IMG/VR virus record: IMGVR_UViG_3300010233_000051
Span: 783-45,342 of that record
Length of the DNA stretch: 44,560 nucleotides
Direction: 5' to 3' (one strand)
Source of the DNA: a virus
Part shown: piece by piece, positions 1-44,560 of the stretch
Position numbering within the stretch: position 1 is the stretch's first letter
How the letters are laid out: each line of letters opens with the position of its first letter
Position numbers and translations under genes: made by a program
The notes under the pieces: generated by a model
The model's input: only the letters and a program-made list of their open reading frames with translations
What the model was told of the DNA's origin: nothing
Database searches by the model: none

Positions 1-138
1 CAATTTGTTTCTGATCAACAGTTAATCTTAGTGTCATATAATCAATTTTAGAAGTGACAAATGAAATGAACTCAAGCTCGAGTAGAATTGCACTATGCAA
101 TCGGACTCGGAATAAGACATGTATTGGTGAATCTACTA

Positions 139-179
139 ATATACCTCACGTATTTTGATGGACGCGTGAGGTATATTTT
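139..179 (+). terminator. Intrinsic terminator
   Basis: A perfect 12-bp stem (139-150 with 165-176) with a 14-base loop runs into TTTT. It presumably ends a transcript entering from the left. Bases 1-138 contain no convincing gene; a small hairpin TTGCA-cta-TGCAA lies near position 98-110. Confidence 0.8.
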
Positions 180-185
180 AACTTA

Positions 186-293
186 TTTCTATCCAGTAAG
201 GAGGGATTAATACTGCTCAGAGAGAAATACGTAAAGATGCAGTTGAAATCTATAACCAGGGAATTAGAGTTAACCCTCTCTTCTGGAAAGAAA
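186..293 (+). repeat. Hairpin-bracketed element 1
   Basis: The left arm TTTCTATCCAG (186) pairs with the right arm CTGGAAAGAAA (283-293) with one mismatch, and the adjoining GAGGG pairs with CCCTC. About 70 non-coding bases lie between. It is the first of eight such elements in the window. It sits just upstream of the first gene and may act as a structured leader or processing signal. Function unknown. Confidence 0.6.
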
Positions 294-324
294 ACTCATT
301 ACTAATCTTTAAACATTAATTCTT

Positions 325-552
325 ATGTATTACTTATACTCAAGAGAACCAGGACTTGAATATGGGCCATTTACAGCCAATTCTAGACAGGATGCTATTA
401 AAGTAGTACATAGGGCTCTAAAGAGAGATATTGGCCCGCCATCCTATGTTAAAACGCTTATAAATGAGCTTGAGGATAATTCAGATCAACTTAAAGAACT
501 CACACAAACTGAAATTGACAATATTAAACGTAATTATTCATCTCTAAAATAA
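325..552 (+). CDS. Small phage protein, unknown
   Basis: This 75-aa soluble protein has an N-terminal stretch MYYLYSREPGLEYGPF and a charged C-terminal half. The ATG follows an A/T-rich CTTTAAACATTAA motif of the kind seen before most genes here. No family recognised. Confidence 0.7.
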   Translation: MYYLYSREPGLEYGPFTANSRQDAIKVVHRALKRDIGPPSYVKTLINELEDNSDQLKELTQTEIDNIKRNYSSLK

Positions 553-557
553 CATTT

Positions 558-1154
558 ATGCTTTCTCTTTCTTGTTCTAATCTTATTAAACAGAGCGCCA
601 AACAAATATGTTTTATTCGTAATAAAGCAAAAAAAGCTATAGTTACTAAAGCACAAATAGCTGGTAATAAAAGTGCTGAAAAGAATAGTAAGAGTGAATA
701 TAAGGAGATGAGAGGTTGTTATGAAGCAGATAAATTCATTTTGTTCTATTGTTACGATGAAATACAAATTAGTGGTAAAAAACTAACATTTATTGAACAT
801 AAGATGGCTAATGATCCACAAGAGTGGTATTTTCATCAATGTTTATTACAATGTGCATTTTATTTAGCTTTAGCCCTTGAAAATACTAATACAGTATTAT
901 TCACATCTAAGTTTTATCAAAAACAAGGAAATCCATTTTTAGTATTAGATACTGATCCGTTTACTATTATACATTTCAAGTTAATGTTTGGAAAAGCTTT
1001 GTATTCTATTACTATTACTGACGCTAAAGAGATTATTAATTTCTTTATAGAGAAGGGGCGCGCCTCACTATCATATGAGTTAGCAATAGAGTGGGATAAA
1101 CAATATAAACATAAAGAATATAAAGTTTTATCTCCATTTATTCATTATCAATAA
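558..1154 (+). CDS. Probable PD-(D/E)XK nuclease
   Basis: This 198-aa protein has D67 followed by E80-H-K82 in a hydrophobic strand (LTFIEHK). A helix with repeated Q and Y (QCLLQCAFYLAL) follows. That order, D...(E)xK...QxxxY, is the signature of Cas4/RecB-type PD-(D/E)XK nucleases. The N-terminal 50 residues are basic. If real, it would process DNA ends during phage recombination or host DNA breakdown. The family call rests on motif reading only; a profile search is the test. Confidence 0.5.
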   Translation: MLSLSCSNLIKQSAKQICFIRNKAKKAIVTKAQIAGNKSAEKNSKSEYKEMRGCYEADKFILFYCYDEIQISGKKLTFIEHKMANDPQEWYFHQCLLQCAFYLALALENTNTVLFTSKFYQKQGNPFLVLDTDPFTIIHFKLMFGKALYSITITDAKEIINFFIEKGRASLSYELAIEWDKQYKHKEYKVLSPFIHYQ

Positions 1155-1183
1155 ATTCATTCACATTCTAAAATTCATTAATC

Positions 1184-1354
1184 ATGCACAAATACACAAT
1201 ACATAGTTCTGGAGATACAACAAAAACAACAGGTGAGATTCTTTCAAAAGATCTTAAAGAAGCACAATTTGCTATAAAACAAATTAATGAACGCATTAAG
1301 TTGAATATAGTAGGAACGGCTCCTTCTCTTGGTATTATAAGTAAGATTTCATAA
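1184..1354 (+). CDS. Small phage protein, unknown
   Basis: This 56-aa ORF has a clear gene-start motif (TTCTAAAATTCA) 12 bases before its ATG. It fills the gap between its neighbours. The sequence is basic and soluble (MHKYTIHSSGDTTKTTG...). No family recognised. Confidence 0.65.
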   Translation: MHKYTIHSSGDTTKTTGEILSKDLKEAQFAIKQINERIKLNIVGTAPSLGIISKIS

Positions 1355-1375
1355 CATTTCTAAAACAAAACTATT

Positions 1376-2137
1376 ATGTGGTATTTCATTATTATTTATT
1401 TAATTGGTGTTATTATTGCTTATATTTGTGGTGTAATGTATTGGCGTGGTCAAAATTATACACAAATAATATGGTCTGAACATGGTTCATTTTGGAGGCG
1501 TATGTCATTACTTTCTTGGCTTCAAGTACTTGCTATATTATTAGGATTTAGTAAAAGTATGAAATTTCCTAAATCCTGGAAAGAAGTATTTATTCCTATT
1601 TTACTAATAAGCGTATCATTTACTAGTTTTAGTCAGGATTGTCCAAGGGGCGGCGACAATAAGAATTCTAAGCTTCAACACCAAGATTCTTTGAAGAATA
1701 GGGTAGATGTACCTAAACAGTATAATCATGTCTCATTTCAAGAATTAGCGGCCTTTACTGTCAATTCTACACATCTATTACAGGCAGTTACTTTAAAAGG
1801 ATATGTTTTAGATATTAAACCAGGAGGCGCCGAAAGTTGTAATTGTCATACTACAGATCAAACAAAGTGGGATTCACATATTGTATTAGTAGCAGATAGT
1901 ACTGTAACTACACAGTGTGACGCTATAGTTTGTGAAGTTACACAATATTCAAGACAGTATATTGGTTTAACCACAGCTGAACTTAAAAAGAAATTCCTAC
2001 ACAAGTATGTCATAGTTCAAGGGTACTTATTCTGCGATAAGGAGCATTTCACAATGTCTAAAGCTGATAAATGTCATCCTAATAATTGTTATCGTGCTAC
2101 GACGTATGAGATACATCCAGTTTTTAATATACATTGA
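1376..2137 (+). CDS. Membrane-anchored OB-fold-like protein
   Basis: This 253-aa protein has a first transmembrane segment at residues 3-21 and a second hydrophobic segment near 68-82 ending in SFSQD, then a ~140-residue exported domain. The domain contains SCNCHTTDQTKWDSHIVL, an IVCEVT strand, VIVQGYLFCDKEHF and ends TTYEIHPVF. This pattern (paired Cys, D-x-HI, V-x-G-x-L-x-x-D-x-EH, EIHP) recurs in a bacterial family of unknown function that looks like an OB-fold. It probably acts in the periplasm. Role in infection unknown. Confidence 0.6.
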   Translation: MWYFIIIYLIGVIIAYICGVMYWRGQNYTQIIWSEHGSFWRRMSLLSWLQVLAILLGFSKSMKFPKSWKEVFIPILLISVSFTSFSQDCPRGGDNKNSKLQHQDSLKNRVDVPKQYNHVSFQELAAFTVNSTHLLQAVTLKGYVLDIKPGGAESCNCHTTDQTKWDSHIVLVADSTVTTQCDAIVCEVTQYSRQYIGLTTAELKKKFLHKYVIVQGYLFCDKEHFTMSKADKCHPNNCYRATTYEIHPVFNIH

Positions 2138-2175
2138 TATTCTTCATGTGGATATACGTAAACTCTATTGAAAAT

Positions 2176-2279
2176 ATCTTTCCAGTAAGAGGGTGGCAAA
2201 ACGTAAGTGTGTAGTCCAGCCAGTCTAAGGATTAGAAATCTAAGAACCTGAGTGTTATACAGCCTTCTTCTGGAAAGAT
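2176..2279 (+). repeat. Hairpin-bracketed element 2
   Basis: The left arm ATCTTTCCAGTAAGAGGG (2176) pairs with AGCCTTCTTCTGGAAAGAT (2261-2279). The ~65 internal bases include a short hairpin TTAGAAATCTAA. It lies between two genes, in the same direction as transcription. Confidence 0.7.
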
Positions 2280-2321
2280 TATTTATTAAACATTTATTAT
2301 TAATCTTTTAAAATCAATTTT

Positions 2322-2708
2322 ATGTGTATTTTTATTATTATCCTGGTTTCGATTATATGTGTATTTGTTGGTTGGTTTATAATGCAAGATTCTCCTATAT
2401 TTGATAAAGAAACATCTAGAGAATTAGCTAATTATCAAAAATATATAGCTGGTGAATTAGTTGTTTATAATAATCATTATGCACAAATTATAAAAATTAT
2501 TGATACAGATCCACATTGTTATGCTTCTGCTAATGGTATCGTTAGCTTTTATGATATTTATTTATTATTAGATACAGGCTTTCAAATAGTAATTGATGGA
2601 GATCACTTTGATGATAATGTAACAAAATGTAAAGATAAGTTAATTTATTCAGATATATATGAGCATAGATTAGCAAAAGAGATTGATAATTTATTATTAA
2701 CTATTTAA
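2322..2708 (+). CDS. Membrane-anchored small protein
   Basis: This 128-aa protein has an N-terminal transmembrane helix (residues 2-20), then a soluble acidic domain of ~105 residues with alternating hydrophobic strands (GELVVYNNHYAQIIKII; DIYLLLDTGFQIVIDG). The start is fixed by TCTTTTAAAATCAATTTT just before the ATG. No family recognised. Confidence 0.7.
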   Translation: MCIFIIILVSIICVFVGWFIMQDSPIFDKETSRELANYQKYIAGELVVYNNHYAQIIKIIDTDPHCYASANGIVSFYDIYLLLDTGFQIVIDGDHFDDNVTKCKDKLIYSDIYEHRLAKEIDNLLLTI

Positions 2709-2719
2709 AATCAACGTTT

Positions 2720-2920
2720 ATGAAACACTTATCAATAATAATAGTTATCATAATGTGTCTAGCTTGGCTAACTGTAGCTTACATATTATGTCATTTACCA
2801 AATGCTACAGAGTTACTTAAGTTTGTAGTGTTTATAGTATCAGGATTTGTATTAGTAATCACAGTAATATGTGTTTTACTACATGTTGATGCTTTTAGTA
2901 AAGACACACGTTCTTATTAA
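2720..2920 (+). CDS. Two-helix membrane protein
   Basis: This 66-aa protein is almost entirely two hydrophobic helices (residues 3-24 and 33-55) with a short charged tail. A TTTAAAATCAA motif precedes the start. A right-type dispersed site (CTTCTGGACAG) follows the stop directly. Confidence 0.65.
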   Translation: MKHLSIIIVIIMCLAWLTVAYILCHLPNATELLKFVVFIVSGFVLVITVICVLLHVDAFSKDTRSY

Positions 2921-2955
2921 ACCTTTCTTCTGGACAGACTTAAAACTTACAAATC

Positions 2956-3204
2956 ATGACAGATAAACAATTAGAGTTTCTTAAATCTTTAAAGAAAGGA
3001 GATAGAATAACTTTAGATTATGGGCATAGTAAATATGTTAAAAAGATCTTAGAAAACAATATAGTAGAAGAAACACTTACTATTCGTATATGTGGTTCTA
3101 CAGAAGCTTTTTATTATACTGGGTATAACTTTACAAACTCTCGTTTAGCTCCTTTACGTATTCTTGGATTTACATTTGGTACTGGTAGAGCTAAAAGACA
3201 TTAG
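2956..3204 (+). CDS. Small basic phage protein
   Basis: This 82-aa protein begins MTDKQLEFLKSLKKGDRITLDYG and ends in a basic tail (GTGRAKRH). The N-terminal helix followed by a G-D-R-I-T-L turn suggests a small beta-barrel-like nucleic-acid binder, but no family is recognised. Confidence 0.65.
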   Translation: MTDKQLEFLKSLKKGDRITLDYGHSKYVKKILENNIVEETLTIRICGSTEAFYYTGYNFTNSRLAPLRILGFTFGTGRAKRH

Positions 3205-3205
3205 T

Positions 3206-3358
3206 TTCTATCCAGTAAGATGGATTTATTATTCACATACAAAAACAATTTTATGCAAATTGCAATTACAATACTTTTATTAGCAGGTATACCTGCTGCT
3301 GCTTTTCTTCTTTACAGAGGGTATAAAGATAATTATTAATCCCTTTTACTGGAAAGAT
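3206..3358 (+). repeat. Hairpin-bracketed element 3 around a mini-gene
   Basis: The left arm TTTCTATCCAGTAAGATGG and the right arm CCCTTTTACTGGAAAGA bracket about 120 bases. Unlike the other seven bracketed elements, the interior holds a 28-codon ORF (3253-3339). Confidence 0.5.
3253..3339 (+). CDS. 28-aa single-helix membrane peptide
   Basis: MQIAITILLLAGIPAAAFLL is a complete transmembrane helix followed by a basic/aromatic tail (YRGYKDNY). It lies inside bracket element 3. Similar tiny membrane peptides occur elsewhere in the window (13884). Coding status is probable, not proven. Confidence 0.45.
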   Translation: MQIAITILLLAGIPAAAFLLYRGYKDNY

Positions 3359-3387
3359 CATTTCATCACATTCTAAAATCATTCAAA

Positions 3388-3534
3388 ATGTCAAAACTAA
3401 CACAAGACAAAGAACAACTAGACTTAGATCTAGCTGCTCGTAAAATAACCAGAGAGCAATATGAACAAGCTCTTGCTTTACTTCTCATTGAAACTGATGA
3501 ACCACTTTTATTAGTAGGAACATCACATTGTTAA
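3388..3534 (+). CDS. Small acidic protein, unknown
   Basis: This 48-aa protein (MSKLTQDKEQLDLDLAARK...) has a SHOCT-like short helix pair (ITREQYEQALALLL). The start follows TTCTAAAATCATT. No family recognised with confidence. Confidence 0.6.
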   Translation: MSKLTQDKEQLDLDLAARKITREQYEQALALLLIETDEPLLLVGTSHC

Positions 3535-3552
3535 TCTTTTAATATTATTTTT

Positions 3553-4047
3553 ATGGCTTCTTATTCACAAGACGAAATTGACATTATCATTCATTGTGTT
3601 GAAAATTACAAACCTTTACGTGTTGCCTACGAAGAGGCTTCAAAAAAGTTAAATAGATCATTTGTGGGAATACGTGATTTTTATACACAACACATTAGAC
3701 CTACGAGAAAAAGAATATCAGAACGGCCTTTTACAACGGAGGAAGATCAGATAATTCGTAAGTGTGTAGAATCTAATTATACTAATTTACAGTATGCTTT
3801 TAAATTAGCTACTGATCAGTTACGTGATAGAAGTTTAACTTCAATTAATAAACGTTGGTATAATTCCTTACGAAATAGTTCTGCAATTTATGGTATGATT
3901 TCTTCGAATAGTGCTATAGCAAATGTAAAAAACACACCACGTCCAAAAGAAGATAGTATGCCATTAACAGTAGCGTTATTAGCAATACAACAATTAACTA
4001 AAGACGAGAGAATTATGGTTATTAATCAAATAATGATTATGAACTAA
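3553..4047 (+). CDS. Myb/SANT-like DNA-binding protein
   Basis: This 164-aa protein has two tandem repeats, each starting with an F/Y-(T/S)-x-(E/D)-E/D motif. Repeat 1 is YSQDEIDIIIHCVENY and repeat 2 is PFTTEEDQIIRKCVESN. Each is followed by a second helix and a basic recognition helix (RSFVGIRDFY; RSLTSINKRWYNSLR). This is the layout of Myb/SANT helix-turn-helix domains. It may regulate phage or host genes. A right-type dispersed site follows the stop. Confidence 0.6.
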   Translation: MASYSQDEIDIIIHCVENYKPLRVAYEEASKKLNRSFVGIRDFYTQHIRPTRKRISERPFTTEEDQIIRKCVESNYTNLQYAFKLATDQLRDRSLTSINKRWYNSLRNSSAIYGMISSNSAIANVKNTPRPKEDSMPLTVALLAIQQLTKDERIMVINQIMIMN

Positions 4048-4205
4048 TCCCTCTTTCTGGAAAGAAGCTATCCACTAAGCAATAAATTAGTGGACGTGTA
4101 AAAGTTGTATAGCCGTCCTCTATACAAATACGTAAACAAATAGTTGAAGTTAACTAAACCGGTTATCGCCTGTTACTTAGCTATGGGCACTTTTTATTTC
4201 TTCAC
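4048..4205 (+). ncRNA. Structured RNA with possible pseudoknot
   Basis: After the CTCTTTCTGGAAAG site (4050) come two perfect hairpins. Stem CCACTAA/TTAGTGG is 4072-4078 with 4087-4093. Stem TTGTATAG/CTATACAA is 4105-4112 with 4120-4127. GGACG (4092-4096) is complementary to CGTCC (4114-4118) in the second loop, which would make a pseudoknot. A TAGTT/AACTA hairpin and the palindrome AACCGGTT follow, ending in CACTTTTTAT. No known RNA family recognised. Confidence 0.5.
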
Positions 4206-4220
4206 TTCTAAAACTATTTT

Positions 4221-4403
4221 ATGATTTTTATTTTAGTGTGTGTTATTGTTGGTATCATATGCATTATGCTTTTTATGGATCCACCAAGAATAGTACGACA
4301 ATTAGTAAATAAATATTGGTTATTTGGAAGTTTAATTGTCTGTCTAGCATTAGCGCTTTTAATTCTCTTTCATTTTCAACCACCTACTTGTAATTGTAAA
4401 TAA
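4221..4403 (+). CDS. Two-helix membrane protein
   Basis: This 60-aa protein has helices at residues 2-18 and 33-52 and a Cys-containing tail (PPTCNCK). It is followed 7 bases later by another membrane gene. No family recognised. Confidence 0.6.
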   Translation: MIFILVCVIVGIICIMLFMDPPRIVRQLVNKYWLFGSLIVCLALALLILFHFQPPTCNCK

Positions 4404-4410
4404 CTTTCTT

Positions 4411-4662
4411 ATGCTCATCGTCTATTACAAATTAAAGAAACAACTGAATCTGATGATTCTCTTAAACGTTCTGTATTGTATTATAGGATTATCTGTTCTT
4501 ACCTATTACTGGATAGATGATTCTATTGATATAATTTCTTCATGGTTTACTCTTTCCAGAAAAGAGGAGCCGCCCCTTTATCATTATGATGAAACCTGGA
4601 TAAAACATCATAAGCGAGCTTATACACAAATATATTCAGTTAATGCAAAACAAACAGATTAA
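4411..4662 (+). CDS. Single-helix membrane protein
   Basis: This 83-aa protein has one transmembrane segment (about residues 14-33) and a charged C-terminal domain. The coding sequence contains a left-type dispersed site (CTTTCCAGAAAAGAGG, 4552) followed at once by the GC-rich word GGAGCCGCCCC. Confidence 0.6.
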   Translation: MLIVYYKLKKQLNLMILLNVLYCIIGLSVLTYYWIDDSIDIISSWFTLSRKEEPPLYHYDETWIKHHKRAYTQIYSVNAKQTD

Positions 4663-4933
4663 AATAGTGGTTATAGGTAGACTTAGGGAACCTACATTAA
4701 GGTGCAATGCCTTATTTCCTTCTTTTCTGGAAAGATTTGAGTTCGAGACTCAAAGGAAAACTGAAGAGGCAATCTTCTAAAAACGATAATATCGTTAAAC
4801 AATTACCAAAACACTCATACAATATGAGTTAGAGAAGGCGCGCCCTTACTCAAAAAAAAAGAAAGTAGGAAATGCTAGATAAGTGACTTCAAGCGCCTAC
4901 TTTTTAACTTAGAAACAATTTAAAATCTATTAT
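4663..4933 (+). ncRNA. Multi-hairpin non-coding region
   Basis: These 271 bases without a gene hold a run of compact hairpins: TAAGG/CCTTA, TTTGAGT/ACTCAAA, AACGAT-aat-ATCGTT and ACTCAT-acaat-ATGAGT. The 8-base palindrome GGCGCGCC (4837) follows, and the region ends in a terminator. A right-type dispersed site sits at 4720. The regular spacing suggests one folded transcript. Family unknown. Confidence 0.5.
4858..4905 (+). terminator. Intrinsic terminator, probably bidirectional
   Basis: AAGTAGG (4863) pairs with CCTACTT (4896-4902). An A-run precedes and a T-run follows, so the stem can extend through A/T pairs and work in both directions. Confidence 0.65.
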
Positions 4934-5164
4934 ATGGCACAACAAACTGAAAGATCAATAGGAGAGTATTTTAATGAGATCGAAAATGATGTAATTAGAT
5001 CTAAAGCTATAAAGAATGCTATAGATCAGGGGAGATCTTTAATGGACATGAAAGCTAATTCTCTTTCTAGTGCCATAAATAAAGGAATGAATTGGGCAGC
5101 TACTCCAGAAGGTAGTAGTTATTGGAATATTATCTGTACAAAAGCTCAAAAAGAACAAATATGA
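4934..5164 (+). CDS. Small phage paralog (TPEGxxYW family), copy 1
   Basis: This 76-aa acidic protein ends in a conserved block: AINKGMNWAATPEGSSYWN. Two more copies of the block occur at 5161-5352 (FVWSNTKQGHEYWRAL) and 7027-7221 (FTWSKTPEGKDFWSHL). The stop overlaps the start of copy 2 (ATGA), so the two are translationally coupled. Function unknown. Confidence 0.75.
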   Translation: MAQQTERSIGEYFNEIENDVIRSKAIKNAIDQGRSLMDMKANSLSSAINKGMNWAATPEGSSYWNIICTKAQKEQI

Positions 5165-5352
5165 GACCTATTTACGATTTAGTTAACGACGTAGAAGATG
5201 ATGAAGTAAGAAAGAATCTTCTTGAGAATATACCAACTCATAAATTAAATGAGTTAAAAAAGAAATTAAGTATTAGTAGTTTATTTGTTTGGTCTAATAC
5301 AAAACAAGGTCATGAATATTGGAGAGCTCTTTCTAACAAGTATTCTAAATAA
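5161..5352 (+). CDS. Small phage paralog, copy 2
   Basis: This 63-aa protein starts at the ATG that overlaps the upstream TGA; an upstream in-frame start at 5122 would sit inside copy 1. It shares the terminal W-x-x-T-x-x-G-x-x-Y-W-R block with copies 1 and 3. A right-type dispersed site follows the stop. Confidence 0.75.
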   Translation: MRPIYDLVNDVEDDEVRKNLLENIPTHKLNELKKKLSISSLFVWSNTKQGHEYWRALSNKYSK

Positions 5353-5404
5353 AACCATCTTTCTGGAAAGACATTAATTTTCTAACACTTTAAAATTAAA
5401 TTCT

Positions 5405-6460
5405 ATGTACAAAGCAATATTAATAACAAGACAAGATAATTATGCATATACTACTGGAGATTTGGTGCAATGTTGTAACACAAAGTATAACAGCCAATTT
5501 CCTTTAAATACTGTTATGTTTGCTCCACAAGATAGGAGTAAAATGGGAGCAGTTGAAGGTTGGGATAGAAAACATCTAATCATTACTTCTGATGAAGAGA
5601 TAAAGGAAGGTGATTATGTATATTCTGATATATGGAAACAGATATATCATGCAGTAAAGAAATTTGAATCCGGTCAAGGATTTGAATTTGATAAGGGTTA
5701 TGCATATACAGGAGGTGATAAACTCTCTAAAATCATAGCTTCAACCAATCCAGAGCATCATCTTTCCGGAATAGAATCTGTATCCATACAACAATGGATA
5801 GATGCAGGATGTCCTGAAGAGGTTAATCTCCTTACAGAGTATAAAGAAGATCTTCAAGCTGATATTATGGGTGGTAAGGAGCTTCTAAAGTTAGTCAACA
5901 ATCAAGTTACAATAGTACCTAAGAAGAAAGCTCAATGGGAAGATAAAGTATTTCAAGCTACTTCTGAGAAGAAAATTGAAGTTCCCTGTTCTGATAGCAA
6001 TGAACAATGTAAACATTATGTAGCAGTTACTAATGATACAGAACCAGAACTTGAAATAGAAGTAAATGGTTGTTTTTCTGGTCCAGGAGTAAGTGAAATT
6101 TCTGTAATAGAGGCGATAGTTGATATGGCTGAAGATAAGGGTTGGCATTTTGGTGGCGGAACCAATGTCTATACAGAGATAATAGAACCAGATGTAGAAC
6201 AATTGGCTAAACAATCAGCAAAAGATAATGAAGCTTGGAAAGGTGGTCCATTTTCAATAAGAGAACAAAACTATGAGTATTTATTTGAGGAGGGATTTAA
6301 AGCTGGTTGGGCTGCTAATCCTAATAAGTTTACTTCAGAAGATATGATTTCATATTTTAAATTTTGTAATGCTCGTTCTATTTCAGGAAATCCTTCTGAT
6401 AAAGCTTTAGCGGTATGGTTAGTCGAATATGAACTTGAAAAACTTAAAACTAAACTATAA
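5405..6460 (+). CDS. Phage protein, multidomain, unknown
   Basis: This 351-aa protein has an N-terminal ~140-residue domain with alternating strands and the segment KIIASTNPEHHLSGIESV, a form repeatedly seen in phages of Bacteroidota. A charged linker follows (VPKKKAQWEDKVF). The C-terminal part contains FEEGFKAGWAANPNKFTSED, resembling the G-x-x-A...NP block of small ribosome-modulation-factor-like proteins. No enzymatic motif seen. Confidence 0.7.
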   Translation: MYKAILITRQDNYAYTTGDLVQCCNTKYNSQFPLNTVMFAPQDRSKMGAVEGWDRKHLIITSDEEIKEGDYVYSDIWKQIYHAVKKFESGQGFEFDKGYAYTGGDKLSKIIASTNPEHHLSGIESVSIQQWIDAGCPEEVNLLTEYKEDLQADIMGGKELLKLVNNQVTIVPKKKAQWEDKVFQATSEKKIEVPCSDSNEQCKHYVAVTNDTEPELEIEVNGCFSGPGVSEISVIEAIVDMAEDKGWHFGGGTNVYTEIIEPDVEQLAKQSAKDNEAWKGGPFSIREQNYEYLFEEGFKAGWAANPNKFTSEDMISYFKFCNARSISGNPSDKALAVWLVEYELEKLKTKL

Positions 6461-6481
6461 CTTCACTTTTAAAATCAAATT

Positions 6482-6871
6482 ATGTTAAATACAACTAAAG
6501 CCTTTAATGAAGGTAAAACTTGTTATGAGAATGGAGGATCTATAACAAATAATCCTTATGCATTTACTCATGAAGATCATACAGCTTGGGCTTTTGGGTT
6601 TAGTATTACAGAACGTAATGCTGAAGAAGATGCTGACTTTATAGAGACAGAAGTTGTTTATGGTGATTCAGTCTTTCCAGAAAGAGGGGCTCCTATTAGT
6701 GATAATGAGCCTATTTCTGAAGCAGCAGCATGGCAATTATTGATAGATGAATGTGCAATTCCTGCTCCTGTTAGTATCTTTGAAGCTATAGCAATGGAGC
6801 CGCTCCTTGAAGAAATAGATGTTTCTACTGTTATAGATTTAGTAGAGAATGATGATTACTTTATTGAATAA
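6482..6871 (+). CDS. RMF-like small protein
   Basis: This 129-aa protein's first 40 residues read AFNEGKTCYENGGSITNNPY followed by AWAFGF. That is the AF-x-x-G...NPY...AW-x-x-GF pattern of ribosome modulation factor-like domains. The remainder is strongly acidic. The gene carries a dispersed site (CTTTCCAGAAAGAGG, 6674) and the palindrome-like GGAGCCGCTCC (6796). The role of the RMF-like fold here is uncertain. Confidence 0.6.
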   Translation: MLNTTKAFNEGKTCYENGGSITNNPYAFTHEDHTAWAFGFSITERNAEEDADFIETEVVYGDSVFPERGAPISDNEPISEAAAWQLLIDECAIPAPVSIFEAIAMEPLLEEIDVSTVIDLVENDDYFIE

Positions 6872-7012
6872 GTCTATCCAGTAAGAAGGTTATAGGTGTG
6901 TAGCTAACGATGATATGAATAGGAAAAGCTAATCCTGTTTTAATCTGTAGTTAGTGAGGTTTAAAGGCCTAGGACAACATAGCAAACACTTGACCTTCTT
7001 ACTGGAAAGATT
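6872..7012 (+). repeat. Hairpin-bracketed element 4
   Basis: The left arm CTATCCAGTAAGAAGGT (6874) pairs with ACCTTCTTACTGGAAAGA (6993-7010), nearly perfectly. Inside, CTAAC...GTTAG encloses AATAGGA/TCCTGTT (7 bp with one G-U), so a branched RNA is likely. No ORF inside. Confidence 0.7.
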
Positions 7013-7026
7013 AAAATCACAAAAAT

Positions 7027-7221
7027 ATGAAACCAATAACAGAATGGTTCAAAGAAATAAAAGATCCAGACATAGCAGCTAAAGCATTTAATAACTTCTG
7101 GAATGAAGAAAGTAAAGATGAATTAGTAGGTTCAGTTTTTAGCGCTATTTGTTACGGATTTACTTGGAGCAAAACACCAGAAGGAAAAGATTTTTGGAGT
7201 CATTTAGAAAATTATATGTAA
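7027..7221 (+). CDS. Small phage paralog, copy 3
   Basis: This 64-aa acidic protein ends GFTWSKTPEGKDFWSHLENYM, the same block as in 4934-5164 and 5161-5352. It starts immediately upstream of the Ro60-like gene. Confidence 0.75.
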   Translation: MKPITEWFKEIKDPDIAAKAFNNFWNEESKDELVGSVFSAICYGFTWSKTPEGKDFWSHLENYM

Positions 7222-7248
7222 TTTATTAACTTTTAAAAAATAAGACGT

Positions 7249-8922
7249 ATGTTTGTAACTAAACAAAATCCAGCTCAAGTAGCTAAAAAGTCAACGTCTG
7301 TAGCACAAAGCACATTCGTTAAAGCAGCTCAAAAACAGAGTGCTAAAACAGTCTCAGGAAATGGAGCCGTTAAGTATTCAAAACTCGATGATCCTCTATG
7401 TACTCAGTTTGGAATTCTAGGCTCATATAAGGCACCAAGATCTTTCCAAGACATCCAGGCCGATTGTGAACTTTTGTGGTCTTTAAATAGCCTACAATGC
7501 GTTTTATTCATGTTTTACATTCGTATGATTACCAGAGTAACTCAGTTATTTAATGGTGATAATACAAGTGTTTCTCAGAAGGGGGCCGAACTACGTCATG
7601 AAGGAATTATGCGTATGATTTGGCTTTCTGTAAAATCACCAGATGTTTTCTGGAGAAATATAGAAATCTATATAGCCATCTCTTCCTGGAAAGACATAAT
7701 CACAATGCTTCAGTATGACCTCGTATATAACGGATGGAACGGACGCGTACTAAATTGGGATAATTTTGGACAGCTTCTTATGGAAGGATTATCTAATAAG
7801 AACACTTGTGAGCTTGTTAAAAAGTATCTTCCACAAATCAGAGCTAATTCTCAATGTACTACAATTGAAGCTCAAGCTGATAATCAAATAGCAAAATGGA
7901 TTTGTTCATTACTATTTGGTGTGAAGGAAGATACTACAGGTTGGACTTATAAGAAGTATCGTAAACTAAAATCTGCTGGTACTGCACACCAATGGCAACA
8001 GTTAATATCTAGAGGTCAGTTTGATCATATAGATTTTGCTAAGATACATGGGCGCGCACTCAATCTTCTGGTTAGATCAAAGTTCTTAAAGAATCATGGT
8101 TTAGAAGAAAAGTATCAAGCTTGGATAACTAAACCAGAAACAAAAGAAGTAAAGTATACCGGCTTTGTTCATGAATTATTTGAAGGATTGCCTAATACAC
8201 TTACTCGTTTGAGCGTTGGCGGGCAAGAAACTATTAACAAACAGTTTCAAACTTTAATAGAAAAAGGGGGTAAATCTGAACAAAGTAAACTTATTTGCGT
8301 TCGAGACACGAGTGGATCAATGGGAAGCGCCTGCACAGGAACTAAACTTTCTTGTTATAATGTGGCAAAAGCATTAGCTTTGTATTTCTCAGAATTTCTT
8401 ACTGGAGCGTTTTCTAACGCTTGGATTGAGTTTAATTCAACTGCTCAAATGCATACATGGGCTGGAACTACACCTCTTGAAAAATGGTTTAACGATCATT
8501 CTTCTTATGTAGGATCTACAAACTTTCAAAGTGTTATTCAGTTATTTTGTAGTCTTCGTGCAAATGGATTACCAGAAGCTGACTTTCCAGTTGGAATTTT
8601 GATGATATCTGACGGGGAATTGAACAAGAGTTCTATGAATGAAACCAATGTAGAAACTGCTAAACGTACTATGTTACAATATTTCTCGAAAGAGTATGTT
8701 GATAACTTTATTATGTGTATGTGGAACCTACAAAGTAATCATTACGGCCCGTCAACAGGTAAGAAGTTTGAAACTTATGAAGCAGAAACTCCTAATTGTT
8801 TTTATTTTAGTGGATTTAGTGCTTCTGTAATTTCCTTTCTTACTGGAAAGATAATGAACCAAAAAGAACTACTAGCTGCCGCTCTAAACCAAGAGATTCT
8901 ACAGTTAGTAAAACTCGATTAA
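7249..8922 (+). CDS. Ro60-like protein (TROVE/DUF2828-type + vWA)
   Basis: This 557-aa protein's residues ~60-330 are helical-repeat sequence with blocks typical of the TROVE/DUF2828 group (SSWKDIITML; SRGQFDHIDFAKIHGRALNLLVRS; FVHELFEGL). Residues ~345-540 form a von Willebrand A domain with an intact metal site: D353-T-S-G-S357, T424 in GSTN, D455 in ISDGE. Ro60 proteins are ring-shaped RNA chaperones that hold misfolded RNAs and bind Y RNAs. The array of Y-like RNA modules begins 11 bases after the stop, as bacterial Ro genes lie near their Y RNAs. It probably binds those RNAs. The RNA-binding surface cannot be verified by eye. Length is close to Ro60 (~540 aa). Confidence 0.75.
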   Translation: MFVTKQNPAQVAKKSTSVAQSTFVKAAQKQSAKTVSGNGAVKYSKLDDPLCTQFGILGSYKAPRSFQDIQADCELLWSLNSLQCVLFMFYIRMITRVTQLFNGDNTSVSQKGAELRHEGIMRMIWLSVKSPDVFWRNIEIYIAISSWKDIITMLQYDLVYNGWNGRVLNWDNFGQLLMEGLSNKNTCELVKKYLPQIRANSQCTTIEAQADNQIAKWICSLLFGVKEDTTGWTYKKYRKLKSAGTAHQWQQLISRGQFDHIDFAKIHGRALNLLVRSKFLKNHGLEEKYQAWITKPETKEVKYTGFVHELFEGLPNTLTRLSVGGQETINKQFQTLIEKGGKSEQSKLICVRDTSGSMGSACTGTKLSCYNVAKALALYFSEFLTGAFSNAWIEFNSTAQMHTWAGTTPLEKWFNDHSSYVGSTNFQSVIQLFCSLRANGLPEADFPVGILMISDGELNKSSMNETNVETAKRTMLQYFSKEYVDNFIMCMWNLQSNHYGPSTGKKFETYEAETPNCFYFSGFSASVISFLTGKIMNQKELLAAALNQEILQLVKLD

Positions 8923-8959
8923 AAAGAATAAGAGTTGATATTTCTATATCAACTAAATA

Positions 8960-9014
8960 AGAGCACCTTCAGCAACTAACTTTCTGTGACCTAGCAAAAC
9001 AGAAAATGTGCTCT
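8960..9014 (+). ncRNA. Y-like module A
   Basis: The closing stem is AGAGCAC (8960-8966) with GTGCTCT (9008-9014). CAGCAA lies at 8970 and GCAAAACA at 8994, with a small CTA/TAG-closed loop between. The 3' strand has six extra bases (GAAAAT) before the stem, the least regular of the seven. Confidence 0.6.
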
Positions 9015-9018
9015 GTTA

Positions 9019-9074
9019 GAATCACAAACAGCAACTAAAATCAATTTGACTTTTCATCAAAAACAACGTGATTC
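9019..9074 (+). ncRNA. Y-like module B
   Basis: The closing stem is GAATCAC (9019-9025) with GTGATTC (9068-9074). CAGCAA lies at 9029 and CAAAAACAAC before the 3' strand. The interior hairpin is AAAATCA...TGACTTTT. The linker to module C is GTTA (9075-9078). Confidence 0.7.
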
Positions 9075-9078
9075 GTTA

Positions 9079-9213
9079 AGAGTAATTACTGCATAATCTT
9101 TAATCTCCGATCAGATAGCTCAGCTGGTTTAGAGCGCTTCTCGACCCTAAGAAGTCTACGAAGAGGCCGATAGTTCGAATCTGTCTCAGACCAAGAATAA
9201 AAAACATTACTCT
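9079..9213 (+). ncRNA. Y-like module C with tRNA-like domain in normal order
   Basis: The closing stem is AGAGTAAT (9079-9086) with ATTACTCT (9206-9213). The tRNA-like core is 9109-9193. It has D arm GCTC/GAGC, anticodon arm CTTCT/AGAAG with an 8-base loop (CGACCCTA) lacking a normal U33 layout, a 14-base variable region, and T arm GATAG-TTCGAAT-CTGTC. The acceptor GATCAGA/TCAGACC has two mismatches, and the 3' end is CAAG not CCA. It is therefore tRNA-derived but unlikely to be a working tRNA. ACTGCAT (9088) is the 5' motif; A-rich sequence precedes the 3' strand. Confidence 0.75.
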
Positions 9214-9217
9214 GATA

Positions 9218-9346
9218 AAGTTACTACAGCAATCTTTAACGCAACTCTCCTAAAAAGAGGTGGATGAAAATCCGTGTCCGTTCGAATCGGACTAGCTTCG
9301 GCTATGGCGAAATTGGTAGACGCGCTTAAGCAAAAACAAGTAACTT
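9218..9346 (+). ncRNA. Y-like module D: circularly permuted tRNA-Leu-like RNA
   Basis: The closing stem is AAGTTACT (9218-9225) with AGTAACTT (9339-9346). ACAGCAA follows the 5' strand; GCAAAAACA precedes the 3' strand. Inside, tRNA arms appear in permuted order. Anticodon-like arm CTCT-CCTAAAA-AGAG (9245-9259), variable arm GGAT-GAAA-ATCC, T arm GTCCG-TTCGAAT-CGGAC (9276-9292), acceptor TAGC closed by UUCG to GCTA (9293-9304), then D arm GCG...CGC with AAATTGGTAGA (9307-9323). The D arm and long variable arm are those of tRNA-Leu. There is no CCA end and no free acceptor terminus. Confidence 0.8.
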
Positions 9347-9350
9347 GAAA

Positions 9351-9409
9351 AGTTCTCCAACTGCAAATTTACAAAATTCAAATGTGGTTTTGAAAAACAA
9401 ACGAGAACT
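9351..9409 (+). ncRNA. Y-like module E
   Basis: The closing stem is AGTTCTC (9351-9357) with GAGAACT (9403-9409). ACTGCAA lies at 9360 and AAAAACAAAC before the 3' strand. The interior hairpin is CAAAA/TTTTG. Linkers on both sides are GAAA. Confidence 0.75.
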
Positions 9410-9413
9410 GAAA

Positions 9414-9534
9414 AGAATTCTACAGCAATAACAAAAGCTAATGGAACTTTGGGTCGATTGATGTGATTTCAATCCTATCTCAATAGAGATAGTAGCTCAG
9501 AATTAGAGCAAAAGTATGCAAAACAAAGAATTCT
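9414..9534 (+). ncRNA. Y-like module F: second permuted tRNA-like RNA
   Basis: The closing stem is AGAATTCT (9414-9421) with its own copy at 9527-9534. ACAGCAA follows the 5' strand and GCAAAACAA precedes the 3' strand. Inside are hairpin AAAG/CTTT (9434-9450), GGGTC as a variable-like linker, stem GATTG/CAATC (9456-9474) in the T-arm place but with a 9-base loop, acceptor CTATCTC-AATA-GAGATAG (9475-9492, 7 perfect pairs), TA, and D arm GCTC-AGAATTA-GAGC (9495-9509). The acceptor is capped by AATA as module D is by UUCG. Confidence 0.75.
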
Positions 9535-9538
9535 GTTA

Positions 9539-9605
9539 AGATCTGTACTGCAACAAAAACAAAACACTAGACTTCTAATCTACATATGTTTAAAACAACA
9601 GATCT
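9539..9605 (+). ncRNA. Y-like module G
   Basis: The closing stem is AGATCTGT (9539-9546) with ACAGATCT (9598-9605). ACTGCAA follows the 5' strand and TTTAAAACA precedes the 3' strand. The interior hairpin is TAGA/TCTA. It ends 27 bases before the next start codon. Confidence 0.75.
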
Positions 9606-9632
9606 GATTTTTAACACAACACAATTTATTTT

Positions 9633-10265
9633 ATGGCTTTCGAAGCAAAACTCACAGGAAAAGAAGCGGGTTACCCAGGATTGGTAACAGAGCGCAGTGT
9701 ACTGGCTCTCACACGTAGTTTAACAGCCTTTAAAGAGGCAGCTGATGGTGTTGATGCACTAGCAGCAAAAGCAGCTAATTTACATCACGAAATTCAGGAA
9801 AAAGAAGGTCAGATTAAGGCCCTTAACACTGAATACGCAGAGAAGAAGCGTCAGTTTGATGTTGATCTCAAGCTTAAGATGCAAGATGATCAGCAGAAAT
9901 TGGTTAATGAACTTCTTGCTGCTCAGAAGAAAATGGGTGTGCTTACTGAAGACTGGAATAACCTCCAGGCAAAGCTAAAAACACTTGAGGCCGACTTTAC
10001 AAAAGATGTGCAGGCGGCTGTTGGTAAAGAAAAGGGCATTTTGGAAGCTCAGTTCAAAACTGAAAAAGCACTTCTTGATTCTCAATGGATTGCGAAGGAA
10101 GCACAGAATGTTGCTGAAATTCAATCATTGAAGAACCAACTGGCAACCTGTCAGTCACATTCTGATATGCTTGTTAAACAGCTTGATGCTGAACGTGCTG
10201 CTGGCGTTGATCGTGTTAAAGGAATGGCTGCTCCATCCTTTACTGTTGGTGGAGCAACTCGTTAA
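9633..10265 (+). CDS. Coiled-coil protein next to the RNA array
   Basis: This 210-aa protein is a long helical coiled coil from about residue 40 to 195 (HHEIQEKEGQIKALNTEY..., QQKLVNELLAAQKKMG) with a glycine-rich tail (FTVGGATR). Base and codon use are visibly less AT-biased than its neighbours, which suggests strong expression or a different origin. It directly follows the Y-like array and may be structural or a partner of the Ro-like particle. Function unknown. Confidence 0.75.
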   Translation: MAFEAKLTGKEAGYPGLVTERSVLALTRSLTAFKEAADGVDALAAKAANLHHEIQEKEGQIKALNTEYAEKKRQFDVDLKLKMQDDQQKLVNELLAAQKKMGVLTEDWNNLQAKLKTLEADFTKDVQAAVGKEKGILEAQFKTEKALLDSQWIAKEAQNVAEIQSLKNQLATCQSHSDMLVKQLDAERAAGVDRVKGMAAPSFTVGGATR

Positions 10266-10279
10266 TTAAATAAATTTTA

Positions 10280-10412
10280 ATCTTTCCAGAAAGAGGGTGA
10301 ATTATAGCGAATCCTACCGCAAGTCCCAAGGGTTGATATAGAGTGTTAGCAACAGGATCACTGCTTTTAAAAACACACCCACGAGGTTGATTCACCCTTT
10401 TTCTGGATAGAT
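10280..10412 (+). repeat. Hairpin-bracketed element 5
   Basis: The left arm CTTTCCAGAAAGAGGGTGAA (10282) pairs with TTCACCCTTTTTCTGGATAG (10391-10410), a stem of about 20 bp with few mismatches. The interior has no ORF. Confidence 0.75.
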
Positions 10413-10448
10413 TATTAAAACTTAAATTCACACTCTAAAAGCTCAATT

Positions 10449-10745
10449 ATGGAAACTACTACATTTCTTAGTATTGAAGAAAGAGCAGAAGCTCTAAAAG
10501 AAACGTTGTATTATGATTTATTGGAAAAATATCTAATATTAAAACAGAGTAGAGCTGTAGACACTGAACGAATTAAACAGTTAAAAACAGAAAATTTAGC
10601 TTTTAGAGAACACGAAGAAAGCTCTTTAAGAACTATATCCGCACATAACTCATTAATTGACATGATTCTTAATCTTTGTTACAAACACAAAGAGAATTAC
10701 ATAGGATTATCAATTGCATTAAAGAAACTTAAGATCATTTACTAA
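10449..10745 (+). CDS. Small coiled-coil protein
   Basis: This 98-aa, largely helical protein (EERAEALKETLYYDLLEKYLILKQ; DTERIKQLKTENLAFREHEE) starts after CACTCTAAAAGCTCAATT. No family recognised. Confidence 0.65.
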   Translation: METTTFLSIEERAEALKETLYYDLLEKYLILKQSRAVDTERIKQLKTENLAFREHEESSLRTISAHNSLIDMILNLCYKHKENYIGLSIALKKLKIIY

Positions 10746-10763
10746 CTCTCTAAAATTCATTCT

Positions 10764-11012
10764 ATGCAACACTCATTAAACTTCACTAACTCCACATCCA
10801 TTCGTGCCTCATTAGGTAAGAAATCACTCTTGGTACAGCATACTATTGCTTTACAAACAAACAGGCTCAAATCGTCTAAAAAGGGGCAATTCACACTGTT
10901 TAAAGATGATATTGACCATATTCCTGAGAATGTCTGTCCTATATGTACAGCTCGGCCCTTCTTTGGTAAATGTTACAATTGTTCACATACGACAGCTCCT
11001 ACTTTATTTTAA
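10764..11012 (+). CDS. Small zinc-ribbon protein
   Basis: This 82-aa protein has a basic N-terminal half and a C-terminal zinc-ribbon-like pair CPIC...CYNC (residues ~60-74). It may bind nucleic acid. The next 135 bases (11013-11147) hold no clear gene. Confidence 0.6.
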   Translation: MQHSLNFTNSTSIRASLGKKSLLVQHTIALQTNRLKSSKKGQFTLFKDDIDHIPENVCPICTARPFFGKCYNCSHTTAPTLF

Positions 11013-11147
11013 CTTATTACATACTATACTCATTAAATTAATACGCTGGAAATCCTAGGCTATGCGTAGTTGAGTTCCTTAAATAGGTAGTGAATAGACG
11101 AGGTAACTTCACATTTTTATTTACTTAACTTTCTAAAACTATTTCTT

Positions 11148-11996
11148 ATGTTAACTACACTTCCTAAAGTATATCAAGTACATTGTGAGAAAAAGCACGA
11201 TAATGAGTTTATACGTTTAATGAAAATTGCCGTTCCTAAATACCCTATTGATGCTTCTGGAACTTATTATAAAATAAGTAATTCTACTTGGAGTTGTCAA
11301 AAAGAAAAATGGTCACATATTCCAGAAGTATCCTTTGAAGACTGGCAGAGATTACTTGAATCTAAGAAAGTATTAGATCATTATCAAGTAGCTTGGAATA
11401 GTTTACAAGGAGAAGAATTTCTAAGACTTTTAACTATTGCTTGTCCTGGTCATACTATGATGGGTGGAACTAAATATTACGAAATATGTAATAGGAAAAC
11501 TCTAGCAAATGGTGGTCTTATTAAAAATATTCCTCTTCTTACTATTCAAGAATGGCGGGAAATGTTAGAAGGAGCGGCTCCTATCTCTTCTTCTGGAAAG
11601 ACACCTCAATACGTCACTAAAGAAAATGCTTTTATAGGAATGAAAGTATATCCTGCTGAATCTTGGAATATGAACATTAATAAACCAAAACTTCTTCCAT
11701 TTGTTATTATTAAAGAAATACACATACCAAGTTTAAGCATAACTATTATTTATAATGACGGACAAATACTCTATCATTACATGAAAGACTTTTACGTTTA
11801 CGAAGAATCAAATAATTTCTCACAAATAAAACAACAACAAAATGAGCAACACAACAACGGCTACAAAGCCAACCTTTTTATCAATTATCAGTCGTACGGA
11901 AGAACAGAGAAGCCAAGAGGTTCTGTCTTACGATTGCGAACAAGCCCAACTTTCTTTAGCAGCAAACATCTCCGAAACCAGGCGTGTTCTCTCTGA
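11148..11996 (+). CDS. Tandem-repeat phage protein, end uncertain
   Basis: This 282-aa ORF has two similar ~70-residue repeats. Both contain a YY-x-I-x-N/S block and a (S/T)-(F/I)-x-(D/E)-W-(Q/R)-x-(L/M)-L-E helix (SFEDWQRLLES; TIQEWREMLEG), followed by a strand-rich domain. The last ~50 residues (after residue ~232) are read in a different frame across the clearly coding start of the next gene and look non-native (basic, NQACSL). The true end may be near 11842 with a stop lost to a frameshift. Confidence 0.6.
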   Translation: MLTTLPKVYQVHCEKKHDNEFIRLMKIAVPKYPIDASGTYYKISNSTWSCQKEKWSHIPEVSFEDWQRLLESKKVLDHYQVAWNSLQGEEFLRLLTIACPGHTMMGGTKYYEICNRKTLANGGLIKNIPLLTIQEWREMLEGAAPISSSGKTPQYVTKENAFIGMKVYPAESWNMNINKPKLLPFVIIKEIHIPSLSITIIYNDGQILYHYMKDFYVYEESNNFSQIKQQQNEQHNNGYKANLFINYQSYGRTEKPRGSVLRLRTSPTFFSSKHLRNQACSL

Positions 11997-12135
11997 AAAG
12001 AAAAATCAGCGTTTATCATTTATTAAACCAGGTGTGGATTGGAACGCACTTGCCAATCTTGACCAGGAAATAGTAGGTTATTCTGCTGGCTTAAAGCAAT
12101 TGGAAGCTTATCAAACTGAGTATTTTCCTGCTTAA
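11842..12135 (+). CDS. Small helical protein
   Basis: This 97-aa protein (MSNTTTATKPTFLSIISRTE...) is helical with a charged middle. It begins inside the apparent end of the previous ORF and is probably the real product of this stretch. Structured RNA and a terminator follow it. Confidence 0.6.
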   Translation: MSNTTTATKPTFLSIISRTEEQRSQEVLSYDCEQAQLSLAANISETRRVLSEKKNQRLSFIKPGVDWNALANLDQEIVGYSAGLKQLEAYQTEYFPA

Positions 12136-12333
12136 TTAGTACTTCCTTTTGCTATGAATTTAAGCGTTGAGGTTTTTCCGCTTGTTAACAAATAAGCCTC
12201 CCCTGTTCTGAACGGTTGCATAGGAACTTGTGATAAGGAGCACCTGCCTCCACCTCTGTACTAAGTCTGGTACAAGTAGAATCAAGGCAAATCCCGCCTA
12301 ACAAAGTAACGTTCGAGTTTAGGTATTTTTAGG
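12136..12333 (+). ncRNA. Structured intergenic RNA
   Basis: About 200 non-coding bases lie between a gene and a terminator. GAGG...CCTC encloses GCTT/AAGC around 12170-12200. TGTAC/GTACA (12256-12275) and GGC/GCC loops follow. The base composition is more GC-rich than its surroundings. No RNA family recognised. Confidence 0.4.
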
Positions 12334-12389
12334 CTCCCCGATTAAGATTCGTGACATCAGAATTGATGTATGCGTCGGGGAGTTTTTTT
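12334..12389 (+). terminator. Intrinsic terminator with inner hairpin
   Basis: CTCCCCGA (12334-12341) pairs with TCGGGGAG (12375-12382), followed by seven T. A second stem ACATCA-gaat-TGATGT sits in the loop. Confidence 0.85.
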
Positions 12390-12416
12390 ATTTTCTCATT
12401 TTTAAATTGTTGTTTA

Positions 12417-12611
12417 ATGAAACACCTACTTCACACCGCTCACGCTAAACTTTCTCGTTATCAATTCATTCATAAATCTGATTCTTCAGTTGCTTCTGTG
12501 GATGTCTATGCTTCTACAAAGGAGGCCGCCAGAGCTAAGTTTAAAGCACCACAAGGACATTTTCGTAGAGACTTTGAATGTCGTTTAGCTGTTCCTGAGT
12601 CTCAATTATAA
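12417..12611 (+). CDS. Small basic protein
   Basis: This 64-aa protein (MKHLLHTAHAKLSRYQFIHK...) includes VYASTKEAARAKF, a form of small phage domain in which a mixed strand-helix follows VxVxAxxxxEARxKA. The ATG at 12417 is preferred because the upstream in-frame codons run back through the terminator. Confidence 0.65.
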   Translation: MKHLLHTAHAKLSRYQFIHKSDSSVASVDVYASTKEAARAKFKAPQGHFRRDFECRLAVPESQL

Positions 12612-12620
12612 AGATATTTT

Positions 12621-12739
12621 AATCTTTCCAGTAAGAAGGTGGGACCAGATATATCAGTAGTACTGTGAAGCTGTATACTCGAGTTAGACCTACGGGCCAT
12701 CTAACTACATTGTTAATTCACCTTCTTTCTGGAAAGATT
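12621..12739 (+). repeat. Hairpin-bracketed element 6
   Basis: AATCTTTCCAGTAAGAAGGT pairs with ACCTTCTTTCTGGAAAGATT, about 20 bp with a single T-T mismatch: the cleanest bracket in the window. Inside, AGTTAGA/TCTAACT forms a 7-bp stem with an 11-base loop. No ORF inside. Confidence 0.8.
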
Positions 12740-12757
12740 TACTAAATTAAACCTCCT

Positions 12758-12826
12758 ATGACACATAAGAAGAAACGTAAGCTATTCAGGAAACTCATTA
12801 AATCTATTCTTTATGGGACTCTTTAA
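12758..12826 (+). CDS. 22-aa basic peptide
   Basis: MTHKKKRKLFRKLIKSILYG is a highly basic amphipathic peptide. The ATG is preceded by CCTCCT rather than a normal leader. It may be a real micro-protein or chance; the position directly after bracket 6 and before another short ORF is suggestive only. Confidence 0.35.
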   Translation: MTHKKKRKLFRKLIKSILYGTL

Positions 12827-12827
12827 A

Positions 12828-12935
12828 ATGAGTACTAGTAGTTTTGATTCAAAAGAAACTAGAGTAATTCAAGCGCCAAATCCTGATCCTAGTAATTACA
12901 AAATATTAGTATATTCTGATAGCGATATACACTGA
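12828..12935 (+). CDS. 35-aa peptide, unknown
   Basis: MSTSSFDSKETRVIQAPNPD and a short strand (YKILVYSDSDIH). It starts 1 base after the previous stop. Coding status is plausible given the tight spacing. Confidence 0.4.
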   Translation: MSTSSFDSKETRVIQAPNPDPSNYKILVYSDSDIH

Positions 12936-12956
12936 TGTACTAAGTATAAATAACAT

Positions 12957-13337
12957 ATGAATATTAGCCACACAAAAAATTTTATTATTTCACTTATTGT
13001 ATATCCTTATGATGTAATGGTGTCGATTGGTGAAACTGATAAGCAGTTAAAAAAGCGGCTCGCATATTATGATATACATGATGATAAAACATGGAAATAT
13101 TCATCTCCAAATAAGTGTGCTAAATCTGCAATTTTTATGGGCGACCAGTGTTTGATAAGAATAAAAGGGAATCCTACAACGGCTGTTGATTTTGGCAACC
13201 TACAACATGAAATATTTCATGTTGTTACGCTTGTTATGCAAAGAATTGGAATGGATTTGAAAATAAAAGTATCCGATGAGGCTTATGCATATCTCATCGG
13301 ATACTTGACTAAGGAAGTTTACGAAAAAATACTATGA
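12957..13337 (+). CDS. HExxH metalloprotease-like protein
   Basis: This 126-aa protein has H84-E-I-F-H88, the zinc-binding HExxH motif, in a helix (LQHEIFHVVTLVMQRIG). DEAYAYLIGYLTKEVY follows, where E may be the third ligand. The first 80 residues are strand-rich. It ends 6 bases into the convergent small gene on the other strand. Its use of codons is less AT-rich than neighbours, and the pair has its own spacing, so it may be an imported cassette. Substrate unknown. Confidence 0.6.
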   Translation: MNISHTKNFIISLIVYPYDVMVSIGETDKQLKKRLAYYDIHDDKTWKYSSPNKCAKSAIFMGDQCLIRIKGNPTTAVDFGNLQHEIFHVVTLVMQRIGMDLKIKVSDEAYAYLIGYLTKEVYEKIL

Positions 13338-13475
13338 TTTTTTCTTCGGAGCGGGGTAATGTATTTTCTCTTTCTCCGTTGTTTTTGGGCGCCTTTCCGT
13401 TTCTTTAATCGGAATAAATTGTCCGTTACCTGAATCTCTGCCGACTTCTCTTACGACTTCTTTTTGCTTTGACAT
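13332..13475 (-). CDS. 47-aa protein convergent with the HExxH gene
   Basis: On the minus strand, ATG at 13475 reads MSKQKEVVREVGRDSGNGQF then IPIKETERRPKTTEKEKI, ending in a basic PKKKS tail. The RDS-x-x-GQF...ETERRPKTT-x-E pattern is shared by small bacterial and phage proteins of unknown role. A possible minus-strand -7 box (TATCTTTG) lies at 13539-13546, but its -33 box is not at the usual 20-base spacing. Tail-to-tail overlap with the HExxH gene suggests a two-gene module. An inhibitor or antitoxin role is conjecture. Confidence 0.6.
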   Translation of the reverse strand: MSKQKEVVREVGRDSGNGQFIPIKETERRPKTTEKEKIHYPAPKKKS

Positions 13476-13684
13476 TGTGGTTGTTTTAAAAAGTTTAATA
13501 ATGCAACATTTAAAACAAAATCAGCCCATATAACACCACAAAGATATAATTTAATTTTGGTACAAAAAAGTAATTCAACAAATATCTTTAAAAATATTTA
13601 TTCCGATTTATTTTGGTACATTACTGTATATCGTTACCAATTTACTATAACACAACTTTATTTCTTAATCTTCTAAAATTATGT

Positions 13685-13879
13685 ATGATGAAATTACTAA
13701 CACTCTTACTTTGGTGCGCACCATACATATATTTTATGGCGGCGGCTATTTATAGATCACTTTTTCCTAAACATCTTTATTCCATGTCTATAAAAAATCA
13801 AGTTGCCATAAGAGCAACTATAGAAACAGGCGTTGGTGTTTTGATTTTAATTGCTATTGTTTTACTTTTACTAATTTAA
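13685..13879 (+). CDS. Two-helix membrane protein
   Basis: This 64-aa protein starts at 13685 or 13688 (MMKLLTLLLWCAPYIYFMAA) and has a second helix at the C-terminus (GVGVLILIAIVLLLLI). The leader TTCTAAAATTATGT precedes it. The non-coding stretch 13476-13684 holds a repeated TTTTGGTACA (13554 and 13611), perhaps promoter boxes. Confidence 0.6.
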   Translation: MMKLLTLLLWCAPYIYFMAAAIYRSLFPKHLYSMSIKNQVAIRATIETGVGVLILIAIVLLLLI

Positions 13880-13883
13880 TATT

Positions 13884-13946
13884 ATGGGTTACTTATTACT
13901 TATACTATTTATAGTTGGAGTACTTAACATTAGAGTTAAAAGATAG
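13884..13946 (+). CDS. 20-aa membrane peptide
   Basis: MGYLLLILFIVGVLNIRVKR is one hydrophobic helix with a basic end, 4 bases after the previous stop. The stop codon touches the GC-rich word GGGGCCGCC, which runs into a right-type dispersed site at 13957. Possibly real; short. Confidence 0.35.
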   Translation: MGYLLLILFIVGVLNIRVKR

Positions 13947-14057
13947 GGGCCGCCTCTCTTCTGGAAAGAAAAACTGATGAGCTCTAGATGTAATTCTTCT
14001 AGGAAAGAGGCGCTTTCTATTTTAAAACTTATTTTCTAACAATTTAAAATTACTAAA

Positions 14058-14279
14058 ATGAATCTTGACCAAGCAATGGATATCTCTAATGAACGAGCAG
14101 AAGCTTTAAGAAAAAGATTACATCATCTTATTCAAATGAAATACACTCCTTTTGTTATTATAGAAAAAATAAAAAAGGATTGTATTACAGTAGATGAGTG
14201 GTGTTATGTTTGCTTTGAATTAGGGCGGGCGTTTGAGAGTGCTGAAGCAGAATTAACTACTGAACTTTGTGTAAATTAA
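14058..14279 (+). CDS. Small helical protein
   Basis: This 73-aa protein (MNLDQAMDISNERAEALRKR...) starts after ACAATTTAAAATTACTAAA. No family recognised. Confidence 0.65.
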   Translation: MNLDQAMDISNERAEALRKRLHHLIQMKYTPFVIIEKIKKDCITVDEWCYVCFELGRAFESAEAELTTELCVN

Positions 14280-14297
14280 CCTTTTAAAATTATTCAG

Positions 14298-14741
14298 ATG
14301 ACTACTCGAGATATTAATGTATTTGTTAACTCACGTAATCCTAAACAAAAGGGACGTGAATATCGTCAATTGTGGTACGGCGAAGAAATTGGTGGACTTA
14401 TTACTCCTGAAGTTAAGATTATAGGAGATAATGTGTATATCCCGTTGACTTCCTGGGTGTCTGGTAAGGCTAAGTTTACTAATGTAAAAATACCTTTTGG
14501 TGTTAGCATTATTTCTTTATCTATACATAAAGATCACGATATAAGTTGTATTGGTGATTTTGAATTTGTGAAAGATTTTAGAATTTGGCGCGGAGTTTAT
14601 GTTTCGGGTCTTATTAGAAAAGATGATCACAACTATCTTAACGCTAAAGTTGTAATCGGTTATGATTTATCGTTTTATAGTAGATCTTTTTTAACCCTTA
14701 CTAACTACAAATCCACGCAAAAGAAGAAGTCTTATGAATGA
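14298..14741 (+). CDS. Strand-rich phage protein
   Basis: This 147-aa protein of alternating strands has no membrane segment or catalytic motif (LITPEVKIIGDNVYIPLTSW; VSIISLSIHKDHDISCIGDF). The stop overlaps the next start by 8 bases, so coupling is likely. Confidence 0.7.
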   Translation: MTTRDINVFVNSRNPKQKGREYRQLWYGEEIGGLITPEVKIIGDNVYIPLTSWVSGKAKFTNVKIPFGVSIISLSIHKDHDISCIGDFEFVKDFRIWRGVYVSGLIRKDDHNYLNAKVVIGYDLSFYSRSFLTLTNYKSTQKKKSYE

Positions 14742-14913
14742 AGAAATGCAAGCAATTAAGGAAAATATACGCAGTGGATCTTTTTGGGAACAGTGGGCAT
14801 ATGCAAAAGTTCTTCATATGACTAAGAACAAAAATAAAGCAAACAAACAATCGGCCGAGGCTGAGAAAGCTAGGTTATTCTTATACGAACTTTATAAAAA
14901 CACAGACTTATGA
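14734..14913 (+). CDS. Small helical protein
   Basis: This 59-aa protein (MNEEMQAIKENIRSGSFWEQ...) starts inside the previous gene and ends ATGA-coupled to the next. Charged helices, no membrane segment. Unknown. Confidence 0.65.
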   Translation: MNEEMQAIKENIRSGSFWEQWAYAKVLHMTKNKNKANKQSAEAEKARLFLYELYKNTDL

Positions 14914-15377
14914 ATACTATTTACGAAAAAATAAATACTAAAACTACTAATATTATTGCTATCTTAGCCGTAATTCTTTTATGTTTGTGTGCTTTTAAAG
15001 GATGTAGTCAAACTTTTGATTTTGATAAAATGAGAGACTCCTGGTTAAAAGATGTTACACAAATGAGTATCGATCCTACTAGTAATCAGTTCATTATATA
15101 CTTCAATGATAAGTTGGATATTAGCTCAATCCGAATTCCTGGAAAGACCTTAAAAGAGATGATCAACGAACCAATGAAAGATGTAATGTACACAAATGAT
15201 TCTATCTTTTTTGTGGCTAAAAAAACTTATTATAAGGTTTGGATTAAAGAAGTATCAATGGTTTTCATAGTAAAAACTACACAAACAGGTCAAATTCCAT
15301 ATCTTGGCGACCATCTTATCTCTTTTATCAACATCATTCGAGACTATAGACGAAATAGATCTCTAAGCTCACGCTAA
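14910..15377 (+). CDS. Membrane-anchored protein
   Basis: This 155-aa protein has a transmembrane segment at residues 11-28 ending near C26-x-x-C29... (LLCLCAFKGC), then a strand-rich exported domain (FIIYFNDKLDISSIRIPGKT). It could be anchored by the helix or as a lipoprotein. A terminator follows. Confidence 0.65.
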   Translation: MNTIYEKINTKTTNIIAILAVILLCLCAFKGCSQTFDFDKMRDSWLKDVTQMSIDPTSNQFIIYFNDKLDISSIRIPGKTLKEMINEPMKDVMYTNDSIFFVAKKTYYKVWIKEVSMVFIVKTTQTGQIPYLGDHLISFINIIRDYRRNRSLSSR

Positions 15378-15407
15378 CAGTTGGGGATGCTCTCAATCGT
15401 TTCAATA

Positions 15408-15447
15408 AGTGACTCATGTAGGAATACAGCATGTCACTATTTTTTTA
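15408..15447 (+). terminator. Intrinsic terminator
   Basis: AGTGAC (15408) pairs with GTCACT (15433-15438). Inner stem TGTA-GGAA-TACA is capped by a GNRA loop. Seven T follow. Confidence 0.8.
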
Positions 15448-15467
15448 TTAACTCTTAAACTTAATTT

Positions 15468-15824
15468 ATGGACTATCTAATTGCAATTTGTATAATAGGC
15501 GTTTGTGGTATGATTTGTTATCTTATAAACGTAACTCATGAACGAACAAACATTCGTTTAGCAGAGGCTAGTTTTCGTGAAGATGCTCGGCTAAAAGATC
15601 CTATTTTAGCAGAGATTCAACTAAAACAAAAACTTGCAGAAGAAGAAACAAAGAGATTTGAATTAGAAAAGAATTCTTTAAAACCCAGCTTTACTTGTGC
15701 TCATACTTACGAAGAAGTTGCTCGACAGACTTGGGAAGAAGGAGATCCTATAAGCCCAATAGAGTATAAAAATGTTCTTCGTGAATGTACTAAGTGTGGT
15801 GCTTCTTATACGACACGTCTTTAA
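15468..15824 (+). CDS. Membrane-anchored zinc-ribbon protein
   Basis: This 118-aa protein has an N-terminal helix (residues 3-22), a charged coiled coil (AEIQLKQKLAEEETKRFELE), then CAHTYEEV...CTKCGASY, a likely zinc site. It may be a membrane-tethered adaptor. No family recognised. Confidence 0.65.
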   Translation: MDYLIAICIIGVCGMICYLINVTHERTNIRLAEASFREDARLKDPILAEIQLKQKLAEEETKRFELEKNSLKPSFTCAHTYEEVARQTWEEGDPISPIEYKNVLRECTKCGASYTTRL

Positions 15825-15845
15825 TTTACTTTTTAAATTAATTTA

Positions 15846-16244
15846 ATGAACAAACTACTACTATGGTGCTTTGGCGCCTTACTTCTCTTCTCATCTTGTA
15901 CAGATACTGTATCAAGATATAAAGCTAATCTTGCTTTTAGTAAAGATGACTACTGTACTTATTGGTATGATTCTACTTTCCAGAAAGATGGAAAGATCTG
16001 GATTAAACCCATCGATCATGCTTGTTACGGTAACGTCACTCATGGCGCAGATGATGATAAATGGGTGTATATAGTTGCTCCTACTTATTATATTGATCAA
16101 CCTTCTGTTTCTGAACAGGAAGCTAAAAACGTTCATGCTAAAAGAGTTGCTTGGATCTGGATTGGCTCTTTTACATATCTCATTATGATTATAACAATTT
16201 TATTCACTTTCAAAATCAAACTATATTATTATGCTTCAAAGTAA
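15846..16244 (+). CDS. Lipoprotein with C-terminal membrane helix
   Basis: This 132-aa protein has a lipoprotein signal peptide MNKLLLWCFGALLLFSSC with C18 in a lipobox (LFSSC). A ~85-residue exported domain and a C-terminal transmembrane helix (IGSFTYLIMIITILFTF) follow. It overlaps the next gene by 14 bases. Envelope-located; a superinfection-exclusion role would fit but is conjecture. Confidence 0.7.
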   Translation: MNKLLLWCFGALLLFSSCTDTVSRYKANLAFSKDDYCTYWYDSTFQKDGKIWIKPIDHACYGNVTHGADDDKWVYIVAPTYYIDQPSVSEQEAKNVHAKRVAWIWIGSFTYLIMIITILFTFKIKLYYYASK

Positions 16245-16986
16245 ATTACAATTACAAGAACAAGATAGTCGAGCTACAAAGTTACAGCTCCTTCTTGCAA
16301 ATCCTGAAGATGATGCCCTAATAAAATTAGCACGCGCCATCTCTCCTAACAATCAATTTACCAGAGATGAAGACGCTCTTGGTATAAAGGTGACCAAAGA
16401 TAAATACACAGAAGAGTTTAATGTTACATTCTCTAAAGCAGAGTTACATGCAGAAGCTTGTAAGTATAATCTTGCCTTTATTCCTGGAAAGTCCTATCAA
16501 GGAGAATACACACCTGAATTCTTACGTAAGCTTAAGGATTTTCTGGAATCAACAAGTATTCATACTATGGATGCTTCTGATCTTCAGAATCAAATATGGA
16601 TTCTCTCTCCAGGAAGAGGTGATAAGCCAATAGAAGGTATGACACGATATCCGTGCAAGGATCCGCTTCTCTTTTATCGTGTTGAACCAGATTACTTTGT
16701 TTTAATAGACGGAGCCAAGAACTACATCAATCTCTATCAATGGTGGCTTGGACTCAAAAACTATTCTGAGAATTCGTGCCGCTTGATGCAGTGGTTAGAG
16801 AATATAGTGATAATGTGTGCTATTTTCTATGGAATATTCTTTTTCTCACATTTGACTCTTTGGTGGCTATTTGGAATTATTCCTGTTTCTTTTGTGCTTA
16901 TGCTTATTCGCATGAGATGTAGAAAGAGTTATAACGAGGATTTAGCTCATTGTTCATCATACTTTAATGAGAATAAATATAAGTAA
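16231..16986 (+). CDS. Membrane protein with large soluble N-terminus
   Basis: This 251-aa protein has ~185 soluble residues, then two transmembrane helices (MQWLENIVIMCAIFYGIFFF; LWWLFGIIPVSFVLMLI) and a short charged tail. Coupled to the lipoprotein gene upstream. Unknown. Confidence 0.7.
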   Translation: MLQSKLQLQEQDSRATKLQLLLANPEDDALIKLARAISPNNQFTRDEDALGIKVTKDKYTEEFNVTFSKAELHAEACKYNLAFIPGKSYQGEYTPEFLRKLKDFLESTSIHTMDASDLQNQIWILSPGRGDKPIEGMTRYPCKDPLLFYRVEPDYFVLIDGAKNYINLYQWWLGLKNYSENSCRLMQWLENIVIMCAIFYGIFFFSHLTLWWLFGIIPVSFVLMLIRMRCRKSYNEDLAHCSSYFNENKYK

Positions 16987-16991
16987 TTTTA

Positions 16992-17181
16992 AATCTTTCC
17001 AGGAAGAAGGTGAGCTAACTAATATGTCTCAAGGTGCTAGTGACATCATTGAAAAGAGGAAGACACTAAAGAGAAAAAAGCTGATACTCCGTAATGCCTG
17101 ATCCTAGTCTTAGTTGCAATAGAAAGGTGTGTGTTGGTAAAAGTCCAACTTAGTTAGTTTCACCATCTTTCTGGAAAGATT
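16992..17181 (+). repeat. Hairpin-bracketed element 7
   Basis: AATCTTTCCAGGAAGAAGGTG pairs with CACCATCTTTCTGGAAAGATT, and the stem extends inward through GCTAACTAA/TTAGTTAG. This gives about 28 paired positions. The ~130-base interior has no ORF. Confidence 0.75.
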
Positions 17182-17212
17182 ATTTCTTAACAAACCACAA
17201 AAATCAAATTGT

Positions 17213-17986
17213 ATGATACCATTACTAATTTACTTAGCTGGATTCATCTATGTCTTCTATATCTTAACTTATGATAAAGACATACAAATGACAGCATTAA
17301 CATCCTTTCTATTCAATGAAGAATTTGCAGAGTCAAACAAAGGTACTCTCTCTTTTCTTTATTCTTTAGTTTGGCCTGTAACAATTTTCTTCATTTTAAG
17401 GCTTCGAAAGGTGCCGTCAATTAAATTAAATATTATGAGAATCATAAAAAACATCGTAGCATTTGTAATAGTAATAGTAGTTTTATGGGGCGCGTCCTAC
17501 ATCTTAGAAAATGAAGTAAATTACTACAATCAGTCTGTAAATATAGAACAGACATTTAACCAACAAAAGAATCAGCGTTTAATGATTCTTGATAAAATGC
17601 AAAAAGTGTTAGAACAGAAACTTCAGATAGCAGGAATCAACGATTCCTCATACTATAAGAATTTAACTGCAATAACATTTATGCGTAAAGATGGTGCTTC
17701 AGTAGCCTGGAAATGGATAAAAGAGACAAATCCAAATAGTAACTATGAAGAAGTAAGTCAACTTTATAAAGATTTATCAGTCTCTATACAAACTGAAAGA
17801 ACATCACTTTTAGCTATTGAGAATGAATGTCAGGAAACGGTTAAAAGGTATTCAATACTACATAAACAATTTCCTACAAACATTTATCTTTATTATCAAA
17901 AGCCTGAATTAGATTATACTCCAATAGCAAGTGATGCTAATAGGGAAACTAATACTACAGGACGAGATAATAATATAAAGCTTTAA
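17213..17986 (+). CDS. Membrane protein with coiled coil
   Basis: This 257-aa protein has hydrophobic segments at residues 2-20, ~45-63 and ~80-98, then a long helical region (NQQKNQRLMILDKMQKVLEQ). The C-terminal tail is polar. Unknown envelope protein. Confidence 0.7.
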   Translation: MIPLLIYLAGFIYVFYILTYDKDIQMTALTSFLFNEEFAESNKGTLSFLYSLVWPVTIFFILRLRKVPSIKLNIMRIIKNIVAFVIVIVVLWGASYILENEVNYYNQSVNIEQTFNQQKNQRLMILDKMQKVLEQKLQIAGINDSSYYKNLTAITFMRKDGASVAWKWIKETNPNSNYEEVSQLYKDLSVSIQTERTSLLAIENECQETVKRYSILHKQFPTNIYLYYQKPELDYTPIASDANRETNTTGRDNNIKL

Positions 17987-17991
17987 TTTAC

Positions 17992-18034
17992 AGATAGAGG
18001 ATTAGTCTGATAAGCTAATCCTCTATTTTATCTA
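17992..18034. terminator. Bidirectional terminator between convergent genes
   Basis: ATAGAGGATTAG (17994-18005) pairs with CTAATCCTCTAT (18015-18026), 12 perfect pairs, followed by TTTT on the plus side. It separates the rightward operon from the leftward HNH gene, whose stop codon lies in the stem. Confidence 0.85.
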
Positions 18035-18548
18035 GTTCATAAAGCTTTGGTGCATTTTCACAAAAAGATTTAAGTTCTTTAAGTGTAGCATTTGTTTTCA
18101 TCAAATTAGCTTTTAATGAAACAATTTGAATATTTCCTTTAACATAACCAAGACTAGGAATTATTCTATCTATAGAAGGTGTATAAGGAGTTCCTCGTTC
18201 CATTTTGACATTAAGTAAAGGACAATATTCTGGAACTATTAGATCTTCTAATGTTAGATTAAAAGGCAAATTATACTTTTTAGAGAAAGTTTTTTTTGAT
18301 AATAAACTAATATACATTGGATTATCTGAATATCTTTCTCTTTTGTGATTTCGTTCCTGTTCTTTGATTTGTTCTTTTTTTTCTTCTGAATAATTCATAG
18401 TTAACTCTTTACGCCATTTATTATGGCAATTTTTACAATATGATAAAAATCCACTTAATTTATCTTTACTTAAATTAGTGTTTTCTTTTGTTTTTAAAAC
18501 ACCACATTTAGCACAATACCAAGTTGTTTTTCTTACTCCAAATCCCAT
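18015..18548 (-). CDS. HNH-type endonuclease, probably homing
   Basis: This 177-aa minus-strand protein has an N-terminal zinc ribbon (CAKCG...CKNCH), a basic linker, then TPSIDRIIPSLGYVKGNIQIVSLKAN, the S-(I/V)-D-R-I-x-P...GY-x-x-GN-x-x-(V/I)-V-S-x-x-AN form typical of phage HNH/VSR-like endonucleases. It is one of only two minus-strand genes found. Its ATG sits 6 bases after a host-type -7 box, so the mRNA may be leaderless. A selfish free-standing gene is the likely reading. Confidence 0.75.
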   Translation of the reverse strand: MGFGVRKTTWYCAKCGVLKTKENTNLSKDKLSGFLSYCKNCHNKWRKELTMNYSEEKKEQIKEQERNHKRERYSDNPMYISLLSKKTFSKKYNLPFNLTLEDLIVPEYCPLLNVKMERGTPYTPSIDRIIPSLGYVKGNIQIVSLKANLMKTNATLKELKSFCENAPKLYELDKIED

Positions 18549-18554
18549 ATCTTA

Positions 18555-18586
18555 CAAAGATATAACAAATACACGAAACTACCAAA
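18555..18586 (-). promoter_or_regulatory. Bacteroidota-type promoter for the HNH gene
   Basis: On the minus strand, TTTG (18583-18586), exactly 20 bases, then TATCTTTG (18555-18562), matching TTTG/TAnnTTTG. The spacing is identical to the other four promoters listed. Confidence 0.75.
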
Positions 18587-18606
18587 TTTATTTTTATTAT
18601 GAAATA

Positions 18607-18957
18607 ATGGAAGAACTAAACTCATATACGATCGTTCTCTCAAACGGAGCTTATCGCACAATTAAGGCTAAAACAGTAACTTCTGCATTCATTAGTAATT
18701 TAGCTTATCTTCTTAGAAGTGGTAGTGAGCTTGAATGTAAACACATTATAGATGAGAAGAAGAAGATTATTTATGAAGAACTCGAATGGGCACTAATTTT
18801 CTCAGATCGGGACATGGAACATGAAATTGGGTCAGCGCCAAGATATACCGAAAAAGAAATTGACTCTATGATAAGAGGTTATGCCAGATTCTATGGTCTT
18901 TCAGAAGACTCTGCTACAAATTATCTAAAGAAAAAGATTGAAAGAAATGCCAATTAA
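18607..18957 (+). CDS. Phage protein, unknown
   Basis: This 116-aa protein starts at ATG 18607 (MEELNSYTIVLSNGAYRTIK); the upstream in-frame ORF runs into the divergent HNH gene and is not used. A strand-rich N-terminus resembles a small DUF-type phage fold, followed by charged helices. Confidence 0.65.
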   Translation: MEELNSYTIVLSNGAYRTIKAKTVTSAFISNLAYLLRSGSELECKHIIDEKKKIIYEELEWALIFSDRDMEHEIGSAPRYTEKEIDSMIRGYARFYGLSEDSATNYLKKKIERNAN

Positions 18958-19135
18958 CACTAACACCAAGGAAAAGAAATATTCTTTTGAAGAATTAGAG
19001 TATCTTATGAAAAGTTATTCTGATTTTTGTCAAGATTATTTAACAGCTTACTATGAACGCTCTATTCAGATGCCCTCGTGGGCTGAATGGAATACTTTAA
19101 ATAATCCAACGCATGGCCAACACGAAAAGAAGTAA
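18947..19135 (+). CDS. Small helical protein
   Basis: This 62-aa protein starts at ATG 18947, overlapping the previous gene by 11 bases and the next by 23. Hydrophilic (KEKKYSFEELEYLMKSYSDF). Unknown. Confidence 0.6.
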   Translation: MPINTNTKEKKYSFEELEYLMKSYSDFCQDYLTAYYERSIQMPSWAEWNTLNNPTHGQHEKK

Positions 19136-19481
19136 AAAAGGTGGTAAGGATAAGATTCTTACGAAGAATCAAAAGATGAAGATAGGACGTGCTGCAATTC
19201 AAGCAGAACGTTTGCGTCGTACAGAGTCTTTCCAGAAAGAGGAGAAAGGACCTATTGTCATTGCTAAGACAAAGAAGGCCAAGAAAGTACGTAAATTCGT
19301 GGAAGACTATTCAAGACGTACTTCTGCTTTAAAGATTCTCTCTGAAAACCTTCTTACTGGAAAGAAAATAGTCGAAGAACAAACTATTGATGGTAAAATA
19401 GGACGCCTAGTAGACTACACTCCAGAGGAAATCAAACGAATAAAACAAGAAATAAGAGTTCTTGAAGAACGACTAAAATAG
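19113..19481 (+). CDS. Basic nucleic-acid-binding-like protein
   Basis: This 122-aa, lysine/arginine-rich protein (MANTKRSKKGGKDKILTKNQ...) ends in a helix. It contains a left site (19228) and a right site (19349) of the dispersed repeat 120 bases apart, so its own mRNA could fold on itself. Confidence 0.65.
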   Translation: MANTKRSKKGGKDKILTKNQKMKIGRAAIQAERLRRTESFQKEEKGPIVIAKTKKAKKVRKFVEDYSRRTSALKILSENLLTGKKIVEEQTIDGKIGRLVDYTPEEIKRIKQEIRVLEERLK

Positions 19482-19665
19482 CTAGGCTGGCACAGTATGC
19501 CAGTTAGTATCAATATCAAGCAAAAGGATCGGCCTTCTTTGTGGTAAGCTTTCGATGGCTACTTGCTATGAATGGGGAGCCAATATTCTCGAATGAAAGT
19601 GTCCAAAACTCTAGTTTCTCCAGTTGGAGCTGGAGCCCATTCTTTCCATCTATTATTAACTTTTA
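19482..19665 (+). ncRNA. Structured intergenic RNA
   Basis: Non-coding, GC-richer than its surroundings. Hairpin CTGGCA-cagta-TGCCAG (19487-19503), GGCT...AGCC around 19573-19603, and nested CTCCAGTTGGAG / GGAGCTGGAGCC pairings near 19618-19638. No family recognised. Confidence 0.4.
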
Positions 19666-19678
19666 AAATTCATAAAAT

Positions 19679-20011
19679 ATGGCAGCAGAATATAGCGCAT
19701 TACTAAAATGGCCGCAAAGTAAAGAAGAAGATCTTAAGTTTTGCTTAGGAAAGCATTCAATTCTAATTTTAGAACTTGAATTAAGAAAACCACACCCTGA
19801 ATCAGGAAGTGATATTCAAACACACACTATTGATCTACCAGAAGGTTGGACTAAAATAGATTGTGCCGATGCTTGTTTTGTGCATATTTCTCCTGTTAAA
19901 AACAGAATGATGAAAGGAACAATTGTTGCTCTATCACCTGTTGTTGAAAAATCAGAAACTGAAGAGCAAGATCTTGGTTATATGCATTATATGTATGGTA
20001 ATGATGATTAA
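19679..20011 (+). CDS. Acidic phage protein, unknown
   Basis: This 110-aa protein (MAAEYSALLKWPQSKEEDLK...) starts after ACTTTTAAAATTCATAAA. A right-type dispersed site follows the stop. Confidence 0.65.
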   Translation: MAAEYSALLKWPQSKEEDLKFCLGKHSILILELELRKPHPESGSDIQTHTIDLPEGWTKIDCADACFVHISPVKNRMMKGTIVALSPVVEKSETEEQDLGYMHYMYGNDD

Positions 20012-20039
20012 TCCATCTTTCTGGAAAGAAGAATTTTAT

Positions 20040-20208
20040 TAATAACTAACACTCAAAAAAGGATGAGACCACTTATAAGAAGTCCTGGCTTAATAGCCTA
20101 AACGATTAACTTTCGATAAATTAATATTATACAGATTTTGTAACGGGGGTTACAGAGTATAATCGTATTTTGAAAAAGCATCTTTCCAGTAGGAGAGGTG
20201 CTTTTATT
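20040..20208 (+). ncRNA. Hairpin cluster with double-stem element
   Basis: Outer stem ATTATAC/GTATAAT (20126-20132 with 20157-20163) encloses TGTAAC-gggg-GTTACA (20139-20154). A small TGGCT/AGCC hairpin lies upstream. At 20174-20205, AAAAGCA...TGCTTTT closes over a left-type dispersed site (CTTTCCAG) and ends in T's, so it may terminate transcription. Confidence 0.5.
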
Positions 20209-20213
20209 ACTTT

Positions 20214-20282
20214 GAGAGTTAGTGTAGTTAGCAACACAAGATCCTTTGACGATCTTATCAGAGGGGCGGAGCCTCTACTCTC
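20214..20282 (+). ncRNA. Compact three-way-junction RNA
   Basis: GAGAGT (20214) pairs with ACTCTC (20277-20282) and encloses two perfect hairpins: AAGATC-ctttgac-GATCTT (20238-20256) and AGAGG-ggcggag-CCTCT (20260-20276). The second loop holds one of the window's GC-rich words. This is a clean junction with no ORF; it could be a regulatory RNA or small ribozyme, identity unknown. Confidence 0.55.
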
Positions 20283-20287
20283 ATCCA

Positions 20288-20408
20288 GAAAAGGAAAAAA
20301 TGAATGATGCTAATAATAGTACCACTAATTAGATGGCTGGTTCACTGAAAGTCTAGTTTGGTGTATATGAACTTCTATTATTCCGTAGTTGTATTTTTCC
20401 TTTTTTAA
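20288..20408 (+). ncRNA. Long nested hairpin ending in T-run
   Basis: AAGGAAAAAAT (20291) pairs with ATTTTTCCTT (20393-20402). Nested within it, AATAATAG (20312-20319) pairs with CTATTATT (20375-20382). T's follow to 20406. The whole stretch 20012-20425 is gene-free and made of these elements. Confidence 0.55.
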
Positions 20409-20425
20409 CTTTTAAAACTTCTTTT

Positions 20426-20632
20426 ATGACACAGAAAAGAACACCAGAACAACATAAGATTTGGCTTGAGAATAAAAATAAATTACGTCAAGCTTATATT
20501 GCAGAAGGACGGCGTCGCTTAGTTATTCGTGTAAAAAGAAATAAACAACGACGTAAAGATAATTGGAAAAGTAATCATTATGGAATATGTCCTTGTTGTG
20601 GTCATAATAAATCTGATTATTGGAGTTATTGA
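20426..20632 (+). CDS. Small basic zinc-knuckle protein
   Basis: This 68-aa protein is very basic (KRNKQRRKDNWKSNHYG) and ends CPCCGHNKSDYWSY, half of a zinc ribbon. Leader ACTTTTAAAACTTCTTTT precedes the start. Probably nucleic-acid binding. Confidence 0.6.
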   Translation: MTQKRTPEQHKIWLENKNKLRQAYIAEGRRRLVIRVKRNKQRRKDNWKSNHYGICPCCGHNKSDYWSY

Positions 20633-20660
20633 TATTTAAGGGGTTATTGATATTTAAATA

Positions 20661-20717
20661 GCGATGTAGCTTAGTGGTAGAGCTTGCAGCACCTTGTTCG
20701 ATTCAGGTCATCGCCAC
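20661..20717 (+). ncRNA. tRNA-like RNA lacking the anticodon arm
   Basis: GCGATG (20661-20666) pairs with CATCGC (20709-20714). TA follows, then D arm GCTT-AGTGGTA-GAGC. Only eight bases (TTGCAGCA) stand where the anticodon arm should be. T arm CTTG-TTCGATT-CAGG and a 3' CA (not CCA) follow. Total is about 57 bases instead of ~76. It is clearly tRNA-derived but cannot decode. It may be a decoy for tRNA-binding enzymes, a processing signal, or a remnant. Confidence 0.6.
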
Positions 20718-20748
20718 TATTATTTCTTTACTTTAAAACACAAAACAA

Positions 20749-20844
20749 ATGCGAAAACAGATGAAATTACGAGTAAATCCTATCTCCTATCTAAATCCGA
20801 TTGATGTCTTTTGTATTCGAATTCATAAGGCTATTTGTAAGTAA
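20749..20844 (+). CDS. 31-aa peptide, overlaps next gene
   Basis: MRKQMKLRVNPISYLNPIDV then FCIRIHKAICK. It has a good leader (ACTTTAAAACACAAAACAA). It overlaps 20804-20998 in another frame. It may be a leader peptide or a piece of a frameshifted gene. Confidence 0.35.
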   Translation: MRKQMKLRVNPISYLNPIDVFCIRIHKAICK

Positions 20845-20998
20845 ATCTGGTAGATCTTTCCAGAAAGAGGGAAATTCTTGTGCTATATGTCATAAAGCTC
20901 AAGGAATTCACCTTCTACTGGATAGACAAAACAGCGCTTGTGACAAATGTTGGAATCGCTGTAATAAGAAGAAAACTGCATTTGCAGGTAATAAATGA
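20804..20998 (+). CDS. Small zinc-finger protein
   Basis: This 64-aa protein has CAICHKAQGIHLLLDRQNSA followed by CDKCWNRC, a CxxC...CxxC zinc finger resembling HNH-linked ribbons. The mRNA holds a left (20854) and right (20910) dispersed site 57 bases apart. The start is uncertain; the upstream 31-aa ORF overlaps. Confidence 0.5.
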   Translation: MSFVFEFIRLFVSKSGRSFQKEGNSCAICHKAQGIHLLLDRQNSACDKCWNRCNKKKTAFAGNK

Positions 20999-21040
20999 AG
21001 GTTAGCTTGCGCGCAATTCTTCACACTTTAAGCTTGGAAT

Positions 21041-21268
21041 ATGAAAGAACTAAGACAAATCACTCAAAGACCCGTAAGTAAAGACAAACCAATTTGTGCC
21101 TCACCGAAAGACTATAAACCTGTATCTAATTATAAAGATGCGTTTAAGAAGTCTCAGGAAGAGAAAGACAAACTCAAACAACTAAAGAAAGAGTTCAACA
21201 AGAACTCCGCGAAGAAACTCATTGAAACCACTACAGCATGTGGTTATAAACGAAAAGTACTTATTTAA
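21041..21268 (+). CDS. Small basic protein
   Basis: This 75-aa, lysine-rich helical protein (KKSQEEKDKLKQLKKEFNKN) has no family recognised. The start lies after AAGCTTGGAAT. Confidence 0.6.
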   Translation: MKELRQITQRPVSKDKPICASPKDYKPVSNYKDAFKKSQEEKDKLKQLKKEFNKNSAKKLIETTTACGYKRKVLI

Positions 21269-21285
21269 CTTTTAAACTTATTTGT

Positions 21286-21918
21286 ATGATCAACTTTGGA
21301 TTAGAGCGAGAATATTTTCTTGTTCATAAAGAAACAGGCATTCCTATAATGCCAGAAGATTTAAAATTAGATCTTCCTATTGATAGCTGTGGATATTTAG
21401 TTGAAGCAAGAGGAGCTGCTTATACAAGTATTTATTCAGCTGTTTATTCTGTATTAGCTATTCAGCAAGAACTTGAGCATAAGCTAGAATCTACAGATTA
21501 TAAACTAAGCTTAAATCCAATTTTGTCACTCTCTAAAGACTTTTTAAATCAAGTTTCTAGAAGATACAGCAAAGGTATAGTTAGTTATCAGAACTATATG
21601 GGTCATACAAATCATCGTTTAAAGCAAAATGAACGAACTGCTGGGATTCATCTTTCAATAACTGATCGTCAGAGTTATATAAAGCATGTAGCACCTAATC
21701 ACGCGCCTATTGAAGTTTTTTATAATAAAAACTTTGATTGGTTTCGTTGGTTTATGGCGCTAGATTATGAATTTGAACAAGAAATTCGTGATTCAAAGCG
21801 TAATAAAGGTTTTTATGAGTTAAAGTTTGATGGTAGAATTGAATATCGTTCTTTACCAACAAATATTAACTTTGAAAAGCTTATGATATTTATCACAAAA
21901 CTTTATAAAACCTTTTAA
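21286..21918 (+). CDS. Amidoligase-like (COOH-NH2 ligase fold) protein
   Basis: This 210-aa protein begins GLEREYFL, then IDSCGYLVEARGAAYTS, AGIHLSI and RIEYRSLPT. A G-x-E-x-E-(F/Y) start, a D/G-x-x-(V/L)-E-x-R strand, a (A)G-x-H-(I/L)-x strand and a late E-(Y/F)-R are the landmarks of phage COOH-NH2 ligases of the glutamine-synthetase/glutamate-cysteine ligase fold. Such enzymes join amines to side-chain or peptide carboxyls. A class I glutamine amidotransferase-like gene lies at 42120 and could act in the same pathway. Assignment is by motif only. Confidence 0.5.
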   Translation: MINFGLEREYFLVHKETGIPIMPEDLKLDLPIDSCGYLVEARGAAYTSIYSAVYSVLAIQQELEHKLESTDYKLSLNPILSLSKDFLNQVSRRYSKGIVSYQNYMGHTNHRLKQNERTAGIHLSITDRQSYIKHVAPNHAPIEVFYNKNFDWFRWFMALDYEFEQEIRDSKRNKGFYELKFDGRIEYRSLPTNINFEKLMIFITKLYKTF

Positions 21919-21930
21919 AATTCATTAGAC

Positions 21931-22101
21931 ATGCATAAAAAAGCAATACAAAAACTTTTAAGAGATAATGGAATCTCAATCCTCTTTTCTGGAAAGACCA
22001 GAACTATGTATGTAAGTGATAAAAAGAAATCTGAACTACTCATAGCTCAGAAGATAGGATTTCTTCCAGACTATCAAATAAAGGAGGTAGAAAGTGAATA
22101 A
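21931..22101 (+). CDS. Small basic protein
   Basis: This 56-aa protein (MHKKAIQKLLRDNGISILFS...) contains SGKTRT encoded by a right-type dispersed site (CTGGAAAG, 21989). It overlaps the next GTG start by 8 bases. Unknown. Confidence 0.6.
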   Translation: MHKKAIQKLLRDNGISILFSGKTRTMYVSDKKKSELLIAQKIGFLPDYQIKEVESE

Positions 22102-22558
22102 ACAACACATTCTCGACGACTCTTCAAAACACGCTCTTGAAGATACGGATTCTAAACAAATCGCGCTCCTACGAAACGAATTAAAAATAGTAATAACGAA
22201 AGTTAATTACCACTTTCAATCTGGTTATGAGCGTCATGTAGTCTTACAAACTCCTGAATCTATGCTCTTAAACTTCTTGAAGAAGGAGATTAAGGTAATA
22301 GAACCTCACTTTACTTTTCGTATTCACAAGTCTGACTTTAAACTTGTTATGGATAATAACTTTGTCTGTCTCTTATCATTTTTACCTTATTCTTCTAAAC
22401 ACGATTATCGTCAGTTAGATCAGAAGTTAAAGATGCTAAGTGAAGCAGTACATGATATTGACTATGAAGAATTAAAGGAGCGGTCTAAGACTTTAGACAA
22501 ATTCTATCAGATAGAATTTAAAATGTTAGATGCCGTTAAAAACTTTAGCTTTAAATAA
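22094..22558 (+). CDS. Phage protein, GTG start
   Basis: This 154-aa protein has a GTG start preceded by a strong Shine-Dalgarno sequence (AAAGGAGG), unlike most ATG genes here, which use the TTTTAAAAT-type leader. Mixed alpha/beta with charged helices. Unknown. Confidence 0.7.
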   Translation: MNKQHILDDSSKHALEDTDSKQIALLRNELKIVITKVNYHFQSGYERHVVLQTPESMLLNFLKKEIKVIEPHFTFRIHKSDFKLVMDNNFVCLLSFLPYSSKHDYRQLDQKLKMLSEAVHDIDYEELKERSKTLDKFYQIEFKMLDAVKNFSFK

Positions 22559-22572
22559 AATCAACCAACTAT

Positions 22573-22986
22573 ATGGAATCTACTACAGAGCAGACAGCAC
22601 CACAGCAAGCGCCACAAGAAACCAATAAGGACAAGATTGCCTTCAATAAGGCACTCAAACAGCTCGAAAATCTCTTTAACGGGGATAAAAAAGCCTTTAA
22701 GAAAGCTAAAGTAAAGAATAATGAGCTTGATGAACTAGCTCAGTCTATTCTCGCTGAAGACCGCGAAGAAGCTAAAGTTCGTGTAAAAGCAAAAACAAAA
22801 GCACTTCTCATAAAGAAGGCTGAGTATGATGCTTTTATACGTAAGCAGGACAAAGAGATGGAGGCCGCTCGCCTGGAAAAAATGAAAGAATTCACCAAAG
22901 AAATGCAGGATTTGGCGCAGGATATTGAAAACATTGACGCTCTTTCTGAATCCTTTGCTAACACATTTCGTCAGCTAACCGAGTAA
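22573..22986 (+). CDS. Coiled-coil protein
   Basis: This 137-aa protein has a Q/T-rich N-terminus followed by continuous charged helices (AEYDAFIRKQDKEMEAARLE). Stop and next start overlap (TAATG). Perhaps structural. Unknown. Confidence 0.7.
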   Translation: MESTTEQTAPQQAPQETNKDKIAFNKALKQLENLFNGDKKAFKKAKVKNNELDELAQSILAEDREEAKVRVKAKTKALLIKKAEYDAFIRKQDKEMEAARLEKMKEFTKEMQDLAQDIENIDALSESFANTFRQLTE

Positions 22987-23255
22987 TGAGACGCCCACTT
23001 TTAGATCAAGCAACAGATTATGTGTGTATTACATATGAGCTGTTGCTTGCTTCTAAGCTTGAAATTAATCATGATGTTTGTGGTGAGGTTTCACCTGATG
23101 TAATACAAACTAGATTAGAAAAAGAACGTCTTTCCAGAGAAATAGCGATAGCGTCACTTCGCTCTCAGATAAAATCCTTTTCCTGGATAGAAAAAATCTT
23201 ATTCTATCGAAAGTATAACAAATTACACCAACTAATAAACATTATTAATGCTTAG
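22986..23255 (+). CDS. Small phage protein
   Basis: This 89-aa, helical protein has a hydrophobic stretch (SWIEKILFYRKYNKLHQLIN). It contains degenerate left (23130) and right (23178) dispersed sites. It overlaps the next gene by 8 bases. Confidence 0.65.
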   Translation: MRRPLLDQATDYVCITYELLLASKLEINHDVCGEVSPDVIQTRLEKERLSREIAIASLRSQIKSFSWIEKILFYRKYNKLHQLINIINA

Positions 23256-23526
23256 AAGAGAAGACCTTATTTTTAATAGAGGTGTTCAAGCAGGAGATTA
23301 CGTCTTATTTTGTAGATTTAGTTCAGCTGAAAATAAAACAGTATTAGATGTAGGAATAGTTGGTAACTTCTATAAAGAAGGAGAGCCACGTATTATGATT
23401 AATAATATAATGCGCCTACCTGAAGATATTATCTTTATTTTAAACTATAAAGGTTACCAAAAACAACTTAAGCTTTACACTCCAAGCTTTAACGCTATAA
23501 GAAACAAATTCTATGACTGTCAATAA
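23248..23526 (+). CDS. Small beta-rich protein
   Basis: This 92-aa protein (NRGVQAGDYVLFCRFSSAEN; TVLDVGIVGNFYKEGEPRIM) reads like a small SH3-like barrel. Unknown. Confidence 0.65.
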   Translation: MLRREDLIFNRGVQAGDYVLFCRFSSAENKTVLDVGIVGNFYKEGEPRIMINNIMRLPEDIIFILNYKGYQKQLKLYTPSFNAIRNKFYDCQ

Positions 23527-23544
23527 TAATTCACCGAATAAAAG

Positions 23545-23742
23545 ATGGGGAAGAGACGAAATCGCATAAGGAAACTTAAGAACTCTTCTCCTGTTTTCCG
23601 ACAGACAAGTCTTGAAAAGAAACAGAATGAACTAAGAAAGATAGAGGAACGTATTAAAACGGGCGACCTAACTGACTCAGAAATTTCAAAACTTAAGGAA
23701 AAGATTGTTTATCTTGAAGACAAATTAGGAATCGTATATTAG
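23545..23742 (+). CDS. Small basic helical protein
   Basis: This 65-aa protein (MGKRRNRIRKLKNSSPVFRQ...) ends in a short coiled coil (EISKLKEKIVYLEDKLGI) that resembles the tail of 19113-19481. Unknown. Confidence 0.6.
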   Translation: MGKRRNRIRKLKNSSPVFRQTSLEKKQNELRKIEERIKTGDLTDSEISKLKEKIVYLEDKLGIVY

Positions 23743-23773
23743 CAATATTCACGATTATCCTAAACTTACAAAC

Positions 23774-24121
23774 TTGACTCCAAATCTTAGAGATAAAGTC
23801 ACATCTTATCTCACAAACGGAAGATATGATCCTTACAAAAGTCAGGACATAGAATATAAGAATAAAGAAAGTCAGCGTAACTCAGAGAAAGAAAAGGCAA
23901 AGCAACTCAAATTAACTAATGAGCGTTTTAGTCTTCTTACTCGAGTAGAGAAACTCTTAAAGAAATTACCAGAAGAAGATTTACTTCTCGGTGATCCAAG
24001 GATAGTGAGACGCATAAAGAAACTCACACCTAAAGAGTTGTATTATAGACTGCCCAGCCCCTCTAGAACCTATCAATTTGAATCTACTCTCGTCACACAT
24101 AAAACACAATTCGCTTATTAA
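23774..24121 (+). CDS. Charged helical protein, TTG start
   Basis: This 115-aa protein probably starts with TTG (MTPNLRDKVTSYLTNGRYDP). Rich in K/E. It overlaps the next gene by one base. Unknown. Confidence 0.6.
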   Translation: MTPNLRDKVTSYLTNGRYDPYKSQDIEYKNKESQRNSEKEKAKQLKLTNERFSLLTRVEKLLKKLPEEDLLLGDPRIVRRIKKLTPKELYYRLPSPSRTYQFESTLVTHKTQFAY

Positions 24122-24450
24122 TGGCCGGATCAACAAAGAAAAAAGGAAAACTCTTCTATGAACGTACAGCACTTGCTGTAAGTCCTGGAGGAGCACTCAT
24201 AAGTATCGAACAAAAATGTCCAAGTTCCTGGTCTGCTGGAAAGATTGTTAAAACACAACAATCTAAACGTGTAAGACAAGGAGTAAAAGAGTTAGGTTGT
24301 GTTATTATTACTTGTTCATGCCCTAATCCTTATCAAGATCAGTTATACGGAAAGAACAAACGTGTAGCAAATCCTGCTGAAGGAAAAGGAGCACATCGTA
24401 ACCGAGTAAGATGCACAAGTTGTCAAGCTGAAAGTACTAATAAAGGATAA
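24121..24450 (+). CDS. Basic zinc-ribbon protein
   Basis: This 109-aa protein has a basic N-terminus, then CSCPNPYQ...CTSCQAE, a zinc-ribbon-like pair. It may bind RNA or DNA. It ends 12 bases before the tmRNA. Confidence 0.6.
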   Translation: MAGSTKKKGKLFYERTALAVSPGGALISIEQKCPSSWSAGKIVKTQQSKRVRQGVKELGCVIITCSCPNPYQDQLYGKNKRVANPAEGKGAHRNRVRCTSCQAESTNKG

Positions 24451-24462
24451 AGATTAAGAGGT

Positions 24463-24834
24463 GGGTCGGCCTGGTTTTGACAGCATAAATTTGGAATAAT
24501 AGACATGCACGGAAGTCGTTTTGACCAGCAATATAAACGAGAAAACAATCGCTAAAGTTAGAAAAAGCGGAATGAGCTTCGGTTCTTCTCGCACGATTAA
24601 TGTTGCCTCATTCGCCGCTCCAAGGAGCCTGCGCATGGCTGCTTAACATTACGTCTCGTCAGACGTTAACATACGAAAACAGAGGTTCCACTGTAAATGT
24701 GAACACACGATTAGCTTGGTTGCGGTCTATTAACCAAGATAGTTTGAAGAAACGATAAATCTCTCTAAAGCATGTAAAAAGACTATACGACTTGTTGTGT
24801 TTGGACAGCGGTTCGATTCCGCTCCGATCCACCA
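24463..24834 (+). ncRNA. ssrA: Transfer-messenger RNA
   Basis: The 3' end has a perfect tRNA half: T arm AGCGG-TTCGATT-CCGCT, acceptor CCGATCC and encoded ACCA. The 5' GGGTCGG pairs with it in seven pairs, including G3-U70, the alanine identity pair. TTTTGACAGC, GCATG near the 5' end and AAGCATGTA near the 3' end match tmRNA hallmarks. It is about 372 bases, in the usual range. The tag region is unusual: the frame matching the Bacteroidota GENN core reads (K)RENNR then TAA, without the normal ALAA degron. Another frame is open for ~35 codons and ends RMAA. tmRNA rescues stalled ribosomes by acting as tRNA-Ala and mRNA. Confidence 0.9.
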
Positions 24835-24857
24835 CTTAATTCTTTACGCCTATAGAT

Positions 24858-24897
24858 AGCACCCAAGTTCAGTAAGAAGGCTTGGGTGCTTATTTTT
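24858..24897 (+). terminator. Intrinsic terminator after tmRNA
   Basis: AGCACCCAAG (24858-24867) pairs perfectly with CTTGGGTGCT (24881-24890), followed by TATTTTT. Confidence 0.9.
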
Positions 24898-24912
24898 AAA
24901 ACTAATTTCTTA

Positions 24913-25200
24913 ATGGCGGCGAATTGTAGAATAAAAACTGTAAAAAGTCAGGATAAAATGACTATTCGTTATGCAATAGAAGCTTTATTTAAAAGACATT
25001 TAAATAAGTGGATAGTGTCACGAAGAGTATTAGCTTATTTACTTAGTATTGGCTGTGAGGTTGATTTGTATGATACTGAAGATATACTAGATTCAATTTA
25101 TGAAGATAGTGTGTGTAATCCTTATATTACATTTCGTAAATTTGATGGTAAATACAGGTGTGTAAGTTATTTTGGGGAATCAGAATTATTAATTCATTAA
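24913..25200 (+). CDS. Small phage protein
   Basis: This 95-aa protein starts at ATG 24913 (MAANCRIKTVKSQDKMTIRY); earlier in-frame ATG at 24886 lies in the terminator. It may be a winged-helix-like fold (IEALFKRHLNKWIVSRRVLA). Unknown. Confidence 0.6.
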   Translation: MAANCRIKTVKSQDKMTIRYAIEALFKRHLNKWIVSRRVLAYLLSIGCEVDLYDTEDILDSIYEDSVCNPYITFRKFDGKYRCVSYFGESELLIH

Positions 25201-25202
25201 CT

Positions 25203-25514
25203 ATGAATATTTTAAAACGTATTAAGAACAAGATTCTTTCCAGTAGAGAGGCTACATTTGAGAAGCAGATGAGAGCAGCATACAAGGATAAATTGAACGC
25301 GCCCTTGGATCACGAATGGCAATCTGTCCATTTTAATTATGCTGATAAGAAAGCCATCTATATCTGCCACGCTTGCCATTTGCAATATGTAATTAATCCT
25401 CACAACATGTTTGATAAAGATTCTCATATTGCACTTCTCAACGATACAACTGCTCCTTGTAAACCAAAAAACGCAAAAGACTATGCAGAACACGACATCG
25501 GAGGAGAAGGTTGA
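25203..25514 (+). CDS. Small zinc-binding-like protein
   Basis: This 103-aa protein has a basic N-terminus. The middle contains EWQSVHFNYADKKAIYICHA followed by CHLQYV. One CxxC is visible. It overlaps the ATPase gene start by 32 bases. Confidence 0.6.
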   Translation: MNILKRIKNKILSSREATFEKQMRAAYKDKLNAPLDHEWQSVHFNYADKKAIYICHACHLQYVINPHNMFDKDSHIALLNDTTAPCKPKNAKDYAEHDIGGEG

Positions 25515-26553
25515 TAAGTATTTACAAAACGCATTAGGATCTTCTTACTATTATGTTAATCCAATACATTTGTTTTGGAATTATTTTGGAACAATTCCAA
25601 ATAGAATGAGTATTGTTGTAGATTATAAAATAGTCAATAAGATATTTCATGAGAAATATGGTAATCTTATTAAAAAGTCATATCGAGATAATGTCATTAG
25701 TCTTAAAGATAAAAAATATGAACATGCTCTTAAAGAAGAATGTATTATCTTTGAAGAATGTGGTGTAATATTCCATAATTATGATTCTATCGAGCTTTTC
25801 TATGTAACAGAATCAGATTTTATACGTGATATTATTGCATTATGTAAGTCTATTCCTCCAAAAGTAAAAGAAGGTGATACAAGTGTTTCTTTAGTTATTA
25901 CTAATCGGGAAGGTGGACTTTCCATAAAGTCTATTATTCTTAAAGATAATGACTTTAGCCTTCATAACTACAATAAAGACTTTGAAGAAACACATAATTA
26001 CATTCAAAAAAGTTTAGCTAAAGATCGTACAGGCGTTTATCTTTTTCACGGTGATCCTGGCACAGGTAAAACTAATTATATTAAATATCTTGCTAAGACA
26101 TGTAGTAAAAAGTTTATTATTGTTTCATCCACTTTAACACATCAACTTGATTCACCTAATTTCTTAACTCTTCTTTTAGAAAATCAGAATTGTATTCTTG
26201 TTATAGAAGATGCAGAAAAGATTATTTGTTCCAGAGAAAAAGATAGTTATTCACCTATTACCTCTTTATTAAATCTCTCTGATGGTTTTATAGGTCAAGC
26301 TATTAACTTACAAATTATATGTACTTTTAATACTCATCTTTCTAAAGTTGATTCTGCTCTTTTAAGAAAGGGGCGGCTTATTAGAGAGTATGAATTTAAA
26401 AAACTTGATATTGATTGTGCTCAAAACTTACTTGATATTCAAGAAAAGTCTTATAAAGCTGAAAAAGCAATGAGTTTAGCTGAAATCTATAATATTGATG
26501 AATTAGAGTGTACTTTACAAAAACAAAAGGGAGCAATTGGATTTGCAAGATAA
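25483..26553 (+). CDS. BCS1-like AAA ATPase
   Basis: This 356-aa protein has Walker A GDPGTGKT (G190-T197), Walker B ILVIEDAE (~240), sensor-1 N in CTFNT (~285) and LLRKGRL with the arginine of the BCS1/FtsH-like AAA clade (~300). The N-terminal 185 residues have no known domain and may choose the substrate. BCS1-like AAA proteins remodel proteins as rings. The start at 25483 is preferred over an upstream one. A right-type dispersed site directly follows the stop. Confidence 0.85.
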   Translation: MQNTTSEEKVDKYLQNALGSSYYYVNPIHLFWNYFGTIPNRMSIVVDYKIVNKIFHEKYGNLIKKSYRDNVISLKDKKYEHALKEECIIFEECGVIFHNYDSIELFYVTESDFIRDIIALCKSIPPKVKEGDTSVSLVITNREGGLSIKSIILKDNDFSLHNYNKDFEETHNYIQKSLAKDRTGVYLFHGDPGTGKTNYIKYLAKTCSKKFIIVSSTLTHQLDSPNFLTLLLENQNCILVIEDAEKIICSREKDSYSPITSLLNLSDGFIGQAINLQIICTFNTHLSKVDSALLRKGRLIREYEFKKLDIDCAQNLLDIQEKSYKAEKAMSLAEIYNIDELECTLQKQKGAIGFAR

Positions 26554-26591
26554 TCCTCTTTCTGGAAAGACTAAAAACAAATCAAACTAAC

Positions 26592-27194
26592 ATGGCAAAG
26601 ACTACAACAGTAACTGACATCAGAGGCGTCAAAAGAAACGTTTCTGACTGTGCCCTCATTAAGGGCAACTACTACCAAAAAGGAGTAGACTGCACAGAGA
26701 AATCTGGTAAATGGTTTCGCACCGAAGAAGCCAAAGCACTCACTAACGATGAGGTGTACACTGAAACTCGTGAAACAAGGCCCGCTCTTCCACCTAAAGT
26801 ACCTAAATGGACTTATCAGATTAACGGAGACACTCTTCGTTTTCTCTTAGACGGAGATAATCGTGGTGAGAATACATTTAGTGTCATAGATAATACCAAT
26901 TCCTGTGGCACTTTAGAGATAGATAATCTCTCTGGTTTTGAAGCGCTTATCACGGATAATGATGTTCCTGAAGATATCATTAAAGAAGCTATAATTGCCT
27001 GGAAACAGCAATTAATGAATATTAGAAATGCAGCATTTCTCATCTTCTCTAATAATGATGAAACAGAAAACATCAACGAGATAATGGATGAGATTGCTTA
27101 TGTTCAAACGACTTATCGTCTCAATCCTAACAGTGGTGCTAGCATCAAAGTCTGGATTCTATCTTCTGATACTTCAGATGATGAACGTCCCTAA
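26592..27194 (+). CDS. Phage protein, paralog of 27310 gene
   Basis: This 200-aa protein starts at ATG 26592. The C-terminal half (CGTLEIDNLSGFEALI...; NAAFLIFSNND; YRLNPNSGASIKVWIL) matches the C-terminal half of the next gene (CGVRQVSGISRLEHFA; TAGWLIMSNH; RRNPNSGRRISIF). The two flank bracket element 8. The strand-helix order with NPNSG resembles acetyltransferase-like phage proteins, but no catalytic motif is certain. Confidence 0.65.
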   Translation: MAKTTTVTDIRGVKRNVSDCALIKGNYYQKGVDCTEKSGKWFRTEEAKALTNDEVYTETRETRPALPPKVPKWTYQINGDTLRFLLDGDNRGENTFSVIDNTNSCGTLEIDNLSGFEALITDNDVPEDIIKEAIIAWKQQLMNIRNAAFLIFSNNDETENINEIMDEIAYVQTTYRLNPNSGASIKVWILSSDTSDDERP

Positions 27195-27221
27195 GTGATT
27201 AATTAACTAAATAAATTTTAT

Positions 27222-27300
27222 TCTTTCCAGTGAGAAGGGTGTATTGAGTCAGCTAGCCTGCTATACATGATTGCAAAATTAAACCTTCTTTCTGGAAAGA
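27222..27300 (+). repeat. Hairpin-bracketed element 8
   Basis: TTCTTTCCAGTGAGAAGGGT pairs with AACCTTCTTTCTGGAAAGA. The ~40-base interior has GCTAGCCTGC and no ORF. It is the shortest bracket. Confidence 0.7.
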
Positions 27301-27309
27301 CTACAAAAC

Positions 27310-27780
27310 ATGAACAACACAACACAACAAACAGTACAAAGAGTTAATAAAGATGGATCTCCTGATAAAAGATTCAAAGTAAATCGACCACCTGTAATAA
27401 CTCCAGTAAGAACAATTAATGGTATTACCTATGTAATAACATCTGGATTAAATTATCGTATTATGTTTCGAGAAGCAGGACGTGATCTTGGTGTAGTCGA
27501 ATTAAATGTATATTCATCTAACATTTCTTGTGGTGTTAGACAAGTTTCTGGTATTTCACGTTTAGAACATTTTGCGAATAGAAGTGTGCCAACAGAACTT
27601 ATAGTTAGTGCTATGCGAGAGTGTCTCACACAAATAAAAAGAAATACAGCAGGCTGGCTTATAATGAGCAATCATGCACATCCTTATTGTGATAGTATAA
27701 TGCAAGAAGTTTGTCCTACATTCACAGAACATAGACGTAATCCCAACTCTGGACGTAGAATTTCGATTTTCTGTTACTAA
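27310..27780 (+). CDS. Phage protein, paralog of 26592 gene
   Basis: This 156-aa protein has a shared C-terminal half with the upstream gene including (R)-x-NPNSG. Its ATG follows bracket 8 by 9 bases. It probably arose by tandem duplication with the element between. Confidence 0.65.
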   Translation: MNNTTQQTVQRVNKDGSPDKRFKVNRPPVITPVRTINGITYVITSGLNYRIMFREAGRDLGVVELNVYSSNISCGVRQVSGISRLEHFANRSVPTELIVSAMRECLTQIKRNTAGWLIMSNHAHPYCDSIMQEVCPTFTEHRRNPNSGRRISIFCY

Positions 27781-27786
27781 ACTTTA

Positions 27787-27818
27787 TTTGGTAGTTTGAG
27801 AAAATTGTCGTACATTTG
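27787..27818 (+). promoter_or_regulatory. Bacteroidota-type promoter for HNH gene
   Basis: TTTG (27787-27790), 20 bases, TACATTTG (27811-27818): a full match to TTTG/TAnnTTTG. The start codon follows within 4 bases, so the transcript would be essentially leaderless. Confidence 0.8.
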
Positions 27819-27821
27819 TGT

Positions 27822-28217
27822 ATGTCAATTAAAGTAAAAAATAAAACTTGTATTATATGTAAACGGGAGCGACCCTGGTTTTCTAAGAAGACTTGTCGCT
27901 CCTGTTATCTTAAAGCACATAATAAACCTATATTATCCAAATCTACTATTAAGAAGATTAGTGATAAACATAGAGAACGTCTAAAAAAGTATCAGGAACT
28001 CAGAGATCAATACTTTTTAGAACACCCTACTTGTGAATTTCCTGGTTGTACTTCTAAGAGAATTCAATTACATCATCGCGCTGGTAGGTTAGGACAGAAG
28101 TTATATGAAGATTTTATGTCATGCTGTTCTACACATCACGAATATATCCATATGAATCCTACTGAATCTTATGAAAATGGTTGGTTAATTTCAACTTTAA
28201 AACAAAACAATGATTAA
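27822..28217 (+). CDS. HNH endonuclease, probably homing
   Basis: This 131-aa protein has a zinc site CIICKRERPWFSKKTCRSC near the N-terminus, then CEFPGCTSKRIQLHHRAGR and CSTHHEYIHMNP: a canonical HNH with paired Cys, LHH and a final HH-x-x-(I)H. It carries its own promoter. It overlaps the next gene by 8 bases. Probably a mobile free-standing endonuclease. Confidence 0.8.
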   Translation: MSIKVKNKTCIICKRERPWFSKKTCRSCYLKAHNKPILSKSTIKKISDKHRERLKKYQELRDQYFLEHPTCEFPGCTSKRIQLHHRAGRLGQKLYEDFMSCCSTHHEYIHMNPTESYENGWLISTLKQNND

Positions 28218-28590
28218 ACTTTCAACAAAGAAAATAATTGAAGTACAAGATTGGGACGATCTTGTTCAAAAAACATATAATAAAAGTTATTCTTTTCAAC
28301 AGCAATATGGCTGTCAACATAGGGGTCTTTTTAATTTAACTATTCCTGAAGAAACTAATGATGAAGAGATGCATGATTCTATCCAGGAAGAGGTGAATGG
28401 ACCTGAAGAAGGAGTTAAATTTGCTGTTTGGTTAGCCGCCGAAGCTAATTATCCCACTAAAATGAATAATTGGGAACGTTCTTTATTCTGGTCAAGAAAC
28501 TTTTATCCAGATATACAAACAGTCGCTAATGATCTTCATTCTAAAGGATTAATTGAAGCTGGGCCATACGCTATAAATATTGATTGGTAA
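28210..28590 (+). CDS. Phage protein, unknown
   Basis: This 126-aa, acidic, mainly helical protein contains EEGVKFAVWLAAEANYPTKM and HSKGLIEAGPY. A left-type dispersed site lies at 28378. Unknown. Confidence 0.65.
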   Translation: MIKLSTKKIIEVQDWDDLVQKTYNKSYSFQQQYGCQHRGLFNLTIPEETNDEEMHDSIQEEVNGPEEGVKFAVWLAAEANYPTKMNNWERSLFWSRNFYPDIQTVANDLHSKGLIEAGPYAINIDW

Positions 28591-28612
28591 TTTCACGAAT
28601 TAAAATAAAACA

Positions 28613-28828
28613 ATGAAACCAAATAGAAATAGAAGTCTAAGTATATTATTTTTTGTGCTATTTCTTATAGCTTTTGTCTTTGTTTGGCGTTATTCTACAG
28701 AGGGCGTGCCCACAGTAAAGGATTGGTGTAAACTCCTTATTCTGGAAAGTCTAATTCAAACTTCTCTACACTACTCAAACAAAGTATCTAAGAAGAAACG
28801 TAAAATCAAAGTATATGTTGATAAATAA
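28613..28828 (+). CDS. Two-helix membrane protein
   Basis: This 71-aa protein has a helix at residues 8-24 and a second amphipathic one, with a basic C-terminus (KKKRKIKVYVDK). The GC-rich word AGGGCGTGCCC (28701) precedes a right-type dispersed site (28738) in the coding sequence. Confidence 0.6.
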   Translation: MKPNRNRSLSILFFVLFLIAFVFVWRYSTEGVPTVKDWCKLLILESLIQTSLHYSNKVSKKKRKIKVYVDK

Positions 28829-28834
28829 GAATAA

Positions 28835-28866
28835 TTTGGTAATCTCGAGAAAATAGCTTATATTTT
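28835..28866 (+). promoter_or_regulatory. Bacteroidota-type promoter for GIY-YIG gene
   Basis: TTTG (28835-28838), 20 bases, TATATTTT (28859-28866). It is nearly identical in sequence to the promoter at 40980-41011. Confidence 0.75.
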
Positions 28867-28870
28867 TATA

Positions 28871-28946
28871 GCTACTACTCCTATTATAAACTTATTCAAG
28901 TCTCATTTAGGATACTCTTCGGAGTAGTAGCACCTATCTGGGACTT
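28871..28946 (+). ncRNA. Pseudoknotted leader of the GIY-YIG gene
   Basis: P1 GCTACTACTCC (28871-28881) pairs perfectly with GGAGTAGTAGC (28921-28931). AAGTCTCA in its loop (28898-28905) pairs with TGGGACTT (28939-28946) outside, making a pseudoknot 8 bases before the ATG. The loop shares ATTATAAACTTATT with the leader at 41017. It probably restrains translation. Confidence 0.65.
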
Positions 28947-28954
28947 CTTTGTTT

Positions 28955-29836
28955 ATGGCTACATGTGGGATTTATGAAATTGTAAATGATACTAACCAAA
29001 AAAGATACATTGGCTATTCTAAAGATATTGAAAGTAGAAAATCTGTTCACTTTCGTACATTAGAGTTTCAGATACATAGAAATGCTCATCTACAAAATGC
29101 TTATAATCTTTATGGACGACATAACTTTTCACATAATGTCATTCAAGAATGTTCTGAGAATGAATTATGCTTTTGGGAGCATTATTGGGCTACTATACTT
29201 AAAACACATGATTCAGAATTTGGATATAATATAGAACCAACAGCTGAAACACGTCATATTAAAAAACTACGAAAAAAAGTATTACAATATGATTTAGAGG
29301 GTAACTTTATACAGTTATTTGAAAATTTGGATTTAGCAGCAAGTTTTGTAAATGGATTACCAGATGCCATTTCACATTGTGCTTCTGGTTTTTGTAAATC
29401 TTCATATAGATACTTGTGGAAATATTATGAAGAAAATTTTCCTATAAAAATTGATTCATATCCACCTAGTAAAAATACAGGAAGAGTATGTTCTAGAGAA
29501 AGTGTTGAAAAAACAGCATCAAAGTTAAGAGGTAGAAAATTATCTGATGAAGTTAGAGCAAATATATCAAAAGGACATATTGGTTTAAAAGCTTCTGAAG
29601 AAACTCTTGAAAAGTTACGAAAATTTCAAAGGAATAGAAAGCATAAAGAACACATTGGTATAAAGATTATTAATACTGTAACAGGTGAAATATATAATTC
29701 TATTAGTGTTGTAGCTAGAATTTTGAAACTTAGCTCATCGGGTATGCGAAAGAAGCTAATAGGAAAAATAAATAATAATACACCATATATTTTTTATGAT
29801 AATAATATTACAGAAGAAAAACGGAAAAACGAATAG
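28955..29836 (+). CDS. GIY-YIG homing endonuclease
   Basis: This 293-aa protein has an N-terminal GIY-YIG domain: CGIYEIVN...KRYIGYS, R29-type Arg in DIESRKSVHF, E in FWEHYWA. DNA-binding repeats of the NUMOD kind follow (VLQYDLEGNFIQLFENLDLA; IINTVTGEIYNSISVVAR with a HTH-like KLSSSGMRKKL). This is the organisation of group I intron-type or free-standing homing endonucleases such as I-TevI. ATG 28955 is preferred to an upstream TTG. Promoter and leader are its own. It overlaps the next ORF by 41 bases. Confidence 0.85.
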   Translation: MATCGIYEIVNDTNQKRYIGYSKDIESRKSVHFRTLEFQIHRNAHLQNAYNLYGRHNFSHNVIQECSENELCFWEHYWATILKTHDSEFGYNIEPTAETRHIKKLRKKVLQYDLEGNFIQLFENLDLAASFVNGLPDAISHCASGFCKSSYRYLWKYYEENFPIKIDSYPPSKNTGRVCSRESVEKTASKLRGRKLSDEVRANISKGHIGLKASEETLEKLRKFQRNRKHKEHIGIKIINTVTGEIYNSISVVARILKLSSSGMRKKLIGKINNNTPYIFYDNNITEEKRKNE

Positions 29837-30119
29837 TGAGTTATCTGAGTATATTCAGTCACTTACTGATGGAAAATATTTAGTAAGAATTCATTCACTA
29901 GAAAATAATAATCTAGAAGCTTTACGTAAGAAGTATTTTTTTCAGATTGAAACTATTGCTAATCACACAGGACACACAAAACAAGAAACTCATGAGTTAT
30001 TTAAAAAATCTATTGATATAATATCAACAAAAGGTAATAATCTTTCGGTAGAACAATGGTTAAAACTTATTGAACAACTTCAAGAATATGCTTTTTTTAA
30101 TCTAGACATACTACTTTGA
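29796..30119 (+). CDS. Helical phage protein
   Basis: This 107-aa protein has an ATG inside the end of the GIY-YIG gene. Its first ~12 residues may be an artefact of that insertion. Helical, with EELF/KSID-type segments. It is coupled to the next gene. Unknown. Confidence 0.6.
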   Translation: MIIILQKKNGKTNSELSEYIQSLTDGKYLVRIHSLENNNLEALRKKYFFQIETIANHTGHTKQETHELFKKSIDIISTKGNNLSVEQWLKLIEQLQEYAFFNLDILL

Positions 30120-30487
30120 CACAAACCATATTAATTTTAGGAATACTCTTAATTCATTATATCGCAGATTTCTGGGTGCAAACTTCAGAAGAAGCTAGAA
30201 ATAAGAGTCATAGCATTACAGCGCTTCTCTCTCATACTTTCTCTTATTCTTTTTTCTTTATTATTCCAATGATGTTTATCTTTGCTTCGATAAATAAGAG
30301 TCCGTCTTTAGCTTGGGAATTTTGTGCTATAACTTTTGTTTTACATACTATAACAGATTTCTTTACTTCTCGTGTTAATGCTTATTTTTGGAGGCAGGGG
30401 CGCGACCGAGACTTCTTTAAGAATCTGGGATTTGATCAGCTACTTCATTTCATACAACTTCTATTAACATTTCAACTACTACAATGA
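30116..30487 (+). CDS. DUF3307 family membrane protein
   Basis: This 123-aa protein has a TTG start. The pattern HYIADFWVQTSEEARNKSHS, then SHTFSYSFFF, HTITDFFTS and FDQLLHFIQLLLTF matches DUF3307, a small family of 3-4 membrane helices with conserved H and D residues found in phages and bacteria. Function unknown. ATGA overlap with the next gene. Confidence 0.75.
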   Translation: MTQTILILGILLIHYIADFWVQTSEEARNKSHSITALLSHTFSYSFFFIIPMMFIFASINKSPSLAWEFCAITFVLHTITDFFTSRVNAYFWRQGRDRDFFKNLGFDQLLHFIQLLLTFQLLQ

Positions 30488-30681
30488 TAGGGGTGAGTTC
30501 ATTTAAGGATAGTTTTACTGAGGAAGAAGCTTTATCTTTCCAGAAAGAGGTGGAATATAAGAATCAAATTAAAGAACTTCAAGAACTTTTAAGAAAGTAT
30601 CGTGAAGATGACGCAAGAAAAGACAAGTTTATTGTTAAACTTTCAGAACGATTACACTACTGGGAGAGTGGAACTGGATAA
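30484..30681 (+). CDS. Small coiled-coil protein
   Basis: This 65-aa, charged helix (EYKNQIKELQELLRKYREDD) includes SFQKEVE encoded by a left-type dispersed site (30537). Unknown. Confidence 0.6.
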   Translation: MIGVSSFKDSFTEEEALSFQKEVEYKNQIKELQELLRKYREDDARKDKFIVKLSERLHYWESGTG

Positions 30682-30683
30682 AT

Positions 30684-30968
30684 ATGAACAGACAACTAGG
30701 TAGACGCGATAGTTATTCTTGGAAACCAAAAGAACCAAGATTTGTGAAAAACACAAAAGAGAAACCTATGAAGATAAAGGACCTTTTTTCTGGAAAGAAA
30801 ACAAAATACATTACAGAAAGAGAATTAAGAGAATATTACATTCAATATTGGGAATGGGGATCTCTAAGCAATGTGCCACCACATATAATAAATAGAGCAA
30901 ATAATATTTCTCTTGAAGAACTTTTACAATTACATACAGTATTACAAGGTAAAACATTTAAAGAATGA
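30684..30968 (+). CDS. Small phage protein
   Basis: This 94-aa protein has a basic N-terminus (NRQLGRRDSYSWKPKEPRF), then FSGKKTK encoded by a right-type dispersed site (30790). It ends in a helix. Overlaps the next gene by 4 bases. Confidence 0.6.
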   Translation: MNRQLGRRDSYSWKPKEPRFVKNTKEKPMKIKDLFSGKKTKYITERELREYYIQYWEWGSLSNVPPHIINRANNISLEELLQLHTVLQGKTFKE

Positions 30969-31144
30969 CTGAAAAACAACTAAGAGAAGCTATAATTAAA
31001 GCTAATCTCTCATATCGCACGCAAGAAAGTGAATTTTTGTTTCTCCATCAAATAGTAAATAATATGAGTAGAGAGCATCTTATTAAACTTTATGCAAAAA
31101 AATATATACCTAAAGGAGAGGTTTTAGAAGATGAAAAAGAGTGA
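30965..31144 (+). CDS. Small helical protein
   Basis: This 59-aa protein (MTEKQLREAIIKANLSYRTQ...) is ATGA-coupled to its neighbour upstream and overlaps the next start by 14 bases. Unknown. Confidence 0.6.
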   Translation: MTEKQLREAIIKANLSYRTQESEFLFLHQIVNNMSREHLIKLYAKKYIPKGEVLEDEKE

Positions 31145-31406
31145 AGAAGATCCTAAACGGATACTAAATCAGGCAACAGGATTAGCGTTTCTTGGAGTAC
31201 AGTCTATTATACCAGTACTTCATGAGAAAGAACGTCTTCGTGATGAAGGGCGCGCCCTACGTAAGGAAAACACAAGACTGAAAACAGAATCTCAAAAGAA
31301 AGATCAAGCTCTAAAAACACTACAGAGAAAATGTACTGAACTTGAGCATCAACTTTCGCGCCATTCAAAACACGAATCTATTAATCAATACAATATTTTA
31401 CACTAA
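31131..31406 (+). CDS. Coiled-coil protein
   Basis: This 91-aa protein has residues 30-75 as a continuous heptad-like coiled coil (LRKENTRLKTESQKKDQALK). It contains the palindrome GGGCGCGCCC (31249). One-base overlap with the next gene. Unknown. Confidence 0.65.
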   Translation: MKKSEEDPKRILNQATGLAFLGVQSIIPVLHEKERLRDEGRALRKENTRLKTESQKKDQALKTLQRKCTELEHQLSRHSKHESINQYNILH

Positions 31407-31603
31407 TGAAAGAAACAATAACTATTACTAAGGAGGAACATGCTCGTCTTTTATACATGGAAGATTGGATTACTTGTTTAGAGGCGGCGGGTGTAGAACA
31501 CTGGGAAGGAATTGATGAAGCAAATAGACTCATGGAACAAATAGACGAAGAATTAGATCGTTGGAGAAATAACGGAAGTGTAGAGTGGGAGGAGATTGAA
31601 TGA
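31406..31603 (+). CDS. Small acidic protein
   Basis: This 65-aa protein (ITITKEEHARLLYMEDWITC; GVEHWEGIDEANRLM) is a helical, common phage form of an 'EEHxxLLxxxxxLxxLEAAGVDNWxGxxEA' protein. It is ATGA-coupled to the polymerase gene. Unknown function. Confidence 0.7.
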   Translation: MKETITITKEEHARLLYMEDWITCLEAAGVEHWEGIDEANRLMEQIDEELDRWRNNGSVEWEEIE

Positions 31604-33468
31604 GTAAATTATGGATCTATGATTGGGAAACAACAATTTCCTTTGCTGAAGTAAGCTTTCTTGAGTTTAATTCAGATAAACATGTTACGTTTCAAATTGA
31701 CGATGATACGGGAAGAAACGATCGACAGCAGTTGATTGATTTTGTAAAAGGAAAAATGCTAGTTGGATTCAATAATCAAACGTTCGATAATATTCATACT
31801 AATTATTGCATCAAAAATAAGACTGTAAAAGCTGCAGATCTTTATAAGATTAGTGGACAAATTATAAATGGACAAAAAGATCAAGGATTTAATCTTTATA
31901 AAGAATTTAAGGACTATTTAAAGTCTGATCTTTATGAATCCATAGATCTGATGAGACTTCTATTTTCAAAGAAGCTTAGATGTTCTCTTAAAGAACTTGA
32001 ATGTTCTCTTAACTTTAAATCAGTTCGTGAATTTCCTCATGGATTTGATAAGAAACTTACATCTTCCCAGAAAGAGGAGTTAATTGCATATAATTTAATA
32101 GACTGTGAAGCTACAAAACTTGTATTTTCTAAATCTATAGATGCTCTTAAGATTCGTCGTTGGATGGAAGAAGAGTATGGAATTGATGCCTTCTCACTGG
32201 ATAGTGTAAATTCTGGAGTAAAAATAATAGAAGTACTTTATCAGAAAGAAATAGGTAATGCAGATTTTAAAGAGCAAAGAACTTTTAGAGATAAGATAAA
32301 TATTAAAGATATTATTCTTCCTCAAGTAGAGTTTAAAACTAAAGCTTTTCAAGATGTATTACAAGTTTATAAAAATCATACTTGGTATTCTAAGCATTTT
32401 ATAGAAGAACTTTTTGAAGATGGTAAACTTCTTCATGAACCTCTTATAAATGGATTTAAGTTTAAGTTTTCTCTTGGTGGACTTCACGGTTATACTCAAG
32501 CAGGAGCTTGGAAAAGCGACGACAAATATGATATTCTTTCAATAGATGTAATCTCTTACTATCCAAGTCTTATAATTAAGCATAAATTCTGTCCTGGACA
32601 TCTTAATTCTGATCTATTTCTACGCATTTACGCTGGCATTAAAGAGGAGCGAGTTCGCGCTAAGGCAGAAGGTAATAAACTTAAAAATGAGACGCTTAAG
32701 CTATCTTTAAATGGCTCCTATGGTATGTTTGGATCACAATATTCATGGTTATTTGATCATCAGGTTCGTTTACAGATTTGTGTAAGTGGACAACTATTCT
32801 TAGCAATGCTTATTGAGAGACTTTTTGAAAATAATATTCAGCTAATTGATGCAAATACTGATGGATTATTTGTAAAAGTTCTTAAGACAGACCGCGCGCT
32901 CCTTGATAAGATAATTAAAGAATGGGAAGCTATTACTTTAATGGAAATGGAACTTACTAAGTTTGAGGAAGTATATTTTGTTAATACAGCAGATTATATA
33001 GGAACTACTATTAGTAAAGGTAAAATTTCTTTCAAGGAGAAGGGTATGTTTATTTCTGAAACTCAATTAGGAAAAGGATCTGAATTTCCTATTATTGCGA
33101 AAGCTATAAGAGAATATCTATTTAATAAAATTCCTATTGAAAAGACAATAAGAGAAGAATCAAATATACTTCAGTTCTGTAGCTATAAAAAGCTAAAGTA
33201 TGGAACTAAGTGTTTTCACAACCAACAAAAACAACAACGGGTAAACAGATTCTTTGCTGTTAAAAGTGGTGCTTATCTCTATGCAAAAGTAGTAGATGAA
33301 GAAACTAAGAAAGTTAGAATTACAAATCTTCTAAAGGATTCACCAGTTACTATTTTAAATGAATTAGATGATAAAAAGATTGAAGATAGAAGTATTAACT
33401 ATCCTTTTTATCTTAATTCGGCGCGCACCATTATATCAGCTATAGAGGGTATAAAAGAACTATGGTAA
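31600..33468 (+). CDS. Family B DNA polymerase
   Basis: This 622-aa protein has a 3'-5' exonuclease with ExoI D8-W-E10, ExoII FNNQTFD63 and ExoIII YNLID168. The polymerase has motif A D316-VISYYPS, motif B LSLN371-GSYG and motif C N419-T-D421-G. The first Asp of DTD is Asn, while the essential second Asp is kept. At 622 residues it is short, like the compact polymerases of crAss-like phages. It copies the phage genome with the helicase, primase and SSB encoded nearby. It overlaps the downstream gene by 7 bases. Confidence 0.92.
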   Translation: MSKLWIYDWETTISFAEVSFLEFNSDKHVTFQIDDDTGRNDRQQLIDFVKGKMLVGFNNQTFDNIHTNYCIKNKTVKAADLYKISGQIINGQKDQGFNLYKEFKDYLKSDLYESIDLMRLLFSKKLRCSLKELECSLNFKSVREFPHGFDKKLTSSQKEELIAYNLIDCEATKLVFSKSIDALKIRRWMEEEYGIDAFSLDSVNSGVKIIEVLYQKEIGNADFKEQRTFRDKINIKDIILPQVEFKTKAFQDVLQVYKNHTWYSKHFIEELFEDGKLLHEPLINGFKFKFSLGGLHGYTQAGAWKSDDKYDILSIDVISYYPSLIIKHKFCPGHLNSDLFLRIYAGIKEERVRAKAEGNKLKNETLKLSLNGSYGMFGSQYSWLFDHQVRLQICVSGQLFLAMLIERLFENNIQLIDANTDGLFVKVLKTDRALLDKIIKEWEAITLMEMELTKFEEVYFVNTADYIGTTISKGKISFKEKGMFISETQLGKGSEFPIIAKAIREYLFNKIPIEKTIREESNILQFCSYKKLKYGTKCFHNQQKQQRVNRFFAVKSGAYLYAKVVDEETKKVRITNLLKDSPVTILNELDDKKIEDRSINYPFYLNSARTIISAIEGIKELW

Positions 33469-34190
33469 AACAGGAACAAGTGAATAGGGTAAATGTGGCA
33501 CTCGATAGTGCAATTATTAAAAAACTTCGAGAAGCACGAATTAGCGAACGAGAAATGGGTTCAGCTGAGGTTGTACTAATTGGAATGTTAAATGACGAAG
33601 TTGAAGTCTTGGATGAGATGGATCAAGAAAATAGCAATCGTGATTTTGTATTATTCTTTAAGAGTCTTGAACATAAAGGATTAGTTCAGGTAGATAAGGA
33701 CGGGCCGCTCAATTGGAAATTAACTAAGAAAGGGACTGATCTTGCCACCTTTATTCTGGAAAGAAGTGATTCTCAAATAGTAACTCAAGTTCAAATTCTC
33801 GACAAAGAAACAGGAGAGCTAGTAGAACAAGAACCAACAGATCTACAGAAACTAGCAAGAGAAGTTAATGCTGCATTTCCACCTTCTAATGATCAGAAAC
33901 GTCAGTTACGAAGAGGATATGATAATACTTTGAGGAAGCTAGAAGTGTTTAAGTCTAATTATTCCTTTCCAGAAGATGTGGTGCTAGATGCAGTAAAACT
34001 CTATCTAGCTGAACAAGAAGATTCACCAAGTGGTCATCAGTTCACACAGAATTGTAGCAACTTCATAGCTGAACAAGATAAAACAGGAAAGGTCTTGTCT
34101 TCAACTTTAGCTGGTTGGTGTGAAAAGGTCTTGGAAGAGCGTAAAAGTCCAACGCAATCGTTTAATACTAAATCTTTAGACACCGTTTAA
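33462..34190 (+). CDS. Winged-helix-like replication-region protein
   Basis: This 242-aa protein has an N-terminal segment with a winged-helix look (SLEHKGLVQVDKDGPLNWKL followed by TKKGTDLATFIL). The C-terminal half is helical (AFPPSNDQKRQLRRGYDNTL). It lies between polymerase and helicase, so a replication accessory or loader role is reasonable but unproven. Confidence 0.65.
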   Translation: MVKQEQVNRVNVALDSAIIKKLREARISEREMGSAEVVLIGMLNDEVEVLDEMDQENSNRDFVLFFKSLEHKGLVQVDKDGPLNWKLTKKGTDLATFILERSDSQIVTQVQILDKETGELVEQEPTDLQKLAREVNAAFPPSNDQKRQLRRGYDNTLRKLEVFKSNYSFPEDVVLDAVKLYLAEQEDSPSGHQFTQNCSNFIAEQDKTGKVLSSTLAGWCEKVLEERKSPTQSFNTKSLDTV

Positions 34191-34201
34191 ATTTTATTAA
34201 T

Positions 34202-34399
34202 ATGAAACAAACTAGCGAGAACTGGTACAGTCAACTATATCCAAATAAGGAAGTTAAAATACTCGATCCTGATGGCTGGGATCGTACTAATTATCGTTAT
34301 TCTTTTAAAGAAGAGTTAGTAACTGAATCAGAGTTTAGAGAAAGATTAATGATGTCTACTTGTACAAGAATAATCCCTCTTTCTGGAAAGAAAAATTAA
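34202..34399 (+). CDS. Small phage protein
   Basis: This 65-aa protein ends IIPLSGKKN, encoded across a right-type dispersed site (34377) that overlaps the stop. Unknown. Confidence 0.6.
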   Translation: MKQTSENWYSQLYPNKEVKILDPDGWDRTNYRYSFKEELVTESEFRERLMMSTCTRIIPLSGKKN

Positions 34400-34404
34400 A
34401 AACT

Positions 34405-34566
34405 ATGGAAAACACTAAAACAGACATCAACACATGGAACGATGTAGAACTTTTAGATTGGATAGATCTAAACGGTATCATGTCTTTCCAGGAGATAAGT
34501 GAAAAACAACTCTCACGTAAGCAGTTGATTCAATTAATAGATGAGAAAATACTTAAGTTTGATTAA
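34405..34566 (+). CDS. Small acidic protein
   Basis: This 53-aa protein starts at ATG 34405 (MENTKTDINTWNDVELLDWI). The short helical SAP/HeH-like segment ends ISEKQLSRKQLIQLIDEKI. A left-type dispersed site lies at 34485. Confidence 0.55.
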   Translation: MENTKTDINTWNDVELLDWIDLNGIMSFQEISEKQLSRKQLIQLIDEKILKFD

Positions 34567-34578
34567 AGGAGGTAAAAC

Positions 34579-35643
34579 TTGAGCTTATATGAGGAAACAA
34601 TAAAGGATATAGAGGAAAAGAGAGCTCGAAAACAACAGAAGTTATTTAATGGTGTGCCTTTTTCCTTACCAAGATATCGAAAATACTTTGATACATTTGA
34701 AAAAGGCACATACATGGGTATCGTCGCGAATTCTGGCGTGGGTAAGAGTAGATTTCTTAGACATCTAATTTACCACATAGTAGATTTTGCTATAGCTAAC
34801 AGATATATGGTTAAAGTCTTATATTTTGCTATGGAAGATGAGAAAAAACAGATTAATAAACGAATTATAGCTCATTATCTCTATGTAAAATATGGAGTAT
34901 CTCTAAGTCAACAATATTTAAATTCTATAGACGAGCCGCTTCCTGACAAATATCTTCAATTAATTAAAAATGATGAACCGTTTTGGAAATTATTTGAATC
35001 TATAGTATGGATAATAAACGATGCTAATACACCAAATGAAATTGAACGAATATGTAAAAATATTCACGAGAAATATGGTAAAACGCATCACTTATTTTGC
35101 TGTTTAGATAATTTAGCTAATGTTGTTGCAGATCCGTCTGATGAAAATGAATGGAGTGCAATTCGTCGTTTATCAAGGAATATATGTAGATTAAATCTGT
35201 GTAAAACTCTTGGATATACAGTAATAGCACTCGTTCAGGCCGACATCGATACGGAAAAAGGAACTTTCAAGAATGTTGGATCAAAGGGTTTAATAAATAT
35301 TGAACCAAATGCTGCTAGTCTTGGAGGGACTAAGGTAATTATAAGAGATTTTTATATATTACTTGGACTTTTTTCACCTAATAGGTATGAGATTGAACAA
35401 TATCCTTATTCTGGAGCCTATAATGTGAAAGTACTTAGAAATAAGCTATTGGCTGTTCTTTGTCTTAAAAATAATAATGGCGAAATCGCACCTAGACTTT
35501 GCCTTAATTTCGACGGAAAAAATGAGGTGATAACAGAGCTTCCTCAAGTAGAAGACAAAGAGGCGCTTGAAAAATTATATAACGCAGTAATGAAAGAGGA
35601 GTTAGAAAAGAAATCTAAATCCCCCTCTTTCTGGACAGACTAA
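34579..35643 (+). CDS. SF4 (DnaB-like) replicative helicase
   Basis: This 354-aa protein has Walker A ANSGVGKS (50-57), a FAMEDE strand as the conserved Glu of SF4 helicases, Walker B LFCCLDNLA and motif H3 VIALVQAD with the sensor Gln. The C-terminal RNKL...LCLKNNNGE forms the R/K finger region. No N-terminal DnaB collar domain is present; only the ATPase core and a short leader, as in many phage helicases. TTG start with strong AAAGGAGG. It unwinds DNA ahead of the polymerase. Confidence 0.88.
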   Translation: MSLYEETIKDIEEKRARKQQKLFNGVPFSLPRYRKYFDTFEKGTYMGIVANSGVGKSRFLRHLIYHIVDFAIANRYMVKVLYFAMEDEKKQINKRIIAHYLYVKYGVSLSQQYLNSIDEPLPDKYLQLIKNDEPFWKLFESIVWIINDANTPNEIERICKNIHEKYGKTHHLFCCLDNLANVVADPSDENEWSAIRRLSRNICRLNLCKTLGYTVIALVQADIDTEKGTFKNVGSKGLINIEPNAASLGGTKVIIRDFYILLGLFSPNRYEIEQYPYSGAYNVKVLRNKLLAVLCLKNNNGEIAPRLCLNFDGKNEVITELPQVEDKEALEKLYNAVMKEELEKKSKSPSFWTD

Positions 35644-35651
35644 ATGAAACT

Positions 35652-35960
35652 ATGGAAATGAAAAAACAGATGAGGTTTGTACGTAATCACAATATAACTC
35701 CATCTACATCAGGAACACTTAAAGAGTTAAAAGAAGCTATTGCTGCTATAGACTTTCCAGAAGATTGGAAATATGATATAGAATGTGGTGAAGATTATTT
35801 TGAAATAGAACTTCATGAGCAACGTGAAGAGACAGACGATGAGCTTGCTAGGCGCGCTCAACAACAAAATGAGTGGATAGCACAACAAGAAGAGCGTGAA
35901 AAGAAGGAGTTTGAACGTCTGAAACAAAAGTTTGAAAATGGTTCACCAAAGTTCTCTTAA
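35652..35960 (+). CDS. Acidic coiled-coil protein
   Basis: This 102-aa protein has a small folded N-terminus (FPEDWKYDIECGEDYFEIEL), then a long E/Q/K/R helix (QREETDDELARRAQQQNEWI). Its end runs into a right-type dispersed site (35961). Unknown. Confidence 0.65.
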   Translation: MEMKKQMRFVRNHNITPSTSGTLKELKEAIAAIDFPEDWKYDIECGEDYFEIELHEQREETDDELARRAQQQNEWIAQQEEREKKEFERLKQKFENGSPKFS

Positions 35961-35977
35961 ACCTTCTTACTGGAAAG

Positions 35978-36160
35978 ATGAACAAAACCAATCGTAACAA
36001 ATTACAAGAGAAAGCAGAACTCTTAGATGATCCCTTAATACAAGACATCTGTGTAGACCTTCTACTTTCTCTACATGAATCAGGAACATCCCTAGAATAT
36101 CTAGTTTTAGTAAAACAACTTCAAAAGAATTATGAGAAAGATTTGGTAGAATCAAAATAA
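35978..36160 (+). CDS. Small helical protein
   Basis: This 60-aa protein (MNKTNRNKLQEKAELLDDPL...) overlaps the -33 and spacer of the following promoter. Unknown. Confidence 0.6.
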   Translation: MNKTNRNKLQEKAELLDDPLIQDICVDLLLSLHESGTSLEYLVLVKQLQKNYEKDLVESK

Positions 36161-36173
36161 AGTTGTAACTTTG
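36142..36173 (+). promoter_or_regulatory. Bacteroidota-type promoter for Sak4/SSB genes
   Basis: TTTG (36142-36145), exactly 20 bases, TAACTTTG (36166-36173): a full match. It would start a transcript about 40 bases before the Sak4-like gene. It is the only such promoter here not tied to an endonuclease gene. Confidence 0.8.
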
Positions 36174-36218
36174 TATGAATAAAATGAGAAAAAGAAAAGT
36201 GATGGAGGTAACAGCAAA

Positions 36219-36953
36219 TTGAGCAAAAGCGTATTCGTAATTGGTTCGTCTGGAGCGGGCAAAACAAGTAGTATCAGGACCCTTAATCCTGAAAGTACGT
36301 TCATCTTCAACTGCCTTTCCAAGGAAATGCCTTGGAAGCACAGTGCGAAGCAATACACACCGTTTAATCCAGAAACGGGAAAGGGAAATATAGTTGTAAC
36401 AACAGATGCACAAGTTATTATTAAGTGGTTAGGTTATATTAATAAGAATCTCCCACATGTCAAAAACATTATAATTGACGATAATACATATGTGACCATC
36501 ATGGAATTACAGCGCCGGAAAAGTGAAAGTTGGGAGAAATTTGATATTATTGCATCTAATTTCTTAGATTTAACTGCTAAAGCTAGAACTTTAAGAGACG
36601 ATATTGTAGTATTCTTTTTACATCACACTCAAGAACAAACCGATGATATAACTCAAGACAAGAGTTACAAAGCTATATCATTTGGGCGCTTCACTGATGA
36701 GAAGCTTGGTGGTCAGGAAACACAATGGACAGTTGTTCTTAGAGCAGCTAAAGAAATAAATGGGGATAAATTAGATTATGTGTTTCATACAAAAGAGGCG
36801 GCCTCTACAGCAAAAGCTCCTTTTGAAATGTTTGAAACAGATAAGATACCAAACGATCTGGCATTTGTACGTAAAACTATGGATTGCTACTATGACGGAG
36901 ATTGTGGAGAAATACCAGAACAACTAAAACCAAAAACAAAACAAGCAAATTGA
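36219..36953 (+). CDS. Sak4-like / AAA_24 P-loop ATPase
   Basis: This 244-aa protein has Walker A IGSSGAGKTSS at the extreme N-terminus and Walker B-like NIIIDDN (~85). A RecA-like core follows, with FFLHHTQEQ as the sensor strand and a long AAKEINGDKLDYVFHTK. Phage ATPases of this kind (Sak4/AAA_24) work with SSB in strand annealing; the SSB gene lies two genes downstream. TTG start with GGAGGT 9 bases upstream. Confidence 0.8.
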   Translation: MSKSVFVIGSSGAGKTSSIRTLNPESTFIFNCLSKEMPWKHSAKQYTPFNPETGKGNIVVTTDAQVIIKWLGYINKNLPHVKNIIIDDNTYVTIMELQRRKSESWEKFDIIASNFLDLTAKARTLRDDIVVFFLHHTQEQTDDITQDKSYKAISFGRFTDEKLGGQETQWTVVLRAAKEINGDKLDYVFHTKEAASTAKAPFEMFETDKIPNDLAFVRKTMDCYYDGDCGEIPEQLKPKTKQAN

Positions 36954-37150
36954 ACGAAGAAACAGGACCTCTCTTTATAAGAGACAGTAAACTACCAATT
37001 AATCCACTAAAGCGTGAAGCTTATCAAAAAGCGTGGGAGATGTGTAGAGAGAATAAGTATGATCAAAATGGTCAAATAGTAATACCAATAACTATAGAGC
37101 AGGTGTTAAATACTGCTCAGATTATAGAAGGATATTTAACACAAGAGTAA
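36950..37150 (+). CDS. Small phage protein, TTG start
   Basis: This 66-aa protein starts at the TTG overlapping the previous TGA (MNEETGPLFIRDSKLPINPL). It ends in helix QVLNTAQIIEGYLTQE. Coupled to the Sak4-like gene. Unknown. Confidence 0.65.
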   Translation: MNEETGPLFIRDSKLPINPLKREAYQKAWEMCRENKYDQNGQIVIPITIEQVLNTAQIIEGYLTQE

Positions 37151-37206
37151 GACGGATAGTTTGTATCCGACCCAAGTAACAAAATCGAAACAACTAAATA
37201 AAACAA

Positions 37207-37845
37207 ATGAACGAAACGAACAACGTGAGTAAGACAAGTGGGAATGAATATAACTTCGGTGCGATTGAAGTTATGGAACGTGTTAACTGGTTACAACCAG
37301 GTAACTACAATTTGAGTATTACAGGTGCTAAGTATATGAAGCCTGAAGGAGAGAAGATGGGGGGCGGGCCTAAAACGCCTTTTGTGATGGTGTCTTTCCA
37401 GGGAAAGGCGGGCAAGGTAGATAGCAACCTCTATGTTACGCCTAAAGCCTTCGTAAAGCTTAAGTATCTTTATGAGAACTGGTTTGAAAAGACCTGTGAT
37501 AAAGACTTCTCTAAAGAGAAGAATCCGATAGACAGCATTGGAATGTTCTTCGAGAAAGCTTTCTCAAGTGATACAGCAAAGAAGATAAGTAAAAATCTGA
37601 TTATAGGGGGGCGAACCTCTACTACTGGAAAGGTATTTGCAGAAGTACCATTTAGTAACTTTATTATACCTGATGGTACTGAGTTTGTAGAAGGACCATT
37701 TGAAGTAGGTTCGACTCAATATATCTTGAATGTAAAGGGTGCGCCAATGACACCCGCCTCGAATTCTAATTCAGTAGTATTGGATAATGATCCTTGGAAT
37801 ACTCCTGGATCTGGTGAGAATGACGTAGATTCGCTCCCATTTTAA
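37207..37845 (+). CDS. Single-stranded DNA-binding protein
   Basis: This 212-aa protein has an OB-fold-like N-terminal part (NYNLSITGAKYM; PFVMVSFQGKAGKVDSNLYV) and an insertion with a helical region. The flexible acidic tail ends GENDVDSLPF, the SSB C-terminal protein-interaction tip. Placement beside the Sak4-like ATPase and in the replication module supports this. A left (37395) and right (37625) dispersed site lie in the gene. Confidence 0.8.
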   Translation: MNETNNVSKTSGNEYNFGAIEVMERVNWLQPGNYNLSITGAKYMKPEGEKMGGGPKTPFVMVSFQGKAGKVDSNLYVTPKAFVKLKYLYENWFEKTCDKDFSKEKNPIDSIGMFFEKAFSSDTAKKISKNLIIGGRTSTTGKVFAEVPFSNFIIPDGTEFVEGPFEVGSTQYILNVKGAPMTPASNSNSVVLDNDPWNTPGSGENDVDSLPF

Positions 37846-38047
37846 TTATCGTAATATAAAAGATAATAAGATCAAAAATAAGGAAATAACTAAACCAAAA
37901 GAGCTAATAAAAAAAGCTAAATATATTCCAAGTCCAGGATATGATAAAAATGGTCATATTCTTGATTATGATGATGCAAGATCAGATGAGTATATAAAAT
38001 ATAAACTTAAACACGGTCCAACTGGATGGAGTTCAAGCAATACTTAA
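37829..38047 (+). other. Open frame without a standard start, after SSB
   Basis: A 72-codon open frame runs from just inside the SSB end to TAA at 38045. Its content looks coding: AKYIPSPGYDKNGHILDYDD and then EYIKYKLKHGPTGWSSSNT. It has no ATG, GTG or TTG. The frame is +1 to SSB, and the junction is CCA TTT TAA T. Options are a rare start (ATA/ATC), +1 frameshifting at TTT-T, or a sequence error that split one gene. Confidence 0.4.
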
Positions 38048-38096
38048 AGATTTCCTTACCTTAAATGTTTAGCCTTTTTAAGGTTTAATCATTAAC

Positions 38097-38129
38097 AAAG
38101 CTCTTGTTTCTACAGGAGCTTTTCATTTT
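38097..38129 (+). terminator. Intrinsic terminator
   Basis: AAAGCTC (38097) pairs with GAGCTTT (38116-38122), with inner TTGT/ACAG pairing, followed by a T-rich tail. A second hairpin CCTTAAA/TTTAAGG lies just upstream. Confidence 0.7.
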
Positions 38130-38155
38130 AAAACTAATAAAAAATAAATAATAAA

Positions 38156-38515
38156 TTGAGTAAACGTAATACAACAAGAACACATATAACAGAAGGCGAA
38201 AGTAATGCAATGTGGAATTCACTCATGTACCATTGGAGTAAGAATGGTTTTGAATATGATTCTCTAACTGCTTTAGAAAAGAGAGTAATGAGTAAGGATC
38301 GTTTTGAGCATTTGGTAGGAATGCTTCAATCTGGTGAGAGAAAGCCCCATTCTAGGCTTTATGTGATCGCTAAAGAGGTTAAAAAAGAAACTCCAGTACA
38401 GCAGTTACTTCCGTGGGAAGAGCCCCAGAAAACGACTCCTACAGAGAAAGTAACAGTAATAACACCTGACGATAAACAAGCTCTTCTAAGAAAGCTTGTA
38501 GATTTATTATCATAA
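38156..38515 (+). CDS. Phage protein, TTG start
   Basis: This 119-aa protein (MSKRNTTRTHITEGESNAMW...) has a helical N-terminal domain, a Pro-rich linker (TPVQQLLPWEEPQKTTPTEK), and a short C-terminal helix. Possibly an adaptor. Unknown. Confidence 0.65.
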   Translation: MSKRNTTRTHITEGESNAMWNSLMYHWSKNGFEYDSLTALEKRVMSKDRFEHLVGMLQSGERKPHSRLYVIAKEVKKETPVQQLLPWEEPQKTTPTEKVTVITPDDKQALLRKLVDLLS

Positions 38516-38567
38516 TTTTCCATTGATTTCGGTTGATTTTTCATTTTTTGGTCAACTGTTTTTTTGT

Positions 38568-38596
38568 AGAGTCTGCTATTCCTAGTAGACTTTTTT
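38568..38596 (+). terminator. Intrinsic terminator
   Basis: GTCTGCTA-TTCC-TAGTAGAC (38571-38590, 7 of 8 paired) is followed by six T. Confidence 0.8.
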
Positions 38597-38618
38597 CATT
38601 TTAAAACAACTCAATAAT

Positions 38619-38756
38619 ATGTTAACAATCAAGAAAAAGAAAGACAAACCCCCTTCTTCTGGAAAGAAGAAAAGTCAAAAACAAATTGATGAACAAGTAA
38701 AAGCTCGAGCAGTTCAATCAATGAATCTTAAAGACGTAAAAGAACAACGATCATAA
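38619..38756 (+). CDS. 45-aa basic protein
   Basis: MLTIKKKKDKPPSSGKKKSQ is highly basic; SSGKK is encoded by a right-type dispersed site (38654). Leader TTTTAAAACAACTCAATA precedes the start. Possibly DNA-binding. Confidence 0.5.
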   Translation: MLTIKKKKDKPPSSGKKKSQKQIDEQVKARAVQSMNLKDVKEQRS

Positions 38757-38775
38757 TCACTTAAAACATATTACA

Positions 38776-39201
38776 TTGGGTTGTCATACATGGGCATATT
38801 TACCTAAAATAAAAGGTAAAGAGAACATTATAAAATATTGGAAGGATCAACAAGAGTGGTATTACTGGGAAGATGAACATGACTTTATCGAATGGGGTAA
38901 TACTAAAGATTATCTCTTTGATGTCTATAATTCTTGGCATTTTCTTTTATTACAACCCAATAATGAGTGGTGGTTATATGAATCTGTTTCAGAAATTAGT
39001 GATGAGCCAAGAATTGGAGGTTATCCTGATAAAGTAATTCACTCTGAAAAAGAAATGCTTGAGTTTATGGGTACTGGATTTACTAATGAAGAAGGAAAAC
39101 ATTTTGATTTCTATTACGATGCAGATCGTTATGATATCTTTATGAAAGGAATACAAACATTTTTTCAAAAACATCCTGATGGGATAATAACTTTTGGTTG
39201 A
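38776..39201 (+). CDS. Phage protein rich in W/Y
   Basis: This 141-aa protein (MGCHTWAYLPKIKG...) has many aromatic residues and an acidic C-terminal half (GGYPDKVIHSEKEMLEF). The MG-C-H-T-W start is a common phage form. TTG start. Unknown. Confidence 0.7.
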   Translation: MGCHTWAYLPKIKGKENIIKYWKDQQEWYYWEDEHDFIEWGNTKDYLFDVYNSWHFLLLQPNNEWWLYESVSEISDEPRIGGYPDKVIHSEKEMLEFMGTGFTNEEGKHFDFYYDADRYDIFMKGIQTFFQKHPDGIITFG

Positions 39202-39202
39202 T

Positions 39203-39433
39203 ATGGATATATGGAAGGAGTTGGATTCTATCCAGAAAGAGGGTTGTATAGTAAGATTATGTTGGAATGAGTACGTGGCTTTTAATCTTCCTATTATAGA
39301 TAAAAATCGTGTACCACATGCGTGTTTTACTTCACATGACCCTAAACAAGATTTTTTAAAAACAATTTATCACGCAATACTTAAATTTGACACAGACTCA
39401 GCTAGAAATAGTAAACAAACTAGTAGCAAATAA
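39203..39433 (+). CDS. Small phage protein
   Basis: This 76-aa protein starts at ATG 39203 (MDIWKELDSIQKEGCIVRLC) and overlaps the next gene by 47 bases. A left-type dispersed site lies at 39229. Unknown. Confidence 0.6.
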   Translation: MDIWKELDSIQKEGCIVRLCWNEYVAFNLPIIDKNRVPHACFTSHDPKQDFLKTIYHAILKFDTDSARNSKQTSSK

Positions 39434-39692
39434 TCCTATTCAGTATAATCTTTTGAAAGCTTGTGAAGAACTCACAGAGTTAACTGAAGTTTTACTAAAG
39501 AAAGTTAATAAGAAAGGAGGTATTAAAGAGCCACCTAATTCTGCTATAATTGAAGAAATTGGAGATTCTTATATAAGACTCGCCGCCCTATCAATTATAT
39601 TTGGAGAAGAAGCTGTAGAAGCACGAATTAACTACAAACTTGGTAACTTTGAAAAGTATATGAAAGAAGGTAAGTATCGAGGAACCATATGA
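39387..39692 (+). CDS. MazG-like nucleotide pyrophosphohydrolase
   Basis: This 101-aa protein has EELTELTEVLLK and IIEEIGDSYIRLAAL, the ExxE...ExxD metal-binding set of all-alpha NTP pyrophosphohydrolases (MazG/dUTPase-2 type). It probably hydrolyses dNTPs or regulatory nucleotides. TTG start; ATGA overlap with the primase. Confidence 0.75.
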   Translation: MTQTQLEIVNKLVANNPIQYNLLKACEELTELTEVLLKKVNKKGGIKEPPNSAIIEEIGDSYIRLAALSIIFGEEAVEARINYKLGNFEKYMKEGKYRGTI

Positions 39693-40765
39693 CCGATGTA
39701 GAAACATATATTAAAAAAGCAGGTATGGCAAAAAATGCGTTTGATTTCAGTAAAATACAAACTAAAAGTCTTACACCAGAATGGATTCTAGAAAGAGTCA
39801 CTGATAGCGAAATAATCTACCATTTTGTAGGACCTTTTAAGTTAAATAAACAATGTAAATCGCCATTTCGTAAAGATAATACGCCGAGCTGTACTTTTTT
39901 TGTGGGTAATTCGGGAGAAATTGTTATGTTCGATTTTCGCGACAAAATAGCACTCAACTGTTTTCGTATAGTTGAAAGAATTCATAACTGTAATTTTAAT
40001 AAAGCACTTACAATCATTGCAGAAACTTTTGGCCTCATTGATACTAAGACTTCAATTGCTTCTCCTACACTTTGTCTTGAAGCTAGAGAGCTTGATAGAA
40101 CTATTAAGAAAGATGTACTTATTCAGTTCACTAAAAGTGAATGGAAGCCGTTTCTTGGTTCTCCATTCTCTTATTGGGTTGATTATGATTATTCTAAGAA
40201 GGAACTCATAGATAATAACATCTTTAATGTGGATAGGCTCTTTCTTAATAAGAGAGAGATCTATAATAAATCAGGGGAGCCGCGATTTGCTTATGTTGAA
40301 AGTGAACCAGGGGGCGCCGATTTAGTAAAGATTTATATGCCTCTTGCTAAAGGTGGAATGAAGTGGTTATCTACATTTCCCCTTGATCGTCCTTTTGGAA
40401 TTCACCTTCTTCCTGGAAAGAGTGATGTCTTAATCATTACTAAATCAAAGAAGGATATGGTACTCTTTAAAAGAGTATTCACTGATGTGATTGGGCTTCA
40501 GAATGAGAGTTTAGGGGCTCTTAATATGGATACTATTAAGTATCTAAAGAGTAAGTATAAAAGTATAGTTCTTTGTCTAGGATGTGACCCTCATGGTCAT
40601 GGAATTACACTTCAACTTCAAAAGAGAATTGGTAATCAAGCCACCTTTTGGGAGACACCCCTACAAGATTATCAACGCTTTCAAGTTGAAGATCTCTCAG
40701 ATTATACTAAACAATATTCATGGTCAATGACTATGGAACTTCTTCAAAAAGATAAAATGATATAA
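39689..40765 (+). CDS. DnaG-like primase (degenerate Toprim)
   Basis: This 358-aa protein's N-terminal region SPFRKDNTPSCTFF...IVMFDF is the CHC2-like primase fold, but the zinc cysteines are missing. The Toprim part has VLIITKSKKD where others have E-G or T-K-S, and LCLGCDPHG for the usual D-x-D, so the first Asp is Gly. A TKS form is common in phage primases, so activity cannot be excluded. It would make primers for the nearby polymerase. Confidence 0.7.
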   Translation: MTDVETYIKKAGMAKNAFDFSKIQTKSLTPEWILERVTDSEIIYHFVGPFKLNKQCKSPFRKDNTPSCTFFVGNSGEIVMFDFRDKIALNCFRIVERIHNCNFNKALTIIAETFGLIDTKTSIASPTLCLEARELDRTIKKDVLIQFTKSEWKPFLGSPFSYWVDYDYSKKELIDNNIFNVDRLFLNKREIYNKSGEPRFAYVESEPGGADLVKIYMPLAKGGMKWLSTFPLDRPFGIHLLPGKSDVLIITKSKKDMVLFKRVFTDVIGLQNESLGALNMDTIKYLKSKYKSIVLCLGCDPHGHGITLQLQKRIGNQATFWETPLQDYQRFQVEDLSDYTKQYSWSMTMELLQKDKMI

Positions 40766-40766
40766 T

Positions 40767-40973
40767 ATGAAAAATCATGAATTAATAACTCTTTTAGAAC
40801 AGTATGATCCACAAGCAGATGTGGTAATCTATGTTAATGTTTCTGAAGATGGTGGCGAAGCAAGTAATGTTTCTCTATCTGATTTTGAAACTCAACCTTA
40901 TATGAAAGGAATGGAATTTGAAGAAATTAATCCACATCTCACACAACCTTTTATTATAATAACATCAAACTAA
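40767..40973 (+). CDS. Small acidic protein
   Basis: This 68-aa protein begins ELITLLEQYDPQADVVIYVN, a small phage form (ELI-x-x-L-x-x-x-(D/N)PxAxV) often beside replication genes. Unknown function. Confidence 0.65.
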   Translation: MKNHELITLLEQYDPQADVVIYVNVSEDGGEASNVSLSDFETQPYMKGMEFEEINPHLTQPFIIITSN

Positions 40974-40979
40974 AATAAA

Positions 40980-41011
40980 TTTGGTAATGTCAATAAAATA
41001 GCTTATATTTT
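40980..41011 (+). promoter_or_regulatory. Bacteroidota-type promoter for endonuclease VII-like gene
   Basis: TTTG (40980-40983), 20 bases, TATATTTT (41004-41011). About 85% identical to the promoter at 28835, including the spacer end AAAATAGCT. Confidence 0.75.
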
Positions 41012-41016
41012 TATTA

Positions 41017-41112
41017 GCTATTACTTCTCGGACTAACTACATTATAAACTTATTTAGTCCCTACTTCAGATATTTACCCGTCCGGTAAGTAATAGCCTCT
41101 GATTTAGGGGCT
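41017..41112 (+). ncRNA. Pseudoknotted leader of the endonuclease VII-like gene
   Basis: P1 GCTATTACTT (41017-41026) pairs with AAGTAATAGC (41087-41096). CGGAC/GTCCG can extend it. AGTCCCTA in the loop (41056-41063) pairs with TAGGGGCT (41105-41112), forming a pseudoknot. Compared with the leader at 28871, both helices are kept while the sequence differs, and ATTATAAACTTATT is shared. Confidence 0.65.
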
Positions 41113-41123
41113 TTTTTATTTAT

Positions 41124-41627
41124 ATGCCTAGTAGAATAGTAGAAGTAATTGATGGTAAGAAAACATGTTCAGTTTGTAAGAAAAACTTATTAATTATATG
41201 TTTTCATAATTTAGCTAGTACAAAATGTGGTTTAGCTAGTTGTTGTAAGGAATGTAGTAAGGCAGCAAAAGCCCAATCAAAAAATAAAGCTAGTAAAGAA
41301 CATACTGCTTTAGTAAATTTAAAGCAACAGATTAGACGACGTTATGGATTAACATTAGAACAATATTATCAAATGATTAAAGACCAAGATAATAAATGTG
41401 CTATTTGTGGAAATCCTGAAACAGCTGTAGACCCTAGAACAAATAAAGTTCGAGCGCTATCTGTAGACCACTGCCATAAAACAGGAAAAGTTCGTAAATT
41501 ATTATGTAGTGCGTGTAATAATGGACTTGGGTGTTTTCGAGATAATCCTAAATTAACAATTAAAGCAACTAATTATTTAATCAACTATAATGAAACAGAA
41601 ACAAGCACTAACACAACGCGAGATTAA
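41124..41627 (+). CDS. Endonuclease VII-like HNH protein
   Basis: This 167-aa protein has an N-terminal zinc ribbon (CSVCKK...CCKECSK). The endonuclease VII motif follows: CAICGNPE...LSVDHCHKTGKVRKLLCSAC then NNGLGCFRDNP. Endonuclease VII enzymes resolve branched DNA, but free-standing homing endonucleases share the fold. The private promoter and leader, shared with the GIY-YIG gene, favour a mobile role. Confidence 0.8.
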   Translation: MPSRIVEVIDGKKTCSVCKKNLLIICFHNLASTKCGLASCCKECSKAAKAQSKNKASKEHTALVNLKQQIRRRYGLTLEQYYQMIKDQDNKCAICGNPETAVDPRTNKVRALSVDHCHKTGKVRKLLCSACNNGLGCFRDNPKLTIKATNYLINYNETETSTNTTRD

Positions 41628-42087
41628 TGAATCTCAACTTACCGAGATCCTGCTAGGTATCAAGGGCGCAAAATTTATGACTGTGACTACAAACACAGAA
41701 CCTTCAATGAGAAAAACTAATAATCCTTTTTCTGGACAGGATGTTAGAAAGATCTCTACGAATAATATTACAGTTAACTTTGATTATGGTAAATCTCTCC
41801 AGAAGAAGGGGGGAACACCATCAGACAAAGGAAGAACATGGGGTAGTCGTGTAGGTAAAACTTCATTCATTCAACATAAAGGTGGTCTTTATGTACAAGC
41901 AAAACTCAACGCTAAACCACAAAAAGTAGTCTATACTTTAGATGGTACAGAGATGACCCCAGAACAACTTACCGCATTGCAACCTTTTCTCTCACATCGC
42001 GCAGCACAATTGGTTCCAATTATAGATGTTGGGGTTCAGAATATTAAAGAACTAAAGATCGACAAACAGCACTTCATAGTAAAGTAA
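41590..42087 (+). CDS. Phage protein, unknown
   Basis: This 165-aa protein starts inside the end of the endonuclease gene. It contains NPFSGQD (right-type site at 41725) and SLQKKGG (left-type site at 41800). Its first residues may derive from the endonuclease insertion. Strand-rich C-terminus. Unknown. Confidence 0.65.
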   Translation: MKQKQALTQREINESQLTEILLGIKGAKFMTVTTNTEPSMRKTNNPFSGQDVRKISTNNITVNFDYGKSLQKKGGTPSDKGRTWGSRVGKTSFIQHKGGLYVQAKLNAKPQKVVYTLDGTEMTPEQLTALQPFLSHRAAQLVPIIDVGVQNIKELKIDKQHFIVK

Positions 42088-42119
42088 ACAACATTTCTTA
42101 ACAAACCAAACTACTACTT

Positions 42120-42776
42120 ATGCCAAAATTACGTATTGGTTGCCCAGCATATAAAACTGATACTTCTATCGGCGTTGGGGTAACGCACCTAGAATTCATA
42201 TCTCAATATGGAATTCCACGAATAATACTTCCTGAAGAAGAGAACGTAGATATAGACGCTTTATATCTTCCTGGTGGCCTTGATGTAAATCCATCTTCTT
42301 ACGGAGAAGTTCCTGGTTTTAAGACTTCTAACACAGATGTCTTTAAACAATTCTTCTTTGATAAGAGGTTACAATCTTATGTAGACAGACGTATACCTAT
42401 AATCGGGGTCTGTTTGGGGATGCAGCAGCTTGCTGTGATGTTCGGATATAAACTAATGCAGAATTTGAAGTGGCATCCGCAATCAAACGATCGCTGGTTA
42501 TCTGGGCATTCTATTCAAATAGTAGGGCGGGAACTTCCTAATACTAAAGAAGGAGAAGCTAAGAAACTCAAAGTAAACTCTCATCATCATCAGGGAGTTA
42601 TCTTTGATCCTGAAAATCCACACCTGGAAATGCTTGCGTATTTTGATGATGTGGATGGTCGCATTATTGAAGCATTTCGTCATCGTACTCTTCCTATTCT
42701 AGGGCTGGCCTTTCATCCGGAAGAATGGTACGATACCTATTCAGACGCACTAATCAAAGAATTACTTGGCTTATGA
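42120..42776 (+). CDS. Class I glutamine amidotransferase-like (peptidase C26)
   Basis: This 218-aa protein has nucleophile elbow GVCLGMQQL (C98), LYLPGGLDVNP before it and H199-P-E201 near the end. This is the complete Cys-His-Glu triad of gamma-glutamyl hydrolase/PuuD-like class I amidotransferases. VNSHHHQGV is also typical. Such enzymes cut gamma-glutamyl bonds or supply ammonia. A COOH-NH2 ligase-like gene at 21286 could be a partner. ATGA overlap with the UDG-like gene. Confidence 0.82.
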   Translation: MPKLRIGCPAYKTDTSIGVGVTHLEFISQYGIPRIILPEEENVDIDALYLPGGLDVNPSSYGEVPGFKTSNTDVFKQFFFDKRLQSYVDRRIPIIGVCLGMQQLAVMFGYKLMQNLKWHPQSNDRWLSGHSIQIVGRELPNTKEGEAKKLKVNSHHHQGVIFDPENPHLEMLAYFDDVDGRIIEAFRHRTLPILGLAFHPEEWYDTYSDALIKELLGL

Positions 42777-43489
42777 GTTTCTACAAAAAATATGTTGGGG
42801 AGGGTTGGAGTAAAGTACTTCAACCCTTCTTTGATTCAGAGGAATATAAAATTATTGGAGAAGCCTTAATTCCTATCCAGAAGAAGGTGACTCCAGAGTT
42901 ATCTCAAATCTATCGCTGTTTCTTAGAATGTCCTTGGGAAAGATTACATACAGTAATTCTTAATTTGGGCCCCTATTCTCAACTTACAAAAGACGGAATT
43001 AGAGTAGCTGATGGATTGGCTTTTTCTGCAAGAAACTCAGAACTAGCTCCCGTTCAGTTAGAGACGGTTCATCAAGTTCTAGACGAAACAGTTTATGCTG
43101 GACATTATACGCCAGTACCACATTGGAATTATGAACAATCATTAGCAGGCTATGATCTTAAATCATGGGCAAATCAAGGCATTCTTCTTTTAAACTGTAG
43201 TCTTACTACTTTAATAGGGAAAGAACACGAACATTTAGATCTTTGGCATCCCTTTATAGAATATATATTATCTATGATTAATTCACAAAAAGATAGTATA
43301 GGTTTTATTATAATAGGTTCTCCTAAGATTGATATTAATAAGCTTTTAACTAACAATACTTTTTATAAATGTACTTGCGAACCTATTATGGCAGCTAAAT
43401 ACATGAATAGACAATGGTTTCATAGAGATTGTTTTAAATCTATTCATGACTTTCACCGAAAAACTAATAATATTGAAATTAAATGGTAA
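42773..43489 (+). CDS. Uracil-DNA glycosylase-like protein, catalytic residues lost
   Basis: This 238-aa protein shows family-1 UDG landmarks: VILNLGPYS (61-69) in place of VILGQDPYH, ADGLAFSA for HGLCFSV, GILLLNCSLTT for GVLLLN-x-x-LT. The water-activating Asp of GQDPYH is Gly66 and the His is Ser69. The HPSPLS loop is IGSPKID. It should bind but not cleave uracil, or be a scaffold. The ATG overlaps the previous stop; an upstream start is not needed. Confidence 0.75.
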   Translation: MSFYKKYVGEGWSKVLQPFFDSEEYKIIGEALIPIQKKVTPELSQIYRCFLECPWERLHTVILNLGPYSQLTKDGIRVADGLAFSARNSELAPVQLETVHQVLDETVYAGHYTPVPHWNYEQSLAGYDLKSWANQGILLLNCSLTTLIGKEHEHLDLWHPFIEYILSMINSQKDSIGFIIIGSPKIDINKLLTNNTFYKCTCEPIMAAKYMNRQWFHRDCFKSIHDFHRKTNNIEIKW

Positions 43490-43746
43490 CATTATATAAA
43501 GGAATTCGTACTACAACTGAAGTTTTAGTAGATATTAATAATGCTTTAAAAAAGACAGCTCGTGTACAGTTACTCGTTAAATTTTCTTCTAAACCGGATT
43601 GGGAAAATTATGATTTATGGATGTTACCGGGATGGACACAGGGTGATCTTTATCGTCAGGCCTCAGCAAAACTTGATAAATTAAAACTAACAAAAATACT
43701 AGGAGTCTTTGAAGAAGCACGTTTCGGAAAAGTAACTCAACTTTAA
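43483..43746 (+). CDS. Small phage protein
   Basis: This 87-aa protein (MVTLYKGIRTTTEVLVDINN...) overlaps the UDG-like gene by 7 bases. Strand-rich with basic C-terminal helix. Unknown. Confidence 0.65.
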   Translation: MVTLYKGIRTTTEVLVDINNALKKTARVQLLVKFSSKPDWENYDLWMLPGWTQGDLYRQASAKLDKLKLTKILGVFEEARFGKVTQL

Positions 43747-43747
43747 T

Positions 43748-44560
43748 ATGAATTCTACACACGCAAAAGAAGGACAACGTGTTCTTTTTAAAGGGGACAT
43801 TTCAAAATATGGTAGTGCTTATCAGATTATTTGTGATAAGAAGATTTCAGGACTTTTAGCTAACTCTCAAGAGAAAGCTAAATATTATTGTGGCTCCCCA
43901 GATTACGCTTTAGTAATCTATACAAAGGTGGCGCCTTTTTTAAAAATAAAAACCCAACTCATTAAATGGGAAGATATAGATGAGGTTCCAGATTCTTATC
44001 AAGAGTTTAATAATCTCTTTGAAAAAGAAATTTCTGGGAGAGTTGCTAAGTTTCAGTCACTTTATAAGACAGAATCTACGACTAGTTATAAAGATCACAC
44101 CTTCTTCTGGGAAGATAAAGGATATTTTTCTACAATTTATAACTATGCAGATAAAGGCGGAGAACTCATTTATCTTCAACAATGCTGTGCTTTTACTCGT
44201 ACTACTGTTCCTGTACAAATATGGATTCCTAAGATCTGGTTAAATCTTTATGAATACTCAGAAGCAGATATTCTTAAATGGTTTGCTTTTCTTAAAAATG
44301 CTATAGGATATGAGTGTGAATGGTTGAAAGACTGTGATCTTTCACAAGGATTTGTTTCTAAAGTAAATAATAAAACTGGTATTACAGAAGCGCCTAGTAC
44401 TGATCCTATGGGAATACTATCTGTTTATCAAAATGGACTTACTGGATTTAGCTCTGTTAAGTTTAAAGCTTCCACAGAATGTTATTTAACTTATCTGAAT
44501 TTCATCTGTCTTCGTTATCTTTATAATGATTCTTATTGGAATATTCCTGGCCTCGCTATG
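43748..44560 (+). CDS. Large phage protein, cut by window end
   Basis: It is open from ATG 43748 to the last base (271 codons, no stop), so partial. MNSTHAKEGQRVLFKGDISK, then aromatic-rich segments (EDKGYFSTIYNYADKGGELI; YLTYLNFICLRYLYNDSYW). A right-type dispersed site (CTTCTTCTGGGAAG, 44100) and GTGGCGCCTT (43927) lie inside. No domain recognised in this part. Confidence 0.7.
   Translation, partial: MNSTHAKEGQRVLFKGDISKYGSAYQIICDKKISGLLANSQEKAKYYCGSPDYALVIYTKVAPFLKIKTQLIKWEDIDEVPDSYQEFNNLFEKEISGRVAKFQSLYKTESTTSYKDHTFFWEDKGYFSTIYNYADKGGELIYLQQCCAFTRTTVPVQIWIPKIWLNLYEYSEADILKWFAFLKNAIGYECEWLKDCDLSQGFVSKVNNKTGITEAPSTDPMGILSVYQNGLTGFSSVKFKASTECYLTYLNFICLRYLYNDSYWNIPGLAM

Follow-up and report, generated by a model that had tools for sequence, protein, structure and literature searches.

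Endonuclease genes with a common promoter and leader

The window, i.e. the whole stretch of 44,560 nucleotides that was analysed, comprises nearly all of a virus record of 45,960 bases. Its source is described as a virus of Bacteroidota bacteria. The DNA polymerase is closest to those of Crassvirales (about 33% identity), and the gene order polymerase, ScpB-like protein, helicase, AAA, primase is like the Crassvirales order. Because of these two resemblances, the virus probably is represented here by a crAss-like phage fragment.

Two endonuclease genes of the window are each preceded by a promoter TTTG...TATATTTT and a leader of about 85-110 bases:

28835..28866, + strand: promoter 1 of the Bacteroidota type, predicted from sequence, with TTTG at 28835 and TATATTTT at 28859
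28955..29836, + strand: GIY-YIG endonuclease gene (Pfam PF01541, weak NUMOD1)
40980..41012, + strand: promoter 2 of the Bacteroidota type, predicted from sequence
41124..41627, + strand: Endonuclease VII-like gene (Pfam PF02945)

The promoters fit the Bacteroidota consensus TTTG / TAnnTTTG, with the elements near -33 and -7 as in sigma-ABfr promoters (PMC7366714). In all copies TTTG is followed by TATATTTT, whose final base departs from the consensus G.

Promoter and leader together occupy positions 28835-28957 (copy 1) and 40980-41126 (copy 2), as originally described. The original prediction that they match is borne out by 76% identity over 126 aligned bases. The similarity spans the region from the promoter to the start codon and stops there. 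It includes AAAATAGCTTATATTTTTAT, identical at 28850 and 40995 (for this 20-mer, 0.13 matches with at most three mismatches are expected in the window), and ATTATAAACTTATT, identical at 28883 and 41041.

Searching with the polymerase brought up a sole relative, the near-identical phage fragment L094 (14,652 bases), in which the polymerase protein is 100% identical and the primase 88% identical. L094 contains neither the GIY-YIG gene nor the Endonuclease VII-like gene of the window, and the flanking genes are present; its homologues of window genes 29796, 41590 and 39387 are 33%, 44% and 62% identical, respectively. L094 has an Endonuclease VII-like gene of its own (12241-12786), located between the 101-aa gene and the primase, a position without an insert in the window. 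The two Endonuclease VII-like proteins are 33% identical over 179 aligned positions by BLASTP and 40% identical in a MAFFT alignment. Upstream of the L094 gene lie the same promoter and leader, which makes a third copy at a third site. By their domains and by their presence or absence at syntenic sites, both window genes are free-standing homing endonuclease genes with predicted cleavage and homing activity.

At all three sites the leader sits within the inserted unit. The GIY-YIG leader and the Endonuclease VII leader of the window are 76% identical, whereas the leaders of the two related Endonuclease VII-like genes share 59%; no BLASTP match was observed between the GIY-YIG protein and the L094 Endonuclease VII protein. 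Since the leaders of unrelated proteins are closer than those of related ones, the leader probably moved between non-homologous endonuclease genes or was converted among them. This agrees with the original idea of a mobile cassette travelling with different nucleases. The promoter also precedes leaderless endonuclease-like genes: at 27816 and 18548 (minus strand), a GIY-YIG gene just past the window end, L094:8680 and L094:1290. Such leaderless genes in these phages begin almost at the predicted transcript start, at most a few bases away from it.

Structure of the leaders

The elements of the two window leaders are as follows:

28871..28881, + strand: P1 5' strand of copy 1, GCTACTACTCC, pairs with 28921-28931
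28883..28896, + strand: loop element ATTATAAACTTATT of copy 1, able to form helix P0 with GTTTATG at the start codon
28898..28905, + strand: P2 5' strand of copy 1, AAGTCTCA, pairs with 28939-28946
28908..28911, + strand: P3 5' strand of copy 1, TAGG, from the stem alignment
28921..28931, + strand: P1 3' strand of copy 1, GGAGTAGTAGC, pairs with 28871-28881
28933..28936, + strand: P3 3' strand of copy 1, CCTA, from the stem alignment
28939..28946, + strand: P2 3' strand of copy 1, TGGGACTT, pairs with 28898-28905
28944..28954, + strand: U-rich, A-free tract of copy 1 reaching the start codon, 73% U
41017..41026, + strand: P1 5' strand of copy 2, GCTATTACTT, pairs with 41087-41096
41041..41054, + strand: loop element ATTATAAACTTATT of copy 2, from the sequence match
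41056..41063, + strand: P2 5' strand of copy 2, AGTCCCTA, pairs with 41105-41112
41066..41070, + strand: P3 5' strand of copy 2, TCAGA, from the stem alignment
41087..41096, + strand: P1 3' strand of copy 2, AAGTAATAGC, pairs with 41017-41026
41098..41102, + strand: P3 3' strand of copy 2, TCTGA, from the stem alignment
41105..41112, + strand: P2 3' strand of copy 2, TAGGGGCT, pairs with 41056-41063
41113..41123, + strand: U-rich tract TTTTTATTTAT of copy 2 before the start codon, 82% U

The double helix plan, with P1 and P2 as originally proposed, is present in both window copies. The L094 leader has P1 GTCAGTACTTG/CGAGTACTGAC and P2 TCCCCAC/GTGGGGA, and carries ATTATAAATTTATA in place of ATTATAAACTTATT, so the latter element is not constant as had been claimed. 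An extra helix P3 lies between P1 and P2 (TAGG/CCTA, TCAGA/TCTGA and TTAGG/CCTAA in the three copies) and was absent from the original prediction. P2 ends 8-13 bases upstream of the start codon in all three copies.

The stems of the three leaders, picked because they pair, were aligned by hand in pair register; in this small sample (n=3), 90.7% of cells pair and 8 of the 25 pairs have changed on both sides, five in P1 and three in P2-P3. Slid registers, used as a control, give 33-46% paired cells and 0-2 double changes, and none of 500 shuffles reached the observed values of pairing and double changes. The fraction of paired cells is 97% in helix 1 and 86% in helix 2, and double changes occur in each, indicating that both crossing helices are conserved. 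The earlier statement that both helices covary holds with the L094 copy, which provides the chief support; without it, there is little covariation in P2 between the window copies. Among 3000 dinucleotide shuffles each of copy 1, copy 2 and the L094 copy, 0, 1 and 1, respectively, had a 5'-end P1 with a crossing P2 as good as observed; these values are optimistic, as the descriptor was written after the copies had been seen.

One could argue that the leaders are alike simply as recent copies and that the pairings are incidental, given the 76% identity of copies 1 and 2 and the small number of copies. However, in P1, P2 and P3 of copy 3 the changes are compensated, and descent alone, already disfavoured on these grounds, is hardly tenable. 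With P1, P2 and P3 covarying in three copies, a conserved RNA structure adjoins the initiation region. Judged by the sequence comparison, this structure is real, because the L094 copy keeps the fold while the letters change. The covariation backs P1 and P2-P3 individually; a pseudoknot with both formed together may exist.

Nested folding yields two states per leader, with either P1 or P2-P3 and an inner hairpin. The predicted energies of the P1 and P2-P3 states are -20.9 and -21.2 kcal/mol in copy 1, -23.3 and -26.4 kcal/mol in copy 2, and -25.9 and -24.1 kcal/mol in copy 3, so that the alternatives are 0.3 to 3.1 kcal/mol apart. In prefix folds, P1 is the lowest fold once transcription has just cleared it. 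In copies 1 and 2 the predicted P2-P3 state also includes an AU helix between ATTATAAA and the region of the start codon; the lowest fold of copy 3 has no such pairing.

In each of the three copies the P2 3' strand (GGGAC, GGGGC, GGGGA) runs straight into a U-rich stretch. The U content of the 11 bases ahead of the start codon is 73%, 82% and 55%, whereas the means at 61 other starts of the window are 33% U and 46% A. Classical Shine-Dalgarno sequences are absent from the mRNAs of Bacteroidota. In this group, translation correlates with A-rich starts (PMC7366714).

Search for similar leaders

No Rfam family scored above the gathering threshold near the leaders, which speaks against the original suggestion of a riboswitch or ribozyme. 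An HDV-like ribozyme was considered for the strand order P1, P2, P1', P2', the only point of likeness, and rejected: there is no Rfam ribozyme match, 16-29 bases separate P1 and P2, P1.1 and P4 were not seen, and the transcript would already start at P1. We regard self-cleavage as extremely improbable. Another candidate is a switch responding to a ligand or to a phage protein, as in T4 gene 32, which uses a leader pseudoknot and an A+U-rich stretch (PMC3014915). The two near-balanced states would suit such a switch. However, the conserved unpaired sequence is short and consists nearly only of A and U, Rfam provides no match, and, as the nucleases are unrelated, autogenous control by the gene product is unlikely. 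As a whole, responsive control seems very unlikely.

Exact-pattern scans of IMG/VR with leader pieces produced no matches, and further scans of this kind produced seven chance matches in other contexts. Broader patterns combining promoter and motif matched at least 119 and 77 viral stretches and at least 118 genomic ones; among the matches listed, only L094 has the leader. A search of IMG/VR with the GIY-YIG protein found no relative. BLASTN of the three leaders and the L196 leader described below against phage records returned chance matches only. The covariance model R1 gave strong scores only for the three known copies in the sequences searched. It found none in 393 Bacteroidales genomes, and two weak matches in 396 Flavobacteriales genomes were rejected as unlike the leader and not upstream of a nuclease; these scans of 789 Bacteroidota genomes used strict filters and are weak negatives. 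NUMOD4 genes were matched in 31 of 395 Bacteroidota genomes, with no convincing leader at these loci, those in reverse orientation being partly covered. None of nine endonuclease genes from other Bacteroidota or related phages has the leader, and thus the plan is not general. The L094 copy with its compensated changes is a further example; neither sequence nor covariance model extended the family beyond these two phages.

A descriptor scan (P1, P2, U-rich tract, start) of 3.77 Mb gave 16 raw matches. Among the best six, four precede homing endonuclease genes, namely the three known copies and L196:7006, an HNH gene of an unrelated virus (NUMOD4 at 2.4e-17). The L196 leader has P1 GCTATCTGATT/AATCGGATAGC, P2 CCCGTAAA/TTTACGGG and a P3-like helix CAAC/GTTG; it follows the same plan as the window leaders without sequence similarity to them. 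Its score was reached in none of 3000 shuffles of a leader chosen from thousands of start regions, and because of this choice it stays a candidate, the likeness being suggestive only. An Endonuclease VII leader in L078 reached a high score (48) in one scan, but is without the U tract and had no match in the stricter 5'-end test as framed; it is a weak lead.

One may ask whether homing endonuclease genes of phages across the Bacteroidota are kept on an exchangeable, recurrent leash, namely a sequence-independent RNA plan in which the loop of a 5' hairpin pairs with the bases right in front of the start codon and a U-rich tract follows. We consider this doubtful. If true, it would define a new class of cis-regulatory RNA carried by mobile genes, with L196:7006 as the fourth member.

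Possible role and comparison with known systems

Homing endonucleases require expression high enough to spread and low enough to spare the phage. The folded leader probably limits the timing of expression of these genes. The promoter and 5' leader would give these free-standing genes a host-type transcript of their own and restrain their expression via RNA structure. With moderate confidence, on the basis of predicted folds, we favour a portable promoter combined with a cis-acting RNA translation lock beside the start codon over attenuation of transcription.

Transcription from the Bacteroidota-type promoter would start a few bases before P1, near 28869 and 41015 in the window copies, and P1 (10-11 bp) would form first. 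The P2 3' strand, once made, would fold back onto the P1 loop; the resulting helix P2, with P3 as its continuation, would end 8-13 bases before the start codon, and the P0 AU helix of ATTATAAA with the U-rich start region could extend P2-P3 over it. With P2-P3-P0 formed, the initiation region would be covered (off), and with P1 alone it would be open (on). The transcription start, this assignment of states, the effect on translation, the factor that sets the balance and any coexistence of P1 and P2 form the inferred part of the model.

Several observations are consistent with a translation lock: the covarying fold shared by three copies, the position of P2 just upstream of every start codon, the close energies of the nested states with P1 first in prefix folds, a U-rich start region unlike the A-rich starts elsewhere in the phage, and the presence or absence of inserts with leaders at three sites. 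There is also a precedent (PMC3014915): among free-standing homing endonucleases, RNA structures have been shown to lower translation of mobE and are implicated in that of segB. On the other hand, the window provides two copies and its close relative a single one, the pairs of P0 are nearly all A-U, and P1 of copy 1 is so stable that refolding may be slow. Moreover, these phages contain further endonuclease genes where the promoter occurs without the leader, and thus not all such genes need restraint.

The U-rich tract after a G-rich stem fits an intrinsic terminator equally well. P2-P3 would then be the terminator hairpin, P1 would delay its formation or interfere with it, and only some transcripts would reach the gene. 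Such an attenuator would be in line with the near balance of the two states and with the U-rich stretch directly after the P2 3' strand, seen in the three copies and also in the L196 leader (GGG then UAUUUAUUCUU). However, P1 cannot be called a classical antiterminator, as it has no bases in common with P2; A-U and G-U pairs occur within P2, and its loop is large; and the U tract, which extends as far as the start codon, may function in initiation. A terminator scan placed a terminator-like site with another local stem at 41094-41112 and did not report P2-P3, whose loop exceeds the limit of the scan. We consider attenuation a close rival of the translation lock, if somewhat unlikely.

Alternatively, the 5' hairpin and the interlocked helix could make the mRNA more stable or insulate the gene against transcription from upstream, with no switching. 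P1 indeed begins at or beside the predicted 5' end in all three copies. However, this leaves the conservation of P2-P3 near the start codon and the U-rich start region unexplained, and a purely protective or insulating role is improbable.

If the translation lock exists, it would be a portable RNA control moving with unrelated endonucleases, implying that selfish genes swap regulation and not just coding parts, and it would provide a compact natural RNA regulator for Bacteroidota. To our knowledge, few RNA elements are known in Bacteroidota phages.

Among known systems, attenuators and riboswitch expression platforms also have two states of nearly equal energy and, upstream of the gene, a stem with U's after it, but the alternative helices of the window leaders do not share bases, and no conserved ligand-binding core was found. 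HEARO and other endonuclease-associated RNAs of Rfam are similar as structured RNAs tied to a mobile nuclease gene, but the window leaders do not match them at the gathering threshold. The leader of T4 gene 32 is a phage leader pseudoknot with an A+U-rich stretch up to the start, and its topology is closer to that of the window leaders than the mobE type. However, it serves a single gene and is bound by that gene's own product, with the pseudoknot 67 bases ahead of the start codon (PMC3014915), whereas the window leaders adjoin the start. In T4-like phages, RNA structures at the start of homing endonuclease genes were shown for Aeh1 mobE, implicated for segB and are present in I-TevI (PMC3014915). 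The likeness lies in a structured RNA at the start of a homing endonuclease gene, and the outline of action would be alike. There, a hairpin sequesters the ribosome-binding site; the window leaders, in contrast, consist of two interlaced helices, occur in a host group without classical Shine-Dalgarno sequences, and accompany unrelated nucleases as one and the same cassette. T4-like phages thus already provide examples of RNA locks on homing endonucleases; new are the interlaced helices, the host group and the sharing by unrelated nucleases.

Promoters of other endonuclease genes

In the window, just past its end and in the near-identical phage fragment L094, further endonuclease-like genes, of the HNH, GIY-YIG and Endo VII-like kinds, each have a TTTGGTA-type promoter of their own.

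TTTGGTA-type promoters of endonuclease-like genes
Window 27787: promoter of an endonuclease-like gene
Window 18586, minus strand: promoter of an endonuclease-like gene
About 44925, just past the window end (L003:1505): promoter of an endonuclease-like gene
L094:8640 and L094:1262: promoters of endonuclease-like genes

At these promoters the start codon lies only a few bases past the predicted transcript start, and thus the mRNAs of these genes are likely leaderless.

Divergence around the inserts

Between window positions 26646-42087 and L094, DNA identity in the core stretches is 93-99%, whereas protein identity falls to 33-62% for genes adjoining the endonuclease inserts. Such a contrast is expected from homing with co-conversion, or from recombination near the inserts. 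The region 36142-36224 of the window, ahead of the AAA gene, contains a promoter of the TTTGGTA kind followed by a 15-codon reading frame. The corresponding place in L094 is occupied by an Endo VII-like gene (8680-9246). Possibly, the window region is a remnant scar of a lost endonuclease.

Leaders in other viruses

The NUMOD4-HNH endonuclease gene of another viral stretch (L196:6880-7545, IMGVR_UViG_3300046011_009114) has a promoter-like TACATTTG, a P1 hairpin, a crossing P2 helix and a U-rich tract. The plan is the same as in the leaders of the window and L094, with no sequence similarity. A weak lead to a further case is the leader, with a perfect 13-bp hairpin and a possible crossing helix, of a gene encoding two Endo VII-like domains and adjoined by a primase-like gene (L078:2418-3582, IMGVR_UViG_3300035698_013858). 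The HNH gene of a PinkBerry-associated phage (L445:7456-7977) is preceded by a large structured region, in which an outer 14-bp stem surrounds a second long stem; the region ends at a GGAGG that resembles a Shine-Dalgarno sequence.

tRNA and tmRNA genes

A tRNA at 9109-9193 of the window was called by Rfam and is absent from the ARAGORN output, and a tRNA-Gln at 20213-20287 was called by ARAGORN and is absent from the Rfam list. The window also contains a tmRNA gene (24463-24834) with a long predicted tag of 31 residues; tmRNA genes are likewise annotated in the crAss-like phages cr131_1, cr130_1 and cr52_1.
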